DNA of 64,000 nucleotides from Labilibaculum filiforme (lineage in GTDB: Bacteria; Bacteroidota; Bacteroidia; Bacteroidales; Marinifilaceae). Each line of letters begins with the position of its first letter. Within the stretch, counting starts at the first letter, position 1. The position numbers were made by a program, and so were the translations under genes. Below the pieces are notes generated by a model. The model saw nothing but the letters and a program-made list of their open reading frames with translations. It was not told where the DNA came from and did no database searches. The DNA is taken from the NCBI RefSeq assembly GCF_002843315.1, contig NZ_MVDD01000003.1:186001-250000 (forward strand), written 5' to 3'. Positions 1 to 64,000 of this stretch are shown one piece after another.

Positions 1-1
1 T

Positions 2-2470
<2,469 letters not shown>

Positions 2471-2495
2471 TTTTATCGGTTTTTAGTTTTGATTT

Positions 2496-2525
2496 GGGGA
2501 ATTCCGAAAGGGATTCCCCGTTTTT
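2496..2525 (+). terminator. Rho-independent terminator of the GH2 gene
   Basis: A GGGGAAT arm, an imperfect middle and an ATTCCCC arm form a hairpin around a GAAA loop. It is followed by a short T run, 25 bp after the GH2 stop codon. Confidence 0.8.
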
Positions 2526-2559
2526 ATATTTCCAAAATCATAAAGAATATAACTTATTT

Positions 2560-2664
2560 GTTGGTGGTTGCGATACTTGGTCTCCAAAAGCGGAGCCAAT
2601 TGAAAAATACCGCATCTATCCAGGAAAATATCACTACCGCTTTACCATAATACCATTACAATAA
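2560..2664 (+). pseudogene. Orphan 3' fragment of a GH2 beta-galactosidase
   Basis: This 34-codon tail has its stop codon but no upstream coding region or start. It matches the end of the preceding GH2 gene except for two changes, one silent and one Lys to Glu. The mild changes suggest it was once the end of a real paralogous gene, or is an old duplication. It is not expected to be translated. Confidence 0.8.
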
Positions 2665-2689
2665 TTTTATCGGTTTTTAGTTTTGATTT

Positions 2690-2719
2690 GGGGAATTCCG
2701 AAAGGGATTCCCCGTTTTT
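2690..2719 (+). terminator. Duplicated copy of the GH2 terminator
   Basis: The hairpin is identical to that at 2496-2525 and is followed by a longer T tract (eight T). Confidence 0.75.
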
Positions 2720-3077
2720 TTTCATTTGTCTCAATCTATCTATTACGCATTATTGTGTTGATTTTCATCTTTTTACACCTACACACAACTACTAAGTATG
2801 TTTTATAATTGATCATCAAGACCGCAAATAATTACATGATTTACAATCAAAAGAACATTTCTTATAACGAGATTTATCAACTAACAACTCAATATCAATC
2901 CTTAAAAGCTATATGCTCCTCCTTACTATTCACGAGTCGCTCCATTTATAAATTTCCAAAGTGGTTTTATCTGTTTAATCAGATAGTAGTCCTTCTCTAA
3001 CATCCGAAGTTCAGAAAAACAACCAAAACCCTATTTCTAAACACTAAATTGAATACACATATCTTCTTAAATTATCA
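2720..3077. other. Non-coding AT-rich spacer between convergent transcripts
   Basis: The stretch lies between the GH2 gene and the end of the susCD operon. One short frame (2809-3000) lacks family features and a convincing ribosome binding site. I see no other structure here. Confidence 0.5.
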
Positions 3078-3109
3078 CCAAAAAAAGAGGATTGCGTAAG
3101 CAATCCTCT
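3078..3109 (-). terminator. Terminator of the susCD operon
   Basis: A perfect 10-bp stem (AGAGGATTGC / GCAATCCTCT) with a GTAA loop is followed on the minus strand by a T run. It lies 25 bp after the stop codon of the last lipoprotein gene. Confidence 0.93.
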
Positions 3110-3133
3110 CTAAAAAATTAGTTATATAACTTC

Positions 3134-3586
3134 TTAATTATAAACTTCTGTAGTTGTTAACGTACCACTAACCGAACTTGATGCTGTTGAAGCATCAGCG
3201 TTGGTAGTAGTTATTGTAATGGAACAAACACCTGTGGCCTTGTCGGCTACAACTACGTATGCATGAGTAAGAGTTTCTATTGTTTCAATTCCGGCTTCAT
3301 CCGTTACCGTTTTTTTCTCAACAGCAGTAACATTTACCATATAGTTCAACTCATCCGAAGTATCAGAATAAGCAGTTGTAACATACGATGTAATAAAATT
3401 ACCGTCCCAAACTGTTAATAAAGCTTCTTCGCGATAAATATTAATTTGATCCATTTTAGCATTATTTGTTTCCGTGATGGAATAAACAGCAGTCAAATCA
3501 ATATCTGGCACGTCATATTCCTCATATTCACACGAAAAAGTGGTAAAAACTAAAATGAGGCTTACTATTTTAATTAGATTCTTCAT
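3134..3586 (-). CDS. Small hypothetical lipoprotein of the PUL
   Basis: The start at MKNLIKIVSL is preferred over the longer frame (which begins at 3607) because it begins a proper lipoprotein signal ending in a lipobox-like FTTFSC at about residue 19. The mature part is about 130 residues, acidic at first and rich in Thr/Ser towards the C-terminus, with alternating hydrophobic and polar residues suggesting a small all-beta fold. I do not recognise a named family. It is the last gene of the susC-susD-SGBP operon, 47 bp after the SGBP gene and before a strong terminator. This placement and the lipobox suggest a surface or periplasmic accessory lipoprotein for glycan capture. Function is inferred from position only. 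Confidence 0.8.
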   Translation of the reverse strand: MKNLIKIVSLILVFTTFSCEYEEYDVPDIDLTAVYSITETNNAKMDQINIYREEALLTVWDGNFITSYVTTAYSDTSDELNYMVNVTAVEKKTVTDEAGIETIETLTHAYVVVADKATGVCSITITTTNADASTASSSVSGTLTTTEVYN

Positions 3587-3633
3587 AATTGTCTTTTTTT
3601 TACCCACCCCGAAGGGTGGGATGATAGTATTTA

Positions 3634-5229
3634 TTACGGTCTATTATCTGTTTCGATGATAGTTACATCATCAAAGTAAAGAATCGCATCTCCATTTACT
3701 CTAAAGCTAAAGAAACCAGGACCTGCATCAGGAACTACTTGATCTCTAGAAAAAGAAATCCACTCTCCTCTAGCTAAAGGATTTAAACCAGTCCAGAACT
3801 GCTGTCCTCCTGCTCCGTCATTCCAATAAAACCATGGTCCCATAGATGCTGTTGTTGTTGAAGGATCAATCCAAACCTTATATTTAATGGTATAGGTTTT
3901 TCCAGCTTCTAGTTCAACAGGATTATTTTCTGATGTACATCTTGTCCAATCTTCACCAGCTACACTTGTTAGTTTAATGGAATAATTCCCCGAAGCTACT
4001 TGTTCAGTACTGTATGCAACAGTTGGCGCATTGGTAGAAATCCAATCGTCTGCACCACTTTCGAAGCCATAAACACTCTCCGAAGTAAGTGTCACTACGT
4101 GAGGAGTAACGAGAATATCAGTAAACCCCTGAAGTGTTCTTTCATCCAACGACTCTAAATTACCACCAGCATAAGAAACTGTAACCACATCGTTTCCATA
4201 AATAGCTTCAGACAATTTTAAATCAATTATATTTCCAAAACTAGCATTTCTGGATACAGAGCTCACTGGTACAATTTTATCAAAACCATTTGGATTCGTA
4301 ACATGTACTGTAAAAAACTCTTCCTTGTCGGTGAACTCAACCAATTCGCCAGAAACACTCATTTGAATAGTTTCGTCAGACTTCTCGGTGATTGTTCCCA
4401 CTATTTCAAATGGCAAACTTGATTTAATTACCTTAATCTTCAAAGGAACATATTTCATTTTATTCCCGAAAGGCAAATTTTCACCTGATCTTGCAGCTGT
4501 TTGACGAGCAAAGAAGGTTCCCAAACGATAATAGTTCACAACCGCTGCAGAATCGGTACTTGTAGATGGAGAACCTCCATTCACAGACCAAGTAATTAAA
4601 TTTGGGCGTCCTTTTTCTGTCATATCAACAAATTTCAAAGATGCACCTGCTTCAATTTCTACAGTTGGCCAAGAAGCTGAATCTGCTAAAGTAACCTGTT
4701 GATTAAAATCAACATTAGCAATCTCAATATCCTCCTTAAATACTTTAAACGCCGATTGAATGGTATCGTAAACATCTACCATAAAAGTAGTATCAATTAC
4801 CCAAACATCTCCTTCTTTTACTGCTACCAATGTATCTAATCCTTCAAAAGTTACAGGATGTGGAAATGTATTTCTTAATCTGATTCCTTGTACTCCAGGC
4901 TTTGTAAATAAGATACTAACTGTTTCTTTTGTAGAAACCTCATCTAAATCTTTATCAATAAATTGAGTAAATGAAGTATCTTGTCTTACGATTACCCCCT
5001 TTAAAAATTTACAACCACTAGTATCGGCAAACGACCAAGAATGATCGATATAATTTTGAGATAAATCGGAAAAAGACAAGTAATTGTCTACTCCAACCAA
5101 TTTTGCATCTCCAAATGTACTGGTATACCAGTCTACATCAGAATAGTCATTTAGTGGTTCGTAATCCGCTTCGCAAGCAAACAGCATTGCTAAGGCGGAA
5201 AAAAGAAATAATATTTTTATATTTTTCAT
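3634..5229 (-). CDS. Surface glycan-binding lipoprotein (SusE/SGBP-B position)
   Basis: Starting at MKNIKILFLF gives a lipoprotein signal with the lipobox Cys (LFAC) at about residue 19. The N-terminal half has a PKD/Ig-like stretch (about residues 180-270), followed by an Ig-like domain. The last 140 residues, from YGFESGADDW to YFDDVTIIE, look like a CBM4/9-type jelly-roll carbohydrate-binding module, with Trp and Tyr residues that could stack on sugar rings. It follows susD by 14 bp, where SGBPs normally lie in Bacteroidota PULs. The expected role is outer-membrane surface capture of the glycan and its handover to SusCD. The ligand cannot be read from the sequence. Confidence 0.85.
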   Translation of the reverse strand: MKNIKILFLFSALAMLFACEADYEPLNDYSDVDWYTSTFGDAKLVGVDNYLSFSDLSQNYIDHSWSFADTSGCKFLKGVIVRQDTSFTQFIDKDLDEVSTKETVSILFTKPGVQGIRLRNTFPHPVTFEGLDTLVAVKEGDVWVIDTTFMVDVYDTIQSAFKVFKEDIEIANVDFNQQVTLADSASWPTVEIEAGASLKFVDMTEKGRPNLITWSVNGGSPSTSTDSAAVVNYYRLGTFFARQTAARSGENLPFGNKMKYVPLKIKVIKSSLPFEIVGTITEKSDETIQMSVSGELVEFTDKEEFFTVHVTNPNGFDKIVPVSSVSRNASFGNIIDLKLSEAIYGNDVVTVSYAGGNLESLDERTLQGFTDILVTPHVVTLTSESVYGFESGADDWISTNAPTVAYSTEQVASGNYSIKLTSVAGEDWTRCTSENNPVELEAGKTYTIKYKVWIDPSTTTASMGPWFYWNDGAGGQQFWTGLNPLARGEWISFSRDQVVPDAGPGFFSFRVNGDAILYFDDVTIIETDNRP

Positions 5230-5243
5230 AATCTCTTGCATTT

Positions 5244-7019
5244 TTAGTTAACCTCCGAGTTAGCTGTAGTTTCACTTGTTGGAATTGGCCAATAAGAGTG
5301 CTTTGCTTCGTTATAATTCTTTGCAGCCTGAACAAGATCCATTGATTTATAATCATAATCTTCTAAAGTGGCATGTTGCAATAAACCGCCCCATCTTGTT
5401 ACCTCTTTATTTTGAATATCGCTATAGAATGTATAATCTGTTCTTTTATAATATCTGTTCGATAAATCCTCGAAACGAGACTTGGTAATTCCCCATCTTC
5501 TCATATCTAACTGACGAATTGCATATCCTTCTGCAGATAGTTCCAATGGACGTTCCTGATACATCAAATGATCCATTAGAGATTGAGCAGTATAACTTAC
5601 CTCATCGTGTGTTGAACTAGAATATTCGCTTGATGCACTAGTTCCAAGCAATTTTAGCGCCGAACGATAACGAACTTTATTAATATATTTTAGTGCTTCC
5701 GTAACACCTCCGTCATTTGTTCCTCCTTTAATTAGACACTCAGCATACATCAATAACACATCAGCATAACGAATTACTCTAAAATTAATTCCCGATTTTT
5801 GATTGGTTGTTTTTTCTGTATTTAAAATATCCCAATTGGTCATCTTTCTCCAATATCCACATTCAGAATTGTTAAAAGCAGTTCCATCAGCCGTAACACT
5901 ACCTTCGTAGTAGGTCATGTCTTTATCCTCTACTAATGCTACAGAATAAGATGTTCTTAATGAAAAAACTCTTAACCGTTCAGTACCGTCCTCTTCAGTA
6001 ACGATATTACGTGGATCTGTTGGATCCATAGGATCTTCCATGTATGCCATTAATAGCCAATTACTTGGATAAACAGATCTCCATCCACCCACCGGACTAA
6101 ACTGCATGTGATAAGTGTTAGATGTTCCTTCGGCGGACCATTCACTCTCCTCCACTTTAGTATTTGCATTGTAAGCAATCTCCAAAATTGATTCCTGATT
6201 CCACTCACCCTGTGTAGTAAAATTATCAGCCACATCAACTAATTGATAGTTCCCACCATCAATTACCTCTTTAAAAAGAAGAGCTGCACTTGTATAATCT
6301 TTTGCATATAAATAGCTTTTTCCTAAAACAGTAGTTGCAGCACCTGAAGTAACACGTCCTAAATTACTATCATTATCTGCAGCACCGCTATCAGAATAAG
6401 TAGTCCATGTTTCGGGTAAATTTTTACGTGCATACTCAAGGTCTGCAGTAAAAAATTCTCTTATTACACTTGCATCGGTTAGTGGTTGATTAAAATCAGC
6501 TTCGCCTTCCGGAACAAAATCATACAAAATTACGTTCCCATTGTTAAAAGAACTATGCAGATAAAAGTAAAATAAACCTCTAAAAAAACGTGCTTGTCCC
6601 ATTTGAACGGTCCATTCTTCTAATTCAGCCTCTGTTTTCATGGCACTTTCAATTCCATTCAATCCAGCAATTACCTCATTGGCACGAAAGATTCCTTTGT
6701 ATAAATTATCCCATTTATTATTTGCACCACTTGACGATGCCGTAAATATTTGCAAATAATATTCATCTGAAGTATTTGGTCTTCCCCAACCTGGAAAACT
6801 TAAGTCGGTTCTTTTTGTTTCTTCAGCCACACTCATCAATCCAGGATTACGAAACTGATTGTACACAGCCGTTAATCCCTTACTACAATCAGATAGATTA
6901 TTCCAATAACTCGCGGTCGAAATCTCATTTGGATTCACCTCAGTAAGGAAATCATCACAACTACTAAAGGATAATAGAATCGAAGCAGCTGCTAAATATT
7001 TTAATATTTTTATTTTCAT
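5244..7019 (-). CDS. susD: SusD/RagB family outer-membrane glycan-binding lipoprotein
   Basis: The 591-residue protein begins with a lipoprotein signal and lipobox (FSSC at about residue 21) followed by DDFLTEVNPNE, the usual SusD start. The TPR-rich SusD fold is indicated by TASYWNNLSD, by YFYLHSSFNNG and by the C-terminal RYADVLLMYAEC segment, all typical of the family. It should form the lid over the SusC transporter and bind oligosaccharide at the cell surface. It lies 18 bp downstream of susC in the same operon. Substrate specificity is not predictable from sequence alone; the neighbouring GH2, GH3, GH29 and L-galactose genes suggest a galactose/L-galactose or fucose-decorated glycan. 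Confidence 0.95.
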   Translation of the reverse strand: MKIKILKYLAAASILLSFSSCDDFLTEVNPNEISTASYWNNLSDCSKGLTAVYNQFRNPGLMSVAEETKRTDLSFPGWGRPNTSDEYYLQIFTASSSGANNKWDNLYKGIFRANEVIAGLNGIESAMKTEAELEEWTVQMGQARFFRGLFYFYLHSSFNNGNVILYDFVPEGEADFNQPLTDASVIREFFTADLEYARKNLPETWTTYSDSGAADNDSNLGRVTSGAATTVLGKSYLYAKDYTSAALLFKEVIDGGNYQLVDVADNFTTQGEWNQESILEIAYNANTKVEESEWSAEGTSNTYHMQFSPVGGWRSVYPSNWLLMAYMEDPMDPTDPRNIVTEEDGTERLRVFSLRTSYSVALVEDKDMTYYEGSVTADGTAFNNSECGYWRKMTNWDILNTEKTTNQKSGINFRVIRYADVLLMYAECLIKGGTNDGGVTEALKYINKVRYRSALKLLGTSASSEYSSSTHDEVSYTAQSLMDHLMYQERPLELSAEGYAIRQLDMRRWGITKSRFEDLSNRYYKRTDYTFYSDIQNKEVTRWGGLLQHATLEDYDYKSMDLVQAAKNYNEAKHSYWPIPTSETTANSEVN

Positions 7020-7037
7020 AACTTTTCACTTTAAATA

Positions 7038-10000
7038 TTAGAAATCAAGCTGTATACCTACTCTGTATTGAGAACTAATAGGGTAATTACCTTTATCTAA
7101 ACCTCTGGTTGCCAATCCATCATTACCAACTTCAGGATCGTAACCTGTATACTCTGTAAAAGTCAAAGGATTATCGGCAGCTACGTAAAATCTTAATTTC
7201 GTAAGACCTACTTTATTAATGATATGATTAGGCATAGTGTATCCTAATGTTACATTACGCAAACGAACAAACGATCCATCTTCTACCCAAATATCAGCCC
7301 ATGCACGGTAATTATCGTGACTACCACCTCGGTTGGCAGGAATTACGCCATAAGGATTATCTGGTGACCATTGATACAATAGATCTTTATGCGTACCTGC
7401 TGTGTAAGCAAAAATCTTTGAACCATTAATTACTTCTTGTCCAACAGCCGCGAACCATTGCATAGAGAAATCGAATCCTTTATAATCGCAGTTAAAGTTT
7501 AAACCAACTTCAAATTCTGGAGTACCACTACCTCCATAAACACGATCACTTTCGTCGATTACATTATTTCCATCCTGATCCACATAGATTAAATCACCCA
7601 TTTTTGCACCAGAATTAATTTTTTGGTAATCTGCTAATTTTGCTTCCGTGTTTATGATTCCATTAGTTTCCATAACCATGTATGCACCAGCTTCGTACCC
7701 TTCTCTAATTACTGTAATTTTATCGCTGTTACCACTTACGTTGATAGGATTACCATTGGAGAAATAGGAAATTGGATTAGATCCTTTCATTTTAGTAATC
7801 TCATTTTCATTTTTAGAAAAAGTACCGTTTACCGACCAAGTAAATTTGCCATGATTTCGATAACCAACAGCCAATTCAACTCCTCGGTTACTCATATCAC
7901 CTACGTTAAGAATAACATCCTGATTTTGTCCTGCTCCTGCAGCTGTAGGAATTAATAGTGGGAATAACAAATCTTCCTTTTGTGTATCGTAGTAATCAGC
8001 AGTGATCGTTAATTTATTATCAAACAATCCTAAATCAATACCAATATTTTTCTGAATAGAAGTTTCCCACTGCACATATGGATTAGCATAACCAGTTTGA
8101 ATACCTCCTGTAGCTAGATTTGGATTTCCTTCACTACCAAAAGGATAGTCGTACCCAAAGCTTATGGTTGGTGAATTACTGTAATCCAAGAAACTCTGAT
8201 TACCAGTAGTACCATAACTACCTCTTAGTTTAAACGAATTAACCGGAGTTTGTAAGTCTTGCCAAAAATGTTCATCAGAAACGTTCCAACCAACAGAAGC
8301 AGATGGGAAAGTTCCCCAACGATTATCTTCTCCAAATCTCGACGATCCATCATGACGCACACTCACACTTAACAAATACCGACCTTTATAGTCGTATTGA
8401 GCACGAGCTAATAATCCAACCAAAGTGCTATTTTTATCCTGACTCCAACCTGTTCCAATTCCAACAGCTGGCTCAGTCGTTGTTTGACCAAGATTTTGAA
8501 CTTCATTACTAGTTATATCCTGTCCTGAAGCCCAAAAACTAGTGTAAGTATATTTTTCAGCCGATGCTACTGCCAACAACTTAATTTTGTGATCTCCTAG
8601 ACTTTTTGTGTAATTCAAACCACCATCCCAAGTAAAACTGGTATTACGACTACTTTGATCTTTAATACCAGAACGTGTATTTGAATTAATAATTAATTCT
8701 CCTTCATCGTCATAAACTTCAAACAAAGGATTAATCGTTACTCTCGTATCGTTTCCATACAACATACTTAAAGAACCTGTAAAGTTTAAACCTTTGGCTA
8801 ATTCAAGGTTTATATTTACATTTCCATTAAACTGTTCTCCGTTCCGTACATCTGTTTGTTTTAACTTTGCCATTACAGTACCTAATTGCTGCTGGTCATT
8901 TCCTAAGGTTCCTGCTCCTGTAAATGAAACCGCATTAGGATCTAAAGATGCTTGATAAGGTTTGTATTTGTATGCTTCGTATAACAAATTATAAGATGCA
9001 TAAGCTTGTTCTTCCACTCTAGCTCCTAAACTTGTTTTAATAGTCCATTTTCCTTTTGTGAAAGATGTATTTGCTCTTACATTATAACGCTCGTAATTGG
9101 AATTAATTAAAGTTCCTTCTTGTTCGAAATACGAACCAACAACATTGTAAGTTAAATCTTTTTTACCCCCTGAAATACTAACATTATGATTTTGAATAGA
9201 TGCATTATCATTTTCAATAACATCCATGATATTAGTGTTATTCGTAAAATTATCTGTCGAATTCTCAAGAGAAGTCCAGACATTATCCGAATTAGATGCT
9301 GCATCTAAATGGTTTTTATTCATGAAAAATGAATAAAAGTAATCTTCAAAATCAAGTAACTCGATACCCGAAGTAATTTTCTGAATTCCGTAATAACTGT
9401 TTACAGAAACTTTCATTTCTCCGGCCTTACCTTGTTTAGTAGTGATTAAGATAACCCCAGCAGCACCTCTAGTACCATAAATTGCACAAGAAGCCGCATC
9501 TTTCAAAATATCGATGGTCTCAATTTCACTATTAGCCAAACGAGGATCACCATTTTGAGGAATTCCGTCTACAACGAAAAGTGGTGAATTCTGTCCATTA
9601 ATAGAACTAATACCACGAATTTGGATATTAGAAGAGGCACCTGGCGCACCAGAACTAGCTTGAACACTAACCCCAGCTACTGTTCCTTGTAAAGCACTAC
9701 CCAAATCGGAAGTTGAAATTTTCTCCAGATCCTCAGACTTCACCTGAACTACCGCACCTGAAATTTCTTTTTTCCTTTGAGTTCCGTAACCAATCGCAAT
9801 AACTTCGTTCAAGTCATACGATTGAGGTTCCAATGCAACGTTAAGTTGCCCACTTGAAATCGTTTTCTCCAACGTTTCCATTCCCATAAAACTAAAAACA
9901 AGCACTTCGCCTTTATTAGCTTTAATACTGTAATGTCCATCAATGTCAGTAATTGTACCTATAGTTTTACCTTTAAGCACAACACTTACTCCGGGAATTG

Positions 10001-10136
10001 ATAGGTTATCTTCGCTAGAAACCACCTTTCCTTGGACTTGAATTTCTTGACCATACATATTAAAGGTCAACATCAACAAGAGGGATAAGACTATACCTCT
10101 CGCCTTCCATGAACTTATGTACCTTATGTCCTTCAT
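7038..10136 (-). CDS. susC: SusC/RagA family TonB-dependent outer-membrane transporter
   Basis: The start at MKDIRYISSW is chosen because a signal peptide follows, cleaved near FNMYGQ. An N-terminal carboxypeptidase-D-like domain (VQGKVVSSEDNLSIPGVSV) is followed by the TonB plug with the SusC signature (GYGTQRKKEISGAV, then the VVDGIPQNGDPRLANSEIETI region) and a 22-strand barrel to the C-terminal Phe. About 1,032 residues is normal for the family. It imports oligosaccharide across the outer membrane with SusD. It is the first gene of the operon, with a -7 box TACATTTG at 10195-10202 and a shared PUL operator candidate further upstream. Confidence 0.95.
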   Translation of the reverse strand: MKDIRYISSWKARGIVLSLLLMLTFNMYGQEIQVQGKVVSSEDNLSIPGVSVVLKGKTIGTITDIDGHYSIKANKGEVLVFSFMGMETLEKTISSGQLNVALEPQSYDLNEVIAIGYGTQRKKEISGAVVQVKSEDLEKISTSDLGSALQGTVAGVSVQASSGAPGASSNIQIRGISSINGQNSPLFVVDGIPQNGDPRLANSEIETIDILKDAASCAIYGTRGAAGVILITTKQGKAGEMKVSVNSYYGIQKITSGIELLDFEDYFYSFFMNKNHLDAASNSDNVWTSLENSTDNFTNNTNIMDVIENDNASIQNHNVSISGGKKDLTYNVVGSYFEQEGTLINSNYERYNVRANTSFTKGKWTIKTSLGARVEEQAYASYNLLYEAYKYKPYQASLDPNAVSFTGAGTLGNDQQQLGTVMAKLKQTDVRNGEQFNGNVNINLELAKGLNFTGSLSMLYGNDTRVTINPLFEVYDDEGELIINSNTRSGIKDQSSRNTSFTWDGGLNYTKSLGDHKIKLLAVASAEKYTYTSFWASGQDITSNEVQNLGQTTTEPAVGIGTGWSQDKNSTLVGLLARAQYDYKGRYLLSVSVRHDGSSRFGEDNRWGTFPSASVGWNVSDEHFWQDLQTPVNSFKLRGSYGTTGNQSFLDYSNSPTISFGYDYPFGSEGNPNLATGGIQTGYANPYVQWETSIQKNIGIDLGLFDNKLTITADYYDTQKEDLLFPLLIPTAAGAGQNQDVILNVGDMSNRGVELAVGYRNHGKFTWSVNGTFSKNENEITKMKGSNPISYFSNGNPINVSGNSDKITVIREGYEAGAYMVMETNGIINTEAKLADYQKINSGAKMGDLIYVDQDGNNVIDESDRVYGGSGTPEFEVGLNFNCDYKGFDFSMQWFAAVGQEVINGSKIFAYTAGTHKDLLYQWSPDNPYGVIPANRGGSHDNYRAWADIWVEDGSFVRLRNVTLGYTMPNHIINKVGLTKLRFYVAADNPLTFTEYTGYDPEVGNDGLATRGLDKGNYPISSQYRVGIQLDF

Positions 10137-10194
10137 AAAATTTAAAAATAGATTAGTTTTAAACAATTATCTGCATCTTTTACACTTTCTGAAA

Positions 10195-10258
10195 CAAATG
10201 TACTTTTCGTAAATGCAAACGTTGGAAAAAATTAGTTTCAATAGAAGGGGGATTTTTG
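10195..10258 (-). promoter_or_regulatory. Promoter and candidate HTCS operator of the susC operon
   Basis: On the coding strand the -7 box TACATTTG (10195-10202) fits the Bacteroidota TAnnTTTG consensus. There is no good -33 TTTG at the usual spacing. The motif CAAAAATCCCCC (10247-10258) ends 44 nt upstream of the -7 box. The same motif and spacing recur at three other PUL promoters, which suggests an activator site. Confidence 0.65.
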
Positions 10259-10548
10259 TTAAAAAATGTAAAAACACCAATTTTCAACACTTAAATCATT
10301 CAAAAACAACACTCCTACAGCATTCTAAACAACAATAAAAGAACCCTACCTAAGTCTTTATCAATCAAAACAAACCAGATGTAAAATCTTATTTACCCCT
10401 GCTAATTAAAGATATTTTCCCTCGGGTAGAATTGCACACGAACAACTCTTCCTTTTATTCAACTATGAAATACAAAATACCTGAAACAAAGCAAAACTAA
10501 TTAGTACACAATAGCAATACAACCTGTTATACGACAGTTAACTAAAAC
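10259..10548. other. Long upstream region of susC without genes
   Basis: AT-rich DNA between the susC promoter and the GH29 terminator. A possible further motif, TATTTTCCC next to CTCGGGTAG (10412-10428), resembles the C-run operator candidate, but its spacing fits no visible -7 box. I see no gene. Confidence 0.4.
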
Positions 10549-10575
10549 AAAAAAGAGGTGCCATAAGGCACCTCT
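10549..10575 (-). terminator. Terminator of the GH29 gene
   Basis: A perfect stem AGAGGTGCC / GGCACCTCT with an ATAA loop is followed on the minus strand by a T-rich run. It lies 40 bp after the GH29 stop codon. Confidence 0.92.
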
Positions 10576-10615
10576 ACACACAATTTCACTAACTAATTAA
10601 CTATCTAACAACAAA

Positions 10616-12136
10616 TTAATTCAATTCCACTACGAACGCACATGCATACTTTGCATTGGCATCAACGGTTGTTTTAATTTTAAGTCCTGCCTCATCCACT
10701 TGCCATTCACAAGCTTCATCTAATCCCAACATTTTCACCGACTTGATCTTTTCCTTGCAAACAGTACTTCCAGTAGCAAATGATTCAACAAGATATTCTC
10801 CATTTTCAGCAATATCCATCGCAATCACATATATTTTACCATCCTTTTGAGTAAACCGAAAATCAGCAGCCGTAAGATTTTTATTTTTCCCTTCGGTATG
10901 ATGACCCGTTTTAACTTCTGTAGGTCCTTCTCCGAAGATAGTCCATGGGCGTGTTCCGTAAATGGCTTCGCCATTTTTACTCAACCAACTTCCCATTTCA
11001 AGTAAAATATCTGCTTGATCTTGAGGTATTGTACCATCGGCTTTTGGGCCTACATTAAGCAGCATATTCCCATTTTTACTCACAATATCAATTAAATCAT
11101 CAATTAATGTATTTGCATCTTTCGAAATCCAATTGGTAGTATAACACCAACTATTTGTACCTATAGAGGTATCTGTTTGCCAAGGAAATTTTCTGATATC
11201 TGCTGATTTACCACGTTCAATATCTAAAACATTGGTTCCTTCGGGAAAAGTTTCGTGCTTAAAGTTCTTGGTTTGTAACACAACATCTTTATTCCAATCA
11301 ATTCCCTTATTATAATAGTAAGCCGCAAGTTTTGCATGATATGGTACAAACTCATCGTGATCCAAAACAAAATCAAACCAAAGAATATCAGGTTGATAAT
11401 TATCAATGATATCTTGAGTTCGGTTCCACCACATATCTAAAAATTCTTGATCGGCAGGAGCATAATGTTCATGTTCACGTGCATATAAATCGGCATACTC
11501 AGGGTTTGCAGTATCAAAGCCTTTTTTATGAGTGTAGTAATTCCAATTAAAAGCATAATGAGAAGAGGCTCCAAAATATAAACCGGCATCTTTAGTTGCT
11601 TTTGAAATTTCCCCTATCACATCACGTTTCGGTCCCATATCTGCAGCATTCCAACGAGTAAAATGTGACTTATACATTGCAAAACCATCATGATGTTCTG
11701 CTACTGGAACGATATATTTTGCTCCGGCTTTTTTAAATAAATCTACCCATTCTGTAGCATTAAACTTTTCAGCTTTAAACATTGGAATAAAATCTTTATA
11801 ACCAAACTCCCCTAAATTTCCGTAGGTTTCCACATGATGAGCATTAACTCCGGTTCCCGTATTCTCAACCATTTCTCCGGTTGGACTCCACAAAACTGAA
11901 TCCATATACATTAAACGGGGATACCATTCCGAGCCGTAAGCAGGCACACTATAGGGACCCCAATGAATAAAAATACCTAATTTGGCGTCTTGGAACCAAG
12001 CTGGAGTTTGATATTTGGCCAAAGAGTTCCAATTCTCCTCAAAAGGTTCACTATTCACCATTGTGGAATCTTTACTATTCACACAGGAAACAAATAGAGT
12101 TCCTACTAACAACATACTTATTGCAAGTTTTTTCAT
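10616..12136 (-). CDS. GH29 alpha-L-fucosidase family lipoprotein (possibly alpha-L-galactosidase)
   Basis: The start at MKKLAISMLL gives a lipoprotein signal with a lipobox Cys (LFVSC). The GH29 (beta/alpha)8 barrel is clear: LGIFIHWGPYSVPAYGSEWY near the N-terminus, then HHDGFAMYKSHFTRWNA, then PDILWFDF, whose Asp (about residue 255) is at the expected catalytic nucleophile position. NGNMLLNVGPKADG closes the barrel, followed by a small C-terminal beta domain. It should release alpha-L-fucose, or alpha-L-galactose, which differs only at C6; some GH29 members use L-galactosides. It is a single-gene transcript with its own promoter and terminator, between the susC operon and the HTCS. The nearby L-galactose catabolic operon makes the L-galactosidase option worth testing. 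Confidence 0.92.
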   Translation of the reverse strand: MKKLAISMLLVGTLFVSCVNSKDSTMVNSEPFEENWNSLAKYQTPAWFQDAKLGIFIHWGPYSVPAYGSEWYPRLMYMDSVLWSPTGEMVENTGTGVNAHHVETYGNLGEFGYKDFIPMFKAEKFNATEWVDLFKKAGAKYIVPVAEHHDGFAMYKSHFTRWNAADMGPKRDVIGEISKATKDAGLYFGASSHYAFNWNYYTHKKGFDTANPEYADLYAREHEHYAPADQEFLDMWWNRTQDIIDNYQPDILWFDFVLDHDEFVPYHAKLAAYYYNKGIDWNKDVVLQTKNFKHETFPEGTNVLDIERGKSADIRKFPWQTDTSIGTNSWCYTTNWISKDANTLIDDLIDIVSKNGNMLLNVGPKADGTIPQDQADILLEMGSWLSKNGEAIYGTRPWTIFGEGPTEVKTGHHTEGKNKNLTAADFRFTQKDGKIYVIAMDIAENGEYLVESFATGSTVCKEKIKSVKMLGLDEACEWQVDEAGLKIKTTVDANAKYACAFVVELN

Positions 12137-12246
12137 CTTTTCTTTGTTAATTTCAAGTTGAACAATCTGCATTTTCATAAAAACAAAACTTTTTTACTCT
12201 CCTGCAAATTGTTTAATAATTTTAAAAGTGTACTTAGATCGCGATT

Positions 12247-12310
12247 CAAAAATACATGTTGCAAACTCCTTGTACAGATAGAAACTGCGACTATTACAGG
12301 GGGGAATTTC
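12247..12310 (-). promoter_or_regulatory. Promoter and candidate HTCS operator of GH29
   Basis: On the coding strand, GAAATTCCCCCC (12299-12310) ends 44 nt upstream of a perfect -7 box TATTTTTG (12247-12254). Motif and spacing match those of the susC promoter. The rest of the 331-bp gap to the HTCS gene shows no gene. Confidence 0.65.
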
Positions 12311-12404
12311 TCACAGCTGTCCCTATTGCAGACTGAAAGGGACATTTATAAACTATTTAAGGGTATTTTTTCAATCAGGCTTTAATAATCCATTAAAGAC
12401 TATA

Positions 12405-12441
12405 AAAAAGAAGGAGAACCATTCATTGTGGTTCTCCTTCT
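12405..12441 (-). terminator. Terminator of the HTCS gene
   Basis: A 13-bp perfect stem (AGAAGGAGAACCA and its complement, 12409-12441) with a 7-nt loop and T-rich sequence on the minus strand. It lies 26 bp after the HTCS stop. Confidence 0.93.
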
Positions 12442-12467
12442 ATTCAAAAAATATATTTTTGCTTTAT

Positions 12468-15400
12468 TTATGCCTCATCTTCTTGATCTTCTCGATGCCT
12501 TCTAATAAATTCGGATGGCGTAGTTCCAAATTGCTTCCTAAAACATTCCCTAAAATACTTCATATCGTTAAAACCCACCTCATATACCACATCAGTAACC
12601 GACAATCGATCTAATTTTAATAACTGCGCTGCTCTTTTCAATCGAATGGTTCGAATAAAAACATTGGCAGTCTGCCCTAACAATGCCTTCAATTTTTTAT
12701 TTAAAATAGACTGACTAATTCCTACTTCGCGCCCTAACTGAACCACCGTGAATTCAGGATTGCTAATATTTTCTTCCACCACCTTCAACAAACGTTCTAC
12801 CAGTTTCTCGTCAATAGAAGTAAAAGTTATTTCTTTAGGCTCAATTTCAATTTTTTGATTAAAAACATGTCTCACTAATCTACGTGCCTCCAAAATTGAT
12901 TTTATTTGAGCAACAAGCACGTCAATATTAAACGGTTTTGAAATATAAGCTACTGCACCTTCTGTTAATCCGATCAGCTTATCTTCATCGGCCGATTTTG
13001 CAGTTAAAATTACGATGGGAATATGACATATTTCCTGATCCTGCTTAATTAGATTACACATTTCGAACCCGTCCATTTCAGGCATCATCACATCGCTAAT
13101 AATAATATCAGGAGTAAACTTACGACACAAGTCAATCCCTTCTTTACCATTGTATGCCTGTATGCAATTAAACTCTTCCTCTAAATTAGTTTTTATTAAT
13201 GCCTGAACATCATAATTATCTTCAACAATTAAAACACTTGATTTATCCTCATCAAACACCACATTTTCCAGTGATTGTTGCTCCCTTTTTTCAATTTGGT
13301 AATCTTTTACTACGATTTGTTTTTCTATAGCTTGCTCCATAGGCTGATCGGAAAAATCATCCTCTTTAAAATGAAGTTTTCCCTTACTTAAATACACCGA
13401 AAATACTGTAGCAATATTCGGATTACTAGAAACCATTATTTTCCCATGGTGCAAATTGATAAGATTTTTGGCAAATGCTAAACCTATTCCCGTACCTGAT
13501 ACTTTTGATAATTTGTGGCTACTCGTTTGGTAAAAACGATCAAAAAGAAAAGGAAGCTTTTCTCTATCTATACCTGGACCATTATCTTTTATATCAAATC
13601 GTACCCACTCCTTCCCTTCAATCTCCTCCTCCGAAACAATAATTGAAACTTCGCCCCCTTGAGGTGTAAATTTAAATGCATTGGAAAGTAGATTAAACAG
13701 TACTTTTTCTATTTTGTCGTAATCAAACCACAACTCCACCGAAGGGTAAGCATTTTTTAATTCGTAACGAATTCCTTTCGATTGGGCTATCTCATTAAAT
13801 GCATCAAAAACTTCATTTACCAACTCCATTACATTGCCTCGAGATACAGCCAATGGCATTTTACCCTTTTCTAATTTTCTAAATTCCATTAATTGATTAA
13901 TCAATCGATTTAGCATACCAACATTCTTAATCATTAAAGAATAATTACGCTGACGATACACTTCATCCACCCGATCGCCTTTGGATATTAATTTTTCTAA
14001 TGGACTCTGTATTAGCGTAAGAGGAGTTCTAAACTCATGCGATATATTGGTGAAAAATTGCAATTTCATTTGAACCAGCTCTTCCATTTTTTCTTGTTCG
14101 AAATGCTCCATCATGAGTTGATTCTTTTTGGTAACATCAATAATTGAATACCTACGGAAAAAAACCATAAGCACAATAAAAAGGATTCCATAAAGTAGAA
14201 ATGCAAAACTAGTAAACCAAAATGGAGGAACAACTTCAATAAATATGCTAGAGGGAAGAGTTGCCCATACACCATCATTATTAGTAGCCAAAACAATCAG
14301 TGTATATTCTCCTGGCGGTATATTCGTATATTTTGCTCTGGGATCTGCACTATTAACAACCGTCCATTCGGTATCGAAACCATCTAATTTATATTTATAG
14401 CTAATTTTTTCGGGTGCCACATAATGAAGTGCAGTAAAACCTACGGAAAAACTATTTTCGGAATACCTTAATTTAATAGAATCTGTTGAAGGCATCTCAC
14501 TCTCGAGCAACACCCGTCCATTATATTTCTTGCCTGTTAATATTTGCTGATTAAGCACAAATAATTCTGTAAACTCAACTTCGGAACCGTATGGATTATC
14601 AACAATCTCGCTTGGATTAAACACATTAAGACCATTAACGCCTCCAAATATCATCTCCCCATTTACTTTCGTATAAGAGGCCAATTCACTAAACTCATAA
14701 TCTTGTAATCCATCAGATACCGAATAGTTTCTAATTTCATCTGTTTCGGGATTAAAGCGAGTGAGTCCCTTATTGGTAGATATCCACAAATTACCATCTC
14801 CATCTTCTTCCAATGCCTTAATTGCATCGTTTGGTAAGCCATGTTTTGAGGTATAGGTTTTAAATTTGAAAGTACTCCCAAATTGCTCCAGCAATAAACA
14901 TAGGCCACCACCCATTGTGCCCACCCAAGTTCGATCTTTACTATCTACATACATGGCCATCACATAATTATGCGACAATGAATTTTCATCCCCACAAACA
15001 TGTACTGCCTTCAGAAAATAAGGATCTGGTTTGTATTTTTCGTTTTGTAGTAACAAATTCAATCCCTGATCGGTACCGATAAAAATATTCCCTTCCTTAT
15101 CCTCTATTAAACTTCTTACAATATCTGAAGATAAACACCCATCTCCCTCACTATCCGCGTTATAATGATTTAAGATGACCAATTCCTTCTTCTCAACATC
15201 ATAGCTTGCCTTGTACAAACCATCGCTATAGGTTCCTAACCAAATTAAATCATCGCGACCAACTAGAATTGTAAAAACAGGATTTTTTACCAAATTACTT
15301 AGTGAACTAAATTCAATATTTTCCTTGCCTTTTAAAGTACAAATTGCCAATTTCGTTGGATATCCAACTCCCATTAATACACTTTCCGGTTTCCCTGGTA

Positions 15401-16664
15401 TGCCTTTAATACAATAAACGTAATTTTGAGCTCGTTCATTTGTACTTATTGGAATATTTACAAAACCATTTTGATAATTTTCTGTTTCATACTTAGATAG
15501 AAAAGAAACACCTCCACCTTCGGTACCAATCCATAAATTTGCATTGGGATCTTCATAAACAGCTCGAACTTTATTATATGCCAAACTTCCTTTTGAATTT
15601 GATTGACTTATATGGTGAAACTTTTTCTCATTTAAATCTAACTTATTAAGTCCTCCACCATTGGTTCCTACCCATAAAAGTCCCGACTTATCCTCGTACA
15701 AAATGGTTATATTATTTTTACTGAGACTGCCAGAATTGTAGAATTCCGATTGAAAATTTCGAATTAAATCCAATTGCTCCAAATCATCATCCCACATAAA
15801 CTGAAATAAACCTTTAGGATTCCCTCCAAAAATGAACTCTTTACTAGTTCTGATTAAGTTTGCAAAAAAATAGGGCGCAACTTTCTTTACTTCCAACTTA
15901 TCTTTGTCAAGAGAGCCTTTTAAAAAATAAACTGCATCGTTAAACGATATCAAATAACCATTTTTTGTTTCAACAATATCACGACAATAACCATTAAAAT
16001 TTAGACTAATCTCATTAAGTTCTAAACTTAAATTTGTTGACAATTTAAATAGAAACAACCCTTTAGCACTGCTTAACCATAACTGCTGCTTCGAATCTTC
16101 TTTTAAAACATATATAGTAGCTAAATCATGAACTACATTTGCTTTATCAACAGCAGTTCTAAATACAGCACCTCGATATTCGTTTCTATTTTTATTATAG
16201 ACTTTCGTATCTAAAACACTTAAGCCTTTGGAGGAAGAAAGCCAAAGCATTCCATTCGAATCAAGCAATAGGTTACCTATTTTAGTACCAAGAATAATTT
16301 GCTTCCCGTTTATTTCATTTGGGATCTTATGAAATTCCTCTTTTTTTCGATCAAAAAACCAAAGCCCATTATCGGAAGTTGCAATCCAAAAATTTCCATT
16401 ATCATCTTCTGTCATACCAAATGGAAGGTTACTCCCAATTGGAAATTCCATAGGAGAAGTTCTTTTGTATGTTACAAAGTTCAATCCATCGAATCGATTC
16501 AAACCATCATAGGTTCCAAACCACATAAAACCTTTCGAATCCTGAAAAATGAAGGTAACATCATTTTGAGAAAGACCATCAAGCGTGCTCAAATGATCAA
16601 AATCGGATTGTGAGTAAGAAAATAAACTTGTAAACAATAACAAAAAGGACAGAAGTATACGCAT
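12468..16664 (-). CDS. Hybrid two-component system (HTCS) sensor/regulator of the PUL
   Basis: A 1398-residue single-chain regulator with a signal peptide (LFSYSQSDF). The periplasmic sensor has many Reg_prop propeller blades (WFGTYDGLNRFDG, LWVGTNGGGLNKLD, LWIGTEGGGVSFL and others) to about residue 720, then a Y_Y_Y domain (YKYKLDGFDTEW). A membrane segment follows at about 808-832, then HisKA with SHEFRTPLT (His about 876), HATPase (DNGPGIDREKLPFLFDRF, SGTGIGLAFAKNL), a receiver with IISDVMMPEMDG (Asp about 1191) and a C-terminal AraC-type HTH (GISQSILNKKLKALLGQ to the end). It should sense an oligosaccharide and activate the PUL promoters. It sits in the middle of the PUL with its own terminator. 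Confidence 0.96.
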   Translation of the reverse strand: MRILLSFLLLFTSLFSYSQSDFDHLSTLDGLSQNDVTFIFQDSKGFMWFGTYDGLNRFDGLNFVTYKRTSPMEFPIGSNLPFGMTEDDNGNFWIATSDNGLWFFDRKKEEFHKIPNEINGKQIILGTKIGNLLLDSNGMLWLSSSKGLSVLDTKVYNKNRNEYRGAVFRTAVDKANVVHDLATIYVLKEDSKQQLWLSSAKGLFLFKLSTNLSLELNEISLNFNGYCRDIVETKNGYLISFNDAVYFLKGSLDKDKLEVKKVAPYFFANLIRTSKEFIFGGNPKGLFQFMWDDDLEQLDLIRNFQSEFYNSGSLSKNNITILYEDKSGLLWVGTNGGGLNKLDLNEKKFHHISQSNSKGSLAYNKVRAVYEDPNANLWIGTEGGGVSFLSKYETENYQNGFVNIPISTNERAQNYVYCIKGIPGKPESVLMGVGYPTKLAICTLKGKENIEFSSLSNLVKNPVFTILVGRDDLIWLGTYSDGLYKASYDVEKKELVILNHYNADSEGDGCLSSDIVRSLIEDKEGNIFIGTDQGLNLLLQNEKYKPDPYFLKAVHVCGDENSLSHNYVMAMYVDSKDRTWVGTMGGGLCLLLEQFGSTFKFKTYTSKHGLPNDAIKALEEDGDGNLWISTNKGLTRFNPETDEIRNYSVSDGLQDYEFSELASYTKVNGEMIFGGVNGLNVFNPSEIVDNPYGSEVEFTELFVLNQQILTGKKYNGRVLLESEMPSTDSIKLRYSENSFSVGFTALHYVAPEKISYKYKLDGFDTEWTVVNSADPRAKYTNIPPGEYTLIVLATNNDGVWATLPSSIFIEVVPPFWFTSFAFLLYGILFIVLMVFFRRYSIIDVTKKNQLMMEHFEQEKMEELVQMKLQFFTNISHEFRTPLTLIQSPLEKLISKGDRVDEVYRQRNYSLMIKNVGMLNRLINQLMEFRKLEKGKMPLAVSRGNVMELVNEVFDAFNEIAQSKGIRYELKNAYPSVELWFDYDKIEKVLFNLLSNAFKFTPQGGEVSIIVSEEEIEGKEWVRFDIKDNGPGIDREKLPFLFDRFYQTSSHKLSKVSGTGIGLAFAKNLINLHHGKIMVSSNPNIATVFSVYLSKGKLHFKEDDFSDQPMEQAIEKQIVVKDYQIEKREQQSLENVVFDEDKSSVLIVEDNYDVQALIKTNLEEEFNCIQAYNGKEGIDLCRKFTPDIIISDVMMPEMDGFEMCNLIKQDQEICHIPIVILTAKSADEDKLIGLTEGAVAYISKPFNIDVLVAQIKSILEARRLVRHVFNQKIEIEPKEITFTSIDEKLVERLLKVVEENISNPEFTVVQLGREVGISQSILNKKLKALLGQTANVFIRTIRLKRAAQLLKLDRLSVTDVVYEVGFNDMKYFRECFRKQFGTTPSEFIRRHREDQEDEA

Positions 16665-16725
16665 ATAAGATTAATTACTAGATTATTACCGCGACCTTAA
16701 ACCAATTAGTAAATAATGGACTTAA

Positions 16726-16747
16726 ATCGATCATTGAAACAATCGAT
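16726..16747. promoter_or_regulatory. ATCGAT inverted repeat upstream of the HTCS gene
   Basis: ATCGATCATTG and CAATCGAT face each other across AAA, about 60 bp upstream of the HTCS start. The right arm AAACAATCGAT is identical to part of the LacI operator candidate at 32012-32027. It may be a weak LacI-family site linking the two regulators, or chance in AT-rich DNA. Confidence 0.35.
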
Positions 16748-16753
16748 AATGTA

Positions 16754-16787
16754 TAAAAAAAAACCTTCCCTACATAGAATGCAGGGA
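16754..16787 (-). terminator. Terminator of the GH3 gene
   Basis: On the minus strand CCCTGCAT pairs with ATGTAGGG (one G-U) around a TCT loop, followed by a long T run. It lies 24 bp after the GH3 stop. Confidence 0.88.
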
Positions 16788-16811
16788 TAAGTTTATATTT
16801 CACTTTAGAAT

Positions 16812-19010
16812 TTATTTTACTACAAATACATCCTCAATTAACTTTACAGAACCTAATTTTGACATATCTTGGATAGGAGAACTACCTCCTACCATAATTT
16901 TATACTGCCCTTTTACTACCACTTCTTTTCCTTCTTCCGAAATTTGAGCTAATTTTTTTGTATCTATTTCAAATTCTACTTTTTTCGTTTCTCCTTTAAG
17001 CGTTGTAATTCGTTTAAATCCAATCAGTTTTTTAAATGGTGCAGTTTGTCCAGCTCCGGGTTGACTCAAATACAATTGAACCACTTCATCACTATCGTAA
17101 TTACCTGAGTTTGTTATTTCTACACTTGCTTTTACGCTTTCTTCTCTTTTAATTTTCTTGGCACTTAATTGCAAATTTGAATATTGAAACTGAGTATAAC
17201 TCAATCCAAACCCAAAAGGAAATAATGGATCTTCCTTCATAAATTTATAAGTTCTGCCATTCATACTATAATCATTGTAAGCGGGAAGTTGATCCATACT
17301 CTTTAGAAATGTTACAGGCAATTTACCCGATGGAGAAACTTTACCAAAAACAATATCCGCTACGGCGGTTCCTCCATCTTGTCCTGGATACCAAGCCCAT
17401 ACTATTGCATCAGCCAATTCAGCTACTTCAGGAATAATCATAGGACTTCCTCCAGTCATTACAACAATTACTGGTTTTTTATTATCCTTTTTCAGTTTAC
17501 GCAAAAACTCCAGTTGATTTGAAGGTAAGAATGGTTGTAATCGATCTCCCATAGTTTCCGATGCAATAGCATCCCCTTCTTCGCCTTCCATTGCACTTGA
17601 TATGCCTAAAACAGCAATAATGGCATCAGCGCTCTTAGCTTCTCCTGTAGTCCAATCAATTGGATTTACATTATCACGAAAAGGCAAGCATCCCATTTTA
17701 TAGTTGATAGTAGTTCCGGAACTTACTGTAGCGGTAATTCCTTCTAAAATATTTACCAAACGATTGCTCATTCCGTAATAATTCCCTAATAAAACTTCAC
17801 TATTGTTGGCTTGTGGACCAGTAACATACAAATTTTTAATGTTCGGAGATAATGGTAATGCATTATTCTTGTTGGTAAGCAATACAATGGATTTTTGAGC
17901 TACTTCCAAAGCAAGAGAATTATGCTCATCGCTACAAATTACTTCCTCACCCAATTTACTGTATGGATTATCTTCTTCCGGATCGAAAAAACCTAACTTA
18001 AATCTTGTGTTTAGTAAAGCTCGTAAGCTTTTATCGATTGTTTCCTCCTTCACCAAGCCTTTTTGAACAGCTTCCACTAGGTTTGGATATACTCTTCCGC
18101 AATTTAAATCGACCCCAGTATTAATAGCTAAAGCTGCCGACTCTACAGCATTTTTAGTAACCTTATGATGAGCGTGAAAATCCTCGATTGCACCGCAATC
18201 GGAAACTACATGCCCCTTAAAACCCCATTTTTCGCGCAGAATTTCCTGCATCAACAAGTTACTTCCGCAAGCTGGCTCTCCCAACACACGATTATAGGCT
18301 CCCATTACCGATTCTACTTTAGCTTCCTTAACTAAAGCCTCAAAAGCTGGAAGATAGGTTTCATAAAGGTCTTTTTGAGAGGTAATCGCATCAAATTCAT
18401 GACGCAAGGCCTCTGGACCGGAATGTACTGCATAATGTTTTGCACATGCCGCGGTTTTTAAATAGTTGGGATTGTCTCCTTGTAAACCTTTCACAAAAGC
18501 AACACCAATTCGAGAAGTTAAATATGGATCTTCTCCATATGTTTCTTGACCTCTACCCCATCTTGCATCCCTGAAGATATTAATGTTAGGAGTCCAAAAA
18601 GTTAGTCCTGCATATTTAGACCGATTATCATTTTTTATAGAAATATTAAATTTAGCCCTTGCCTCATCCGAAATGGCAGAGGAAACTCTTTGTGCCAAAT
18701 CAGTATCAAATGTAGCTGCTAATCCAATAGCTTGCGGAAAAACAGTTGACCTTCCATTTCTTGCAACTCCGTGTAAACATTCATTCCACCAATTGTAAAG
18801 TGGTACAGATAAACGTGGTATTGCTTCACTAACATCTGTCAATTGCGATACTTTTTCTTCTAAAGTCATTGCATCAATTAATGCATCTATCCTCGTTTCT
18901 ACAGGCAAAGTAGTATTATACCATTCAAAACTTTCATTTTGCGCGCTAACAATACTTTGATTAGCCAAACTGATCATTACCAGCAGAAAAAATAATCTCA
19001 ATTTCATCAT
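16812..19010 (-). CDS. GH3 beta-glucosidase/beta-xylosidase-type glycoside hydrolase
   Basis: A 732-residue protein with a cleavable signal peptide (SIVSAQNES). The GH3 N-terminal barrel contains MTLEEKVSQL, ECLHGVARNG, a KHYAVHSGPEALRH substrate-binding segment and VVSDCGAI, whose Asp (about residue 268) is the expected nucleophile. The C-terminal alpha/beta sandwich (VVMTGGSPM) is followed by FPFGFGLSYTQF and a fibronectin-III-like domain. Family members remove terminal beta-glucose, beta-xylose or alpha-arabinose; NWWNECLHGV resembles the xylosidase/glucosidase subgroup. MMK gives two adjacent possible starts. It is probably periplasmic. It is divergent from the second GH2 gene, with a shared regulatory region. 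Confidence 0.93.
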   Translation of the reverse strand: MMKLRLFFLLVMISLANQSIVSAQNESFEWYNTTLPVETRIDALIDAMTLEEKVSQLTDVSEAIPRLSVPLYNWWNECLHGVARNGRSTVFPQAIGLAATFDTDLAQRVSSAISDEARAKFNISIKNDNRSKYAGLTFWTPNINIFRDARWGRGQETYGEDPYLTSRIGVAFVKGLQGDNPNYLKTAACAKHYAVHSGPEALRHEFDAITSQKDLYETYLPAFEALVKEAKVESVMGAYNRVLGEPACGSNLLMQEILREKWGFKGHVVSDCGAIEDFHAHHKVTKNAVESAALAINTGVDLNCGRVYPNLVEAVQKGLVKEETIDKSLRALLNTRFKLGFFDPEEDNPYSKLGEEVICSDEHNSLALEVAQKSIVLLTNKNNALPLSPNIKNLYVTGPQANNSEVLLGNYYGMSNRLVNILEGITATVSSGTTINYKMGCLPFRDNVNPIDWTTGEAKSADAIIAVLGISSAMEGEEGDAIASETMGDRLQPFLPSNQLEFLRKLKKDNKKPVIVVMTGGSPMIIPEVAELADAIVWAWYPGQDGGTAVADIVFGKVSPSGKLPVTFLKSMDQLPAYNDYSMNGRTYKFMKEDPLFPFGFGLSYTQFQYSNLQLSAKKIKREESVKASVEITNSGNYDSDEVVQLYLSQPGAGQTAPFKKLIGFKRITTLKGETKKVEFEIDTKKLAQISEEGKEVVVKGQYKIMVGGSSPIQDMSKLGSVKLIEDVFVVK

Positions 19011-19077
19011 ATCTCTTTGTACTTATTCGTATCTAAAATTACTTAAACTATCAATTCTTTCGAAGAATTAATAATTT

Positions 19078-19144
19078 CAAACCTAACATCATTATGAACA
19101 AAACCTAGGGTGTATTTTCCACAAATTAAGAGGGGGTATTTTCC
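19078..19144 (-). promoter_or_regulatory. Promoter and candidate HTCS operators of GH3
   Basis: On the coding strand the -7 box is TAGGTTTG (19078-19085). GGAAAATACCCCC (ending at 19132) lies 46 nt upstream of it. A related GGAAAATACACC (19109-19120) sits 24 bp closer to the gene, so two direct repeats are present, as expected for an AraC-type activator dimer. Confidence 0.62.
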
Positions 19145-19287
19145 CTACACTAATAATACCATTCCAGAATAAAATCACTACCTACTATATTACAAACACT
19201 TAACCTGTTGTGTAAATCAAAAACTTACCATTCTAAAAATTACAAACAATGCGTTTTCAACTTTTAACTACTCCATTATTTTATCAA

Positions 19288-19351
19288 AAAAATTACCCCT
19301 AAGTCTATTAGAAAATGCCCCCTCGCGATTTGTATTTTGAATTTACCTTTG
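19288..19351 (+). promoter_or_regulatory. Promoter and candidate HTCS operator of the second GH2 gene
   Basis: AAAAATTACCCC (ending at 19299) lies 44 nt upstream of a perfect -7 box TACCTTTG (19344-19351). A second AAAATGCCCCC lies at 19312-19322. This promoter falls downstream of the ATG at 19315, so the gene must start later, at 19447. Confidence 0.6.
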
Positions 19352-19446
19352 AAAAGGACAATGTACAAAAAACAATTTTACAATTTAAAATGATAGTTGA
19401 TTCCTCTCGACGAGGAGTTGAGAATAATCATAAATCAAAAATAAGG

Positions 19447-21948
19447 ATGAATAAAAAAAAATACAAATCAAAATTATTCGACACTGCTACCCTACTAATA
19501 ATTGCAATTTGCACAATTGGATTGGGAGCTTGCAAGCAAACTCAACTACTTTCCGATCAAGAATTTAACAAAGAGTGGTTGTTTTTTAAAGGGGAAGCAG
19601 AGAACGCAATTTTAGTGGAGTTTGATGATTCTAATTGGAGGAAACTAAACCTTCCTCACGATTGGGCAATCGAGGGTCCATTTAGTAAAGAATACAATGC
19701 ACGAACCGGTGGACTTCCTGTTCATGGAACAGGATGGTACCGAAAACACTTTCAAATTAGTAAGGTGGCTCAGAATAAGATTATTTCGGTAGAATTTGAT
19801 GGTGCTATGAATAATGCAAATGTATGGGTAAATGGTCAATTTGCGGGAAAAAGACCATTCGGATATATTGGATTTGAATTTGATATTACCCCTTTTATAA
19901 AATTCGGAGAAGAAAATGTAATTGCGGTGCGCTTAAGCCCTGAAGATCTGTCTGCAAGATGGTACTCTGGTGCCGGTATCTATCGGAATGTGAAATTGAA
20001 AATCAATAATAAACTTCACATCCCGCAATGGGGTACAAAAATTACAAGTAAAAACATTTCCGGTTCAAATACTCAGGTAAACATTACAAGTTCAATTTGT
20101 AATAAATATAAAGATCAGAAAACAGCTCAACTGCAAACACAAATACTTTCTCCAAAAGGGGAAATCATATCTGTAATTACATCCGACATAGTTATTCAGG
20201 CAAAAACAACTGGAATTGTTGATCAGAAATTAAATGTGGAAAATCCTCAAGTTTGGAGTCTTGAGACACCAAACATATATACTGCAATCAGTAATATACT
20301 TATCGGCGGAAAAACCGTGGATAGTTACGAAAGTAAGTTCGGAATACGGGAAATAAAATTTACTCCTGAAAATGGATTTCAACTAAACGGTAAAACAATA
20401 AAATTACAAGGTGTTTGTATGCATCATGATTTGGGACCTTTGGGAACTGCCGTTAATTATCGGGCAACCGAAAGACAAATGGAAATAATGAAAGGAATGG
20501 GAGTTAATGCGCTACGTACAAGTCATAATCCTCCATCCCCCGAAATGCTTGAAATATGCGACAAACTAGGAATTCTTGTTCAAGTTGAGGCTTTTGATGA
20601 ATGGAAGATTGGAAAAGTTCCAAACGGATACAACAAATATTTCGACGAATGGCATGAGAAAGACCTGCGCGACATGATAAAAAGAGATCGGAATCATCCT
20701 TCGGTAATTATGTGGAGTATTGGAAATGAAATATTAGAACAGGGAAAAACAGATGGATGGAAGATTGCTAAAGCACTAACTGAAATTTGTCATTCAGAAG
20801 ATTCTACAAGACCAACAACAGCAGGCTTTAATTATTATCCTGCTCCTTTCGAAAATCAATTAACAAAGTATGTGGATATTGTTGGAATGAACTACTGGCC
20901 AATTAATTACGAAGAAATCCTCGAAGCAAATCCAAATATGATTGTTTATGGCTCCGAAACTTCTTCGCAAACAAGTAGCCGTGGCGTTTACCACTTCCCT
21001 ATTGAGGCAAAGGAGCAACACCAAACCAATCAGGTATCTAGTTACGATGTTACCGTTGGACCAGCTTGGGCATATCCTCCCGATGTTGAATTTGAGCAAC
21101 AAGAAAAAGTCAAAAGATCATTGGGGGAATTTATGTGGACAGGCTTCGATTATTTAGGGGAACCAACGCCTTATGGTGGTCGCGACAATTCCACTCATGG
21201 TTATTGGAATGATGATTGGCCTTCTCGTTCTTCTTATTTTGCTCCGGTTGACCTATGCGGATTTCCAAAAGACCGGTATTATTTATACCAAAGCCAATGG
21301 ACTACAAAACCAATGGTTCATGTTCTTCCGCATTGGAATTGGGAAGGAAAGGAAGGCGATATTATTCCAGTATATTCCTATACCAACTGCGACGAAGTGG
21401 AGCTATTTGTTAATGGAAAATCATTCGGGAAAAAAGTAAAAGGCGTTGATTTAACTCCAATTCCTGCAGAGTTTCATTTCTTTCCTAAAGGAACGTATCT
21501 ATCGAAATACCGTTTGTCGTGGGATGTTCCCTATCAGCCTGGTAACATTAAGGTAGTAGCATACAAAAACGGTAAGGTGGAAGCCGAAAAAGAAATTCAT
21601 ACCGCAGGAAAAGCATCTCAGATAAACCTGGTTGCAGATAGAGGTACGATAAATGCAGATGGCAAAGATTTATCGTTTATAACGGTACGTATTGAAGACG
21701 AAAATGGAAATTTATGCCCAAATGCAAATCAATTAATTGAATTTTCGATAGAAGGTAATGGAGTGATTACCGCAGTGGGTAATGGCGATGCCACCTCATT
21801 AAAGGCTTACCAATCCAAAGAAAGAAATGCTTTTAATGGTTTGTGCCTTTTAATTGTAAAATCGACAGAAAAATCTGGTATCATCAAAATTACAGCCAAA
21901 AGTAATTCACTAACATGCAGTGAATTAACAATAAATAGTAAGAAATAG
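19447..21948 (+). CDS. GH2 beta-galactosidase-type lipoprotein
   Basis: The ATG at 19447 is chosen because it begins a lipoprotein signal (lipobox LGAC) and the frame upstream of it contains the promoter. The 833 residues comprise a GH2 sugar-binding domain (DDSNWRKLNLPHDWAIEGPF, GTGWYRKHF), an Ig-like domain and a barrel with VMWSIGNE (acid/base Glu about 428) and VYGSETSS (expected nucleophile Glu about 504). C-terminal DUF4982-like and invasin-like Ig domains follow. Most such PUL enzymes are beta-galactosidases, but beta-glucuronidase or related activity cannot be excluded. It is divergent from the GH3 gene and followed by a terminator. Confidence 0.9.
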   Translation: MNKKKYKSKLFDTATLLIIAICTIGLGACKQTQLLSDQEFNKEWLFFKGEAENAILVEFDDSNWRKLNLPHDWAIEGPFSKEYNARTGGLPVHGTGWYRKHFQISKVAQNKIISVEFDGAMNNANVWVNGQFAGKRPFGYIGFEFDITPFIKFGEENVIAVRLSPEDLSARWYSGAGIYRNVKLKINNKLHIPQWGTKITSKNISGSNTQVNITSSICNKYKDQKTAQLQTQILSPKGEIISVITSDIVIQAKTTGIVDQKLNVENPQVWSLETPNIYTAISNILIGGKTVDSYESKFGIREIKFTPENGFQLNGKTIKLQGVCMHHDLGPLGTAVNYRATERQMEIMKGMGVNALRTSHNPPSPEMLEICDKLGILVQVEAFDEWKIGKVPNGYNKYFDEWHEKDLRDMIKRDRNHPSVIMWSIGNEILEQGKTDGWKIAKALTEICHSEDSTRPTTAGFNYYPAPFENQLTKYVDIVGMNYWPINYEEILEANPNMIVYGSETSSQTSSRGVYHFPIEAKEQHQTNQVSSYDVTVGPAWAYPPDVEFEQQEKVKRSLGEFMWTGFDYLGEPTPYGGRDNSTHGYWNDDWPSRSSYFAPVDLCGFPKDRYYLYQSQWTTKPMVHVLPHWNWEGKEGDIIPVYSYTNCDEVELFVNGKSFGKKVKGVDLTPIPAEFHFFPKGTYLSKYRLSWDVPYQPGNIKVVAYKNGKVEAEKEIHTAGKASQINLVADRGTINADGKDLSFITVRIEDENGNLCPNANQLIEFSIEGNGVITAVGNGDATSLKAYQSKERNAFNGLCLLIVKSTEKSGIIKITAKSNSLTCSELTINSKK

Positions 21949-21978
21949 TTTCAATTAGTAGGTTAGTGTTAAAAGTAG

Positions 21979-22020
21979 CCGAGACTGTTTGCCATTTGGT
22001 ATTCAGTCTCGGTTTTTTTT
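21979..22020 (+). terminator. Terminator of the second GH2 gene
   Basis: The stem CCGAGACTG / CAGTCTCGG is followed by eight T, 30 bp after the stop codon. Confidence 0.93.
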
Positions 22021-22050
22021 ACAGATAAAATTTAAGAACGAAAGGGCATA

Positions 22051-22082
22051 AAAAAATAGACTGCCTAATCAGACAGTCTATT
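22051..22082 (-). terminator. Terminator of the L-galactose operon
   Basis: A 9-bp stem AATAGACTG / CAGTCTATT is followed on the minus strand by a T run, downstream of the zinc dehydrogenase gene. Confidence 0.88.
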
Positions 22083-22145
22083 GGTACCAAGTTAACATCA
22101 AAACTCAATTAATTTATAGCATTACAAACTAATTTATTGATGCTG

Positions 22146-23162
22146 CTAATCTAGAGAAACAACGGCTTTCACAACCCCAGTTTTAGGATTTAACCATGTT
22201 TTAAAATCTTCAATCATATTCTCAAACTTCGCTCTATGCGTAATTAGCGAATTTACATTTATTTTGCCTTTTTTCATACAATCAACTACATGATCGAAAT
22301 CTTCTCTGGTAGCATTTCTACTGCTTCTTAGTGTAGTTTCTCTTTTATGAAATTCAGGATGTGAGAAGCTAAATGTATCCAACTGCAAGCCAACCAAGGT
22401 AATACGTCCACTATGAGCTAGAAAATTAAGATTTCCCTCAATTGCTCTTTTGTTACCCGTAGCATCGATAATTGCAGTAACCATATCGCCACCGGTAATC
22501 TTCTTAATTGCTTCAAAAGGATCATTTAAAGCATTCACAGTATAATCAACACCAAAGTGCTCTTTCGCAAATTCTAATCGGTTATCCTGAACATCTAAAG
22601 CAATTACTTTAGCACCTGCAATTTTTGCAAAAGCCATAGCTCCTAATCCGATTGGACCAGCACCTGTTACCAAAACAAATTCATCTTTTTTAATTTCGGT
22701 TATGCGAACAGAATGCGCACCAACAGCCATTGGTTCTACCATAGCCAATTCATCGTAGCTCATTCCTTGTCCATGAATTAAAGCATATTCTGGCACATTC
22801 ATGTATTCGCCCATTCCACCGTCGATATGAACTCCAGCAACCTCAATAGTAGTACAGCAATTTGGCTTTCCGGCTCTGCACGCAACACAATTACCACAAG
22901 GAAAATAAGGAATAAAAGTAACCGCTTCGCCTTTTTTAAACCCCTGATCATTTGAATCGATATCTACAATATCACCTGCTAATTCATGTCCAAGTACTCT
23001 TGGATAAGAAAAAAATGGTTGAGTTCCTTCAAAAGCGTGCAAATCGGTTCCACAAACCCCAATTCTCTTTATTTTCAATAAAGCATTTCCTTCTTTTCTT
23101 TCAGGTTGAGATGTTTCTTTCATCTCAAATTTACCTGGTTCAATACATACTAATTGCTTCAT
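22146..23162 (-). CDS. Zinc-dependent sugar-acid dehydrogenase, likely L-galactonate 5-dehydrogenase
   Basis: The start at MKQLVCIEPG is chosen; the longer frame runs into the neighbouring gene. This medium-chain alcohol dehydrogenase (338 residues) has GVCGTDLHAFEG and GHELAGDI for catalytic zinc, the four-Cys lobe in CGNCVACRAGKPNCC for structural zinc, and a Rossmann GAGPIGLGA. LgoD-type members oxidise L-galactonate to D-tagaturonate with NAD+. It is the last gene of an operon that also encodes UxaB and UxaA but, within this window, no uronate isomerase, so an enzyme making tagaturonate is needed and this one fits. It could instead act on L-fuconate or its ketodeoxy product. Cytoplasmic. 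Confidence 0.85.
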   Translation of the reverse strand: MKQLVCIEPGKFEMKETSQPERKEGNALLKIKRIGVCGTDLHAFEGTQPFFSYPRVLGHELAGDIVDIDSNDQGFKKGEAVTFIPYFPCGNCVACRAGKPNCCTTIEVAGVHIDGGMGEYMNVPEYALIHGQGMSYDELAMVEPMAVGAHSVRITEIKKDEFVLVTGAGPIGLGAMAFAKIAGAKVIALDVQDNRLEFAKEHFGVDYTVNALNDPFEAIKKITGGDMVTAIIDATGNKRAIEGNLNFLAHSGRITLVGLQLDTFSFSHPEFHKRETTLRSSRNATREDFDHVVDCMKKGKINVNSLITHRAKFENMIEDFKTWLNPKTGVVKAVVSLD

Positions 23163-23173
23163 TATTCTATTTT

Positions 23174-23539
23174 TTAAAGTCCTAATTTGTAAATACGTTC
23201 CATTAATTGCCATTTTTCGTCGGCACTTGCATCGGCAGATGTATTCTGAAAACGAGCTACATGAGCCTCCCATTCCGACTGGCGTGGCTTTGTTGCCAAT
23301 TCTGTCATTGCTTTATCATGATCGAAGTCTGTTACGGTATCCATGATCATAAATAGCTGATTTTTTGTGAGGTAAATCTCCATGTCTATAATTCCAACAT
23401 CGAGCATTCCTTGTGTAATTTCGGGCCATGCAGCACCCGCCGCATGAACCTTTTTATATTCATCAATCAGCTTGTCGTCATTTTTTAAACAAAGCGATTT
23501 GCAATATCTTTTATAGCTGTCTGGTTTCTTCATTTTCAA
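23174..23539 (-). CDS. RhaM-family sugar mutarotase (L-fucose/L-galactose type)
   Basis: A 121-residue protein of the L-rhamnose mutarotase family (formerly DUF718), recognised by YKKVHAAGAAWPEI near the N-terminus, the IYLTKNQLFMIMDT strand and the C-terminal EWEAHVARFQ region. Such small dimeric ferredoxin-like enzymes interconvert alpha and beta anomers of 6-deoxy or related sugars, and in Bacteroidota they often sit with fucose genes. Here it follows the permease by 6 bp and precedes the zinc dehydrogenase by 11 bp. It should supply the anomer used by the aldose dehydrogenase. The sugar (L-galactose or L-fucose) is inferred from the operon. An alternative start two codons in is equally possible. 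Confidence 0.85.
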   Translation of the reverse strand: MKMKKPDSYKRYCKSLCLKNDDKLIDEYKKVHAAGAAWPEITQGMLDVGIIDMEIYLTKNQLFMIMDTVTDFDHDKAMTELATKPRQSEWEAHVARFQNTSADASADEKWQLMERIYKLGL

Positions 23540-23545
23540 ATTTAT

Positions 23546-24955
23546 TTAGGCCATATGAATTTTCACTGTTCTATATCCGTAAAGTGCAATCAATACAAAA
23601 CAAATCAATGGAAGAATAAAAGAAAAATTAACTGCAGGCATATCAAAAACAACACCCATATCGATTATTGCAGCCTGAATTTTTGGTAAGAAAGTACCTC
23701 CAACAATGGACATGATTAAACCTGCTGCACCAAACTTCGCATCATCACCCATTCCTTCTAAAGCAATACCATAAATAGTTGGGAACATAAGCGACATACA
23801 TGCAGATACACCAATTAAGCAATACAATCCTGAAATACCTTGCAACAGAATAGTTCCTGTAGCCAAAGCAATACCGCCAATAGCTAAATACTGAAGCAGT
23901 CTGCCTGGTTTTATATACTTTAACATGAAAGTACAAACGAAACGGGCAACCAAGAAGAAAAACATTGCTAAAATATTATACAACTGAGCAATATGAGCTG
24001 CAGCTCCTTCTGTTAATCCATTCGCTCCTTTACCTGAAAGAATAATATCTCTTACACCATCCGATAAAAATCCCAAATAATTTACAATACTTAACCAACC
24101 AGATTCTAAATCCTGAGGAGTTAATCCGCCTTTAACAAAAATACGTTGGCCATACTGAACGATAAATGTCCAACACATAATTTGTGCTCCAACATAAAAC
24201 ATCTGAGCAATAACGCCTTCGCGATATTTAGGAATTCGGAATAATTTAGCTAGCGTTCCAAATAAATTCAGACTATGATCTGCATCTTCACTCTTAGGCA
24301 TTTTTGCTAAGGCAATAATGATGAACATAGCAATAATCACCAATCCAATTGCAACATATGGCGAACTTAAAATACTCAAATCACTCATTTTTACCGCATC
24401 AAATTCTTCTGGGCTTAACATTGTTCTTGCTTCGGCTCCTCGAGGGTCTAAACGAGCTTGAATCACCGTAGTTGCAATAAACATTCCTGTTAAAGATCCC
24501 ATCGGATTAAATGCTTGTGCCAAATTTAAACGACGAGTAGCTGTTGATTCCGCTCCCATCGATAGAATATATGGATTGGCACTTGTCTCTAAAAATGACA
24601 AACCACAAGTCATTACAAAATAAGCAATTAGAAATGGATAGTACATGCCTAAAGCACTTGCTGGAAGGAATAACAATCCCCCAGTTGCATACAAGCCTAA
24701 TCCAACCAAAATACCGGCTTTATAAGAGTATTTACGAATGAATAAAGCTGCTGGAAATGCCATAGCTCCATAACCTCCATAAAAAACAACTTGCACCCAA
24801 GTTCCTCCACTTGCTCCCATATTAAAAATTCGGGAAAAAGCCTCTACCATTGGATTGGTAATATCATTAGCAAATCCCCATAGAGCAAAACAGAATGTTA
24901 TTAAAACAAACGGGACTAATACTGCTCTCGAAACCACTTTATCTTTTGTGTTCAC
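23546..24955 (-). CDS. fucP: FucP-type sugar:H+ symporter (MFS)
   Basis: A 469-residue MFS protein with about 12 membrane segments. ALWGFANDITNPMVEAF near the N-terminus and GLSFLETSANPYI in the middle are characteristic of the L-fucose:proton symporter family, which also includes glucose/galactose and N-acetylglucosamine permeases. It should bring the monosaccharide released by the periplasmic glycosidases across the inner membrane. FucP homologues of E. coli also accept L-galactose, which fits the L-galactose operon. The gene lies between the aldo/keto reductase (50-bp gap) and the mutarotase (6-bp gap). Confidence 0.88.
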   Translation of the reverse strand: MNTKDKVVSRAVLVPFVLITFCFALWGFANDITNPMVEAFSRIFNMGASGGTWVQVVFYGGYGAMAFPAALFIRKYSYKAGILVGLGLYATGGLLFLPASALGMYYPFLIAYFVMTCGLSFLETSANPYILSMGAESTATRRLNLAQAFNPMGSLTGMFIATTVIQARLDPRGAEARTMLSPEEFDAVKMSDLSILSSPYVAIGLVIIAMFIIIALAKMPKSEDADHSLNLFGTLAKLFRIPKYREGVIAQMFYVGAQIMCWTFIVQYGQRIFVKGGLTPQDLESGWLSIVNYLGFLSDGVRDIILSGKGANGLTEGAAAHIAQLYNILAMFFFLVARFVCTFMLKYIKPGRLLQYLAIGGIALATGTILLQGISGLYCLIGVSACMSLMFPTIYGIALEGMGDDAKFGAAGLIMSIVGGTFLPKIQAAIIDMGVVFDMPAVNFSFILPLICFVLIALYGYRTVKIHMA

Positions 24956-25005
24956 AATCGAATTTTTTAGTTAAAAAAAGTTGAATTCTATTTTTAAAAA
25001 GGCAA

Positions 25006-25968
25006 TTAGGCAATCACTATATTTCTTGTAGTGATAATATTTTCAGTTATTTCATTAAAAATAGTTTCACTAAGCACTCCTTCATCCCAAGCATCCAGTA
25101 AATCTGTGAGTTGTGCTTTTGTATGAGGACCCACAACTACACGATCTGCTTCTTCCATCGAAAATAAGTAACGCAATGCCAATCTCGATAATGGAATGTT
25201 GTATTTCTTCGCAATCTCATTGGTTTTCATTGCAACATCAACATCCATATTTGTGATCCACTCATTATTTGGTCTCTGTTCATTGTAAGTGTCTAAACGC
25301 CTACCTAACAAGCCCATGTGTAAGGCCGAAGCCGCATAGTAAGCAATATTCTCTTTACGAATTTGAGGAATATCTTTTTCGAAACCAGACAGATTACAAG
25401 CATCCATTTTTAAGAATCCCGATAACACATCAAAATTATCTTTAATCATGTGCGGATAAAAACGATCAATTGGATTTCCACCAATTCCTAACTTACCAAC
25501 AAGTCCTTCTTTTTTAAAGGATTGCAAACAGTCCATAATCTCATCCATTTTCTCAACAGGAACCAAATGTGGTTCATGTAAAAACAAAAGATCAATTTTA
25601 TCAATTCCTAAAGTCTCCAAACTCTCATGAACACTTCTTCTCATTCTCTCTGCAGAATAATCAACAATACAATCGTCGGCTTTTTCCGCTTTTAAGCGCC
25701 CCACTTTAGTACTAATGAATGGCTTTTCGCCAGTCCACTGACGCAAAGCTTTTCCCAAATAAGTTTGAGACATATTATACGATGGAGCTGTATCGAAAAC
25801 GCGAACTCCTCGTTCCAAAGCATACATCATTGCCTCTAAGGCATCTTTTTCTTCAACAGGACTCCATACACCACCCAAACCAGAACATCCGCAAACTAAA
25901 CGGCTTTGGCCTGAGAAAAAACTACTTTTTTGATAATCTCCCTTAATATATGTCGGTTTTGTTTTCAT
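25006..25968 (-). CDS. Aldo/keto reductase, likely L-galactose (L-fucose) 1-dehydrogenase
   Basis: A 320-residue AKR barrel. The catalytic tetrad is visible: Asp and Tyr in FDTAPSYN, Lys in ISTKVGRL and His in FLHEPH. The GGVWSP and C-terminal VVGPHTKAQLTDL segments resemble D-threo-aldose/L-fucose/L-galactose dehydrogenases, which oxidise the sugar at C1 to a lactone. It overlaps functionally with the next upstream gene, a lactonase, 7 bp away, so the pair makes L-galactonate (or L-fuconate). Cytoplasmic, NAD(P)-dependent. Preference between L-galactose and L-fucose is not decidable by eye; the downstream tagaturonate genes favour L-galactose. Confidence 0.87.
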   Translation of the reverse strand: MKTKPTYIKGDYQKSSFFSGQSRLVCGCSGLGGVWSPVEEKDALEAMMYALERGVRVFDTAPSYNMSQTYLGKALRQWTGEKPFISTKVGRLKAEKADDCIVDYSAERMRRSVHESLETLGIDKIDLLFLHEPHLVPVEKMDEIMDCLQSFKKEGLVGKLGIGGNPIDRFYPHMIKDNFDVLSGFLKMDACNLSGFEKDIPQIRKENIAYYAASALHMGLLGRRLDTYNEQRPNNEWITNMDVDVAMKTNEIAKKYNIPLSRLALRYLFSMEEADRVVVGPHTKAQLTDLLDAWDEGVLSETIFNEITENIITTRNIVIA

Positions 25969-25975
25969 TCTTTCT

Positions 25976-26818
25976 CTATTTATTTAGTTGATAAAATTCA
26001 ATTGCATTCCCTCCTAAAATCGCTTCTTGTTCTGAGGTGGTATATTTCTTAATTTTTTCGATAATCAAATTCATGACTTTTTGGTAAGAGCCTGCCAAAG
26101 TACAAACTGGCCAATCCGATCCAATCATCAATCGTTCAGGGCCAAATGCATCAAAAACAACATTCAAGTAAGGAATAATATCTGCCTCAGTCCAATTTGC
26201 CCAATCTGCTTCGGTAACAATTCCAGACAACTTGCAAGAAACATTTGGAAAAGAAGCCAGCTTTTGAATTCCTTCCGCCCAAATTTCAATTTTTTGATCC
26301 TTAATTTCTGGTTTTGCAATATGATCCAATACAAATTTTTGATTTGGAAATTTTGCTGCAAACTCAACACTTGGAATCAAATGTTTTGCAAAAATTAGAA
26401 TGTCATAAGTAAATCCAAACTCTTCTAGCATGGCAATACCGTTACAAAATTCCTCTCCTATTATAAAATTATCATCCTGCTCATCCTGAACTACATGGCG
26501 AAACCCTTTTACTACCGGAAACTTGCTATAATGCACCAACCTATCGCGCAAATTAGCTGCTCTTAAATCTACCCAACCAACAACACCTTTAATAAAAGGA
26601 TTTTGATTAGCTAGATCAATTAAAAAATCAGTTTCCGCTTCGGTTTGGTCTGCTTGTACAGCAACACATCCATCAAAATCAATAGCTTCCAGATGAATCT
26701 TCAAATCTTTAGGCATAAAATCATTTTTCAGAACAGCCATTTCATCCGATATCCAGCTATGTTTCTCTGGGCAGTAATTCCAGAAATGCTGATGGGCATC
26801 AATTTTTTGTACTTTCAT
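25976..26818 (-). CDS. COG3618 amidohydrolase-superfamily sugar lactonase (L-galactono/L-fucono-lactonase)
   Basis: A 280-residue member of the amidohydrolase superfamily. It begins KIDAHQHFWNY, with the HxH metal motif, contains GFRHVVQDE and FVLDHIAKP in the middle, and ends with LMIGSDWPVC, which carries the catalytic Asp. COG3618 proteins of this type hydrolyse L-fucono-1,5-lactone or L-galactono-1,5-lactone to the acid. It lies 12 bp downstream of eda and 7 bp upstream of the aldose dehydrogenase gene that would make its substrate. Cytoplasmic. The exact lactone is inferred from neighbours. Confidence 0.88.
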   Translation of the reverse strand: MKVQKIDAHQHFWNYCPEKHSWISDEMAVLKNDFMPKDLKIHLEAIDFDGCVAVQADQTEAETDFLIDLANQNPFIKGVVGWVDLRAANLRDRLVHYSKFPVVKGFRHVVQDEQDDNFIIGEEFCNGIAMLEEFGFTYDILIFAKHLIPSVEFAAKFPNQKFVLDHIAKPEIKDQKIEIWAEGIQKLASFPNVSCKLSGIVTEADWANWTEADIIPYLNVVFDAFGPERLMIGSDWPVCTLAGSYQKVMNLIIEKIKKYTTSEQEAILGGNAIEFYQLNK

Positions 26819-26830
26819 AAGCTCTTAATC

Positions 26831-27505
26831 TTACTGATTTCTAATTCCTGCAATAATTGAAATCGCATTTTCCGTTGCCGCTTCAATGGCTTTGTAATTA
26901 AATGTGCCATCCGCATTTTTTACCATTAACTGTGATCCCATTCCTACACAATGAACACCTGCATTAAACCATTGAGTCAAATTTTCTCTTTCAGGCTTAA
27001 CTCCTCCTGTTGGCATAATTGATGACCAAGGGAAAGGACCCTTTACAGCCTTCACAAACTCAGGACCTCCAACTTGTTCGCCTGGGAAAATTTTTACAAC
27101 CTCAGCACCTAATTCCTCAGCGTACGAGATTTCTGTTAAAGATCCACAACCTGGCGACCATGCCACTTTTCTTCGGTTACAAACCTTAGCCATTTCGGCA
27201 TTTAAAATTGGAGAAACAATAAAATTTGAACCCAATTGAATGTATAATGAAGTAGTTCCTGCATCAATTACCGAACCAGCACCCAATATCATTTCCGGAC
27301 ATTCTTTGGCTGCCCACTTATTTAGTTCCCCAAAAACTTCATGTGCAAAATCACCACGATTTACAAATTCGAACAATCTTGCTCCTCCTTTGTAACAAGC
27401 CATAATTACTTGCTTGCAAACTTCTATATCTGAATGAAAGAATACGGGAACTATTCCTATTTCTTTCATTTTTACTGCTACTTCAATTCTTGAAAATCTA
27501 GCCAT
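26831..27505 (-). CDS. eda: 2-keto-3-deoxy-6-phosphogluconate aldolase
   Basis: A 224-residue class I aldolase of the KDPG/KHG family. LGAGSVIDAG, FIVSPILN and the Schiff-base Lys in VVKIFPGE are family signatures, followed by MPTGGVKPE, the phosphate-binding region. It splits KDPG into pyruvate and glyceraldehyde-3-phosphate, the last step of the operon's pathway after the kinase. It is separated from the kinase gene by an unusual 113-bp AT-rich gap, while all other gaps in the operon are 6-50 bp. Confidence 0.93.
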   Translation of the reverse strand: MARFSRIEVAVKMKEIGIVPVFFHSDIEVCKQVIMACYKGGARLFEFVNRGDFAHEVFGELNKWAAKECPEMILGAGSVIDAGTTSLYIQLGSNFIVSPILNAEMAKVCNRRKVAWSPGCGSLTEISYAEELGAEVVKIFPGEQVGGPEFVKAVKGPFPWSSIMPTGGVKPERENLTQWFNAGVHCVGMGSQLMVKNADGTFNYKAIEAATENAISIIAGIRNQ

Positions 27506-27618
27506 TTCTATTCTAATTATGAGATATAAGTTATGAATTATGAGTTGTCTTGCTTTAGGAGCGAGAGTATTCGATTTTTCTAATTCATAATTATTAATTC
27601 ATCATTTATAATTCAGTA
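27506..27618. repeat. AT-rich imperfect inverted repeats inside the operon
   Basis: ATAAGTTATGAATTATGAG (27530-27548 region) and the segment from TAATTCATAATTATTAATTC to TATAATTCAG (27579-27617) are related in opposite orientation around a less AT-rich centre. It may be a remnant of a small palindromic element. No coding potential is seen. Confidence 0.4.
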
Positions 27619-28659
27619 TTATCTTGAAACACGTCCAGAAGCGTCACCATCCATTAATTTCTCAACCTCCTCAACGCTTACTTGATTGTAATCGCCAAAA
27701 ACAGTGTGTTTTAAACATGAGGCTGCAACTGCAAAATTCAATGCTTTCTGATCATCTCCGGCATAGGTTAATAAACCATAAATTAAACCTCCCATAAACG
27801 AATCGCCACCACCAACACGATCAACTATGTGAGTAATTTGGTAGGTATTATTCGATTTAAACAATGTTTCGCCATCGTACAAAACGCCAGCCCACGAGTT
27901 ATGATTTGCATTTATTGAACCTCGAAGCGTGGTAATTACCTTCTTGCAACGAGGATATTCTTTCATGATTTTTTGCGAAACCGATAAATATGCTTCTGCA
28001 GTAACGTGTCCAGAGGTAACATCCAAACCATCCGGATGTATTCCTAAAACCATAGCTGCATCTTCTTCGTTACCCAAAATAATATCGGTACCTGCAACTA
28101 ATTCGGGCATTACTTCGCCAGCGGTTTTTCCATATTTCCATAGGTTTTTACGAAAATTTAAATCGCAGGAAACCGTAATTCCTTTTTCGTTAGCTTTTTT
28201 AATAGCTTCCAAACAAGCATCTGCAGCTCCTTGCGAAATTGCAGGAGTAATTCCTGTCCAGTGAAACCAAGTGGCATTTTCAAAAACCTGATCCCAATCT
28301 ATCATTCCTGCTTCTATCTGCGAAACTGCAGAATTTGCTCTGTCGTAAACCACTTTACTACCACGACTAACCGCGCCTGTTTCTAAAAAATAAATTCCTA
28401 AACGATCACCACCATATATAATATTATCAGTGGAAACACCATATTTCTTCAAATCCATTTCACAGGCGCGAGCCAAGTCATTTTTAGGCAAACGAGTTAC
28501 AAAATCGGATTGTAAACCATAATTTGCCAACGAAACAGCTACATTAGCCTCACCACCACCATAAGTTGCTTTAAACTCTGAAGATTGATTAAATCTTTGA
28601 TATCCAGGAGTTGAAAGACGTAACATGATCTCACCAAAACACACTACTTTTTTATTCAT
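27619..28659 (-). CDS. kdgK: 2-keto-3-deoxygluconate kinase (PfkB family)
   Basis: A 346-residue ribokinase-family kinase. Early residues include CFGEIMLRLSTPGYQRF and TYGGGEANVAVSLANYG (substrate binding). The second PfkB signature, DRVGGGDSFMGGLIYGL, carries the catalytic Asp. The family phosphorylates KDG to KDPG in the galacturonate, glucuronate and L-galactonate routes. It lies 21 bp after uxaB and before eda, matching the reaction order from UxaA to KdgK to Eda. Confidence 0.92.
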   Translation of the reverse strand: MNKKVVCFGEIMLRLSTPGYQRFNQSSEFKATYGGGEANVAVSLANYGLQSDFVTRLPKNDLARACEMDLKKYGVSTDNIIYGGDRLGIYFLETGAVSRGSKVVYDRANSAVSQIEAGMIDWDQVFENATWFHWTGITPAISQGAADACLEAIKKANEKGITVSCDLNFRKNLWKYGKTAGEVMPELVAGTDIILGNEEDAAMVLGIHPDGLDVTSGHVTAEAYLSVSQKIMKEYPRCKKVITTLRGSINANHNSWAGVLYDGETLFKSNNTYQITHIVDRVGGGDSFMGGLIYGLLTYAGDDQKALNFAVAASCLKHTVFGDYNQVSVEEVEKLMDGDASGRVSR

Positions 28660-28680
28660 CGTATTCTTAATTTGTCAGTT

Positions 28681-30129
28681 TTACAACATTGATTCAATTG
28701 CCTTATTCATTCCTTTTTGATGAATAGATTGTAAGGATTCTGTTACCGCTTCGCACAAACCTTTCACTTCATTCAAATCTCTTTTCCACACTTTATCGTA
28801 TGCCAAAACATTTTTTACAAGAGATCCAAATTCCAATTCTGATTTCATAGCAGCCCATTCCGATTTCATTAATTCCATTACATCAGCAGCATCGTTAACC
28901 GGAATTACTTCCAAATTGCGCTTGCCTCGATAGAAATACAACATGGCAGCAAAAGCAAAACTTAATCGCTTTGGAATTTCTCCTGTTTTTTCTTGGTAAG
29001 CCAATAGGGTTGGCAATACTCTAGTTTCAAATTTCGAGAAGGAATTCAGGGAAATAGACAGCAATAAATGGTGGATATAAGGATTTCTGAAACGATCCAA
29101 TACATCGGCTGCAAATGCCTCCAATTCCTTCTTATCCATATCCAAAGAAGGAATAATTTCTTCCTCTAAAGCTTTATTTAAGAAACGCCCACAAACCTCA
29201 TCTTCAACAGCTTGTCTAACCGCATCAATTCCATACAAATAAGCAACTGGAACCAAAATGGTATGTAAACCATTCAAAATTCTCACTTTACGCTTTTTAT
29301 AAGGAGTAATATCGTCTGTAAAAATTACATTCAAACCTGCTTGTGGCGCAGGAAATTCTTTTTGAACTTGCTCTGGAGCTTGAATTACCCATAGGTGGAA
29401 AAATTCTCCTTCTACTACCAGGTTATCTTCGTATCCCAGTTCTTCTTTTATTTCTGTCATTCTATCTTTTGGATAACCAGGAACAATCCTATCCACCAAA
29501 GTATTACAGAAATAGTTCGCTTCATTAATCCACTTCACAAAAGCCCCTTCTAATTTCCAAAGCGCCGCATATTGCAAAACAAATTCTTTTAAATGATCCG
29601 CATTAGCATCAATCAATTCGCAAGGAATAATTATTAAGCCTTTGGTTGCATCGCCATTAAAATGTTTGAATCGACGATAAAGTAATGCGGTTAGCTTTCC
29701 AGGATAAGAATTTTGAGGTTTATCTTCTAATTTATCATTTGCATCGAAAGCAATTCCCGCCTCTGTTGTGTTCGAGATTACAAATCGAAGACTTTTTTCT
29801 TCGGCTTGAGCCATGAACTCCTCATTCTGAGTATAAGGATTAATTCCTCCTTGAATAGCATCGATTAAGGTATGCTCGCTTTTTGCTTCTCCATTTTGAA
29901 TTCCACGAAGATAAAGTGTATACAAACCGTCCTGATCGTTCAACATATCCACCATACCTCTGTCGATTGGCTGAACTACTTTAATACCAGCTTCAAAATT
30001 TTGCTTTTTGTTCATGGTATTAATCATCCAATCTACAAAAGCTCTTAAAAAATTACCTTCTCCAAATTGTAATACCTTAGTAGGCAAAGCCTTTGTGGCC
30101 ACAATGTTATTTGTTCTATTTAATTTCAT
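28681..30129 (-). CDS. uxaB: Tagaturonate reductase (altronate oxidoreductase)
   Basis: A 482-residue member of the mannitol dehydrogenase family. The N-terminal Rossmann region LQFGEGNFLRAFVDWMI is characteristic of UxaB, and the C-terminal domain contains RKVRILNGLHTILVP. It reduces D-tagaturonate to D-altronate with NADH, and in this operon takes tagaturonate from the zinc dehydrogenase. It lies between uxaA (42-bp gap) and kdgK (21 bp). Confidence 0.94.
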   Translation of the reverse strand: MKLNRTNNIVATKALPTKVLQFGEGNFLRAFVDWMINTMNKKQNFEAGIKVVQPIDRGMVDMLNDQDGLYTLYLRGIQNGEAKSEHTLIDAIQGGINPYTQNEEFMAQAEEKSLRFVISNTTEAGIAFDANDKLEDKPQNSYPGKLTALLYRRFKHFNGDATKGLIIIPCELIDANADHLKEFVLQYAALWKLEGAFVKWINEANYFCNTLVDRIVPGYPKDRMTEIKEELGYEDNLVVEGEFFHLWVIQAPEQVQKEFPAPQAGLNVIFTDDITPYKKRKVRILNGLHTILVPVAYLYGIDAVRQAVEDEVCGRFLNKALEEEIIPSLDMDKKELEAFAADVLDRFRNPYIHHLLLSISLNSFSKFETRVLPTLLAYQEKTGEIPKRLSFAFAAMLYFYRGKRNLEVIPVNDAADVMELMKSEWAAMKSELEFGSLVKNVLAYDKVWKRDLNEVKGLCEAVTESLQSIHQKGMNKAIESML

Positions 30130-30171
30130 TTTTCCGAACTATTATTCTTAAAAATTCTATTTGTATCTTAT

Positions 30172-31824
30172 TTATAATGAAACTCCTCGTTTCCAAGGAA
30201 TAAAGTCAAACTGACGAAGGTTTTCAGCTTTTACCATTTCTTCGCCCGAAGCCACTTTAATAATTAGCTCGAGAAGCTCAATTGCCTTTTCTCGTATGGA
30301 ATGTTCTCCGGTTATAATAGTACCAGCATTAAAGTCGATGATATCGCTCATTTTTTCGGCTAATACCGTATTACTCGAAACCTTAACTACAGGCACAACA
30401 GGATTTCCCGTTGGTGTTCCCAAACCTGTGCTAAACAAGATGATATTTGCTCCTGAAGATCCCAAACCAGTAGTAGATTCTACATCGTTTCCTGGGGTAC
30501 AAAGTAAACTTAGTCCCTTATTGCTTACCACTTCGGTATAATCCAACACATCAACAATTGGCGATGCTCCTCCCTTTAAGGCCGCTCCTGCGGATTTCAT
30601 TGCATCGGTAATCAGTCCATCTTTAATATTTCCTGGCGATGGATTGGCCTCAAAACCAGAACCTGCTTCCACCGCTCTTTGCGCGTAAGCTTTAATTAAA
30701 TCGGAAAATTTCTTAGCATCCTCTGATTTAATACAACGATCCACAATATTTTGCTCTACGCCATTCAACTCAGGAAATTCGGAAAGAATAGCTCCTCCGC
30801 CTAAAGTCACAATCATATCACTAACATAACCCAAAAGAGGATTTGCCGAAATACCAGAAAATCCATCCGATCCACCACATTCCAAACCAATTAATAGTTC
30901 GCTAAGCGGAGCATCTTCTCTTTTAAATTCGTTGGCTTCCATTAATCCTGCAAAAGTTAGTTTCACCGCCTCGGCGATAAAATCGCGTTCCGAAGTACTT
31001 TGCTGCTGTTCTAAAATGTGCACTGGCTTTTGTCCTAATACACCAAACTCTTTTAAAAAGCCATTAATATATTTCACTTCGGCATTTTGACAGCCCAAAC
31101 CGATAATTGTTGCTCCAGCCACGTTTGCATTGGCAATATAACCGGCTAATAGTTTGCTTAATACAATTGCGTCTTCTCTGGTGCCACCGCATCCTCCCTC
31201 ATGGGTTAAAAAACGAATTCCATCTACATTTGGAAAAAATGGGGAAAATTTATTCTCGGTATTCCGATTCAAAATATCCATTTTTAAAATATCCGACGCA
31301 CTTACCCCTTTTGCAAATGCTTCTTTTAAAACATCCAAGTTAATTTTATGGGAAGTTACTCGTTTGTATCCCAATTGAGATTCCAACTCTTCCTGAAGCA
31401 CTTTTATATTTCGGTTCTGACAAAATACCAATGGAATTACCAACCAATTATTGGCAGTTCCAACTTTTCCATCCTTCCGTTTATAACCTTTAAAACTTCG
31501 ATTCTTAAACGCACTAACATCAGGTGCTGTCCATTGATATTCGGAAGTTTTACTACCAAATCCACCAGTATGATGAATAATATTTTCTGTAGTTATTACC
31601 TCTCCTTTCGCAATAAATGCAAGCGCCTTACCAACTGGCAAACCATACATTACCACAACATCTCCTTTTTGAAAATCGTACTCAGCTATTTTATGCTTCA
31701 CCTGAACGCCATTTTTCACCAAATAGGTTTCGTTCTGATAGGTAACACTTTCGCCTGCTTTAATATCTGTCAAAGCAACCAGTAGATTATCCTTCTGACT
31801 AATTTTAATCAACTTCTCTTTCAT
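30172..31824 (-). CDS. uxaA: Altronate dehydratase
   Basis: A 550-residue UxaA-type dehydratase. An N-terminal SAF domain (about residues 10-80, KGDVVVMYGLPVGKALAF) is followed by the catalytic body with FLTHEGGCGG, IGLECGGSDGFSG and GLTLLCTPGND-like segments typical of UxaA/GarD. It converts D-altronate to 2-keto-3-deoxygluconate and water, usually with Fe2+. It is the first gene of the operon, with LacI-type operator palindromes 98-281 bp upstream. UxaA relatives acting on galactarate or L-fuconate exist, but the adjoining uxaB supports altronate. Confidence 0.93.
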   Translation of the reverse strand: MKEKLIKISQKDNLLVALTDIKAGESVTYQNETYLVKNGVQVKHKIAEYDFQKGDVVVMYGLPVGKALAFIAKGEVITTENIIHHTGGFGSKTSEYQWTAPDVSAFKNRSFKGYKRKDGKVGTANNWLVIPLVFCQNRNIKVLQEELESQLGYKRVTSHKINLDVLKEAFAKGVSASDILKMDILNRNTENKFSPFFPNVDGIRFLTHEGGCGGTREDAIVLSKLLAGYIANANVAGATIIGLGCQNAEVKYINGFLKEFGVLGQKPVHILEQQQSTSERDFIAEAVKLTFAGLMEANEFKREDAPLSELLIGLECGGSDGFSGISANPLLGYVSDMIVTLGGGAILSEFPELNGVEQNIVDRCIKSEDAKKFSDLIKAYAQRAVEAGSGFEANPSPGNIKDGLITDAMKSAGAALKGGASPIVDVLDYTEVVSNKGLSLLCTPGNDVESTTGLGSSGANIILFSTGLGTPTGNPVVPVVKVSSNTVLAEKMSDIIDFNAGTIITGEHSIREKAIELLELIIKVASGEEMVKAENLRQFDFIPWKRGVSL

Positions 31825-31921
31825 CGGTGTATTCTTTTCATTTTAGGTTCCGATAAAACTTACCTTCTAAACCTCTTTCTATTTGCAGAAATTACTAAAA
31901 CGGCAAGTTCTAAATTCAACG

Positions 31922-31937
31922 GTTCTATCGATTGAAC
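31922..31937. promoter_or_regulatory. LacI-family operator candidate 1
   Basis: GTTCTATCGATTGAAC is a 16-bp near-palindrome with one mismatch to the perfect copy at 32090. It is about 98 bp upstream of the uxaA start, a suitable site for repression of the operon. Confidence 0.7.
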
Positions 31938-31942
31938 TATTT

Positions 31943-31972
31943 ATCAAAAAAAAGGATGTGATAACAATCCTT
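31943..31972 (-). terminator. Terminator of the LacI-family gene
   Basis: AAGGAT and ATCCTT arms are followed on the minus strand by eight T, 160 bp downstream of the regulator stop codon and upstream of the uxaA promoter region. Confidence 0.6.
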
Positions 31973-32011
31973 CTATTCTTATTCCCAAACAGGAAAATAT
32001 CAATCTAAAAA

Positions 32012-32027
32012 AAACAATCGATTGAAA
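32012..32027. promoter_or_regulatory. LacI-family operator candidate 2
   Basis: AAACAATCGATTGAAA keeps the 10-bp palindromic core CAATCGATTG. Its centre is 90 bp from site 1 and 78 bp from site 3. Confidence 0.65.
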
Positions 32028-32089
32028 CAGAAAATCAAAACAATACAAATTTTTATCCTCCTCAAGATGAAATGAATTTTTCAACAACT

Positions 32090-32105
32090 GTTCAATCGAT
32101 TGAAC
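32090..32105. promoter_or_regulatory. LacI-family operator candidate 3
   Basis: GTTCAATCGATTGAAC is a perfect 16-bp palindrome just after the 3' end of the LacI-family gene (27 bp from its stop). Confidence 0.72.
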
Positions 32106-32131
32106 ACAAAGTAAGAAAAAAAAAATATCAT

Positions 32132-33154
32132 TTAAAACTTTTTCGAAGATTTTCGAAGAATCAAACTTGGATTTAGAACAATACTACGAGGTATAAACTC
32201 TGATTTAGAACCTTTTATTTGTTCTAGAATCAATTCGCCAGCAGTGTGTCCCATTACAATACTAGACTGGTCTACAGAACTTATTCCTGGATCTAAATAG
32301 GAAGTGAACGGCTCGTTACTAAATCCGAAAATAGTAATCTCATCGGGAACAATAATATTTTGTTCGCGAGCAACCTGCAAGGCTCCAACAGCAGAATAAT
32401 CACTGGAACAAAAAATGGCATCAGGCCTTTCCTTCATTTTCAACAAACGAAGCATACCATTTCGTCCATCTTCCAAATGCAAATCACTTTCTAAAATCAA
32501 CTCCTTACAAATTGGCATAGAGGCATCCTTTAGTGCTGCTTTATAACCTTTTAATCGATTTTTATACAATTCCATATGTGAATGTCCGGCCAAATGGGCA
32601 ATTTTCTTACATCCTTGATCGATTAAATGATGAACCGCATCATATGCTCCCTTATAATCATCTACCTCTACCGTACTTACGCCAAAATTTTTCAAAATTC
32701 GATCAAAAAATACCAGAGGTACACCTTCCTCTTTTAATTTTTCGAAATGATCATATTTTTTCGTCTTCAACCCTAAAGCAGCAATCACTCCATCTACTCT
32801 GGTAGCCAAAAGTGTATTAATAATGTCTTTCTCTTTTTTAACCGAATCGTTCGATTGTGTAAGAATAACACTATAGCCTGCTTTATTTGCAGTTTCTTCA
32901 ATACCACGAATTACCGATGAAAAGAAAGAAATATTTGCCGCAGGTACGATCACTCCGATAAGCTTACTTTGACCACTGCGAAGAGCAGCGGCAATTTGAT
33001 TGGGTTTGTAATTTAACTCGTTCGCTTTTTTGTTTACAGCATCCTTTGTTTGCTGACTCATTCGTGGATGATTACTCAAGGCTTTAGATACTGCCGATGG
33101 AGTTATGTTTAATGCTTTCGCAATATCCTGAAGCGTAATTTTTTTCTTTTCCAT
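32132..33154 (-). CDS. LacI-family transcriptional regulator of the L-galactose operon
   Basis: A 340-residue LacI/GalR regulator. The N-terminal HTH reads ITLQDIAKALNITPSAVSKALSN, with the hinge helix region KPNQIAAALRSGQSKLIGVIVP. The periplasmic-binding-protein-like effector domain includes GVIAALGLK, VDDYKGAYDAV and IFCSSDYSAVGAL. It is next to the operon on the same strand, separated by 307 bp containing three matching palindromes, so it most likely represses the operon and releases on sensing a pathway sugar or sugar acid. The effector is unknown. Confidence 0.92.
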   Translation of the reverse strand: MEKKKITLQDIAKALNITPSAVSKALSNHPRMSQQTKDAVNKKANELNYKPNQIAAALRSGQSKLIGVIVPAANISFFSSVIRGIEETANKAGYSVILTQSNDSVKKEKDIINTLLATRVDGVIAALGLKTKKYDHFEKLKEEGVPLVFFDRILKNFGVSTVEVDDYKGAYDAVHHLIDQGCKKIAHLAGHSHMELYKNRLKGYKAALKDASMPICKELILESDLHLEDGRNGMLRLLKMKERPDAIFCSSDYSAVGALQVAREQNIIVPDEITIFGFSNEPFTSYLDPGISSVDQSSIVMGHTAGELILEQIKGSKSEFIPRSIVLNPSLILRKSSKKF

Positions 33155-33179
33155 AGTTTTAATTATCCCAATACTAAAA

Positions 33180-33187
33180 CAAAAGTA
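33180..33187 (-). promoter_or_regulatory. -7 box of the LacI-family gene
   Basis: TACTTTTG on the minus strand fits TAnnTTTG and lies 26 bp upstream of the start codon. I see no clear -33 element. Confidence 0.4.
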
Positions 33188-33296
33188 ATAACAATTATCC
33201 TAAAGTAAGAGTAAGTTGGTGAATTGAACTATTATTAGGAATAATTAGTGCCAAAATATAATTCGTATATAACAGTTTTATAATACTTAACAATAT

Positions 33297-33327
33297 TTTG
33301 AATATTTAAAAATGCGTTGTATATTTA
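33297..33327 (+). promoter_or_regulatory. Promoter of the small membrane-protein gene
   Basis: TTTG (33297-33300), a 19-bp spacer and TATATTTA (33320-33327, one mismatch to TAnnTTTG) precede the ATG by 28 bp. Confidence 0.5.
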
Positions 33328-33355
33328 GCTTAAACTAACTATAAACTAGATCACT

Positions 33356-33895
33356 ATGACTATCCCAATCGAAACGGGCACCTTCAATTGGAATGATTTA
33401 ATTTCATTAATCGTTGGTATTTCCGCTCTTATCACTGCAATCCTATCTATTCTACTCACACAGAAAGTTTCAAGAAATTCTGTAAAACCATTAATTTCAA
33501 CGATCTCTAGGTCGGGCGAAAAACAATGTGGAATGATAATAAAAAACTATGGTAATGGACCGGCAGTCATCACTAAAATAGAATTCACAAATAAAGTTGA
33601 TAATTCTGTTTTTAATGGATTTCCAAAAGCCTTTCCAATTCCTTCGGAAGATTGGAAAAAATACATTTTTTTCACTGCTGATAAATATTATCTAAGTGCT
33701 GGAGAAGAAATAATCTTGGGAATTATTAACAAAAAACATTTAACAACCAAATCAAAAAATAAAGATTACTTCGATATTAAAAAAGAGTATGATAAATTTA
33801 AACAAAATGTTTCAACCCATATTGAATATGAAGACGTTTATGGTAACAAGATGCCCGCTTATCATAGATCTTCCATAATCAACCTAACAACCTAA
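33356..33895 (+). CDS. Hypothetical single-pass membrane protein
   Basis: A 179-residue protein with one membrane helix (about residues 13-35, LISLIVGISALITAILSILL) near the N-terminus, then a soluble part. The latter contains KNYGNGPAVITKIEF, a small beta motif seen in many uncharacterised membrane-anchored proteins of defence-poor genomic islands and elsewhere. It has no recognised catalytic motif. It has its own promoter and a bidirectional terminator, so it is probably monocistronic. The gene is slightly more AT-rich in wobble positions than its neighbours, but the evidence for transfer is weak. Function unknown. Confidence 0.72.
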   Translation: MTIPIETGTFNWNDLISLIVGISALITAILSILLTQKVSRNSVKPLISTISRSGEKQCGMIIKNYGNGPAVITKIEFTNKVDNSVFNGFPKAFPIPSEDWKKYIFFTADKYYLSAGEEIILGIINKKHLTTKSKNKDYFDIKKEYDKFKQNVSTHIEYEDVYGNKMPAYHRSSIINLTT

Positions 33896-33965
33896 ATTTC
33901 TATTGATTATATAATAAAACAACCTTCTTCAATATACATTTTACCCAGCCAATTCAAAACATAAC

Positions 33966-33999
33966 ACAAAAGCCTAACAATCAGATGCTAGGCTTTTGT
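33966..33999. terminator. Bidirectional terminator
   Basis: An 11-bp perfect stem ACAAAAGCCTA / TAGGCTTTTGT with a 12-nt loop lies between two convergent genes and can serve both. Confidence 0.85.
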
Positions 34000-34022
34000 A
34001 ATATCATTAAATTATTATCGAC

Positions 34023-34313
34023 TTATGGATTGTACAAATCGGGATTAAAATAATCCATGATAGATTGGATCATCGTAATTTTCACATTGGCTTTTTTATG
34101 ATCGGGCTCTAAATCAGAAACTCGAATATAGGCACTTAAAGCTTTAGGAAGCTCGCCCAGCTGATGGTGCATTTCTCCAAGTCTAAAAAGTGCTTCTACA
34201 TTTTTTGTCTCTGCCAAAGTAATTTCCTGATATTTTTCTAAGGCAGCACGAAAATCACCAGTCTCTTCAAGTTTTGCTGCATCTATCATTAAAATCTCAA
34301 TATTCTTGCTCAT
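34023..34313 (-). CDS. Small TPR-repeat protein
   Basis: The start at MSKNIEILMI is preferred over an upstream frame extension. About 96 residues form two to three tetratricopeptide repeats: KLEETGDFRAALEKYQEI, then VEALFRLGEMHHQLGELPKALSAYIRV. It lacks a signal peptide and is likely a cytoplasmic protein-interaction scaffold. The last residues are NPDLYNP; the same C-terminal hexapeptide PDLYNP ends the unrelated propeller lipoprotein at 48087. Partner unknown. Confidence 0.85.
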   Translation of the reverse strand: MSKNIEILMIDAAKLEETGDFRAALEKYQEITLAETKNVEALFRLGEMHHQLGELPKALSAYIRVSDLEPDHKKANVKITMIQSIMDYFNPDLYNP

Positions 34314-34455
34314 TGCTTTTATTCTTGCGTTGTGTTTGCATTCGTATGTTGTGGGTAACAAATGTAAGTAATTTTCATTTCAGAGCGAATAATTGGGCTT
34401 ATCTTATCCGAAAAGAAAGAGTTATTCTTACTTTTAAGGTCTAAACTTTACAAGT

Positions 34456-35058
34456 ATGACAAAACAACATTGGAAACCCGGAACCATGGTTTACCCCTTG
34501 CCTGCTGTAATGGTAAGTTGTGGAAACACTCCAGAAAATTATAATATCATCACCATTGCCTGGACTGGTACTATTTGCTCCGATCCTGCCATGTGCTACA
34601 TATCGGTTCGTAAAAATCGTCACTCCCACAATATCATTAAGGAAAGTGGCGAGTTTGTAATTAATCTTACTACAAAAGATTTAGCTTATGCCACCGATTG
34701 GTGTGGCGTAAAATCGGGTAAAGATTTCGACAAATTCAAAGAAATGAAGCTTACTCCCGGTAAATCGAAAGAGATTTCGGCTCCCATAATCGAAGAATCG
34801 CCATTAAGTATTGAATGTAAAGTGACTCAAATTATAGAATTGGGCTCGCACGATATGTTTATGGCTGAGGTTGTGAACGTGCAAGCCGATGAGCGATACA
34901 TTAACGAAAAAGGAGAATTCTCACTTGCTAAATCGGGACCTTTGGTATACTCGCACGGACATTACTTCGAATTGGGAAACTTAGTTGGCCGATTTGGCTA
35001 TTCGGTAATGAAAAAGAAAACCAAAGAGAAAATTAAAAAAGAAAATAAGAAAGGATAA
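34456..35058 (+). CDS. Flavin reductase family protein (FMN-binding split barrel)
   Basis: A 200-residue protein. NIITIAWTGTICSDPAMCYISVR and NRHSHNIIKESGEFVINL are the typical FMN-contacting parts of the flavin reductase-like/split-barrel family, often seen in anaerobes as small flavoproteins. DWCGVKSGKDFDKF follows, and the C-terminus is very lysine-rich. It probably binds FMN in the cytoplasm; electron donor and acceptor are unknown. Monocistronic, ending before a bidirectional terminator. Confidence 0.9.
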   Translation: MTKQHWKPGTMVYPLPAVMVSCGNTPENYNIITIAWTGTICSDPAMCYISVRKNRHSHNIIKESGEFVINLTTKDLAYATDWCGVKSGKDFDKFKEMKLTPGKSKEISAPIIEESPLSIECKVTQIIELGSHDMFMAEVVNVQADERYINEKGEFSLAKSGPLVYSHGHYFELGNLVGRFGYSVMKKKTKEKIKKENKKG

Positions 35059-35107
35059 AGTAAAAAAGTTACTTATTTCTTTAAAACTGCTGACTTATTA
35101 AAACAAA

Positions 35108-35130
35108 AAACCGGCCTATTGAGCCGGTTT
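35108..35130. terminator. Bidirectional terminator
   Basis: An AAACCGGC / GCCGGTTT stem with a 7-nt loop has A and T runs on its flanks, between the flavin reductase gene and the convergent DUF4293 gene. Confidence 0.88.
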
Positions 35131-35152
35131 TATTCGTTCATATAGTAGTTAC

Positions 35153-35614
35153 TTATCGAATTCTATCCATCGAGCGAATTAAGGCCTCGTCTTTTCCGAT
35201 TTCTCTAATTGCTAAATAGCTTAACACCAATGCCACCAAAGGAAATGCATTAATAAAACTATAACTTGTAATAGCATTTAATTCTGTTGCCTGACTGCTT
35301 ATGCTGTAGTAAACTAAACCCATTGCACCAATCATACAAATCATATTAAACACCGTTAAACGAATTTGCAGCATTCTTTTCTTAAACAAAAAGATACTGG
35401 TGAAACTAATTAAAGCAATAATGCTTAACAAAAGAGCAACTGGCATCGCATTATAAACAACAGGTTCTCCTTCCTGCAAAGCAGGTATTCCACGATATAA
35501 AAATTGATAAGCCACGCCTGATGCATCTACCAACTCGGCCAAAGGAAAAAAGAACATGATTGCTATTAAAACAAAACTCCCCAACAGGTATAAAGACTGA
35601 ATTCTTTGTATCAT
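35153..35614 (-). CDS. DUF4293 family four-helix membrane protein
   Basis: The start at MIQRIQSLYLLG is chosen because this is how DUF4293 proteins begin; the upstream 17 residues of the longer frame look non-coding. About 153 residues with four hydrophobic helices (about residues 7-25, 55-75, 85-105 and 118-140) and a short charged tail ending MDRIR. The family is common in Bacteroidota and its function is not known. It is monocistronic, next to a bidirectional terminator. Confidence 0.85.
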   Translation of the reverse strand: MIQRIQSLYLLGSFVLIAIMFFFPLAELVDASGVAYQFLYRGIPALQEGEPVVYNAMPVALLLSIIALISFTSIFLFKKRMLQIRLTVFNMICMIGAMGLVYYSISSQATELNAITSYSFINAFPLVALVLSYLAIREIGKDEALIRSMDRIR

Positions 35615-35817
35615 CGTATTTTTATTTTTTTTGTACAAATTTAAACTTAAATACAAAAGCAGCAAATTTTCATTTGCTGCTTTTTACCATCATTACTTAC
35701 CACTAACTAATCGCACTACTAAAAAATAGTACTGCCTTGCAAAAAAAACACTTAATAGCAATACCTATTTTTCATCAGCTTTTACAGCTAGTTACACTGC
35801 AAAATTTAAGCAGGCTA

Positions 35818-38247
35818 TTAACCTTTTCGTTTTAACGACATGTAGTCGATATAATATATCACCTTAACAGATAAGCTATTAAACTGTGTTGCATCAAATG
35901 TTTCCTTCAAATTATTCACAAAACGATGAGCAATTTTATCGTCTTCGTTAAAAATGGTATTTTTCCAAACTACTGCTAACTCACTTCCAGGAGCAAATCT
36001 CCACGAATACACCATATCAATATTAAAACTATTAAAATTAATATCATTATTTTCATTGTAATCAGTAGCTTTTAAGTCTCCGTTTGACTGTAAAGCATGA
36101 AAACTATTGTATGCTGCTTTGGCCCAATAATGTCTTACTTTTAAACTTAAAGAGCTTTTGTTGGTGAATATGTAACTTCCCGACAGCTTATTCTCTATAT
36201 AAGATCTGTTTCTATCTCCAATGTACACCTGTGTTTTTCCATTAATTTCTTCGTCATCTACATAACCTAAATCATTTAACTGTCGGCCCCATTCCAACTG
36301 ATAATTCATCACAAACTTATCGCTAAAACGGTAACGAGGCTCAATCTCAACTTCAAATACTTTTAAATGATCGTTTGATAGTCTTTTGCCGTACTCTGCT
36401 CTTATATCAAAAGCAAAAGCCTTTCTATAATCGGAAGAAATCCATGCTCCAGCAAAAGCCGAAGATCCTTTTTTCAACTTCAATCCATCTACTCGTGGCT
36501 CATCCCAATCGTACTGATGAATAGGTCGAATATTCCCATAAATACCAATAGCGGTATGACTTTTAAACTTAATATTGGCATTGTAATAAATAGTAAATTG
36601 AGAAAATCTTCTTGGCAAATATCTTGCTTCATGATTCAGTTGTAGGTTCCAATACCTCACCAATATATTTCCTATCGGATCGGCATTGTTGTAGTAAAAG
36701 TTTAAATCATTATTAATCAAATTGTTTCGATTCAAAAATCCCATATCATTAGGATTGTATTTATCGGAAATCATTCGATGGTAGAAATCCCAATTCAATT
36801 TCCCCTTAATCCGTCCAAACTCCAATTCATGATAATGACCAATTTCATCAGCTTCTCCATTTTCGAATCGTTGCGAAACAATCCCTTTTCCTTTTAAACT
36901 GTAGGATCTTTCTTTATTCCGAAATTCAAACTCGGTTCCACTCACATTAGCGATATAATCCAATTCAGGAATATATACATTAGTATTAAAAAGACTGGCG
37001 TAGGAGGCATTTTTAAAACTCTGATCGAACACCAACATGTTATAGTTAGAAAATGGCTGTGTTTTCACTTTTCTTCCTTTTCCCGTAATAGTATCGTTAA
37101 TCTCAGCATAGGTATTTTTAGTCATCGCATTAAAAACACCTATTCCTAAGCCTTTGGTATTACGACCCGAAATTTTTGTTGCATTAATAATTTTTGTCTC
37201 GATAGGATTCTCCGTAATTTCCTCATTATCTTTTAATTGATCATCCACCTCGTACATCTTAACTGGTCGTCCGCCAATTCTTCTCGAATAAAAGATCTCC
37301 CCCCGATCAAATAACTCAGTTGCTTCGGTAAAAAACTGTCTGTTCTCATCAAATTTCACCTCAAAGGGTGATAAATTAAGAATCTCATCATCCGACTGCA
37401 CCTGTCCAAAATCAGGAACCAACATCATATCTAAAGTATAACTTTCGTTGATTCCATACTTTAAATCCATTCCTCCCCGGTAATTTACATCTACCGATGA
37501 ATTGTAGGAAGACTTATCGAAATACGTAGAGAAATATGGCGTAAACGACAAACGAACCGGAGGATTTACATTCTCAATTCCTTTCAGTACACCACTCTGA
37601 CTTACCCATCCATCTTCTTCGTTATCAATAAAATTCCAAGTGGTTTTTTCTCTCACACTCTGAATATTTCGAATCAGGTTCATTCCCCACAACTGTACAT
37701 TTTTTGAAGGAAATCGTAATGCCGCATAGGGAATCTCCATTTCTACGCTCCAACCTAGTTCATTAATTTTGGCTACGCTATTCCAAACCGCATCCCAACT
37801 AGAATCTTCATCTCCTTTAACCACTTTAGCATCCCACTGCACTCCTGCAGGGGTAACAACAAACTCAAAGGCATCCAAACCATTATTAAACGGATCTATT
37901 AATAAGGACAAAAAATCAGAATTATTAATCTCATCCCTCTTACTTAACTCTTTAAGAATACTTTGAGGATTCGCATCAAACATCATCACTCCAACAATAA
38001 TGGAATGATCGGTATAAATAAATTTAGCTTCGGTTTTATAATTAGATACCTCCCCATTCGACGGTTCAAATTGAATGAAATCTGTCCCTTTCGGCACGCC
38101 TTTCCATACTTCATCGTTCAAATTTCCATCTATTATCGGTTTGTTACTAACTCGAATGGCGGTTAGCTCTTTTTTAGGTGCCAAACTATAGGAAGGCAAA
38201 ACAAATAGGTTTGTAATCAGGCAAATTAGTAACAGCACTCTCTTCAT
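35818..38247 (-). CDS. DUF5916 outer-membrane protein with CBM9-like N-terminal domain
   Basis: An 809-residue protein with a signal peptide (LFVLPSYSLA). Residues about 30-210 form a CBM9-like fold: KPIIDGNLNDEVWKGV, then IVGVMMFDA, then PAGVQWDAKVV and GWSVEMEIPYAALRF. The rest, up to the C-terminus, is a long beta-strand-rich region resembling an outer-membrane barrel, the DUF5916 layout. Such proteins occur widely in Bacteroidota with unknown roles, possibly in surface binding or transport. It is monocistronic and about 5 kb from the sugar operon, so a link to it is not supported. Confidence 0.87.
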   Translation of the reverse strand: MKRVLLLICLITNLFVLPSYSLAPKKELTAIRVSNKPIIDGNLNDEVWKGVPKGTDFIQFEPSNGEVSNYKTEAKFIYTDHSIIVGVMMFDANPQSILKELSKRDEINNSDFLSLLIDPFNNGLDAFEFVVTPAGVQWDAKVVKGDEDSSWDAVWNSVAKINELGWSVEMEIPYAALRFPSKNVQLWGMNLIRNIQSVREKTTWNFIDNEEDGWVSQSGVLKGIENVNPPVRLSFTPYFSTYFDKSSYNSSVDVNYRGGMDLKYGINESYTLDMMLVPDFGQVQSDDEILNLSPFEVKFDENRQFFTEATELFDRGEIFYSRRIGGRPVKMYEVDDQLKDNEEITENPIETKIINATKISGRNTKGLGIGVFNAMTKNTYAEINDTITGKGRKVKTQPFSNYNMLVFDQSFKNASYASLFNTNVYIPELDYIANVSGTEFEFRNKERSYSLKGKGIVSQRFENGEADEIGHYHELEFGRIKGKLNWDFYHRMISDKYNPNDMGFLNRNNLINNDLNFYYNNADPIGNILVRYWNLQLNHEARYLPRRFSQFTIYYNANIKFKSHTAIGIYGNIRPIHQYDWDEPRVDGLKLKKGSSAFAGAWISSDYRKAFAFDIRAEYGKRLSNDHLKVFEVEIEPRYRFSDKFVMNYQLEWGRQLNDLGYVDDEEINGKTQVYIGDRNRSYIENKLSGSYIFTNKSSLSLKVRHYWAKAAYNSFHALQSNGDLKATDYNENNDINFNSFNIDMVYSWRFAPGSELAVVWKNTIFNEDDKIAHRFVNNLKETFDATQFNSLSVKVIYYIDYMSLKRKG

Positions 38248-38418
38248 AGTGGCAATATACTTTTAGGTCGTTAGCAATAGTTAATTTGGTTAACAGATCT
38301 TATTCTATCATATTTTATGCCAACACCACAAAATTCACTAACTAACAGACACTTAGCAATAATTGCCTGATTATCAACTGAACGCTTACGGAACAACCCT
38401 GTTCGTTTTCGTACACAA

Positions 38419-38448
38419 AAAAAAACCGCTCGACGAATCGAACGGTTT
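38419..38448 (-). terminator. Terminator of the SPFH gene
   Basis: An 11-bp stem AAACCGCTCGA / TCGAACGGTTT (one G-U) with a CGAA loop has a T run on the minus strand, 20 bp after the stop. Confidence 0.9.
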
Positions 38449-38468
38449 CCAATAGTTTAAATAACTAT

Positions 38469-39281
38469 TTAGTTATTCCCCAAAATAAGTGGCATTCCCT
38501 CTTTTCCACTTCCAATAACCACAACTTTAGAGTTTGGCGATTCAGAAAGTTTAATCGTAGCTTCAATACCACGCATTCTAAGCAGTGCATCTGTTAAACT
38601 ACTATTTATAATTTTATTCGCGATAGCCTCTCCATCGGCAGCAATTCGTTTTCTTTCAGCTTCACTTTTCTCTTTGTCCAATCTAAACTGATAAGCAAGA
38701 GCCTCTTGTTCCTGTTGCAATTTGCTTTCAATAGCTGTTTTAATTTTAGCAGGAAGATTTATGGAACGAATCAATAACGCTTTCATTTGAATGTTATTCT
38801 TCTTAAGGACAATAGAAGTCTCTTGAATAATAGCATCTTCTACTTCTTTTCTTTTTGTAGAATAAATTTCTTCAGCATTATACCTTCCAGCAACCTGTCT
38901 AACCGAAGAACGAACTTCTGGTGTCACCAACTGATTGATATAATCCTTACCAAAAACCTCGTGTAAATATCCAATTTTATTGTATTCAGGATTAAAACGA
39001 ACGGATACATCAATATTTAAGGATAATCCACTTTTATCAAGTACATCCATGGTTTCTTCACTCTTTTGCTCACGAACAATATATGTAAACACTTTATTCC
39101 AAGGAGCAATAACATGAAATCCTGGCTCAACTACGTTTTCTTTGTCTAATCCTCCAGAAAATTTACGGAAGATAACTCCACGCTCACCTGGTTCCAAAGT
39201 AACGAACATACTTGATCCTGATAAGACCAAAATTACGGCCAAAATCCCAAGGACTATTAAAAAATAAGGTTGTTTCTTCAT
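38469..39281 (-). CDS. Prohibitin-like SPFH/band-7 membrane protein
   Basis: The start at MKKQPYFLIV is followed by one membrane helix (about residues 6-26). The SPFH domain runs from EPGERGVIFRKFSGG through PEVRSSVRQVAGRYNAEEIYS to the coiled-coil-forming segment LQQEQEALAYQFRLDKEKSEAERKRI, the prohibitin pattern. Of 270 residues, most should face the periplasm or cytoplasm as a large ring-forming oligomer associated with membrane quality control (FtsH partners in relatives). Monocistronic. Confidence 0.9.
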   Translation of the reverse strand: MKKQPYFLIVLGILAVILVLSGSSMFVTLEPGERGVIFRKFSGGLDKENVVEPGFHVIAPWNKVFTYIVREQKSEETMDVLDKSGLSLNIDVSVRFNPEYNKIGYLHEVFGKDYINQLVTPEVRSSVRQVAGRYNAEEIYSTKRKEVEDAIIQETSIVLKKNNIQMKALLIRSINLPAKIKTAIESKLQQEQEALAYQFRLDKEKSEAERKRIAADGEAIANKIINSSLTDALLRMRGIEATIKLSESPNSKVVVIGSGKEGMPLILGNN

Positions 39282-39406
39282 GATTCTATATTTCAATTAC
39301 ATTTTTAATACTTGTTAAATATAACACAATAATGTCAGATTTTGAAGAATGTAAGCAAGCTATATTTGAAAACTTTGTTTCTAACCAAAAGAAACTATTT
39401 AGTTAG

Positions 39407-39437
39407 TTTGCATATTGGTTTTTTTTACATATTTTCG
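39407..39437 (+). promoter_or_regulatory. Promoter of the nucleoside phosphorylase gene
   Basis: TTTG (39407-39410), a 19-bp spacer and TATTTTCG (39430-39437, one mismatch to TAnnTTTG) lie 30 bp upstream of the ATG. Confidence 0.52.
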
Positions 39438-39467
39438 GCTCTTTGCTCTAGTTAATTTTTAAATATT

Positions 39468-40343
39468 ATGGAAAAAATAAAATCATCAGAATTAATAATA
39501 AATCCTGACGGAAGTGTATTTCACTTGCACCTAAAACCAGAACATCTTGCCGATACGGTAATTTTAGTAGGAGATCCTGGGCGTGTTGAATTAGTAGCCA
39601 GCTATTTTGATAGTGTAGAATTCACCATTTCAAACCGTGAATTTGTAACCAAAACTGGAACTTATAATGGCAAAAGATTCTCGGTTCTTTCCACTGGAAT
39701 TGGTACCGACAATATCGATATCGTAGTTAACGAACTAGATGCTTTAGTAAATATCGATTTGGAAACAAGAACGCCTAAAAAAGAGCACAAAACTTTAAAT
39801 TTAGTTAGAATTGGAACCTCGGGAGCCTTACAGGGAAACATTCTAGTCGATTCTTTTCTATTATCCAATAAATCGATTGGATTCGATGGAATGTTAAACT
39901 TTTATGCCGACAGAGATTCTGTTTCAGAATTAGATTTTGAAGAAGCTTTTAAAAAGTACGTTAATTGGGATCTAAAATTGGCCTCTCCTTATGTGGTTCC
40001 TGCATCTAAAAAATTAGTAAGCATACTAGATGGCACTGATATGACAAAAGGCGTTACCATCTCTGCAAACGGATTTTATGGTCCTCAAGGAAGAGTTCTG
40101 CGTCTTCAAACTTTAGATCCGGATTTGAATGATAAAATTGAAAAATTCGAATATAAAGGACAGAAAATCACCAATTATGAAATGGAAAGCTCTGCGATAT
40201 TTGGACTTTCGGCAATGCTAGGACACGAATCGGTTGCTGTTTGTGCAATTATTGCAAATAGAATAAATAAGGATGCAAGTAAAGACTATCATCCAACAAT
40301 AAAAAAACTAATTCAAACCGTTTTAGACCGGCTTAGCAAATAG
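39468..40343 (+). CDS. Nucleoside phosphorylase (uridine phosphorylase-like)
   Basis: A 291-residue member of the PNP/UDP phosphorylase family. VGDPGRVELVA binds phosphate, GIGTDNIDIVVNEL and RIGTSGALQG follow, and NYEMESSAIFGLSAMLGH is the nucleobase/ribose site. It splits a nucleoside, most likely uridine, with phosphate, in pyrimidine salvage. Longer spacing between motifs than E. coli Udp is typical of the Bacteroidota homologues. Cytoplasmic, monocistronic, with a strong terminator. Confidence 0.88.
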   Translation: MEKIKSSELIINPDGSVFHLHLKPEHLADTVILVGDPGRVELVASYFDSVEFTISNREFVTKTGTYNGKRFSVLSTGIGTDNIDIVVNELDALVNIDLETRTPKKEHKTLNLVRIGTSGALQGNILVDSFLLSNKSIGFDGMLNFYADRDSVSELDFEEAFKKYVNWDLKLASPYVVPASKKLVSILDGTDMTKGVTISANGFYGPQGRVLRLQTLDPDLNDKIEKFEYKGQKITNYEMESSAIFGLSAMLGHESVAVCAIIANRINKDASKDYHPTIKKLIQTVLDRLSK

Positions 40344-40367
40344 CTTTTATCGTTGTTAGTAAATATT

Positions 40368-40400
40368 AAACCCGCAAGATTGTTTTTCCTTGCGGGTTTT
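40368..40400 (+). terminator. Terminator of the nucleoside phosphorylase gene
   Basis: An 11-bp stem AAACCCGCAAG / CTTGCGGGTTT is followed by T. It overlaps the spacer before the next gene. Confidence 0.9.
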
Positions 40401-40431
40401 ACTATATTTAGCCAGGACAAAACCTATTATT

Positions 40432-41292
40432 ATGAATAAGAATAAGTTAGAAGCTCTATTATCCTTATTAGACGATCCTGATAAAATAATTCATAAAAGT
40501 GTCGAAAAAGAACTAATAGAGCTACCGGTTAGTACAATACCACAACTGGAAGATTCTTGGTTAGAATCGAAAAGTCCACTCTTCCAAGAAAGAGTAGAAA
40601 TCGTAATCAACAAAATTCAATTTTCTACAGTAAAAAAAGAATTTATTGAATGGAGTACTACTAAAACACCAAATTTGATAGATGGTGCTATTCTAGTAAA
40701 TAAAAGTTACAACCCGAATTTGCTAATAGAGCCTATCCGTAAAAGTATTCAGAAAATAAAGGAAGATGTTAGCCTAGAGATAAATGACGATCTAAGTCCT
40801 CTAGAAAAAATTAAAATCCTAAATCATTTTTTCTTCAATATTTATAACTATCAAGCTTTATCGCCAAATCAACCAACAAATTGGGATGGCGATATCGGAA
40901 CGGTACTATCCCAAAAACATGGCAATTCTATTATAATGGCTATTATTTATGCTGGCATTGCTCAAGAACTAAACATTCCTGTTTATGGTATAAATCTTCC
41001 GAACAGCGTTTTGCTTTGTTATAAAGATGAAGCTTCCAAAAACTCAAAGAAGAAAAATGCGGATTCAGTTCTTTTCTACATTAATCCAATCGATAAAGGA
41101 AGTGTATTTAATCAGAAAGACTTAGAACAAATCATCCACTCCAAAAATATGGAGAATAAATTAAAATTCTACAAATTAGCCTCCAATACCAACATGATTA
41201 AAAGATTGGTGCAACATGAAATTAATGTGTACCAGAAACTAAATTTAGATAGTTTCATTCCCAATTTTAAAGAATTATTTCGATCTATATAA
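40432..41292 (+). CDS. SirB1-type transglutaminase-like protein
   Basis: The ATG at 40432 is chosen because the 14 extra upstream residues in the frame overlap the terminator. About 286 residues. An N-terminal helical region with a HEAT-like repeat is followed by a Transglut_core2/SirB1 region: LSPLEKIKILNHFFFN, then VLSQKHGNSIIMAIIYAGIAQELNIPVYGINLP. The usual transglutaminase Cys-His-Asp triad is not obvious, so it may be non-catalytic, as is common in SirB1 proteins. Function unknown; cytoplasmic. Confidence 0.82.
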   Translation: MNKNKLEALLSLLDDPDKIIHKSVEKELIELPVSTIPQLEDSWLESKSPLFQERVEIVINKIQFSTVKKEFIEWSTTKTPNLIDGAILVNKSYNPNLLIEPIRKSIQKIKEDVSLEINDDLSPLEKIKILNHFFFNIYNYQALSPNQPTNWDGDIGTVLSQKHGNSIIMAIIYAGIAQELNIPVYGINLPNSVLLCYKDEASKNSKKKNADSVLFYINPIDKGSVFNQKDLEQIIHSKNMENKLKFYKLASNTNMIKRLVQHEINVYQKLNLDSFIPNFKELFRSI

Positions 41293-41329
41293 AAAAAAGC
41301 CTGTTTCGTATGAAACAGGCTTTTTTTTT
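41291..41329. terminator. Bidirectional terminator
   Basis: A 17-bp perfect stem (A8-GCCTGTTTC and its complement) with a GTAT loop lies between the convergent SirB1-like and rny genes. Confidence 0.95.
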
Positions 41330-41342
41330 AATTCAGTATATT

Positions 41343-42875
41343 TTACTTTGCGTAATTAATCGCTCTCGTTTCTCTAATTACAGTAATCTTAACCTGACCC
41401 GGATAAGTCATTTCATCCTGAATTTTCTGAGCAATATCCAAAGATAAAGTTTCAGCCTCTTTGTCAGAAACTTTATCGCTTCCAACAATTACTCTTAATT
41501 CTCTACCAGCTTGAATAGCATATGTTTTTAACACCCCTGGGTGCGACAATGCTAAATTTTCAAGGTCCTTCAGTCTCTTAATATACGACTCTACAATTTC
41601 TCTTCTAGCTCCAGGACGTGCACCGGAAATGGCATCACAAGCCTGAATAATTGGAGAAATCATTGATGTCATTTCTATTTCATCGTGATGCGCACCAATA
41701 GCATTACAAATATCTGGCTTCTCTTTGTACTTCTCAGCCAATTTCATTCCTAAAATTGCATGTGGCAATTCTGGCTCTTCATCCGGCACCTTTCCAATAT
41801 CATGTAAAAGACCAGCACGTTTTGCTCTTTTTGCATTCAAACCAAGCTCTGTTGCCATAATAGCACAAAGATTTGCTGTTTCTCGTGAATGCTGTAATAA
41901 ATTTTGTCCGTAAGAAGAACGATATTTCATCTTACCAACCAATCGAATCAATTCTGGATGCAACCCATGCACTCCCAAATCAATCGCAGTACGTTTACCT
42001 GTTTCAATAATTTCTTCTTCAATCTGCTTACGCACCTTATTCACCACCTCTTCAATTCGTGCAGGGTGAATACGACCATCGGTAACCAATTGATGCAAAG
42101 CTAGTCTGGCAATTTCTCGCCTAACTGGATCAAAACCAGAAAGAACAATAGCTTCAGGAGTATCATCAACAATTATTTCGATACCGGTAGCAGCCTCCAA
42201 AGCACGAATATTTCGACCTTCTCTACCAATAATTCTTCCTTTAATTTCATCCGATTCAATGTGGAAAATAGTAACTGAATTTTCAATTGCAGTTTCAGTA
42301 GCTACTCGTTGAATGGTTTTTACAACTACTTTTTTAGCCTCCATATTAGCGGTCATTTTGGCTTCTTCCATAATCTCATTCACATAAGACATTGCCTCTG
42401 TTTTCGCTACATCACGCATAGAATCAATCAATTGAGTCTTTGCTTCTTCTCCTGATAAGCCAGAAATTTTTTCTAATTGCTCAATCTGCTGCTTTTTTGC
42501 CTTCTCCAACTCATCCGATTTCCGTTCTACTAAATCAATTTGAACGGTTAAATTCTCACGCACAACATCCACTTCCTTCTTTTTGCGCTGAAATTCGTCT
42601 ACTCTTTGATTAAGAGCATTTTCACGTTGTTTAAATTTAGTTTCCGCAGCAAGCAATTTGTTATTTCTAGAATTAATTTGCTTCTCGTGTTCTGTTTTCA
42701 ATTGGAAAAACTTCTCTTTTGCCTGAAGAATTTTATCTTTTTTGATCACTTCCGCTTCCGATTGCGCATCCCTAATTATTGAGCTACTCCTATTTTGAAG
42801 AGTTTTTTGCAAAACAAAGTAAGAAACAACGCCACCGCCAACAAACGCAATGGACCCTATTATTATTTCAATCAT
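41343..42875 (-). CDS. rny: Ribonuclease Y
   Basis: The start at [11 protein letters not shown] gives the N-terminal membrane anchor (about residues 2-22), which the longer frame would bury. A long coiled coil follows (about 30-190), then the KH domain ([19 protein letters not shown]), then the HD domain with [13 protein letters not shown], whose His-Asp pair binds metal, to the C-terminal QVKITVIRE. At 510 residues it has normal length. It is the endoribonuclease that starts mRNA decay at the membrane. It lies just downstream of the 6S RNA and zapA. Confidence 0.96.
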
Positions 42876-42912
42876 ATCATAGAATATTAAGTCAGTATTA
42901 TTATATATATAA

Positions 42913-43048
42913 AATGTAACCCGCACTATTACTCAGGCTTACAAAAATAACGTTCAATAGTCTTTTTCTATCTTTGCATAAGATACTAGAAAAATGACTA
43001 CAAAACATTAAAATTGCGATCAGCTTAAGAAATAATGCGGGTTACAAC
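42913..43048 (-). ncRNA. ssrS: 6S RNA
   Basis: A 136-nt stretch between zapA and rny is closed by an 11-bp perfect pairing (TGTAACCCGCA at 42915-42925 with TGCGGGTTACA at 43036-43046). Inside, the strand opposite a central unpaired region folds into a terminal hairpin (TTTTTC/GAAAAA and TATCTT/AAGATA arms), so the overall form is closing stem, bubble and terminal stem, as in 6S RNA. The position beside zapA matches the usual ssrS neighbourhood. It regulates RNA polymerase by mimicking an open promoter. Exact ends are approximate. Confidence 0.78.
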
Positions 43049-43068
43049 TTTCCTTTCAAGAATCTAAA

Positions 43069-43359
43069 TTACTCTTTATCTAAAAATTCCCTTAACTCTT
43101 GCTCCATGGCCTTTACCTCTTCAAAAACCGGCGAAACATCAGTTTTACTTTCCGCTTCAATCACCTTTATTACATACTGTAACGAGGCCATTGCCAAAAA
43201 ATCCTGAGTATCTTTATCTTTATATCGTTGTTTGTATTGCATTACCTTTTCATTAATCATCTTTGCAGCTTTTCGGATCACCTCTTCTTGGGCTCGATCT
43301 ATCTTTAAAGGATAAAACCGATCCGCTACATTAACTCTTATTGAAAGTTTTTCGTCCAT
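43069..43359 (-). CDS. zapA: Cell division protein ZapA
   Basis: About 96 residues. KLSIRVNVADRFYPLKIDRAQEEVIRKAA is the ZapA N-terminal beta/alpha region, followed by a long C-terminal coiled-coil helix (DFLAMASLQYVIKVIEAES to the end). ZapA bundles FtsZ filaments at mid-cell. MFMDEK offers two near starts; I chose MDEK. It lies 9 bp after a coiled-coil gene conserved beside zapA and is followed by the 6S RNA. Confidence 0.9.
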   Translation of the reverse strand: MDEKLSIRVNVADRFYPLKIDRAQEEVIRKAAKMINEKVMQYKQRYKDKDTQDFLAMASLQYVIKVIEAESKTDVSPVFEEVKAMEQELREFLDKE

Positions 43360-43368
43360 AAACAAATT

Positions 43369-43665
43369 CTACCTGTTTAAAAGAGCAATACATTTATCAA
43401 TCTCCCGCACAATTCGGTTAATTTTAACCTTAGCCTCCTGTGAATCCTCACTATTTCCAGCTAATGTTTTGGCTAACTTTAATGTATTGTATTGATGGTC
43501 CAGCTCTTCCCTTTCCCTTTTCAGGATCTCTAGCTTTTCCATGAGTTCTAATTTCTCATGAATTAAAGATTCTTTCTCCTGTTTAGATTTTTGGTACAAC
43601 AAAATCAGTTCCGAAATTTGTTCTTTCAAACTATTCAGCACGTCGTTTGGCTCTTGATCCATCAT
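43369..43665 (-). CDS. Coiled-coil protein upstream of zapA (possible ZapB-like partner)
   Basis: A 98-residue, heavily charged, mostly helical protein with heptad-like runs (LKEQISELILLYQKSKQEKESL and KLELMEKLEILKREREELDHQY), no signal peptide and no domain I recognise. It sits 3-9 bp upstream of zapA in the same transcript, behind a near-perfect promoter. A coiled coil encoded next to ZapA suggests a cell-division role similar to ZapB, but the sequence identity is not visible by eye. Confidence 0.75.
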   Translation of the reverse strand: MMDQEPNDVLNSLKEQISELILLYQKSKQEKESLIHEKLELMEKLEILKREREELDHQYNTLKLAKTLAGNSEDSQEAKVKINRIVREIDKCIALLNR

Positions 43666-43681
43666 TAAAATTTTTCTTTTA

Positions 43682-43712
43682 CAAAATTAACATTGCTGAG
43701 AAGATTATCAAA
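43682..43712 (-). promoter_or_regulatory. Promoter of the coiled-coil/zapA/6S RNA transcript
   Basis: On the minus strand TTTG (43709-43712), exactly 19 bp, then TAATTTTG (43682-43689) match the Bacteroidota consensus fully. The -7 box is 17-20 bp from the start codon, giving a very short leader. Confidence 0.72.
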
Positions 43713-43738
43713 TATATTAGTTCGTATTTTGTAAATCA

Positions 43739-43770
43739 TTTCACAAAAAACAGGTTTTTTTGTAGTTTTG
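43739..43770 (+). promoter_or_regulatory. Promoter of the M23 peptidase gene
   Basis: TTTC (43739-43742), a 20-bp spacer and a perfect TAGTTTTG (43763-43770) lie upstream of the ATG at 43802. Confidence 0.5.
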
Positions 43771-43801
43771 ATATTCCTTTCACAAAACCAGCATTTATAA
43801 T

Positions 43802-45532
43802 ATGAAGATAACCAGAACTTATATCACTCTTCCACTACTAGTACTACTTTTTTTATTTTCTAAACAAATATATTCCCAAAGTGTCCTATTCCCTCAAAAC
43901 TATTTTCGTCCCCCTGTTGATTTTGACATAACGCTTTCAGGTAACTTTGCCGAACTCCGCAACAATCATTTTCATTCTGGCATCGATATCAGAACATTTA
44001 CAACCGGAAAAAAAATATATGCTGTTGCTGATGGTTTTGTTAGTAGAATTAGAATCGCTTCAGGTGGTTATGGGAAAGCTATTTATATTGATCATCCCAA
44101 TGGCTACACCTCTGTTTATGGACATCTTGATCATTTTAATACTGAAATTGAAGAATTTGTAAAATCGTATCAATACCAAAATAACTCCTTCGAATTTGAT
44201 TTAAAAATGCAGAAAGATGAAATGATCGTGAAAAAAGGAACTGTAATTGCCGCCTCAGGAAATACGGGTTCGTCGGCCGGCCCACATTTACATTTCGAAA
44301 TAAGAGATACCGAATCTGAACATCCTCTTAATCCCTTATTCTTTGGATTCAAGATAAAGGATACTACTCCTCCAAAAATATTTAATTTTTACGCCTACCC
44401 TCTCGATTCTTCGAGTAATGTAAATGGTTCTAACCACAGACAAAATTTTCCAGTTACTTTCTACAACAATGCCTATCACTTAAAAGGGGATCCTCAATTA
44501 AAATTACTTGGCAATATTGGTTTTGCACTGGAAACAAACGATTATATGGATAATACATGGGGAAAGTGTGGAATTTTCGATTTGAAAATGAAAATAAACG
44601 ACACCTTAATTACCAACTATTCCTTTCAGGAATTTTCATTCGACGAAACAACCTATATCAACAGTCATATGGATTACGAATTAAACGTAACTCAAAATAA
44701 ACGTATTCATAAGACTTTTAAAGAACCAAATAATCAACTTAGCATTTATTCTACAATAAAAAACAATGGTATTTTTCAGTTTAAAAAAAATGGAAAGTAT
44801 AAAATTGACTTTTTTGTTTCCGATGCCAATCTAAATAAAAGTAGTCTTAGAGTTTATGCGTCAGGAAACGAACTTGAAAAATTATTCCCAACAGATGCTT
44901 ATGATATGGTGTTAGATGGTAGAAAAAAAAACTCACTTACAAAAGAAGGTTTAGAAATTGAATTCCCAGAGAATAGTTTCTATTCCAACATTAATTTTAC
45001 CTACTCTTGCGAGAAAAAAGAAAACTATCTCTCCAATATTCATTCAATACACAATGAGAATATTCCCGTACATAACTACTATACTATCGCCATTAAACCG
45101 AACCACTTCCCCGAAGGTAAATCAGACAAACTTTTTATAGCTCGCATCAACAAAAATGGCAACATAATAAATGAAGGTGGAATTTATTTCGATTCATTCG
45201 TAAAAACGAAATCTAGATATTTCGGGAAATTTGCTGTATCTATAGATACTATTCCTCCAACAATAAAAGCGCTTACCAATTTTAATCTACAATCGCTGCG
45301 TGGGCAAAAATCCATCCGGTTTAAAATTTCGGATCGTTTAACTGGAATAAAATCTTACGAAGGATTTATTGATGGACAATGGGTTTTATTCGAATACGAT
45401 GCTAAAAATGATCTTTTGTTTTATGTTTTTGATAAAAAAAGGTTAACTCCAAACAAGAAACATCAATTAGAGCTTAAAGTCACAGATAAGGTTCAAAATC
45501 AGAAAATATTTAGCAGCCCTTTCAACTGGTAG
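43802..45532 (+). CDS. M23 family metallopeptidase
   Basis: A 576-residue exported protein with a signal peptide ending near KQIYSQS. The LytM/M23 domain occupies about residues 40-180, with the zinc ligands His and Asp in HFHSGIDIR and His in HLHFEIRD, preceded by GNTGSSAGP. A long C-terminal region of beta-rich, Ig-like segments follows (about 190-576). It is a predicted peptidoglycan endopeptidase in the periplasm or at the surface. It is divergent from the zapA transcript and not part of an evident operon. Confidence 0.9.
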   Translation: MKITRTYITLPLLVLLFLFSKQIYSQSVLFPQNYFRPPVDFDITLSGNFAELRNNHFHSGIDIRTFTTGKKIYAVADGFVSRIRIASGGYGKAIYIDHPNGYTSVYGHLDHFNTEIEEFVKSYQYQNNSFEFDLKMQKDEMIVKKGTVIAASGNTGSSAGPHLHFEIRDTESEHPLNPLFFGFKIKDTTPPKIFNFYAYPLDSSSNVNGSNHRQNFPVTFYNNAYHLKGDPQLKLLGNIGFALETNDYMDNTWGKCGIFDLKMKINDTLITNYSFQEFSFDETTYINSHMDYELNVTQNKRIHKTFKEPNNQLSIYSTIKNNGIFQFKKNGKYKIDFFVSDANLNKSSLRVYASGNELEKLFPTDAYDMVLDGRKKNSLTKEGLEIEFPENSFYSNINFTYSCEKKENYLSNIHSIHNENIPVHNYYTIAIKPNHFPEGKSDKLFIARINKNGNIINEGGIYFDSFVKTKSRYFGKFAVSIDTIPPTIKALTNFNLQSLRGQKSIRFKISDRLTGIKSYEGFIDGQWVLFEYDAKNDLLFYVFDKKRLTPNKKHQLELKVTDKVQNQKIFSSPFNW

Positions 45533-45598
45533 CTTACCATTTTTTATCAAATTCATTTTAAACACGGTCAACCTACCAATAAATCAAGACTTATATCA

Positions 45599-45628
45599 TT
45601 TCTATCTACTGTTTTTTTTCTATTTTTG
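45599..45628 (+). promoter_or_regulatory. Promoter of the C69 peptidase gene
   Basis: TTTC (45599-45602), an 18-bp spacer and a perfect TATTTTTG (45621-45628) lie 53 bp before the ATG. Confidence 0.45.
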
Positions 45629-45680
45629 TACGACCGAAAACGATTTAATTCAGTAGTGAATACATTTAAAATAGTTAAAC

Positions 45681-47393
45681 ATGAAAAAGATTTTTGTAGT
45701 TGCGGCTCTTCTAATGTTGGTGTCTGTTTTTTCAACTCCAAGTGCCAGAGCATGTACAAATTACCTAATAACTCGTGGAGCTTCCACCGATGGTTCTAAT
45801 ATGATTACTTATGCGGCAGATTCGCATGTATTGTATGGAGAACTTTATTTTCGTCCGGCTGCCGATTGGGCAACAGGAACAATGATTGATGTTTACGAGT
45901 GGGATACTGGTAAATTCCTTGGTGAAATTCCTCAAGTACCTCATACCTATTCCGTTGTTGGTAACATGAATGAATTTCAGCTGGCAATTGGCGAAACAAC
46001 TTACGGTGGACGTTCAGAACTAGGAGCACAAGATGGTGCTATCATCGACTACGGAAGTCTTATGTACCTTACTTTACAAAGATCAAAAAACGCACGTGAA
46101 GCGATCAAAGTAATGACTGATTTGGTTGAAAACTATGGATATTATAGTTCTGGTGAATCTTTCTCAATTTCGGATGCAAACGAAGTTTGGATTTTAGAAA
46201 TGATTGGTAAAGGGAATGGCGAAAAAGGTGCTGTTTGGGTTGCTCGTATGATTCCTGACGGATATGTTAGCGGTCATGCCAACCAGGCAAGAATCACTAC
46301 TTTCCCATTAGAAGGGAAAAGTTCAATCTCTTCCGATAAAATGGATAAAATTTTCAACCCTGAAGTTCAAAATGTTTATTCTAAAGACGTTATTTCTTTT
46401 GCAAAAGAAAAAGGATTCTATCCTAAAGATGGCAAAAATAAAGATTTTAGCTTTTCAGATACATACGCTCCAGTTGATTTTGGTGCTGCACGATTTTGTG
46501 AAATAAGAGTTTGGTCTTTCTTTAATGATGTAAAAGAAGGGATGGATCAATACTTTGACTATTGTAAAGGTAAAATTGAACACGACGATAAAGGATATGC
46601 TACAAACAGAATGCCTTTATGGATCAAACCTGACAAAAAAATTAATGTGCTTGAAGTAATGGATTTCATGAGAAATCATTTAGAAGGTACAGATTTAGAT
46701 ATGTCAAAAGATATGGGTGCAGGTCCATACGGTAATCCATACAGATGGAGACCTTTAACTTGGAAGGTAGATGGTGTTACCTATTGTAATGAACGAGCTA
46801 CTGCTACACAACAAACCGGATTCTCTTTTGTTGCACAAAGTAGAAATTGGTTACCTGATGCTGTTGGTGGAATTAACTGGTTTGGTGTTGATGACGCCTC
46901 TTCTTCAGTATACTTCCCTGTTTATTGTGGTATTACAAGGGTTCCTGAAACTTTTGCTGTTGGAAACGGAAAAATGATGGATTTCACTAGTAAGTCAGCA
47001 TTTTGGGTGTTTAATCAGGTTAGTAATTTCGCCTACACTCGGTACAATGAAATACATCCTGAAATAGCTACCAAACAAAAAGCTTTAGAAACTAAATATT
47101 TGGCATTCACAAACATTATAGATCTTGCAGCTGAAGGCATGTTCAAGAAAAACAAAGCTACAGCAATCGAATTTTTAACTGATTTTTCTTGCAACCAAGG
47201 AAATAATTTGGTGGAAGAATGGAAAGATTTCTATGGCTACTTATTCGCAAAATTTATGGATGGTAACATCAAAGAAAAAGATGGTAACAATCAAAATCCT
47301 AAAATGAAACAACCTGGATATAGTGAAGAATTTTACAAGACAGTTGTAAAAACAACCGGCGACAAATTAAAAGTTGTAGGTGACGCTCACTAG
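45681..47393 (+). CDS. C69 family dipeptidase, exported
   Basis: A 570-residue protein. The signal peptide ends in PSARA, so the mature protein starts with Cys (CTNYLITRGAS). In C69 peptidases this N-terminal Cys is the nucleophile after self-processing. ADSHVLYGELYFRPA, GNMNEFQLAIGETTYGGR and WILEMIGKGNGEKGAVWVA are family signatures. It should cleave dipeptides in the periplasm or outside. It is monocistronic, with a promoter and a terminator. Secretion, rather than lipid modification, is assumed, although the Cys directly follows the signal peptide; the surrounding residues (ARAC) are not a standard lipobox. Confidence 0.88.
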   Translation: MKKIFVVAALLMLVSVFSTPSARACTNYLITRGASTDGSNMITYAADSHVLYGELYFRPAADWATGTMIDVYEWDTGKFLGEIPQVPHTYSVVGNMNEFQLAIGETTYGGRSELGAQDGAIIDYGSLMYLTLQRSKNAREAIKVMTDLVENYGYYSSGESFSISDANEVWILEMIGKGNGEKGAVWVARMIPDGYVSGHANQARITTFPLEGKSSISSDKMDKIFNPEVQNVYSKDVISFAKEKGFYPKDGKNKDFSFSDTYAPVDFGAARFCEIRVWSFFNDVKEGMDQYFDYCKGKIEHDDKGYATNRMPLWIKPDKKINVLEVMDFMRNHLEGTDLDMSKDMGAGPYGNPYRWRPLTWKVDGVTYCNERATATQQTGFSFVAQSRNWLPDAVGGINWFGVDDASSSVYFPVYCGITRVPETFAVGNGKMMDFTSKSAFWVFNQVSNFAYTRYNEIHPEIATKQKALETKYLAFTNIIDLAAEGMFKKNKATAIEFLTDFSCNQGNNLVEEWKDFYGYLFAKFMDGNIKEKDGNNQNPKMKQPGYSEEFYKTVVKTTGDKLKVVGDAH

Positions 47394-47409
47394 TTAACTA
47401 TTTAAATAC

Positions 47410-47440
47410 AAAAAAGGAGCTCGAAAAGGCTCCTTTTTTT
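47410..47440 (+). terminator. Terminator of the C69 peptidase gene
   Basis: An 11-bp AAAAAAGGAGC / GCTCCTTTTTT stem with an 8-nt loop and T run, 17 bp after the stop. Confidence 0.92.
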
Positions 47441-47567
47441 ATACCTCCATATTTGATTTAACACGATAACAATCAAGCATTTTTATATCCCCGTTCATTT
47501 TTCCTTTCTATTTAAGTATCACAGGCAAAAAATAACTTTAATAAACTGTTTTTATAGTTTTTTTTAT

Positions 47568-47656
47568 TAATTTCGCGTCGAATTCGTGCGTAATCTCTGA
47601 CATGGTAATAGATGTATATGTTTACATTGCGCTCGTGAACTTTAACAAATAAGACA
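47568..47656 (+). promoter_or_regulatory. rplS promoter and leader region
   Basis: A -7-like TAATTTCG (47568-47575) lies 81 bp upstream of the start. The leader can pair between TTCGTGCGTAA (47583-47593) and the GCGCTCGTGAA segment (47629-47639), with mismatches. It may be an autoregulatory r-protein leader, but the evidence is weak. Confidence 0.35.
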
Positions 47657-48004
47657 ATGAATTTAATTAAAATTGCAGAAGAAGCTTTCGCTACAGGTGT
47701 TCAAAATCCTGAATTCAAAGCTGGGGATACTATTAGTGTTTCTTACAAAATTAAAGAGGGAAACAAAGAAAGAATCCAGATTTTTAGAGGTGTTGTTATT
47801 CAAATTAAAGGTACTGGCACAACTAAAACTTTTACAATCAGAAAAATGTCTGGTAACGTAGGTGTTGAAAGAATCATTCCACTTTTCTCTCCATTCATCG
47901 ATAAAATTGAAGTGAACAAAAGAGGTCGTGTTAGAAGAGCAAGAATTTTCTATTTACGTGAGCTTACTGGTAAAAAAGCAAGAATCAAAGAAAGAAGATT
48001 CTAA
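47657..48004 (+). CDS. rplS: Ribosomal protein bL19
   Basis: A 115-residue protein. [53 protein letters not shown] and [12 protein letters not shown] match bL19 throughout, with normal length and start. It contributes to the intersubunit bridge with the 30S subunit. The gene has its own promoter and terminator, with no other translation gene next to it. Confidence 0.98.
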
Positions 48005-48026
48005 TTTACCTCTTTCCGAAAAATAT

Positions 48027-48058
48027 AAAAGCTTTCCAATTTTGGAAAGCTTTTTTTA
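48027..48058. terminator. Bidirectional terminator
   Basis: A 12-bp perfect stem AAAAGCTTTCCA / TGGAAAGCTTTT with an ATTT loop lies between rplS and the convergent propeller lipoprotein. Confidence 0.93.
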
Positions 48059-48086
48059 TGACTTTATAATCCCCGTTTTTAATCTA

Positions 48087-49616
48087 CTAAGGATTATACA
48101 AATCGGGCATCTCCCCATTAGAGATAATCTTTTCCCGGTTACTTCCATCCGTATCCATTATCCAAATACTCTTTTCACCTTTATTATTGTTTAAAACATT
48201 CATAAATGCAATTTTTCCACCTGTAGCAGTAAATCGAGCTTGCAGATCGTTTGTTCCTGCTGTTTTATCATCTCCCGACAAATTTACAACATTAGTTCCA
48301 TCAACGTTTACACTATAAATTTTCGCATTCAATTGCCTCCCATTATCATCCTGAAATAAAGAGTCTAATGAAAAAATCACTTTCGTTCCATCTGGCGAAA
48401 AATGTGGACTTGAAATTGTTCCTTCTAAGTTTCCTACTAATAAAAATAGATTCGATCCATCAGGATCCATTAAATAAATTTCATTATCGTAAGGCTTCTC
48501 CCCTTGTGTAAGAACCGCTATTTTTTCTTTCGATACATTATTAAAGTGAGAACTCCAATCACAGTATTTAAAATGACGATTTACAGGAGCATTAGCTATT
48601 TTAGTTTCACCTGTCCCGTTATAATTAATTGTATAAAGATCTCCATAGTGTCCATAAAGAATTTGATCCCCAGTTGGAGACCAAACAAAACCAGTTCCAC
48701 TATTATTATAACTTACCAAAGGCTTATCATTTGTTACTTTTAAAATATTATTTCCTTTGGTATCCATTGTATAAATATGATACTCTCCTGTCTTATTAGA
48801 GGCATATGCAATTAATTCTTCGTTAGGTGAAATGCGAGGAGAAACATCACTAGCTCCATCCTTAGTCAACCGAACTAAATGATTTTTTGCTAAATCCCAT
48901 GAATATACATCCCTACTATCCAAAGTATCCTTCACAAATAAATATCCATTCTTAGGAAAAGCTTCTGTGCTAAATTTCCATTCCCTACCTTCTGTCTTAT
49001 ATTTAGCTCGATTACTAGCATCGACTTTCCACCGATAGTTGGTTTCAAATTTTAGATTTTTAGCAACAAAACTTGTATCATTTATTGCCTTGGCAATAGT
49101 ATCGCCAGCAAACCCTCCATTTTCATATATAATAACATCAAAAAATAAGGTATCCCCTTTTTCTGTTTTCCCATTATTCCAAACCAGCTTAACTTCTGTT
49201 TGAAGATTAGCAGTGGCATCCAAGGGTAAAGCGTAAACAAGTTCAGATGGAGCCTCCGTTTCATCTGGAGCAATTGCCATAATTACCTGCACAGCCACTT
49301 CTTGACCTTCCCGAACTTTAATACTAATAGCTACGGCCGTATAACCTTCTTTTTTAGCATTAACCGTATAATCCCCTACAAGAACATCCTTTATCTCAAA
49401 ATTTCCATCTATATCAGTAGTTACAGCTGTTGAACCTGGATTTGTTGTAATGCTAACACCTTCCATAGGCAAACTCCCTTCTGTCTCCGAAGTTTTCACA
49501 GTTCCACTTATAGAACCGAATAAATCTGGATCAACAGTACTCTCATTACAAGAAAAAATAGACACAGACAGACAGAGTAGGATAAAAAGCCTGCAGAGTA
49601 GGTAGAATTGTCGCAT
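48087..49616 (-). CDS. PD40/TolB-like beta-propeller lipoprotein with CarboxypepD and Fn3-like domains
   Basis: The start at MRQFYLLCRL gives a signal with lipobox FSC at about residue 22. Residues about 35-115 form a carboxypeptidase-regulatory-like domain (GTVKTSETEGSLPMEGVSI to DVLVGDYTVNAKKEGY). An Fn3-like part follows (about 120-215), then a six-bladed PD40 propeller with repeated (S)PRISPNEELIAYAS, FVWSPTGDQILYG and SSPHFSPDGTKVIF. It lies 29 bp downstream of the CsgH-like gene, likely in one transcript, so it may be a surface-anchored factor of the amyloid system. It ends PDLYNP. Role unproven. Confidence 0.85.
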   Translation of the reverse strand: MRQFYLLCRLFILLCLSVSIFSCNESTVDPDLFGSISGTVKTSETEGSLPMEGVSITTNPGSTAVTTDIDGNFEIKDVLVGDYTVNAKKEGYTAVAISIKVREGQEVAVQVIMAIAPDETEAPSELVYALPLDATANLQTEVKLVWNNGKTEKGDTLFFDVIIYENGGFAGDTIAKAINDTSFVAKNLKFETNYRWKVDASNRAKYKTEGREWKFSTEAFPKNGYLFVKDTLDSRDVYSWDLAKNHLVRLTKDGASDVSPRISPNEELIAYASNKTGEYHIYTMDTKGNNILKVTNDKPLVSYNNSGTGFVWSPTGDQILYGHYGDLYTINYNGTGETKIANAPVNRHFKYCDWSSHFNNVSKEKIAVLTQGEKPYDNEIYLMDPDGSNLFLLVGNLEGTISSPHFSPDGTKVIFSLDSLFQDDNGRQLNAKIYSVNVDGTNVVNLSGDDKTAGTNDLQARFTATGGKIAFMNVLNNNKGEKSIWIMDTDGSNREKIISNGEMPDLYNP

Positions 49617-49645
49617 ATATATTGTCAATTTTATTTTTTTTTAAA

Positions 49646-50026
49646 TTAATAATTATCTCCATGTAAAACAACAGAATCTTGAGCAACTATCACCTTATCA
49701 TGATAAATAAACAATTTTGCCGTTAACCTATCACTTTTCATTAAATTCATCCCTGATTCAGAAAGCGTGGTAATAGTCCCTCCTAATAAAATAAAGCTTC
49801 CTTTTTGTATTGAATTTGAGTTTCCTGATGCTCCTTTTTTTGATAATTCAAAAACATATCTCAACGAAAACGTTTCTTCTCCCTGATTTTCAATATTTGC
49901 CTTTAAAGATTGACAATGCATTTTATCCCCCACCTCAACCCAAGCTTTAACCGGCAACTGTCCCATCACTCTTTCAGCATTAAAAATAAAGCATATAGCA
50001 ACAAAAAAAATAATCTTTGTATACAT
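49646..50026 (-). CDS. csgH: CsgH-like curli chaperone
   Basis: A 126-residue exported protein (signal peptide to about VMGQ). The beta-rich body contains SKKGASGNSNSIQKGSF followed by a Thr-Ile-Thr-x-Leu strand and a final segment LTAKLFIYHDKVIVAQDS, which together resemble CsgH, the CsgC-like inhibitor of premature curlin polymerisation in alphaproteobacteria. CxC motifs of E. coli CsgC are absent; a single Cys is present in MHCQ. It should act in the periplasm. It lies downstream of the curlin genes and the decayed curlin, and before the propeller lipoprotein. I recognise the family by motif only. Confidence 0.78.
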   Translation of the reverse strand: MYTKIIFFVAICFIFNAERVMGQLPVKAWVEVGDKMHCQSLKANIENQGEETFSLRYVFELSKKGASGNSNSIQKGSFILLGGTITTLSESGMNLMKSDRLTAKLFIYHDKVIVAQDSVVLHGDNY

Positions 50027-50150
50027 TCTTATTTTGCTTAAAAATTACATACTAAATTTATTTAATATTTAAGTGTGAACCTATATAAACTCCGTTAAAT
50101 TACTATAATAACTGCAAAAAAAGTACACATCCTCCAAATTGTCTAAAAAA

Positions 50151-50175
50151 TGGGATGCCTTTAAAAGACATCCCA
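50151..50175 (-). terminator. Terminator downstream of the decayed curlin
   Basis: A TGGGATG / CATCCCA stem encloses a self-complementary loop and is followed by a T run on the minus strand. It likely once ended the curlin pseudogene transcript. Confidence 0.75.
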
Positions 50176-50197
50176 TCCAATTAAACCTGCTCTGTAT

Positions 50198-50600
50198 TCA
50201 CAATCCACTTTTTATTATAACATTCATTCCTGTTCCAACTTGAGTTTCTATCATTCCCACGTTTATCAATACAGAATCAATCTCCAATTGGTTGTCATTA
50301 TCAGCCTGAGTAATTTCAAAGCTCTTCTTATTCTGAATAGCTACTTACTGCAATGAATTGTTATCACCATATTGATAAATGAGGAGATGTTTTCTCTTGA
50401 AGTAAAGTATCAGTGGTATTTATAACTCCTGATTGTAATATCTCCAGAAAATTTGAATCTCTATTTTGTATTGACTTAATCAAATTATCTAATCCTAACC
50501 TGCTAAATACTGGTCAATTAATTGTGGCTAAACTAATTATCAAGTTGCCTTTCCTGATTGGATTGCCAAAGCAAAAAAGGAACAGAGCAAAATACAACTA
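50198..50600 (-). pseudogene. Decayed curlin-repeat gene
   Basis: Minus-strand translation shows curlin units such as LGLDNLIKSIQ, NRDSNFLEILQ and SGVINTTDTLLQ in one frame, then, after a frameshift near 50386-50396, LIYQYGDNNSLQ and NKKSFEITQADNDNQ. A TAA stop interrupts at 50345-50347, a TGA at 50514-50516, and the tail ends at TGA 50198-50200. The start and signal peptide cannot be found. The intact terminator just after it supports a once-functional gene. 5' limit approximate. Confidence 0.78.
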
Positions 50601-50655
50601 TTTTCGAATAGATACAGACATATTAAGATTTGTGAAAAACTATTCGAGAAAAAAA

Positions 50656-50675
50656 AATCCCGCCGAAGCGGGAGT
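50656..50675 (-). terminator. Terminator of the 613-residue curlin gene
   Basis: CTCCCGC / GCGGGAT-type stem with a loop (CGAA) and a long T run on the minus strand, 24 bp after the stop. Confidence 0.92.
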
Positions 50676-50697
50676 TTTTTCTACTAATTATTTATAA

Positions 50698-52539
50698 TTA
50701 TGGAGCTACAAAAATAGTTCCTGCATTTCCTTGCTGAGTTACAGCAAAGTTAGAGTTACCATCCTGAATAACAACACCATAATGATCATTACCAACTTGC
50801 TCAAGGAATGAAGTATTATCATTTCCATACTGGTAAGTTAAACCGGTATTATCATCACCTGTTTGAATAATTGTTGCGGTATTTCTAGCACCATACATTT
50901 GACCTATAACAGCAACGTTACCATCACCTTCCTGTAAGATATCAGCTAAACTTTCTTCCTGATCGTACTGGAATACCCAACCTCTGTTGTTATCTCCTCT
51001 TTGCTCAATCGCAGCTTCAGAATCTGATCCACCAAACTGTCCAACAAATGCGAAGTTATACTCTCCTTTTTGGAATACGTCGGCACTATTCTTCACGCCA
51101 CCAATCTGATCAACAACAGCAGTATTGGCAAAATCTCTTTGAACTACTTTTGCTTTATTTTTAGTTCCCCATAATTGAGAAACATAAGCTGTTTGGAAAG
51201 ATCCTTTTTGGTTAATTCTTGTTTTATCACCAGTACCATATTTCTGAGTTACATCTGCAAAATTTCTCTCGCCATCTTGCATTACATTTACTTTTCCTTT
51301 AGATTCTCCAATTTGCTCAACAAATGCATAGTTTCTTTCACCATACTGAGTGGTTGTAGAATTATTGTGATCACCGCCTAACTGAACTGTTCTAGCACGA
51401 TTTGCATCACCATTTTGCATAATTTTTGCAGTATTATCTAAACCTCCTCTTTGAAAAGTAGAAGCCATATTCCACATTCCATTCTGATGAATTGTCGCAT
51501 TATTAGCATATCCACCTATTTGCATTGTATTCGCTCTATTAAAAGCATATAACTGACTTATAGAAGAATGATTAAATTCACCGCCCAATTGGATTGCTCT
51601 GGCATTATTTCTTAATCCAGATTGATTGATATAAGCTGAATTCCATGCTCCTCTTCTTTGATAAATACTTGCATAGTTGGCACGTCCATCCTGAACAATT
51701 TCTGCCGATGAAAAGATTGGAAGATACTGTCTGATTGATGCAGAATTACGCATTCCCATTTGAGTAACAAAAGCATCACTTAATGCTCCCATTTGCCATA
51801 CATCACTATTATTAAATCTTCCCATTTGCATTACCATTGCGGTATTGTTATGGTTTGCTTGTAGAACTGTAGAATAATTAGCTAATCCCATTTGCATTAC
51901 GGCTGCTCTATTTAAAAAATCATACTGAGTAATATTAGACATATTAAACATTCCCAATTGAGCAGTACCTGCCATATTCCATGCTCCCATCTGAGTAGTA
52001 CGAGCAATATTATGAAGCCCTGATTGAGCTACCATAGCAGAATTGAAAAATCCTAACTGATCTACATAGGATACATTCAAAATTCCCCATTGTGAAACAG
52101 TTGCAGCATTTCCAACTAAAGCTTGATTTATAGATGACATATTAAACATACCATCCTGATTAACCCAAGCACTATTATCATTTCCCATTTGAAGAATACT
52201 GGAAATGTTATGCATACCATACTGATCAACAACGGCATAATTAAAGAATCCTACTTGGTCAACATACGATACATTTAGAATCCCTTCTTGTGTTACCTCA
52301 GCAGCATTTCCAACAAATAATTGATCAATTTTAGAGATATTAGTAATTCCTGTTTGATCAACAGTTGCACTATTCCATAGTCCCATTTGATCAACATCAC
52401 TACTATTGAACCAGCCTACTTGAGTAACATCAGCTGTGTTTAGCCAACCTATTTGATTGACATTAGAATTGTTTACCTGCGCAAATGCGGAAGATCCCGC
52501 AAATACGACAGCGATTAATAAAAATAAAAATTTTTTCAT
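50698..52539 (-). CDS. Giant curlin-repeat amyloid protein (about 52 repeats)
   Basis: A 613-residue exported protein (20-residue signal to SAFA). From residue 21 nearly the whole chain is curlin units of the form xGxxNxxxVxQ. I count 52 units ending in Gln, against five in E. coli CsgA. Unit lengths are ordered: a 9-residue cap, 22 units of 11, then 13 pairs of 12+11, then three of 11 and a 10-residue tail; these add up to the full length. Units 6-11 and 12-17 are near-duplicates. It should be secreted through CsgG and form a surface amyloid fibre. It has its own leader and terminator. Confidence 0.95.
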   Translation of the reverse strand: MKKFLFLLIAVVFAGSSAFAQVNNSNVNQIGWLNTADVTQVGWFNSSDVDQMGLWNSATVDQTGITNISKIDQLFVGNAAEVTQEGILNVSYVDQVGFFNYAVVDQYGMHNISSILQMGNDNSAWVNQDGMFNMSSINQALVGNAATVSQWGILNVSYVDQLGFFNSAMVAQSGLHNIARTTQMGAWNMAGTAQLGMFNMSNITQYDFLNRAAVMQMGLANYSTVLQANHNNTAMVMQMGRFNNSDVWQMGALSDAFVTQMGMRNSASIRQYLPIFSSAEIVQDGRANYASIYQRRGAWNSAYINQSGLRNNARAIQLGGEFNHSSISQLYAFNRANTMQIGGYANNATIHQNGMWNMASTFQRGGLDNTAKIMQNGDANRARTVQLGGDHNNSTTTQYGERNYAFVEQIGESKGKVNVMQDGERNFADVTQKYGTGDKTRINQKGSFQTAYVSQLWGTKNKAKVVQRDFANTAVVDQIGGVKNSADVFQKGEYNFAFVGQFGGSDSEAAIEQRGDNNRGWVFQYDQEESLADILQEGDGNVAVIGQMYGARNTATIIQTGDDNTGLTYQYGNDNTSFLEQVGNDHYGVVIQDGNSNFAVTQQGNAGTIFVAP

Positions 52540-52553
52540 GGTTGATTTTTTTA

Positions 52554-52569
52554 AAGGTTTAAAGTGAAT
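52554..52569 (-). promoter_or_regulatory. Shared curlin leader element, copy 1
   Basis: ATTCACTTTAAACCTT on the coding strand lies 14 nt upstream of the start codon. The identical 16-mer precedes the other curlin gene at the same distance. Confidence 0.7.
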
Positions 52570-52812
52570 TAATTTTTACAAATCAATTTTAAAGATTTAA
52601 GAGCTTAAACAGATCAAAATAATGTATATATAACATCTTTCGATCTTTTTATCTAAATTAAGAAAAAGCCTTCCCAACCCCTCACCTTTTTACACAAACA
52701 ACCCTGATTTAGTGATCAATCCAAGTCTCTTTTATGCTAATCTTTATTCATTCTAAAAAAGAATAAGAAAATTTAAACAAAAGTTTAAGTAGTATTAAAA
52801 CCTAAAAATTAA
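52570..52812 (-). other. Promoter-proximal region of the 613-residue curlin gene
   Basis: AT-rich non-coding DNA upstream of the curlin gene; no exact TAnnTTTG box was found (nearest is TATTTTG, 7 nt long). Confidence 0.4.
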
Positions 52813-52854
52813 AAAGCCGTCAAAATCGAATAAAAATTCAATCTTGACGGCTTT
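52813..52854 (-). terminator. Terminator of the 542-residue curlin gene
   Basis: An 11-bp AAAGCCGTCAA / TTGACGGCTTT outer stem with further pairing inside, followed by T on the minus strand, 36 bp after the stop. Confidence 0.88.
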
Positions 52855-52890
52855 AAATACTATAAATCAATCAAATATCTCGATTAATTA

Positions 52891-54519
52891 TTAAAAACCA
52901 TTGTACTGACTAACGGTAGCTGTGTTACCATTTCCGTATTGAGTAACAATTGAAGAGTGACCAAATCCGTTTTGGTAAACACTTACTGTATTATTACTTC
53001 CAATTTGTTCGGTATAGGACATGTTTTCAGCACCAATTTGTGTGGTAACTGCTACATTATTTTCACCATACGCTTGAATAGAAACAGCTTCGTTATCGTC
53101 ACCATATTGTTGAATTAAAGCATAACTATTATCAACTTCATATTGACCAATTCCGGCAGCATTTCCGTTACCAACTTGAATAATTCCAGCAAATGTGTTA
53201 CTTGTTTCAAATTGCTCGATATATGCATAGTTTTCATTTCCTAATTGTGCAACACCAGCATAACTAGCATAATTATCTACTTGAAGAATTTCAGCCTCAT
53301 TAGATTTACCTTCTTGTCCGATATAAGCATCGCTAAAAGATCCATCGACCTGAGTAATCATTGCTTCATTTTCTTGACCATACTGCTCAACTTCTGCGGT
53401 ATTAAAATATCCACCATTTTGAAGAACATTAGCTTTATTCATTTTACCTCGTTGAGTAACCAATGACCAATTTAATTCTCCACCTACTTGTTCAATATTT
53501 GCATAATTAGCTTTTCCTCTTTGATCAATCATACCGTAATTATACGAACCTTCATTTTGATAAACCGCTCCATAATTTGCATTACCATGTTGAGTAATAG
53601 AAATCTCGTTGTTATTACCCATTCTTTGAGCAGCATATGCATAATTATTCTTTTTCTCTTGATTAATCTCAATTAGATTATCGGATCCAGCACCTTGGTA
53701 AGAATATGCATCATTTCCGTTTCCTTTTTGATCGACATAAGAATTATTCAATGATCCACCATACTGCTCTGTTTTTACAGTATTGCTATTTCCTTTTTGA
53801 ATTGCAACCGCATTGTTATCATTTCCAACATACATCTGCTCAATAAAAGCACTATTATTTTTACCTTCTTGATAAATCTCTGCATTATTGTTCTGACCAC
53901 TTTTTTGATAAATCTTAGCATCATTAAAACTTCCATTTTGACTTACCAAAGCAGCATTTGCAAAAGTATTAAGCTGATCAATGTCAGATACATTTAAAGT
54001 TCCCCATTGACTAACTTTAGCAACATCATAAGAACCAGTCTGAAGAATATTCGAGTAATTTAACCAACCTGATTGAAATACATTTGCAGATTCCTTGTAG
54101 CTAAAGAATTGATTTACTTCCGACAAGTTCCTTCCAAACTGTTTAACTACAGCTGAATTCTCCATTCCAATAAATTGAGTAACAAAAGAGGAGTTAGCTC
54201 CTTTTTGCCATACCGATATGTAATTATCCCAACCTAACTGATATGCATTTGAGAAATTTGACCTAGACTGAGTTGCGTAATACTCATTTCCAAATCCATA
54301 TTGTTCCAAAAATGACATGTTTAAAAAGCCATATTGCGTAACTTCAGCAATATTATCAGTTCCATTTTGATAAATATCGTTAATATTAAAAATACCTACT
54401 TGTTCTACAGTAGATGAATTATCCACTCCAACTTGATTAATATTGGATTGATTAATTTGGGCAAATGAAACTACCCCAGTACACAGTACTAATAAAAAGA
54501 CGAATAAAATCTTTCTCAT
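52891..54519 (-). CDS. Giant curlin-repeat amyloid protein (about 46 repeats)
   Basis: A 542-residue exported protein (20-residue signal). The mature chain opens with QINQSNINQVG, like QVNNSNVNQIG of its neighbour, then about 46 curlin units. Early units vary in length (10-12); from about unit 16 to unit 43 they alternate 12 and 11 (one is 13), and the last three are 11, the same plan as the 613-residue protein. One of the two could be a nucleator (CsgB role), but neither has a distinct feature. It is nearest the csgEFG genes, transcribed separately behind a terminator. Confidence 0.94.
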   Translation of the reverse strand: MRKILFVFLLVLCTGVVSFAQINQSNINQVGVDNSSTVEQVGIFNINDIYQNGTDNIAEVTQYGFLNMSFLEQYGFGNEYYATQSRSNFSNAYQLGWDNYISVWQKGANSSFVTQFIGMENSAVVKQFGRNLSEVNQFFSYKESANVFQSGWLNYSNILQTGSYDVAKVSQWGTLNVSDIDQLNTFANAALVSQNGSFNDAKIYQKSGQNNNAEIYQEGKNNSAFIEQMYVGNDNNAVAIQKGNSNTVKTEQYGGSLNNSYVDQKGNGNDAYSYQGAGSDNLIEINQEKKNNYAYAAQRMGNNNEISITQHGNANYGAVYQNEGSYNYGMIDQRGKANYANIEQVGGELNWSLVTQRGKMNKANVLQNGGYFNTAEVEQYGQENEAMITQVDGSFSDAYIGQEGKSNEAEILQVDNYASYAGVAQLGNENYAYIEQFETSNTFAGIIQVGNGNAAGIGQYEVDNSYALIQQYGDDNEAVSIQAYGENNVAVTTQIGAENMSYTEQIGSNNTVSVYQNGFGHSSIVTQYGNGNTATVSQYNGF

Positions 54520-54533
54520 GGTTATAAAGTTTT

Positions 54534-54549
54534 AAGGTTTAAAGTGAAT
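54534..54549 (-). promoter_or_regulatory. Shared curlin leader element, copy 2
   Basis: ATTCACTTTAAACCTT lies 14 nt upstream of the start, identical to 52554-52569, though the flanking leader sequence differs. The remaining spacer to 54845 is AT-rich with no gene seen. Confidence 0.7.
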
Positions 54550-54845
54550 AGACCAGGTTTCCCTGATTTAAAAGTTTTACTAATTTGGTTGTTGGTTGAT
54601 TTCTACTTGATGATTTATGTTTTATCTTTTTAATTTCTAATTAAATGTAAAGAGATCTACTGAATTAATACGAATACATTACATCAAACATCAAATTAAT
54701 ATGATGAATATCTTCCGAAAATTGATAAAGCTTATCAAAAATCTTAAACTCTTTATGAATAGTTAATTTTAATTAAACAAACCAAGCTAAACGCCCTGTT
54801 TTACACACATAAAAATACAATGATCCTAAAATTTAGAAACAAAAA

Positions 54846-54869
54846 AAGGTCGAATAAATATCCGACCTT
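54846..54869 (-). terminator. Terminator of the csgEFG transcript
   Basis: AAGGTCG / CGACCTT stem with a short inner loop, followed by a T run on the minus strand, 20 bp after csgG. Confidence 0.85.
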
Positions 54870-54889
54870 ATTAACAACATATAAGTATT

Positions 54890-56353
54890 TTATTCAGCAG
54901 TAATAGGTTGAGGATCTGCTTTTTTTCGAATTTTTTCTTTTCTATTTTTCTTTTTCTTACTGGTATCCCAAATTTTATCAAAATAGAAATTCAAACCAAT
55001 TTTTCCTTCCCAAAAATAATCGTTAAAATTTCCTTGCTTCAATCCGTCTATGTTATCATTAAATATATAGTGATTGAGTATTGAAAAATTTAACCCAATA
55101 CGATCATTAAATAAAAACTCTACTCCTGCACCATACAATGCTTGGGTATGAATCGAATTCGAAATATCAATTGTGTAAATCGATTTTTCATGCTCTGAAA
55201 AAACACCAAATCCACCTTCAATATAAGGAGTCCAATTTTTATAAGGTAATAATCGATACTTCGCTGTTACATCTAAGGAATTAAAAGTCTTCTGAAAATA
55301 CTTCGTAGTAGCAAGATCTCCTCGGCTAAAATTAAGTGCAAACTGTAAAGCCGACTGGGTATCATACAATAAAGATACTCCTCCCATAGCCTCCATCTCG
55401 GAATGTTTATAATCTCCCATATATAACCATGATCCACCATTAAATCCTAAACCAAATTTGCGACGACGTGGTGTCAATAGTTGATCAAAGAAATCCGACC
55501 CTTCGTTATCCTCTTTTCCTTCCACATATTTCGTAACAATATCTGAATTAACATCTTCTGGGTTTTTTAAGTCCCATAATCCTTCTATAACTCCTTCAAT
55601 AATTAATGACTCTACAGCCTTCTCTATAGCCTCTTTCACCGCCATTTCGGATGGTTCATTGTAAGTAAAACCTACCTCAGCCTCGAGCAAACGCTTAAAT
55701 TTCACATATCTAAAGATACTTGCATCTAATTTCTGAGAAAGAATCATTTTTGAAGTATACACGGTCTTTAAAATTCGACCATTACTAGTTGAAATGGCAC
55801 GAAGATATACGGTCACTCTATCTTGTCGATACTGTCCTGAAGCTCCAGCACCAAAATACTTTAAACCAGCACCTCCAGTTAAAACATTAGCGTCGTAACT
55901 AATTACGCCACCTTCCAAAACCAAACCAGCAAATAAAAGTGGTGGTAACAATTGAGAACTTTCATTTTGCCCTGCATAATTCGCTCTGCTTGAACGTATT
56001 ATTTTACGTTCATTCAATAAATTTGATAAGCCTTCGCGTTCGATTGGAATAAACCAACCCGATTCTTCAATTGCTTTTAATAAAATAGAAGTAGTTCCCT
56101 GAGTTACAGCAGTGGACCAATTGGCTCCCGTATCGGATGGTTTATATTGTCCGGTTTGATCGCGAAACTTATAAACAGCAGCAACTATTTTTTCTTTAGG
56201 TTCGGGTAAACTAACCAAACTTTTTCTTGCTGGTGTTTCAGCTCCAATTTCGGCTCTTTGCTCATTTATAGGCTGGTTAAAAAAAGGAGTACATCCAGCG
56301 ATGAGAGGTAGTAAAATAACGATACCATAGTAGTGGCGTATACATTTAAACAT
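54890..56353 (-). CDS. csgG: CsgG-type curli secretion pore with C-terminal outer-membrane barrel
   Basis: A 487-residue lipoprotein (lipobox IAGC). Residues about 50-285 match CsgG closely: AAVYKFRDQTGQYKP, FIPIEREGLSNLLNERKIIR, LLFAGLVLEGGVISYD, TGGAGLKYFGAGASGQY and SIFRYVKFKRLLEAEVGFTYNEP. Canonical CsgG (277 residues in E. coli) would end about there. The extra 190 residues, from KFGLGFNGGSWLY to IGLNFYFDK, have the alternating pattern of a small outer-membrane barrel, followed by a basic tail. It should form the export pore for the curlins. It follows csgF by 28 bp. Confidence 0.95.
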   Translation of the reverse strand: MFKCIRHYYGIVILLPLIAGCTPFFNQPINEQRAEIGAETPARKSLVSLPEPKEKIVAAVYKFRDQTGQYKPSDTGANWSTAVTQGTTSILLKAIEESGWFIPIEREGLSNLLNERKIIRSSRANYAGQNESSQLLPPLLFAGLVLEGGVISYDANVLTGGAGLKYFGAGASGQYRQDRVTVYLRAISTSNGRILKTVYTSKMILSQKLDASIFRYVKFKRLLEAEVGFTYNEPSEMAVKEAIEKAVESLIIEGVIEGLWDLKNPEDVNSDIVTKYVEGKEDNEGSDFFDQLLTPRRRKFGLGFNGGSWLYMGDYKHSEMEAMGGVSLLYDTQSALQFALNFSRGDLATTKYFQKTFNSLDVTAKYRLLPYKNWTPYIEGGFGVFSEHEKSIYTIDISNSIHTQALYGAGVEFLFNDRIGLNFSILNHYIFNDNIDGLKQGNFNDYFWEGKIGLNFYFDKIWDTSKKKKNRKEKIRKKADPQPITAE

Positions 56354-56381
56354 ATATAGGGAATTAGCAAGTAACTACTTA

Positions 56382-56804
56382 TTAATAACTAGGGATAACA
56401 ACATTCGTATAATTTCCGTTTGCAATATCCTGAACATTTACAGTGACACCACTAGCATCTTCAGAAATATCTACCTTATAATTCCCAAGATTATACGAAC
56501 CAGTTTCGAGATCATTACTATCACCAAAAATAGAATTAACTAATTTACTAGATAGTTGATTCAAAATTTGTCGATTTAAATTATCTTGAAAATCATCCAA
56601 TGGATCTGAATTAAGGGCATCTTCGGCATTTGGATCTTCAATCCTATTTTGTTGAGTAGCCGAATTTATCAACCAATTGTAATTATATGCATTACCCCCA
56701 AAACTTGAGTTAATTGGCGTATACACAAAATCTTGAGCCTTTGATTCGTTTGGCAATAAAAAACTCATAAAAATAAATACAAATACTATTTTTACAATAT
56801 TCAT
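56382..56804 (-). CDS. csgF: Curli assembly protein CsgF
   Basis: The start at MNIVKIVFVF gives a signal peptide to SKAQ. The mature N-terminus QDFVYTPINSSFGGNAYNYNW is the CsgF region that inserts in the CsgG channel. The rest (about 141 residues in total) contains DDFQDNLNRQILNQLSSKLV and a C-terminal beta segment. It links the pore to nucleation at the cell surface. It lies 17 bp after csgE and 28 bp before csgG. Confidence 0.93.
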   Translation of the reverse strand: MNIVKIVFVFIFMSFLLPNESKAQDFVYTPINSSFGGNAYNYNWLINSATQQNRIEDPNAEDALNSDPLDDFQDNLNRQILNQLSSKLVNSIFGDSNDLETGSYNLGNYKVDISEDASGVTVNVQDIANGNYTNVVIPSY

Positions 56805-56821
56805 GGTTTGTAGTTTAAAGT

Positions 56822-57346
56822 TCAAAACATTCCCGTTCCCTGTTGATCTTCATCTTCAAGTTGGGCGTTCATTTTTTCATAATTATTTAAATATTGTACC
56901 GCCATTTGATTCGCATATTGAGACATTTGCTCTAATACCTCATAACGTGGCTGCACTCTTTGTTTAAATACTTCATTATCATTTACTAATACAATAATTT
57001 GAGTTGCTAAGCCTGGTAACACCATTTCTTTAATTGTAATGGTATAATTTTTCGCCTTTTGTGGAGCATTCCAAACAGAATAAAACATATCATAAAAATC
57101 ACGACCAACTTTGGTCATTGTTTCATCCATAACCAATCCATCAACTTCCATTTCGGAACCCACATTTTCGTAGGCCGTATTTTCTTCGACAATATCATCG
57201 AGTGTTTGTTGAAGAATTTTTAAAGTTCTTATAGAATCATTCATACTTTCGGTTTCTTGCCCCTTCATTTCGGGAAGCGAAACAAAAAATACAAATAAAA
57301 AGACTAATAGTAAATCTTTATAAAAACAATTCAATTTAATCTTCAT
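56822..57346 (-). CDS. csgE: Curli assembly protein CsgE
   Basis: The start at MKIKLNCFYK is chosen for its signal peptide (to MKGQ). The 174 residues contain the CsgE signature DGLVMDETMTKVGRDFYDMFYSVW, YTITIKEMVLPGLATQI, and VQPRYEVLEQMSQYANQ. It is the periplasmic adaptor that caps CsgG and directs curlins for export. It is the first gene of csgEFG. C-terminal residues beyond the usual CsgE end are acidic and short. Confidence 0.93.
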   Translation of the reverse strand: MKIKLNCFYKDLLLVFLFVFFVSLPEMKGQETESMNDSIRTLKILQQTLDDIVEENTAYENVGSEMEVDGLVMDETMTKVGRDFYDMFYSVWNAPQKAKNYTITIKEMVLPGLATQIIVLVNDNEVFKQRVQPRYEVLEQMSQYANQMAVQYLNNYEKMNAQLEDEDQQGTGMF

Positions 57347-57507
57347 AAAATCAATGATTATCACAACATAAATATATCATTTCTAAATTTAATATCATAA
57401 CAATACCAAATTCATTAGACCTCACTTAAGGAATCTTAACTTTTGGATGTCAGGCTATGTAAACCAATCACAAAATACTATTAATTAGTTCGTTTAAAAT
57501 ATAAATA

Positions 57508-58527
57508 TCAAAATTTAGGACATCTAATTGCACGTATTCGTCTTTTTTTTCTTAAAAAATGAGTTCCAGAACAAGAAGATTTCGCTTTACCCAATAAATA
57601 ACTAAGAGATATCTCATGTGCACCAGAATTTGTTTTCACTAAATTAGAGACCACATAATCATAGGAATAACCGATTCTTATTTTTTCGGTTTGATAACCA
57701 AGTAGGACTATGAAAGCATCAAAATCGAAAGAAATATTATGCCGAAACCAGCCACCCACAACCCAATTGTTTCTCGACAAATACATCCCGTAGTTAATTT
57801 GCTCGAACCCTAACTGCCGTTGATATAATAAATTGGGCGAAATGGTAAAATTGCTCTTCATCAATCCTCGGGAGTAGCCCATGGGAATATTTGCTCCTGC
57901 ATGCAATGTATATTTACGAGGTAACACTGCAACATTTTGCGATGCATTGAAAGCTTCATTTGGCTCTGAAAGATGGTCAATTACTCCTCCAAAATAAATA
58001 CTTTTGTAATTTAGGATGAATCCCATGGAAAAATCCCAATATGAATTACTCAAATTACTTGGCTGTACTTCTCGGGAAGGATAAATTACACCGTACAAAG
58101 GATCTATCATATCTGAAAACACCAATGAATTCCAGTCCAATTTCCGTTGATTGTAGCTTGCCTTTAAACCAATATTCATTGATAAATCTCTATTAATATC
58201 CAAAGAATAGGAATACATTCCCGCTGCTGTTGTTGTTTTTATGGCTCCCTGTCCTTGATTATCCTGAAGTATTAATATTCCCAACCCACCATTCATTACA
58301 TCGACATATTGATCGTAAGAAGCACTATAAGTTACAAAAGGACGATTATTTTGAGGCCATTGATTTCGATAGGACATTCCGAGCGTGGGCACGTATTCAG
58401 ATCCCGCAAAGGCAGGGTTAAGATAAAGCCGGTTTGCGTAAAATTGAGAGAACTCAACGTCCTGAGCCTTGACAAATGAAGTCAAAAGCAAACAACAGAT
58501 GATATAAACAAATCTCCATCTTACCAT
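57508..58527 (-). CDS. PorP/SprF family type IX secretion membrane protein
   Basis: A 339-residue outer-membrane barrel with a signal peptide (SFVKAQD). It begins DVEFSQFYANRLYLNPAFAG, the diagnostic PorP/SprF start, and continues with RNQWPQ and repeated barrel strands. Such proteins serve the export or surface attachment of a particular type-B T9SS substrate, often their neighbour. Its start codon is one base after the stop codon of the giant gene, so translation is probably coupled. The partner is therefore most likely the 1587-residue protein. The extreme C-terminus (KKRRIRAIRCPKF) is basic and unusual. Confidence 0.92.
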   Translation of the reverse strand: MVRWRFVYIICCLLLTSFVKAQDVEFSQFYANRLYLNPAFAGSEYVPTLGMSYRNQWPQNNRPFVTYSASYDQYVDVMNGGLGILILQDNQGQGAIKTTTAAGMYSYSLDINRDLSMNIGLKASYNQRKLDWNSLVFSDMIDPLYGVIYPSREVQPSNLSNSYWDFSMGFILNYKSIYFGGVIDHLSEPNEAFNASQNVAVLPRKYTLHAGANIPMGYSRGLMKSNFTISPNLLYQRQLGFEQINYGMYLSRNNWVVGGWFRHNISFDFDAFIVLLGYQTEKIRIGYSYDYVVSNLVKTNSGAHEISLSYLLGKAKSSCSGTHFLRKKRRIRAIRCPKF

Positions 58528-58528
58528 T

Positions 58529-61500
58529 TTATCGAATTAAAGAAACATTACCATCCTGACGAGCTTTTCCATTAACAATCAGAACCCAAACATACACTCC
58601 GGTTTTTGCCATTTGCCCTTTGTAGGTGCCATCCCAACCTTGTCCTAAATCTGTAAATTCATAAATTAGTTCCCCCCAACGGTTGTATATAAACATTTCG
58701 ATATCTTCTCCAGCAATATCCCCTGTTATTGATGGCCCAAAGGTATCGTTCACTCCATTTCCATCTGGTGTGAAAGCATTCGGAACAAATATTCGGTATC
58801 TATCCATATAAACCTCGATAGAATCCTTCCCAATACAACCATTTCTATCGGTATATTCCAAGCGATACATTCCTTCTTGAGTAACTGTATATAGTGATGC
58901 TGTAGAACCATCTTGCCATAGATAGGTACCTGGAAGAAAACGAATTTCGATTGAAGGAGCCAATATTTTAGACTCGGTATAAAATATTGTAGTATCCCTT
59001 CCTAAATCAAAAACTGGTTTATCGTGTACGATAAAATCGACTACCGATGAATTTTCACATCCATCATCTATTCTAGCAAAAAAGCTATCATTGGAACGAA
59101 TTAGAATTTTAGATGGATTTAAAACCGGAATAAACAAATCGACATCTTCATACCAACTTACCGCACCAGTAGAACTGGTAGTTACTTGATTATTAAGCGA
59201 AGTTAAATCGAAATCAAGATACTCTCCCCTCCCCACAACCTCTTCGCACAATTCTATAATTAAAGGAATTGCTTCTGGTAAGGGATCAACGATAAAATTT
59301 AATCGCCCTGAATTCTCACAACCGCTTGTATTCGTGGCAAGAGCATAAAAAGAACTTTGATTAAAAACAGTTACATTCGTAGGATTCGATACAGGAATAT
59401 TCAATCGATCATCTTCAAACCATTGTACATTTGCAATTGGATCGTTACTTACTTGCAAATTGTAATTATCTAAGTTGATTCCTGAAAGTGAGGAAGATCC
59501 GTAACTCTCTTCACAAACCATCTCGTTTACCGTTGTTGTTTGAGGTAATGCTAGTATAGCAAATGAAAGTTCGGCAAAATTCTCGCAAGTACCATTCCAA
59601 ATTCGAGCATAGAAAATATCACCATCCGAAACCAAAACATTGCGGGTATTTAAAACAGGATTTGAATAGCTTGATTCAGAATACCAAATAATTGTGCTAC
59701 CTGTTGTTGTGGTTATTTCGGATTGATAAAGATTTAAATTTACCCCTATTACTTGTCCAGAATTGAAAACTTCTTCACATAAGGAAACTTGATAGTTTTG
59801 AGCATCAGGTAAGGCATTAATCGTAAAATCGACTCTTCCAACATTACTCTCGGCACCAAAACTTACACGAACATAAAAACTATCTCCATCGGAAACGGCA
59901 GTACTAAGAGGACTTGTAACTGGTACACTAAGCGCTCCATCAAAAAACCATTCTTTAACTGTTCCTGGATCATTATTTACTGAAGACTCTAATTGAGAAA
60001 GATCGTAGGATACTATGGAACCACTTCCCATTACATCTTCGCACAATTCTATCTGCAAATCGTTTGCTTCGGGTAGATTTCGAACCGTAAAAGTTATCAC
60101 TGCAGAATTTTGACAATTACCATTGTCGACCAAAGCGTAATAACTGTCTCCTGTTATTACATCGACATTATTAGGAGTAGCAACAGGAATTGTAAGTAAA
60201 GCATCTTCATACCACAATATTGAACTACTTGAAATAAGTGAATTATAAGCCAAAAGGTTTACTCCTGTAGCTATCCCCGTTCCAAAAGTATCTTCCCAAA
60301 CATTGACTAATGGACTAGCTGCAAGTGGCAATGAATTTACCGTATATGCAACCACCGCAATGTTTGTATTAAATGCATCGCTTACCGCTGCAAAAAACCG
60401 ATCTCCATTGAATGTAATTACGTTGCTTGGATCTGCAATTGCATTCTCGGGCAAACCGTTTGGTTCTGAGGACCAATCATTAAACCATGAAAACGAATCC
60501 CCATTCCCTTCATTAATTTGATTCTCAAGTAAACTTAAATCAACCAAAACACTGCCAGTTCCCAGAGCATCCTCGCATAGCACAGGAGAAACATTTCTTG
60601 CAATAGGCGTGTTTAGCACCGAAAAATTAACCGTTGCTGTATTTGCACAAGTACCATTGGAAACCAAAACATAGAAAATATCACCATCGGTTACATCTTG
60701 ACTTGTTGGATCTGGCACCAAGTTGGTGAGGCCTGCATCTGAATACCAATCAATGGAATTGTACTGTCCTCCGAGAATCACATTATTGTAATAACTTAAA
60801 TCTACTCCAAGTGAAGTCATAGAACCAGGTACATCTTCAAACTCTACGATATTTTGATTATTTGCGATTGGCAAAGCAAGAACCGTATATGTAATTACAG
60901 CAGTATTAGACTCTCCAGCATTTTGAACCAGAACATGAAATACCTGTCCGTTGGTAACACTTACATTTGAAGGATTTACAACAGAATTAAGCAATGCTGC
61001 ATCGGTAAACCAACTTACACTACTTGTTGTTCCTCCATTAATTGTAGGATTTAGTAGCAATAAATCGATATTTGATGCAAGCCCACCTCCATATAGATCT
61101 TCGCATACGTCGATGTCCAAATCATTTGCAATCGGCGACGACCGTACCGTAAACTGAATACTCCCTTCATTTAGACAGTAACCATTATCAATATAGGCGT
61201 AAAAAACATCTTGATCATTAACCACAAGATTTGTTGGGTCGACTATCGGATTTAAAAGCGTGGCATCGAAATACCATACCAAATTATTAGTGCCAGCAAC
61301 CTGATTATTATAAGAAGTTAAATTAATACCTGAGGCTGTTCCAGAACCAAAACTATCTTCCCAAACTTGAATATTTACATCATTCCCTTCGGGCAAAGCT
61401 TGAATGTTATAAGTTACAGTAGCCACACTTGTTTCGGTTCCTGTAGAGACTTCGGCATAAAACATCTCTCCATTTGAAACTATTCTATTTGTAGTATTAA

Positions 61501-63292
61501 CAACCGGTTGCGATAAAGCTAGATCATGAAACCAATTGACTAAAAAACCATTATTATTTGTAATGGCCGGCTCTAATAATGTAAGATCAATATTCGATAC
61601 AATTCCTGTGCTATAGTTATCCTCACAAAGAGTAATATTTTGATCCAAAGCTTTAGGTAAAGAATTAACGGTATAAGTTACCACTGCAACATTACTACAA
61701 AAACCATCATTTACTTCCACCCAAAATTGCTGTCCATTACTAAGCGTAACACTTGTAGCATCAAGTAGCGTTGTTGTTAATGATGCATCAGAGTACCAAG
61801 TGAAAGTGGTTCCAACGGTACTATTTATAGCACTCTCTAATAAAGTTAGGTTTATACCACTTGCTGTTCCAGTTCCTTGCACATCTTCCCAAACAGATTC
61901 CGACAGATCGTTAACTAAGGGCAAAGGCAGAATAACAACCTCTTGACTAATGTTATCGGTTCCACCTGAAATTAAATTAACTTCTAAATTCACACTAAAA
62001 GTACCCGCAAATCCGTAAATATGATTTACGGTAAAGGGACTGGTATTAGAAGTTAGGACTGTTCCATCACCAAAATCCCAGGATGCACTTGAAATATTAG
62101 TAAGATCAGAACTTATAGTAAACTCGGTATTATCACCTAAACAGTTGAACTGATATGCAAACTCCAAGGTAAAAATACTAGTTACAAAATTTGGCAATCC
62201 TAAACGACACCTTCTTCCTCCTAAATTTTTTGAGTCAGCCACAAAATTAGCCCCTACTCCCGCAGCATCAGGATTGTTAATCACATCTAAATTTAAGCTT
62301 CCAGTATTCCCATCGGTATTTGTTTTAGCCATGTAAATTCTATTATCTGGAGCCAATTGCAAAGCACCATACAACCATGATCCAGAACCTATAATTTGGG
62401 CAGATCCATTAATAGTTGCCTGATTATTTGACGATATATTAAATTGATACAAATCGCCACCTAAAAATGAACTCATATATAAATATTCGCCCGACGGAGA
62501 GAATTCAATTCCATAAGGAGTAGAATAATTATTTAATTGAATTGGATTGGATACACTACCAGTTGCAGCACTAAAATCAAATAGCTCCACCCTATCTTGC
62601 GTATAAATTGCTACCGCCAATTTTGATCCATTAGGAGAAGTCTTCATATAACCAATAGCGGATTTTCTATCGCTATTATGTCGTACGCCAACGGTGCTAA
62701 TTACCGGGGTAGAAACGCCAGTTGCTGTGAATTGATACGCATAAAAATCGCGTGAATCCCAAACATGCATTATAATCCAAAAATCGGTACCATTAGCATG
62801 TTTAACTGCAGTAATTTTTTCACAAACCTCATTTCCAAACAATACGGTATTTTTAACAGTTACAGCACCAAGGCCTCCATTTTGCGATAGATCCACGATT
62901 GAATAATTTAAGCCATTCCGAAGTGCATTTTGATGAGCATCGACCGTAAAAATATAGTAGAGAATAGCACTTCCTGGTTGTTGAACAATTATTGAAGATT
63001 GAGTGGCAGAAGCGTTTCCATCTAAACCAGTTCCATTCGCCATTACCGCATGATTCTTATTGTAGACAGTAACTCCGTCGGTATAGAAAAGTAAGTCTCC
63101 TTGCACTGTACAAACAGTAGAGCAGCCTTCCTCAGTACTCAAGCTGCCATCGGTTAATGCCACCGCAGGATCAACATTAAAATCCAAACCTGCATTTTCG
63201 CCAAAATACCATATCCCAGCTTGCCCTTGACCAAACACTAAATTTGAGGCCAAAAAGAAATAAGAAAGTAGTAAACGAAATACAAGTTTCAT
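58529..63292 (-). CDS. Giant type-B T9SS-sorted surface protein, eleven repeated domains
   Basis: The start at MKLVFRLLLS gives a signal peptide to VFGQ; 1587 residues. The N-terminal part (about 20-395) has a propeller-like look, with GIWYFGENAGLDF and LLFYTDGVTVYN. A PKD domain follows (ASWDFGDG), then eleven domains of about 87 residues, each starting with a Leu-Pro-like turn and ED or EE plus a Gly turn, and containing W(Y/F)xD. Then a linker and the C-terminal gliding/type-B sorting domain, FVPNAFTPDGNGVNDTF to GVYVWVLIVNG. It is predicted to be secreted by T9SS and anchored at the cell surface, with PorP/SprF next door. Cysteines alternate between domains. Confidence 0.93.
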   Translation of the reverse strand: MKLVFRLLLSYFFLASNLVFGQGQAGIWYFGENAGLDFNVDPAVALTDGSLSTEEGCSTVCTVQGDLLFYTDGVTVYNKNHAVMANGTGLDGNASATQSSIIVQQPGSAILYYIFTVDAHQNALRNGLNYSIVDLSQNGGLGAVTVKNTVLFGNEVCEKITAVKHANGTDFWIIMHVWDSRDFYAYQFTATGVSTPVISTVGVRHNSDRKSAIGYMKTSPNGSKLAVAIYTQDRVELFDFSAATGSVSNPIQLNNYSTPYGIEFSPSGEYLYMSSFLGGDLYQFNISSNNQATINGSAQIIGSGSWLYGALQLAPDNRIYMAKTNTDGNTGSLNLDVINNPDAAGVGANFVADSKNLGGRRCRLGLPNFVTSIFTLEFAYQFNCLGDNTEFTISSDLTNISSASWDFGDGTVLTSNTSPFTVNHIYGFAGTFSVNLEVNLISGGTDNISQEVVILPLPLVNDLSESVWEDVQGTGTASGINLTLLESAINSTVGTTFTWYSDASLTTTLLDATSVTLSNGQQFWVEVNDGFCSNVAVVTYTVNSLPKALDQNITLCEDNYSTGIVSNIDLTLLEPAITNNNGFLVNWFHDLALSQPVVNTTNRIVSNGEMFYAEVSTGTETSVATVTYNIQALPEGNDVNIQVWEDSFGSGTASGINLTSYNNQVAGTNNLVWYFDATLLNPIVDPTNLVVNDQDVFYAYIDNGYCLNEGSIQFTVRSSPIANDLDIDVCEDLYGGGLASNIDLLLLNPTINGGTTSSVSWFTDAALLNSVVNPSNVSVTNGQVFHVLVQNAGESNTAVITYTVLALPIANNQNIVEFEDVPGSMTSLGVDLSYYNNVILGGQYNSIDWYSDAGLTNLVPDPTSQDVTDGDIFYVLVSNGTCANTATVNFSVLNTPIARNVSPVLCEDALGTGSVLVDLSLLENQINEGNGDSFSWFNDWSSEPNGLPENAIADPSNVITFNGDRFFAAVSDAFNTNIAVVAYTVNSLPLAASPLVNVWEDTFGTGIATGVNLLAYNSLISSSSILWYEDALLTIPVATPNNVDVITGDSYYALVDNGNCQNSAVITFTVRNLPEANDLQIELCEDVMGSGSIVSYDLSQLESSVNNDPGTVKEWFFDGALSVPVTSPLSTAVSDGDSFYVRVSFGAESNVGRVDFTINALPDAQNYQVSLCEEVFNSGQVIGVNLNLYQSEITTTTGSTIIWYSESSYSNPVLNTRNVLVSDGDIFYARIWNGTCENFAELSFAILALPQTTTVNEMVCEESYGSSSLSGINLDNYNLQVSNDPIANVQWFEDDRLNIPVSNPTNVTVFNQSSFYALATNTSGCENSGRLNFIVDPLPEAIPLIIELCEEVVGRGEYLDFDLTSLNNQVTTSSTGAVSWYEDVDLFIPVLNPSKILIRSNDSFFARIDDGCENSSVVDFIVHDKPVFDLGRDTTIFYTESKILAPSIEIRFLPGTYLWQDGSTASLYTVTQEGMYRLEYTDRNGCIGKDSIEVYMDRYRIFVPNAFTPDGNGVNDTFGPSITGDIAGEDIEMFIYNRWGELIYEFTDLGQGWDGTYKGQMAKTGVYVWVLIVNGKARQDGNVSLIR

Positions 63293-63424
63293 CTTTAATT
63301 TAAAATAGGTATCGGAAAAATACAAGCTGTTTAATTTTGCTTAAACCCTGATTATCTCCCACTTACATACAATTTACAAAATTTATCCTATCCAATAATC
63401 AGATACTGAATGTTATTAAATAAA

Positions 63425-63466
63425 AATCAGGTAATAGTTTCATGATTCATGAATAATTACCTGATT
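63425..63466 (-). terminator. Terminator of the small HTH gene
   Basis: An 11-bp AATCAGGTAAT / ATTACCTGATT stem with an internal CATGATTCATG palindrome is followed on the minus strand by a T-rich tract. Confidence 0.8.
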
Positions 63467-63503
63467 ATTAATATTAGTTAAACGGCATTTGTCAAAAAAA
63501 AAA

Positions 63504-63692
63504 TTAACTAAGGCCTAAGTAATCAAAGAGTTTTGACTTTACAGTAGTAGTCAATGGTCGTTTCCCGTTAAGAATATAAGACAAATACACATCAGTTACT
63601 CCAATAATTTTAGCAACTTTCTTCTTCTTATCATCTAGAATTCTGAGTCTGTCTTTAATTCTAACTAAATCGTTCTGAACTTCCTGCTTCAT
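63504..63692 (-). CDS. Small Cro/C1-type HTH protein
   Basis: The start at MKQEVQNDLV is chosen; 62 residues. VAKIIGVTDVYLSYILNGKRPLT is a helix-turn-helix of the Cro/C1 (XRE) family, with a short charged N-terminal helix before it and KSKLFDYLGL at the end. No effector or dimerisation domain is present. It may be a host-side transcription factor or a remnant of a mobile element. A 13-bp palindrome lies 55 bp upstream of its start and could be its operator. Its gene is monocistronic with its own terminator. Confidence 0.75.
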   Translation of the reverse strand: MKQEVQNDLVRIKDRLRILDDKKKKVAKIIGVTDVYLSYILNGKRPLTTTVKSKLFDYLGLS

Positions 63693-63746
63693 AACTTCAG
63701 TTTTAAAATTTAACAATTGAGATTAAGTTTTTTTTTAAACCTGAAC

Positions 63747-63777
63747 CGAAAACAAGTGACGATTTCACTTGTTTTCG
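63747..63777. repeat. 13-bp inverted repeat between HTH gene and the next gene
   Basis: CGAAAACAAGTGA and TCACTTGTTTTCG flank CGATT. On the minus strand it lies downstream of the partial gene and upstream of the HTH gene. It could be a terminator (T run follows about 10 nt later) or an operator. Confidence 0.7.
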
Positions 63778-63849
63778 AGATTCAAATTCAATGTTTGTAA
63801 ATTTTTTAATCAATCTACATGGTTGGTTGAAAAGTGAATAGAGCAAATA

Positions 63850-64000
63850 TTAGTTCGGACTATAATCAAGTCCAGAACCAATAGCCTTTTTTAATTCGAA
63901 TAAACGAAGTTGTTTTTGTAACAATTCGTAATTCTTATAGAGTGCTTTTCGGTTTTCTAATTTGGAATTTTGTTCCTCTCGGTCCACCGTAATCACAACT
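63850..64000 (-). CDS. 3' end of an unidentified gene (5' end outside window)
   Basis: The last 49 codons of a minus-strand frame continue past the right edge and stop with TAA at 63850-63852. The visible residues (EEQNSKLENRKALYKNYELL, then KQLRLFELKKAIGSGLDYSPN) are charged and probably helical. No family is recognised. Continuous reading frame and stop make it a plausible gene end, not certain. Confidence 0.55.
   Translation of the reverse strand, partial: VVITVDREEQNSKLENRKALYKNYELLQKQLRLFELKKAIGSGLDYSPN

Follow-up and report, generated by a model that had tools for sequence, protein, structure and literature searches.

The window, the whole 64,000-nucleotide stretch of Labilibaculum filiforme DNA analysed here, contains a PUL that encodes an HTCS (positions 12468–16664, minus strand). 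By Pfam, this protein joins two-component propeller, Y_Y_Y, HisKA, HATPase, receiver and AraC-type HTH domains, so that all of its sensor, kinase, receiver and DNA-binding domains reside in one chain. Four genes of the PUL are its proposed targets: Pfam identifies the TonB-dependent receptor SusC (7038–10166), a GH29 (10616–12178) and a GH3 (16812–19010), all on the minus strand, and the fourth is a second GH2 on the plus strand (19447–21948). The closest solved relatives of the GH29 are an alpha-L-fucosidase (7snk) and exo-alpha-L-galactosidases (7ljj, 7lnp). The first ATG of the second GH2 reading frame (19315) precedes the -7 box described below, and thus the real start is probably at 19447; the orthologous reading frames measure 832–833 aa.

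Primary-sigma promoters of Bacteroidota carry the consensus -7 TAnnTTTG and -33 TTTG/TTG. A preliminary description of this DNA had reported C-run motifs at a nearly fixed distance from perfect -7 boxes, and its positions and gaps held on rechecking. On the minus strand, the motif of susC, CAAAAATCCCCC (10247–10258), ends 44 nt before its box TACATTTG (10195–10202), that of GH29, GAAATTCCCCCC (12299–12310), 44 nt before TATTTTTG (12247–12254), and that of GH3, GAAAATACCCCC (19132–19143), 46 nt before TAGGTTTG (19078–19085). On the plus strand, the motif of the second GH2, AAAAATTACCCC (19288–19299), ends 44 nt before TACCTTTG (19344–19351). The TAnnTTTG match is perfect at all four promoters, as for Bacteroidota primary-sigma promoters. 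The box alone is no proof, because TAnnTTTG occurs in the window at chance frequency (89 observed, 93 expected).

Tandem architecture and conservation

Each C-run motif is followed, 22–24 bp downstream and in the same orientation, by a weaker second half-site, with which it forms a direct repeat. At susC the downstream half-site CTAATTTTTTCC (10224–10235, minus strand) lies 23 bp past the upstream one, and its columns are mostly invariant in five genomes. At GH3 it is GAAAATACACCC (19108–19119, minus strand), the second C-run copy that had already been placed 24 bp away, and at the second GH2 it is GAAAATGCCCCC (19311–19322, plus strand), again 23 bp downstream. The GH29 counterpart (12276–12287, minus strand), placed by the 23-bp period, is degenerate and weak (score 1.8); the first GH2 also has a weak one (-0.9). 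At shift 23, where the 22–24 bp period peaks, downstream half-sites score -3.0 on average over the 22 training rows; the mean is -2.3 over 16 further island rows, sites that had not been used to define the operator. Outside shifts 22–26, every mean falls in the range from -8.8 to -16.4.

Two further tandem repeats accompany these operators. Upstream of susC, a second tandem C-run repeat (10388–10422, plus strand) has the opposite orientation and no -7 box at 42–46 nt. Its counterparts in G001, G050 and G034 lie 129–172 bp from the proximal operator and score 13.8–17.7, where the best score of a reversed 24-kb control is 17.6; the G049 copy was read by eye, and the alignment of susC upstream regions omitted the G049 distal repeat and aligned that of G001 poorly. 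Upstream of GH29, a distal repeat (12338–12372, minus strand; score 15.0) lies 62 bp above the proximal operator and has a counterpart in G034, 60 bp above the operator, with a score of 24.0. None was listed in G001 or G050 in the scan, which covered G001, G050 and G034.

The orthologous locus keeps its gene order in four other genomes (G001, G034, G049 and G050). Close HTCS orthologs were found in five genomes only, and G049 and G050 are nearly identical at the locus. Of the 30 promoters compared, six in each of the five genomes, 29 show a C-run of four or more at 42–46 nt upstream of a box that departs from the consensus at one position at most. The exception is the second GH2 of G034, in which the C-run is kept in the downstream half only. 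That row, with just its downstream half strong, was left out of our scoring matrix, as were the six G049 rows, which are near-copies of those of G050, and the divergent-gene row of G001, which scored 30.1 in a later scan; the matrix therefore uses 22 of the 30 possible rows. With these 22 rows aligned on the C-run, no column between the downstream half-site and the box exceeds 0.34 bits and no -33 TTTG/TTG element emerges, although the variable gap blurs such a signal. The absence of a conserved -33 element fits an activator-dependent promoter.

Distribution across the island, the genome and the family

For scans of the genome under study (G000), we used a matrix built from the 16 rows that come from other genomes. 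The susC operator is its top match (34.1), and the GH29, GH3 and second GH2 operators are recovered as well. The PUL forms part of an island of roughly 103 kb, about 2% of the genome, in which 17 of 33 transcription-unit starts score at least 19, compared with 0 of 35 flanking starts; at the same threshold the other 16 island starts have no site. The operator is present at GH2 and GH16 genes just left of the window, and eleven further candidate promoters lie in the adjoining island. Over 184 kb this matrix gives 19 matches; resampled sequence gives 1.6 on average, and reversed sequence 2. The best resampled score, 25.1, is surpassed by only 6 of the 16 listed island promoters, and support for the remaining ones comes from their number, position and conservation; a GH86-type site falls exactly at the threshold (19.0). 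The weaker island sites are presumed all to be real operators. The distance to the box is equally distinctive, with 11 island matches at gaps of 42–46 nt against about 1 expected per five gaps, and nine against 0.6 in the G001 island. Several island sites have one-mismatch boxes (TAnnTTTA, TCnnTTTG).

The matrix scan found no operator at the start of the HTCS gene itself, nor at the transcription-unit starts examined for the operon at 22146–31824 (window positions 27505 and 31824). A LacI-type regulator is encoded at 32132. The genes of the island probably target porphyran, a red-seaweed sugar.

A genome-wide search of the kind proposed in the preliminary description returned the locus alone: the strict pattern AAAWTNCCCCN{38,48}TANNTTTG has four matches in 5.2 Mb, all of them the four window sites, and one in the backward control. 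This pattern was derived from those same sites, and hence the independent tests, namely the matrix without G000 rows and the orthologous loci, weigh more. The motif and spacing are not equally common elsewhere, as 10 of 16 distinct relaxed genome matches fall inside the island; in G034 the relaxed pattern also occurs at seven places beyond it.

Among 56 genomes of the family, the five with an ortholog of the HTCS have 5–8 pattern rows each and the other 51 have 0–3. In total, this amounts to 30 rows in the five ortholog genomes (backward controls 6), compared with 49 in the 51 others (controls 63). The looser pattern AAANNNCCCCN{43,46}TANNTTTG is noisy, giving about one row per genome without an ortholog (49 in 51), and we therefore did not treat isolated matches beyond the island as targets. 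Two of them have a similar match in G001. One, at C4:137940, lies between a reading frame that resembles a GH2, judged by its first residues, and a divergent protein of about 545 aa, and may be a further regulon member. The other, at C10:70402, precedes an oxidoreductase-subunit-like gene and is probably unrelated. A match at G001:3131191 has no visible link to the island.

The HTCS as the candidate regulator

Operons of the HTCS-encoding PUL have the operator in front of them, and operator and HTCS co-occur from genome to genome. Among the orthologs of the protein the DNA-binding domain is 94–98% identical and the sensor 60–62%, so that a conserved DNA-binding domain beside a divergent sensor would match the conserved operator. 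In HTCSs, an S/CHIP-DK motif forms an inhibitory contact between receiver and DNA-binding domain, according to excerpts of PMC11253607; CHIP, the part of the motif that was compared, occurs in this HTCS and in each of the four orthologs. The earlier proposal that the C-run is a site of the encoded HTCS gains support from the co-occurrence (5 of 56 genomes), from the conserved DNA-binding domain and from an architecture like that predicted for Bacteroides HTCS operators. HTCS paralogs with 57–59% identical DNA-binding domains also point this way by a related C-run repeat, read by eye, although those sites score no better than reversed controls with the present matrix. In the best explanation, to which we assign a probability of roughly 87%, the HTCS at 12468–16664 acts through a direct-repeat activator operator, of which the C-run element forms the half farther from the promoter.

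Other HTCSs, a winged-helix-like protein and chance all fit worse. The operator could belong to a different island regulator, a 383-aa protein (C3:113031 and C3:180835) that has no Pfam or NCBIfam match; judged by eye, its N-terminus resembles a winged helix and it probably has a membrane segment. Two copies reside in the island of G000 and two in that of G001; in G034, a relative with 46% identity is found just beyond the locus. However, relatives 59–60% identical to the 113031 protein occur in all five tested genus genomes without operator excess, whereas in G049 and G050, where operators are present, a 77% relative lies on another contig or far off and none is near the locus; the 180835 protein was compared with the locus regions only. 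The 21–23 bp direct-repeat architecture, moreover, is that of HTCSs, and we regard this alternative as improbable. A slightly poorer prospect still is that the motif is a general promoter element of these bacteria: the loci of HTCS paralogs, too, were read as having C-run repeats in front of susC, but none of the 35 neighbouring transcription-unit starts carries the motif, and genomes that lack the HTCS ortholog have no excess over the backward control.

It is highly improbable that another HTCS binds the sites. The obvious candidate, at C3:126904–130920, has an AraC-type domain and lies mid-island in G000, but the G001 island, where the sites persist, lacks a counterpart, and the DNA-binding domain of this candidate is 38% identical, with the five other HTCSs listed for the genome at no more than 44%. 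A chance alignment of C-runs and boxes, noticed post hoc, is the least credible reading of all, because, even with TAnnTTTG at chance frequency and a motif originally picked by eye, a matrix trained on other genomes recovers the sites, and the spacing and both half-sites are conserved.

If the HTCS is indeed the regulator, it would sense an oligosaccharide, probably one derived from porphyran, and would then phosphorylate its own receiver domain, freeing the AraC-type domain. Two HTCS subunits, both on the same face of the DNA, would occupy the two half-sites, AAATNCCCC and the weaker copy 22–24 bp downstream. Bound there, next to a promoter with a good -7 box and no conserved -33 element, the HTCS would recruit RNA polymerase, with the rigid operator–box distance of 42–46 nt setting the contact between the two.

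Since the operator precedes about 17 transcription units over ~103 kb, one HTCS would be the master activator of the island. We give slightly better than even odds to this broader model. In it, the entire red-algal galactan island, with its two SusC systems and about 17 promoters, would answer to a single HTCS by way of one tandem C-run operator that has a rigid position and a 23-bp period; the opposite-orientation susC repeat, which is recognisable in all five genomes and has no associated -7 box, may work from a distance. The switch class is known, whereas the C-run site and the large gene set look new; we found no description of this operator or of a porphyran HTCS regulon in the open-access literature, the scope of our search, and the parts of PMC10994844, PMC12596196 and PMC12125979 consulted hold nothing on HTCS operators. 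To our knowledge, few HTCS operators have been tested by experiment. With its sharp, searchable half-site, its fixed geometry at the promoter and some 17 predicted targets, this regulon is directly testable, and the operator offers a way to predict which distant enzymes join one glycan programme.

Comparison with known systems

For Bacteroides thetaiotaomicron, Ravcheev et al. (2013) predicted direct-repeat HTCS operators with an average of 21 bp between the two sites over 16 HTCSs, and a few distant targets (PMC3878776, in excerpts). HTCSs are usually tied to one PUL. The operator described here resembles those in that paper's excerpted text in being a two-site direct repeat in front of operons of a PUL that has a cognate AraC-type HTCS, in having about two helical turns between sites, and in that distant targets are predicted there too. 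It stands apart in its predicted regulon of about 17 promoters over ~103 kb; its half-site reads AAATNCCCC(C), and its period is 22–24 bp, against the published average of 21 bp. The Zobellia galactanivorans carrageenan regulon likewise comprises dispersed red-algal galactan genes linked to one AraC-family activator, but its substrate is carrageenan, and the consulted portion of PMC5698469 presents CgrA, its regulator, as a factor of the AraC family and mentions no HTCS.

At other HTCS-linked susC promoters of Bacteroidota, self-similarity is highest in the same interval before TAnnTTTG at a shift of 21 bp, and the half-sites have different letters, such as GAAAC. The 80 further HTCS loci considered are too distant for motif footprinting (best segment at most 39% identical) and thus were used for the 21-bp geometry only. 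Together with three paralog loci (L104–L106), their self-similarity is 0.436 at a 21-bp shift and 0.225–0.328 at shifts outside 21–23, for 17 candidates from 15 of 44 SusC-like reading frames and without a shuffle test. With the present matrix, 4 of these 83 loci reach a top score of at least 21, compared with 1 of 83 reversed.

The HTCS paralogs at L104–L106, from G001, G050 and G034, are 40–41% identical to the HTCS, and 57–59% in the DNA-binding domain. Like the PUL studied here, these loci have tandem C-run half-sites, read by eye, before susC, and a site 44 nt from the box is listed for L104 and L106. They differ in having half-sites that read AGTCCCCC / AACACCCCC or similar, and in having two tandem copies before each susC; with the present matrix these sites score 17.3–19.7, no better than the best L106 reversed control (20.8). 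With AAATNCCCC at the operators described here and AGTCCCCC read in a paralog, these systems offer a case in which to ask how the DNA-binding domains of HTCSs and their half-sites would change jointly.

A probable C-run operator in two halves

Four promoters in the window (susC, GH29, GH3 and the second GH2) had been described as carrying a C-run at nearly fixed spacing from a perfect TAnnTTTG −7 box, and all four pairs are present as described, with gaps of 44, 44, 46 and 44 nt. The box alone occurs in the window at chance frequency (89 found versus 93 expected), unlike its pairing with the C-run. A whole-genome search (5,195,448 bases) with AAAWTNCCCCN{38,48}TANNTTTG returned four matches, precisely the four promoters, and its backward control returned one. 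This strict pattern was derived from the sites themselves, and independent evidence was therefore sought. For the second GH2 (window 19315–19447, +), the listed ORF starts upstream of the −7 box; the likely start, ATG 19447, agrees with orthologous ORFs of 832–833 aa.

Alignment of 22 rows on the C-run reveals the conserved letters AAAT-N-CCCC and a weaker second block at +14 to +23. When a matrix of the first half-site is slid along the DNA of these rows, a single peak appears at a shift of 22–24 bp (mean −3.0 at 23), and every mean outside shifts 22–26 is −9.6 or lower. The same peak (−2.3; −8.8 or lower elsewhere) is found in 16 sites outside the matrix, chosen by scans that already scored a second half, from an island of about 103 kb of probable porphyran genes around the window's left end. 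The C-run is accordingly the upstream member of a tandem operator; at GH3 the downstream member is the second copy already noted, which is indeed present. The consensus −33 element of usual promoters is not evident, as no column exceeds 0.34 bits between the downstream half and the box in the 22 aligned rows; this is what an activated promoter would be expected to show.

Conservation and association with the HTCS

The proposed binder is the hybrid two-component system protein (HTCS) encoded at window 12468–16664 (−). Among 56 family genomes searched, its own included, four others carry close orthologs (68–74% identity; next best 41%), and all four keep the gene order GH2–hypothetical–CBM protein–SusD–SusC–GH29–HTCS–GH3–GH2. 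Six promoters were compared in the five genomes: SusC, GH29, GH3, second GH2, first GH2 and the gene divergent from it, typed as GH16 in L. filiforme and genome G001 only. With one box mismatch admitted, 29 of the 30 have a C-run of at least four residues 42–46 nt before the box; the sole exception, the second GH2 of G034, has its C-run in the downstream half only. The L. filiforme operators of the first GH2 (family assigned only from its window part) and GH16 lie just left of the window, at C3:185183 (window −817) and C3:185138 (window −862), C3 being the contig. A matrix scan of transcription-unit starts found no operator at the HTCS gene's own promoter in L. filiforme, and inspection by eye found no site at those of G001, G034, G049 and G050.

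Additional repeats accompany two of these promoters. Above susC, a reverse-oriented tandem C-run repeat without a −7 box (window 10388–10422, +) lies 129–172 bp above the proximal operator in L. filiforme, G001, G050 and G034 and is readable by eye in G049, making it recognizable in all five loci. Its scores are modest (13.8–17.7; a reversed 24-kb control gave a single match of 17.6), so support comes mainly from recurrence, and it is possibly an auxiliary operator. Above GH29, a distal repeat (window 12338–12372, −; score 15.0) lies 62 bp above the proximal operator; its G034 counterpart scores 24.0, and the distance is 60–62 bp across the two genomes.

Across the 56 genomes, the operator pattern is associated with the HTCS. 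A search with AAANNNCCCCN{43,46}TANNTTTG returned 6, 5, 5, 8 and 6 rows in the ortholog genomes (sum 30; backward controls 6), versus 49 rows in the 51 genomes without an ortholog (backward controls 63; at most 3 rows in any), some rows being overlapping readings of one site. The orthologs are 94–98% identical in the DNA-binding domain versus 60–62% in the propeller sensor, and among the six other L. filiforme HTCSs listed at E 1e-60, identity to the window HTCS in this domain does not exceed 44% (C14 HTCS aligned over only 15 residues). Paralog HTCSs in G001, G050 and G034 have domains 57–59% identical, and a related tandem C-run can be read by eye before their own susC; the scan matches at L104 and L106 (the G001 and G034 loci) include sites whose gap to the box is 44 nt. 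Scores here are 17.3–19.7, no better than those obtained when these loci are reversed (16.0, 19.4, 20.8). Before the G034 paralog gene itself, 44 nt separate a C-run site (L106:7329, +) from a box; its score of 19.0 falls short of the 20.8 reached in reversed sequence. Such a site may indicate self-regulation, in contrast to the window HTCS.

Sites across the island and the probable substrate

We scanned C3:66001–250000 with a matrix trained on other genomes only. At a threshold of 19 there are 19 matches, versus a mean of 1.6 in first-order resampled sequence (maximum 4 in 20 runs; top single score 25.1) and 2 in the reversed sequence. Sixteen mark separate, correctly oriented promoters of island genes, and six of these sixteen score above 25.1; of the remaining three, one is an additional repeat that overlaps the site at the second susC and two fall outside the island. 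Sites precede 17 of 33 transcription-unit starts in C3:101–208 kb (one scoring exactly 19.0) and none of the 35 starts examined in the flanking DNA, window 22–64 kb included. Besides the four window promoters, GH16 and the first GH2, they stand before a DUF5060/apiosidase-like and sulfatase operon (C3:106408), a porphyranase-domain gene that is presumably GH86 (C3:107750–109891), the second susC (C3:118941), sulfatases (C3:121003, 144119, 144356 and 159969), GH43 genes (C3:130955 and 166307) and GH2 genes (C3:139127 and 159631). At several island sites the box has a final A or an initial TC, so weak sites taken singly are no more than candidate regulon members.

In G001, 14 of 15 matches precede island genes and one lies outside; 13 promoter pairs correspond between the two genomes by position and similar N-termini rather than one-by-one alignment. 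A relaxed pattern finds 16 distinct places in L. filiforme, ten within the roughly 2% of the genome that is the island (backward control, 3 rows), and in G034 eight in the island and seven elsewhere. Far from the island, a C-run with box is alike in L. filiforme (C4:137940; L157:3940) and G001 (C1:5381127; L159:4127), with a GH2-like gene on one side and, on the other, a divergent gene for a protein of about 545 aa; it is possibly an outlying regulon member.

The closest solved relatives of GH16 are beta-porphyranases, those of GH29 are an alpha-L-fucosidase and exo-alpha-L-galactosidases, and one island gene has porphyranase domains. A likely L-galactose catabolic operon (window 22146–31824, −), adjoined by a LacI-type gene, encodes an L-galactose dehydrogenase relative; a tagaturonate reductase, FucP-type permease and KDPG aldolase above cut-offs; and fucono-lactonase-like, dehydratase-like and KDG-kinase-like proteins below them. 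The two starts examined there have no C-run site. Together these genes make porphyran the likely target glycan, with L-galactose a released sugar; PMC12316285 reports a comparable B. plebeius PUL.

Alternative binders, proposed mechanism and known operators

Binding by a 383-aa protein, winged-helix-like by eye, is improbable: two copies occur in each of the L. filiforme and G001 islands, but relatives of one copy (59–60% identical) turn up in all five of the genomes tested that lack an excess of operators, and near the locus none is present in G049 or G050. The L. filiforme paralogs (C3:113031–114182, L147; C3:180835–181986, L150), both conserved in the G001 island, have no Pfam or NCBIfam match and by eye a probable membrane segment; they are possibly uncharacterized membrane regulators. 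Slightly less credible is a general promoter element, which misfits the family-wide pattern counts, the matrix scan and the transcription-unit counts. That the other island HTCS (C3:126904) binds the sites is very unlikely, since it is missing from the G001 island, where they persist. Chance pairing misfits the same three results and can be dismissed.

The sequences establish the anatomy of the sites, their conservation and their association with the window HTCS; we infer that this HTCS binds and activates these promoters and that transcription starts follow their −7 boxes. Ligand would lead to phosphorylation of the receiver, releasing the DNA-binding domain; two subunits would then occupy the tandem half-sites and recruit polymerase. 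The HTCS contains the CHIP part of the S/CHIP-DK motif that PMC11253607 assigns to the inhibitory contact between receiver and DNA-binding domain.

In wider HTCS-linked susC promoters (17 candidates from 15 of 44 SusC-like ORFs; figures without a shuffle test), self-similarity reaches 0.436 at a 21-bp shift in the corresponding stretch ahead of the box, and is 0.225–0.328 outside shifts 21–23. According to PMC3878776, the motifs predicted for B. thetaiotaomicron HTCSs are arranged as direct repeats with a mean separation of 21 bp. The operator class is therefore one already known; what is particular to this member is its C-run half-site and its period of 22–24 bp.
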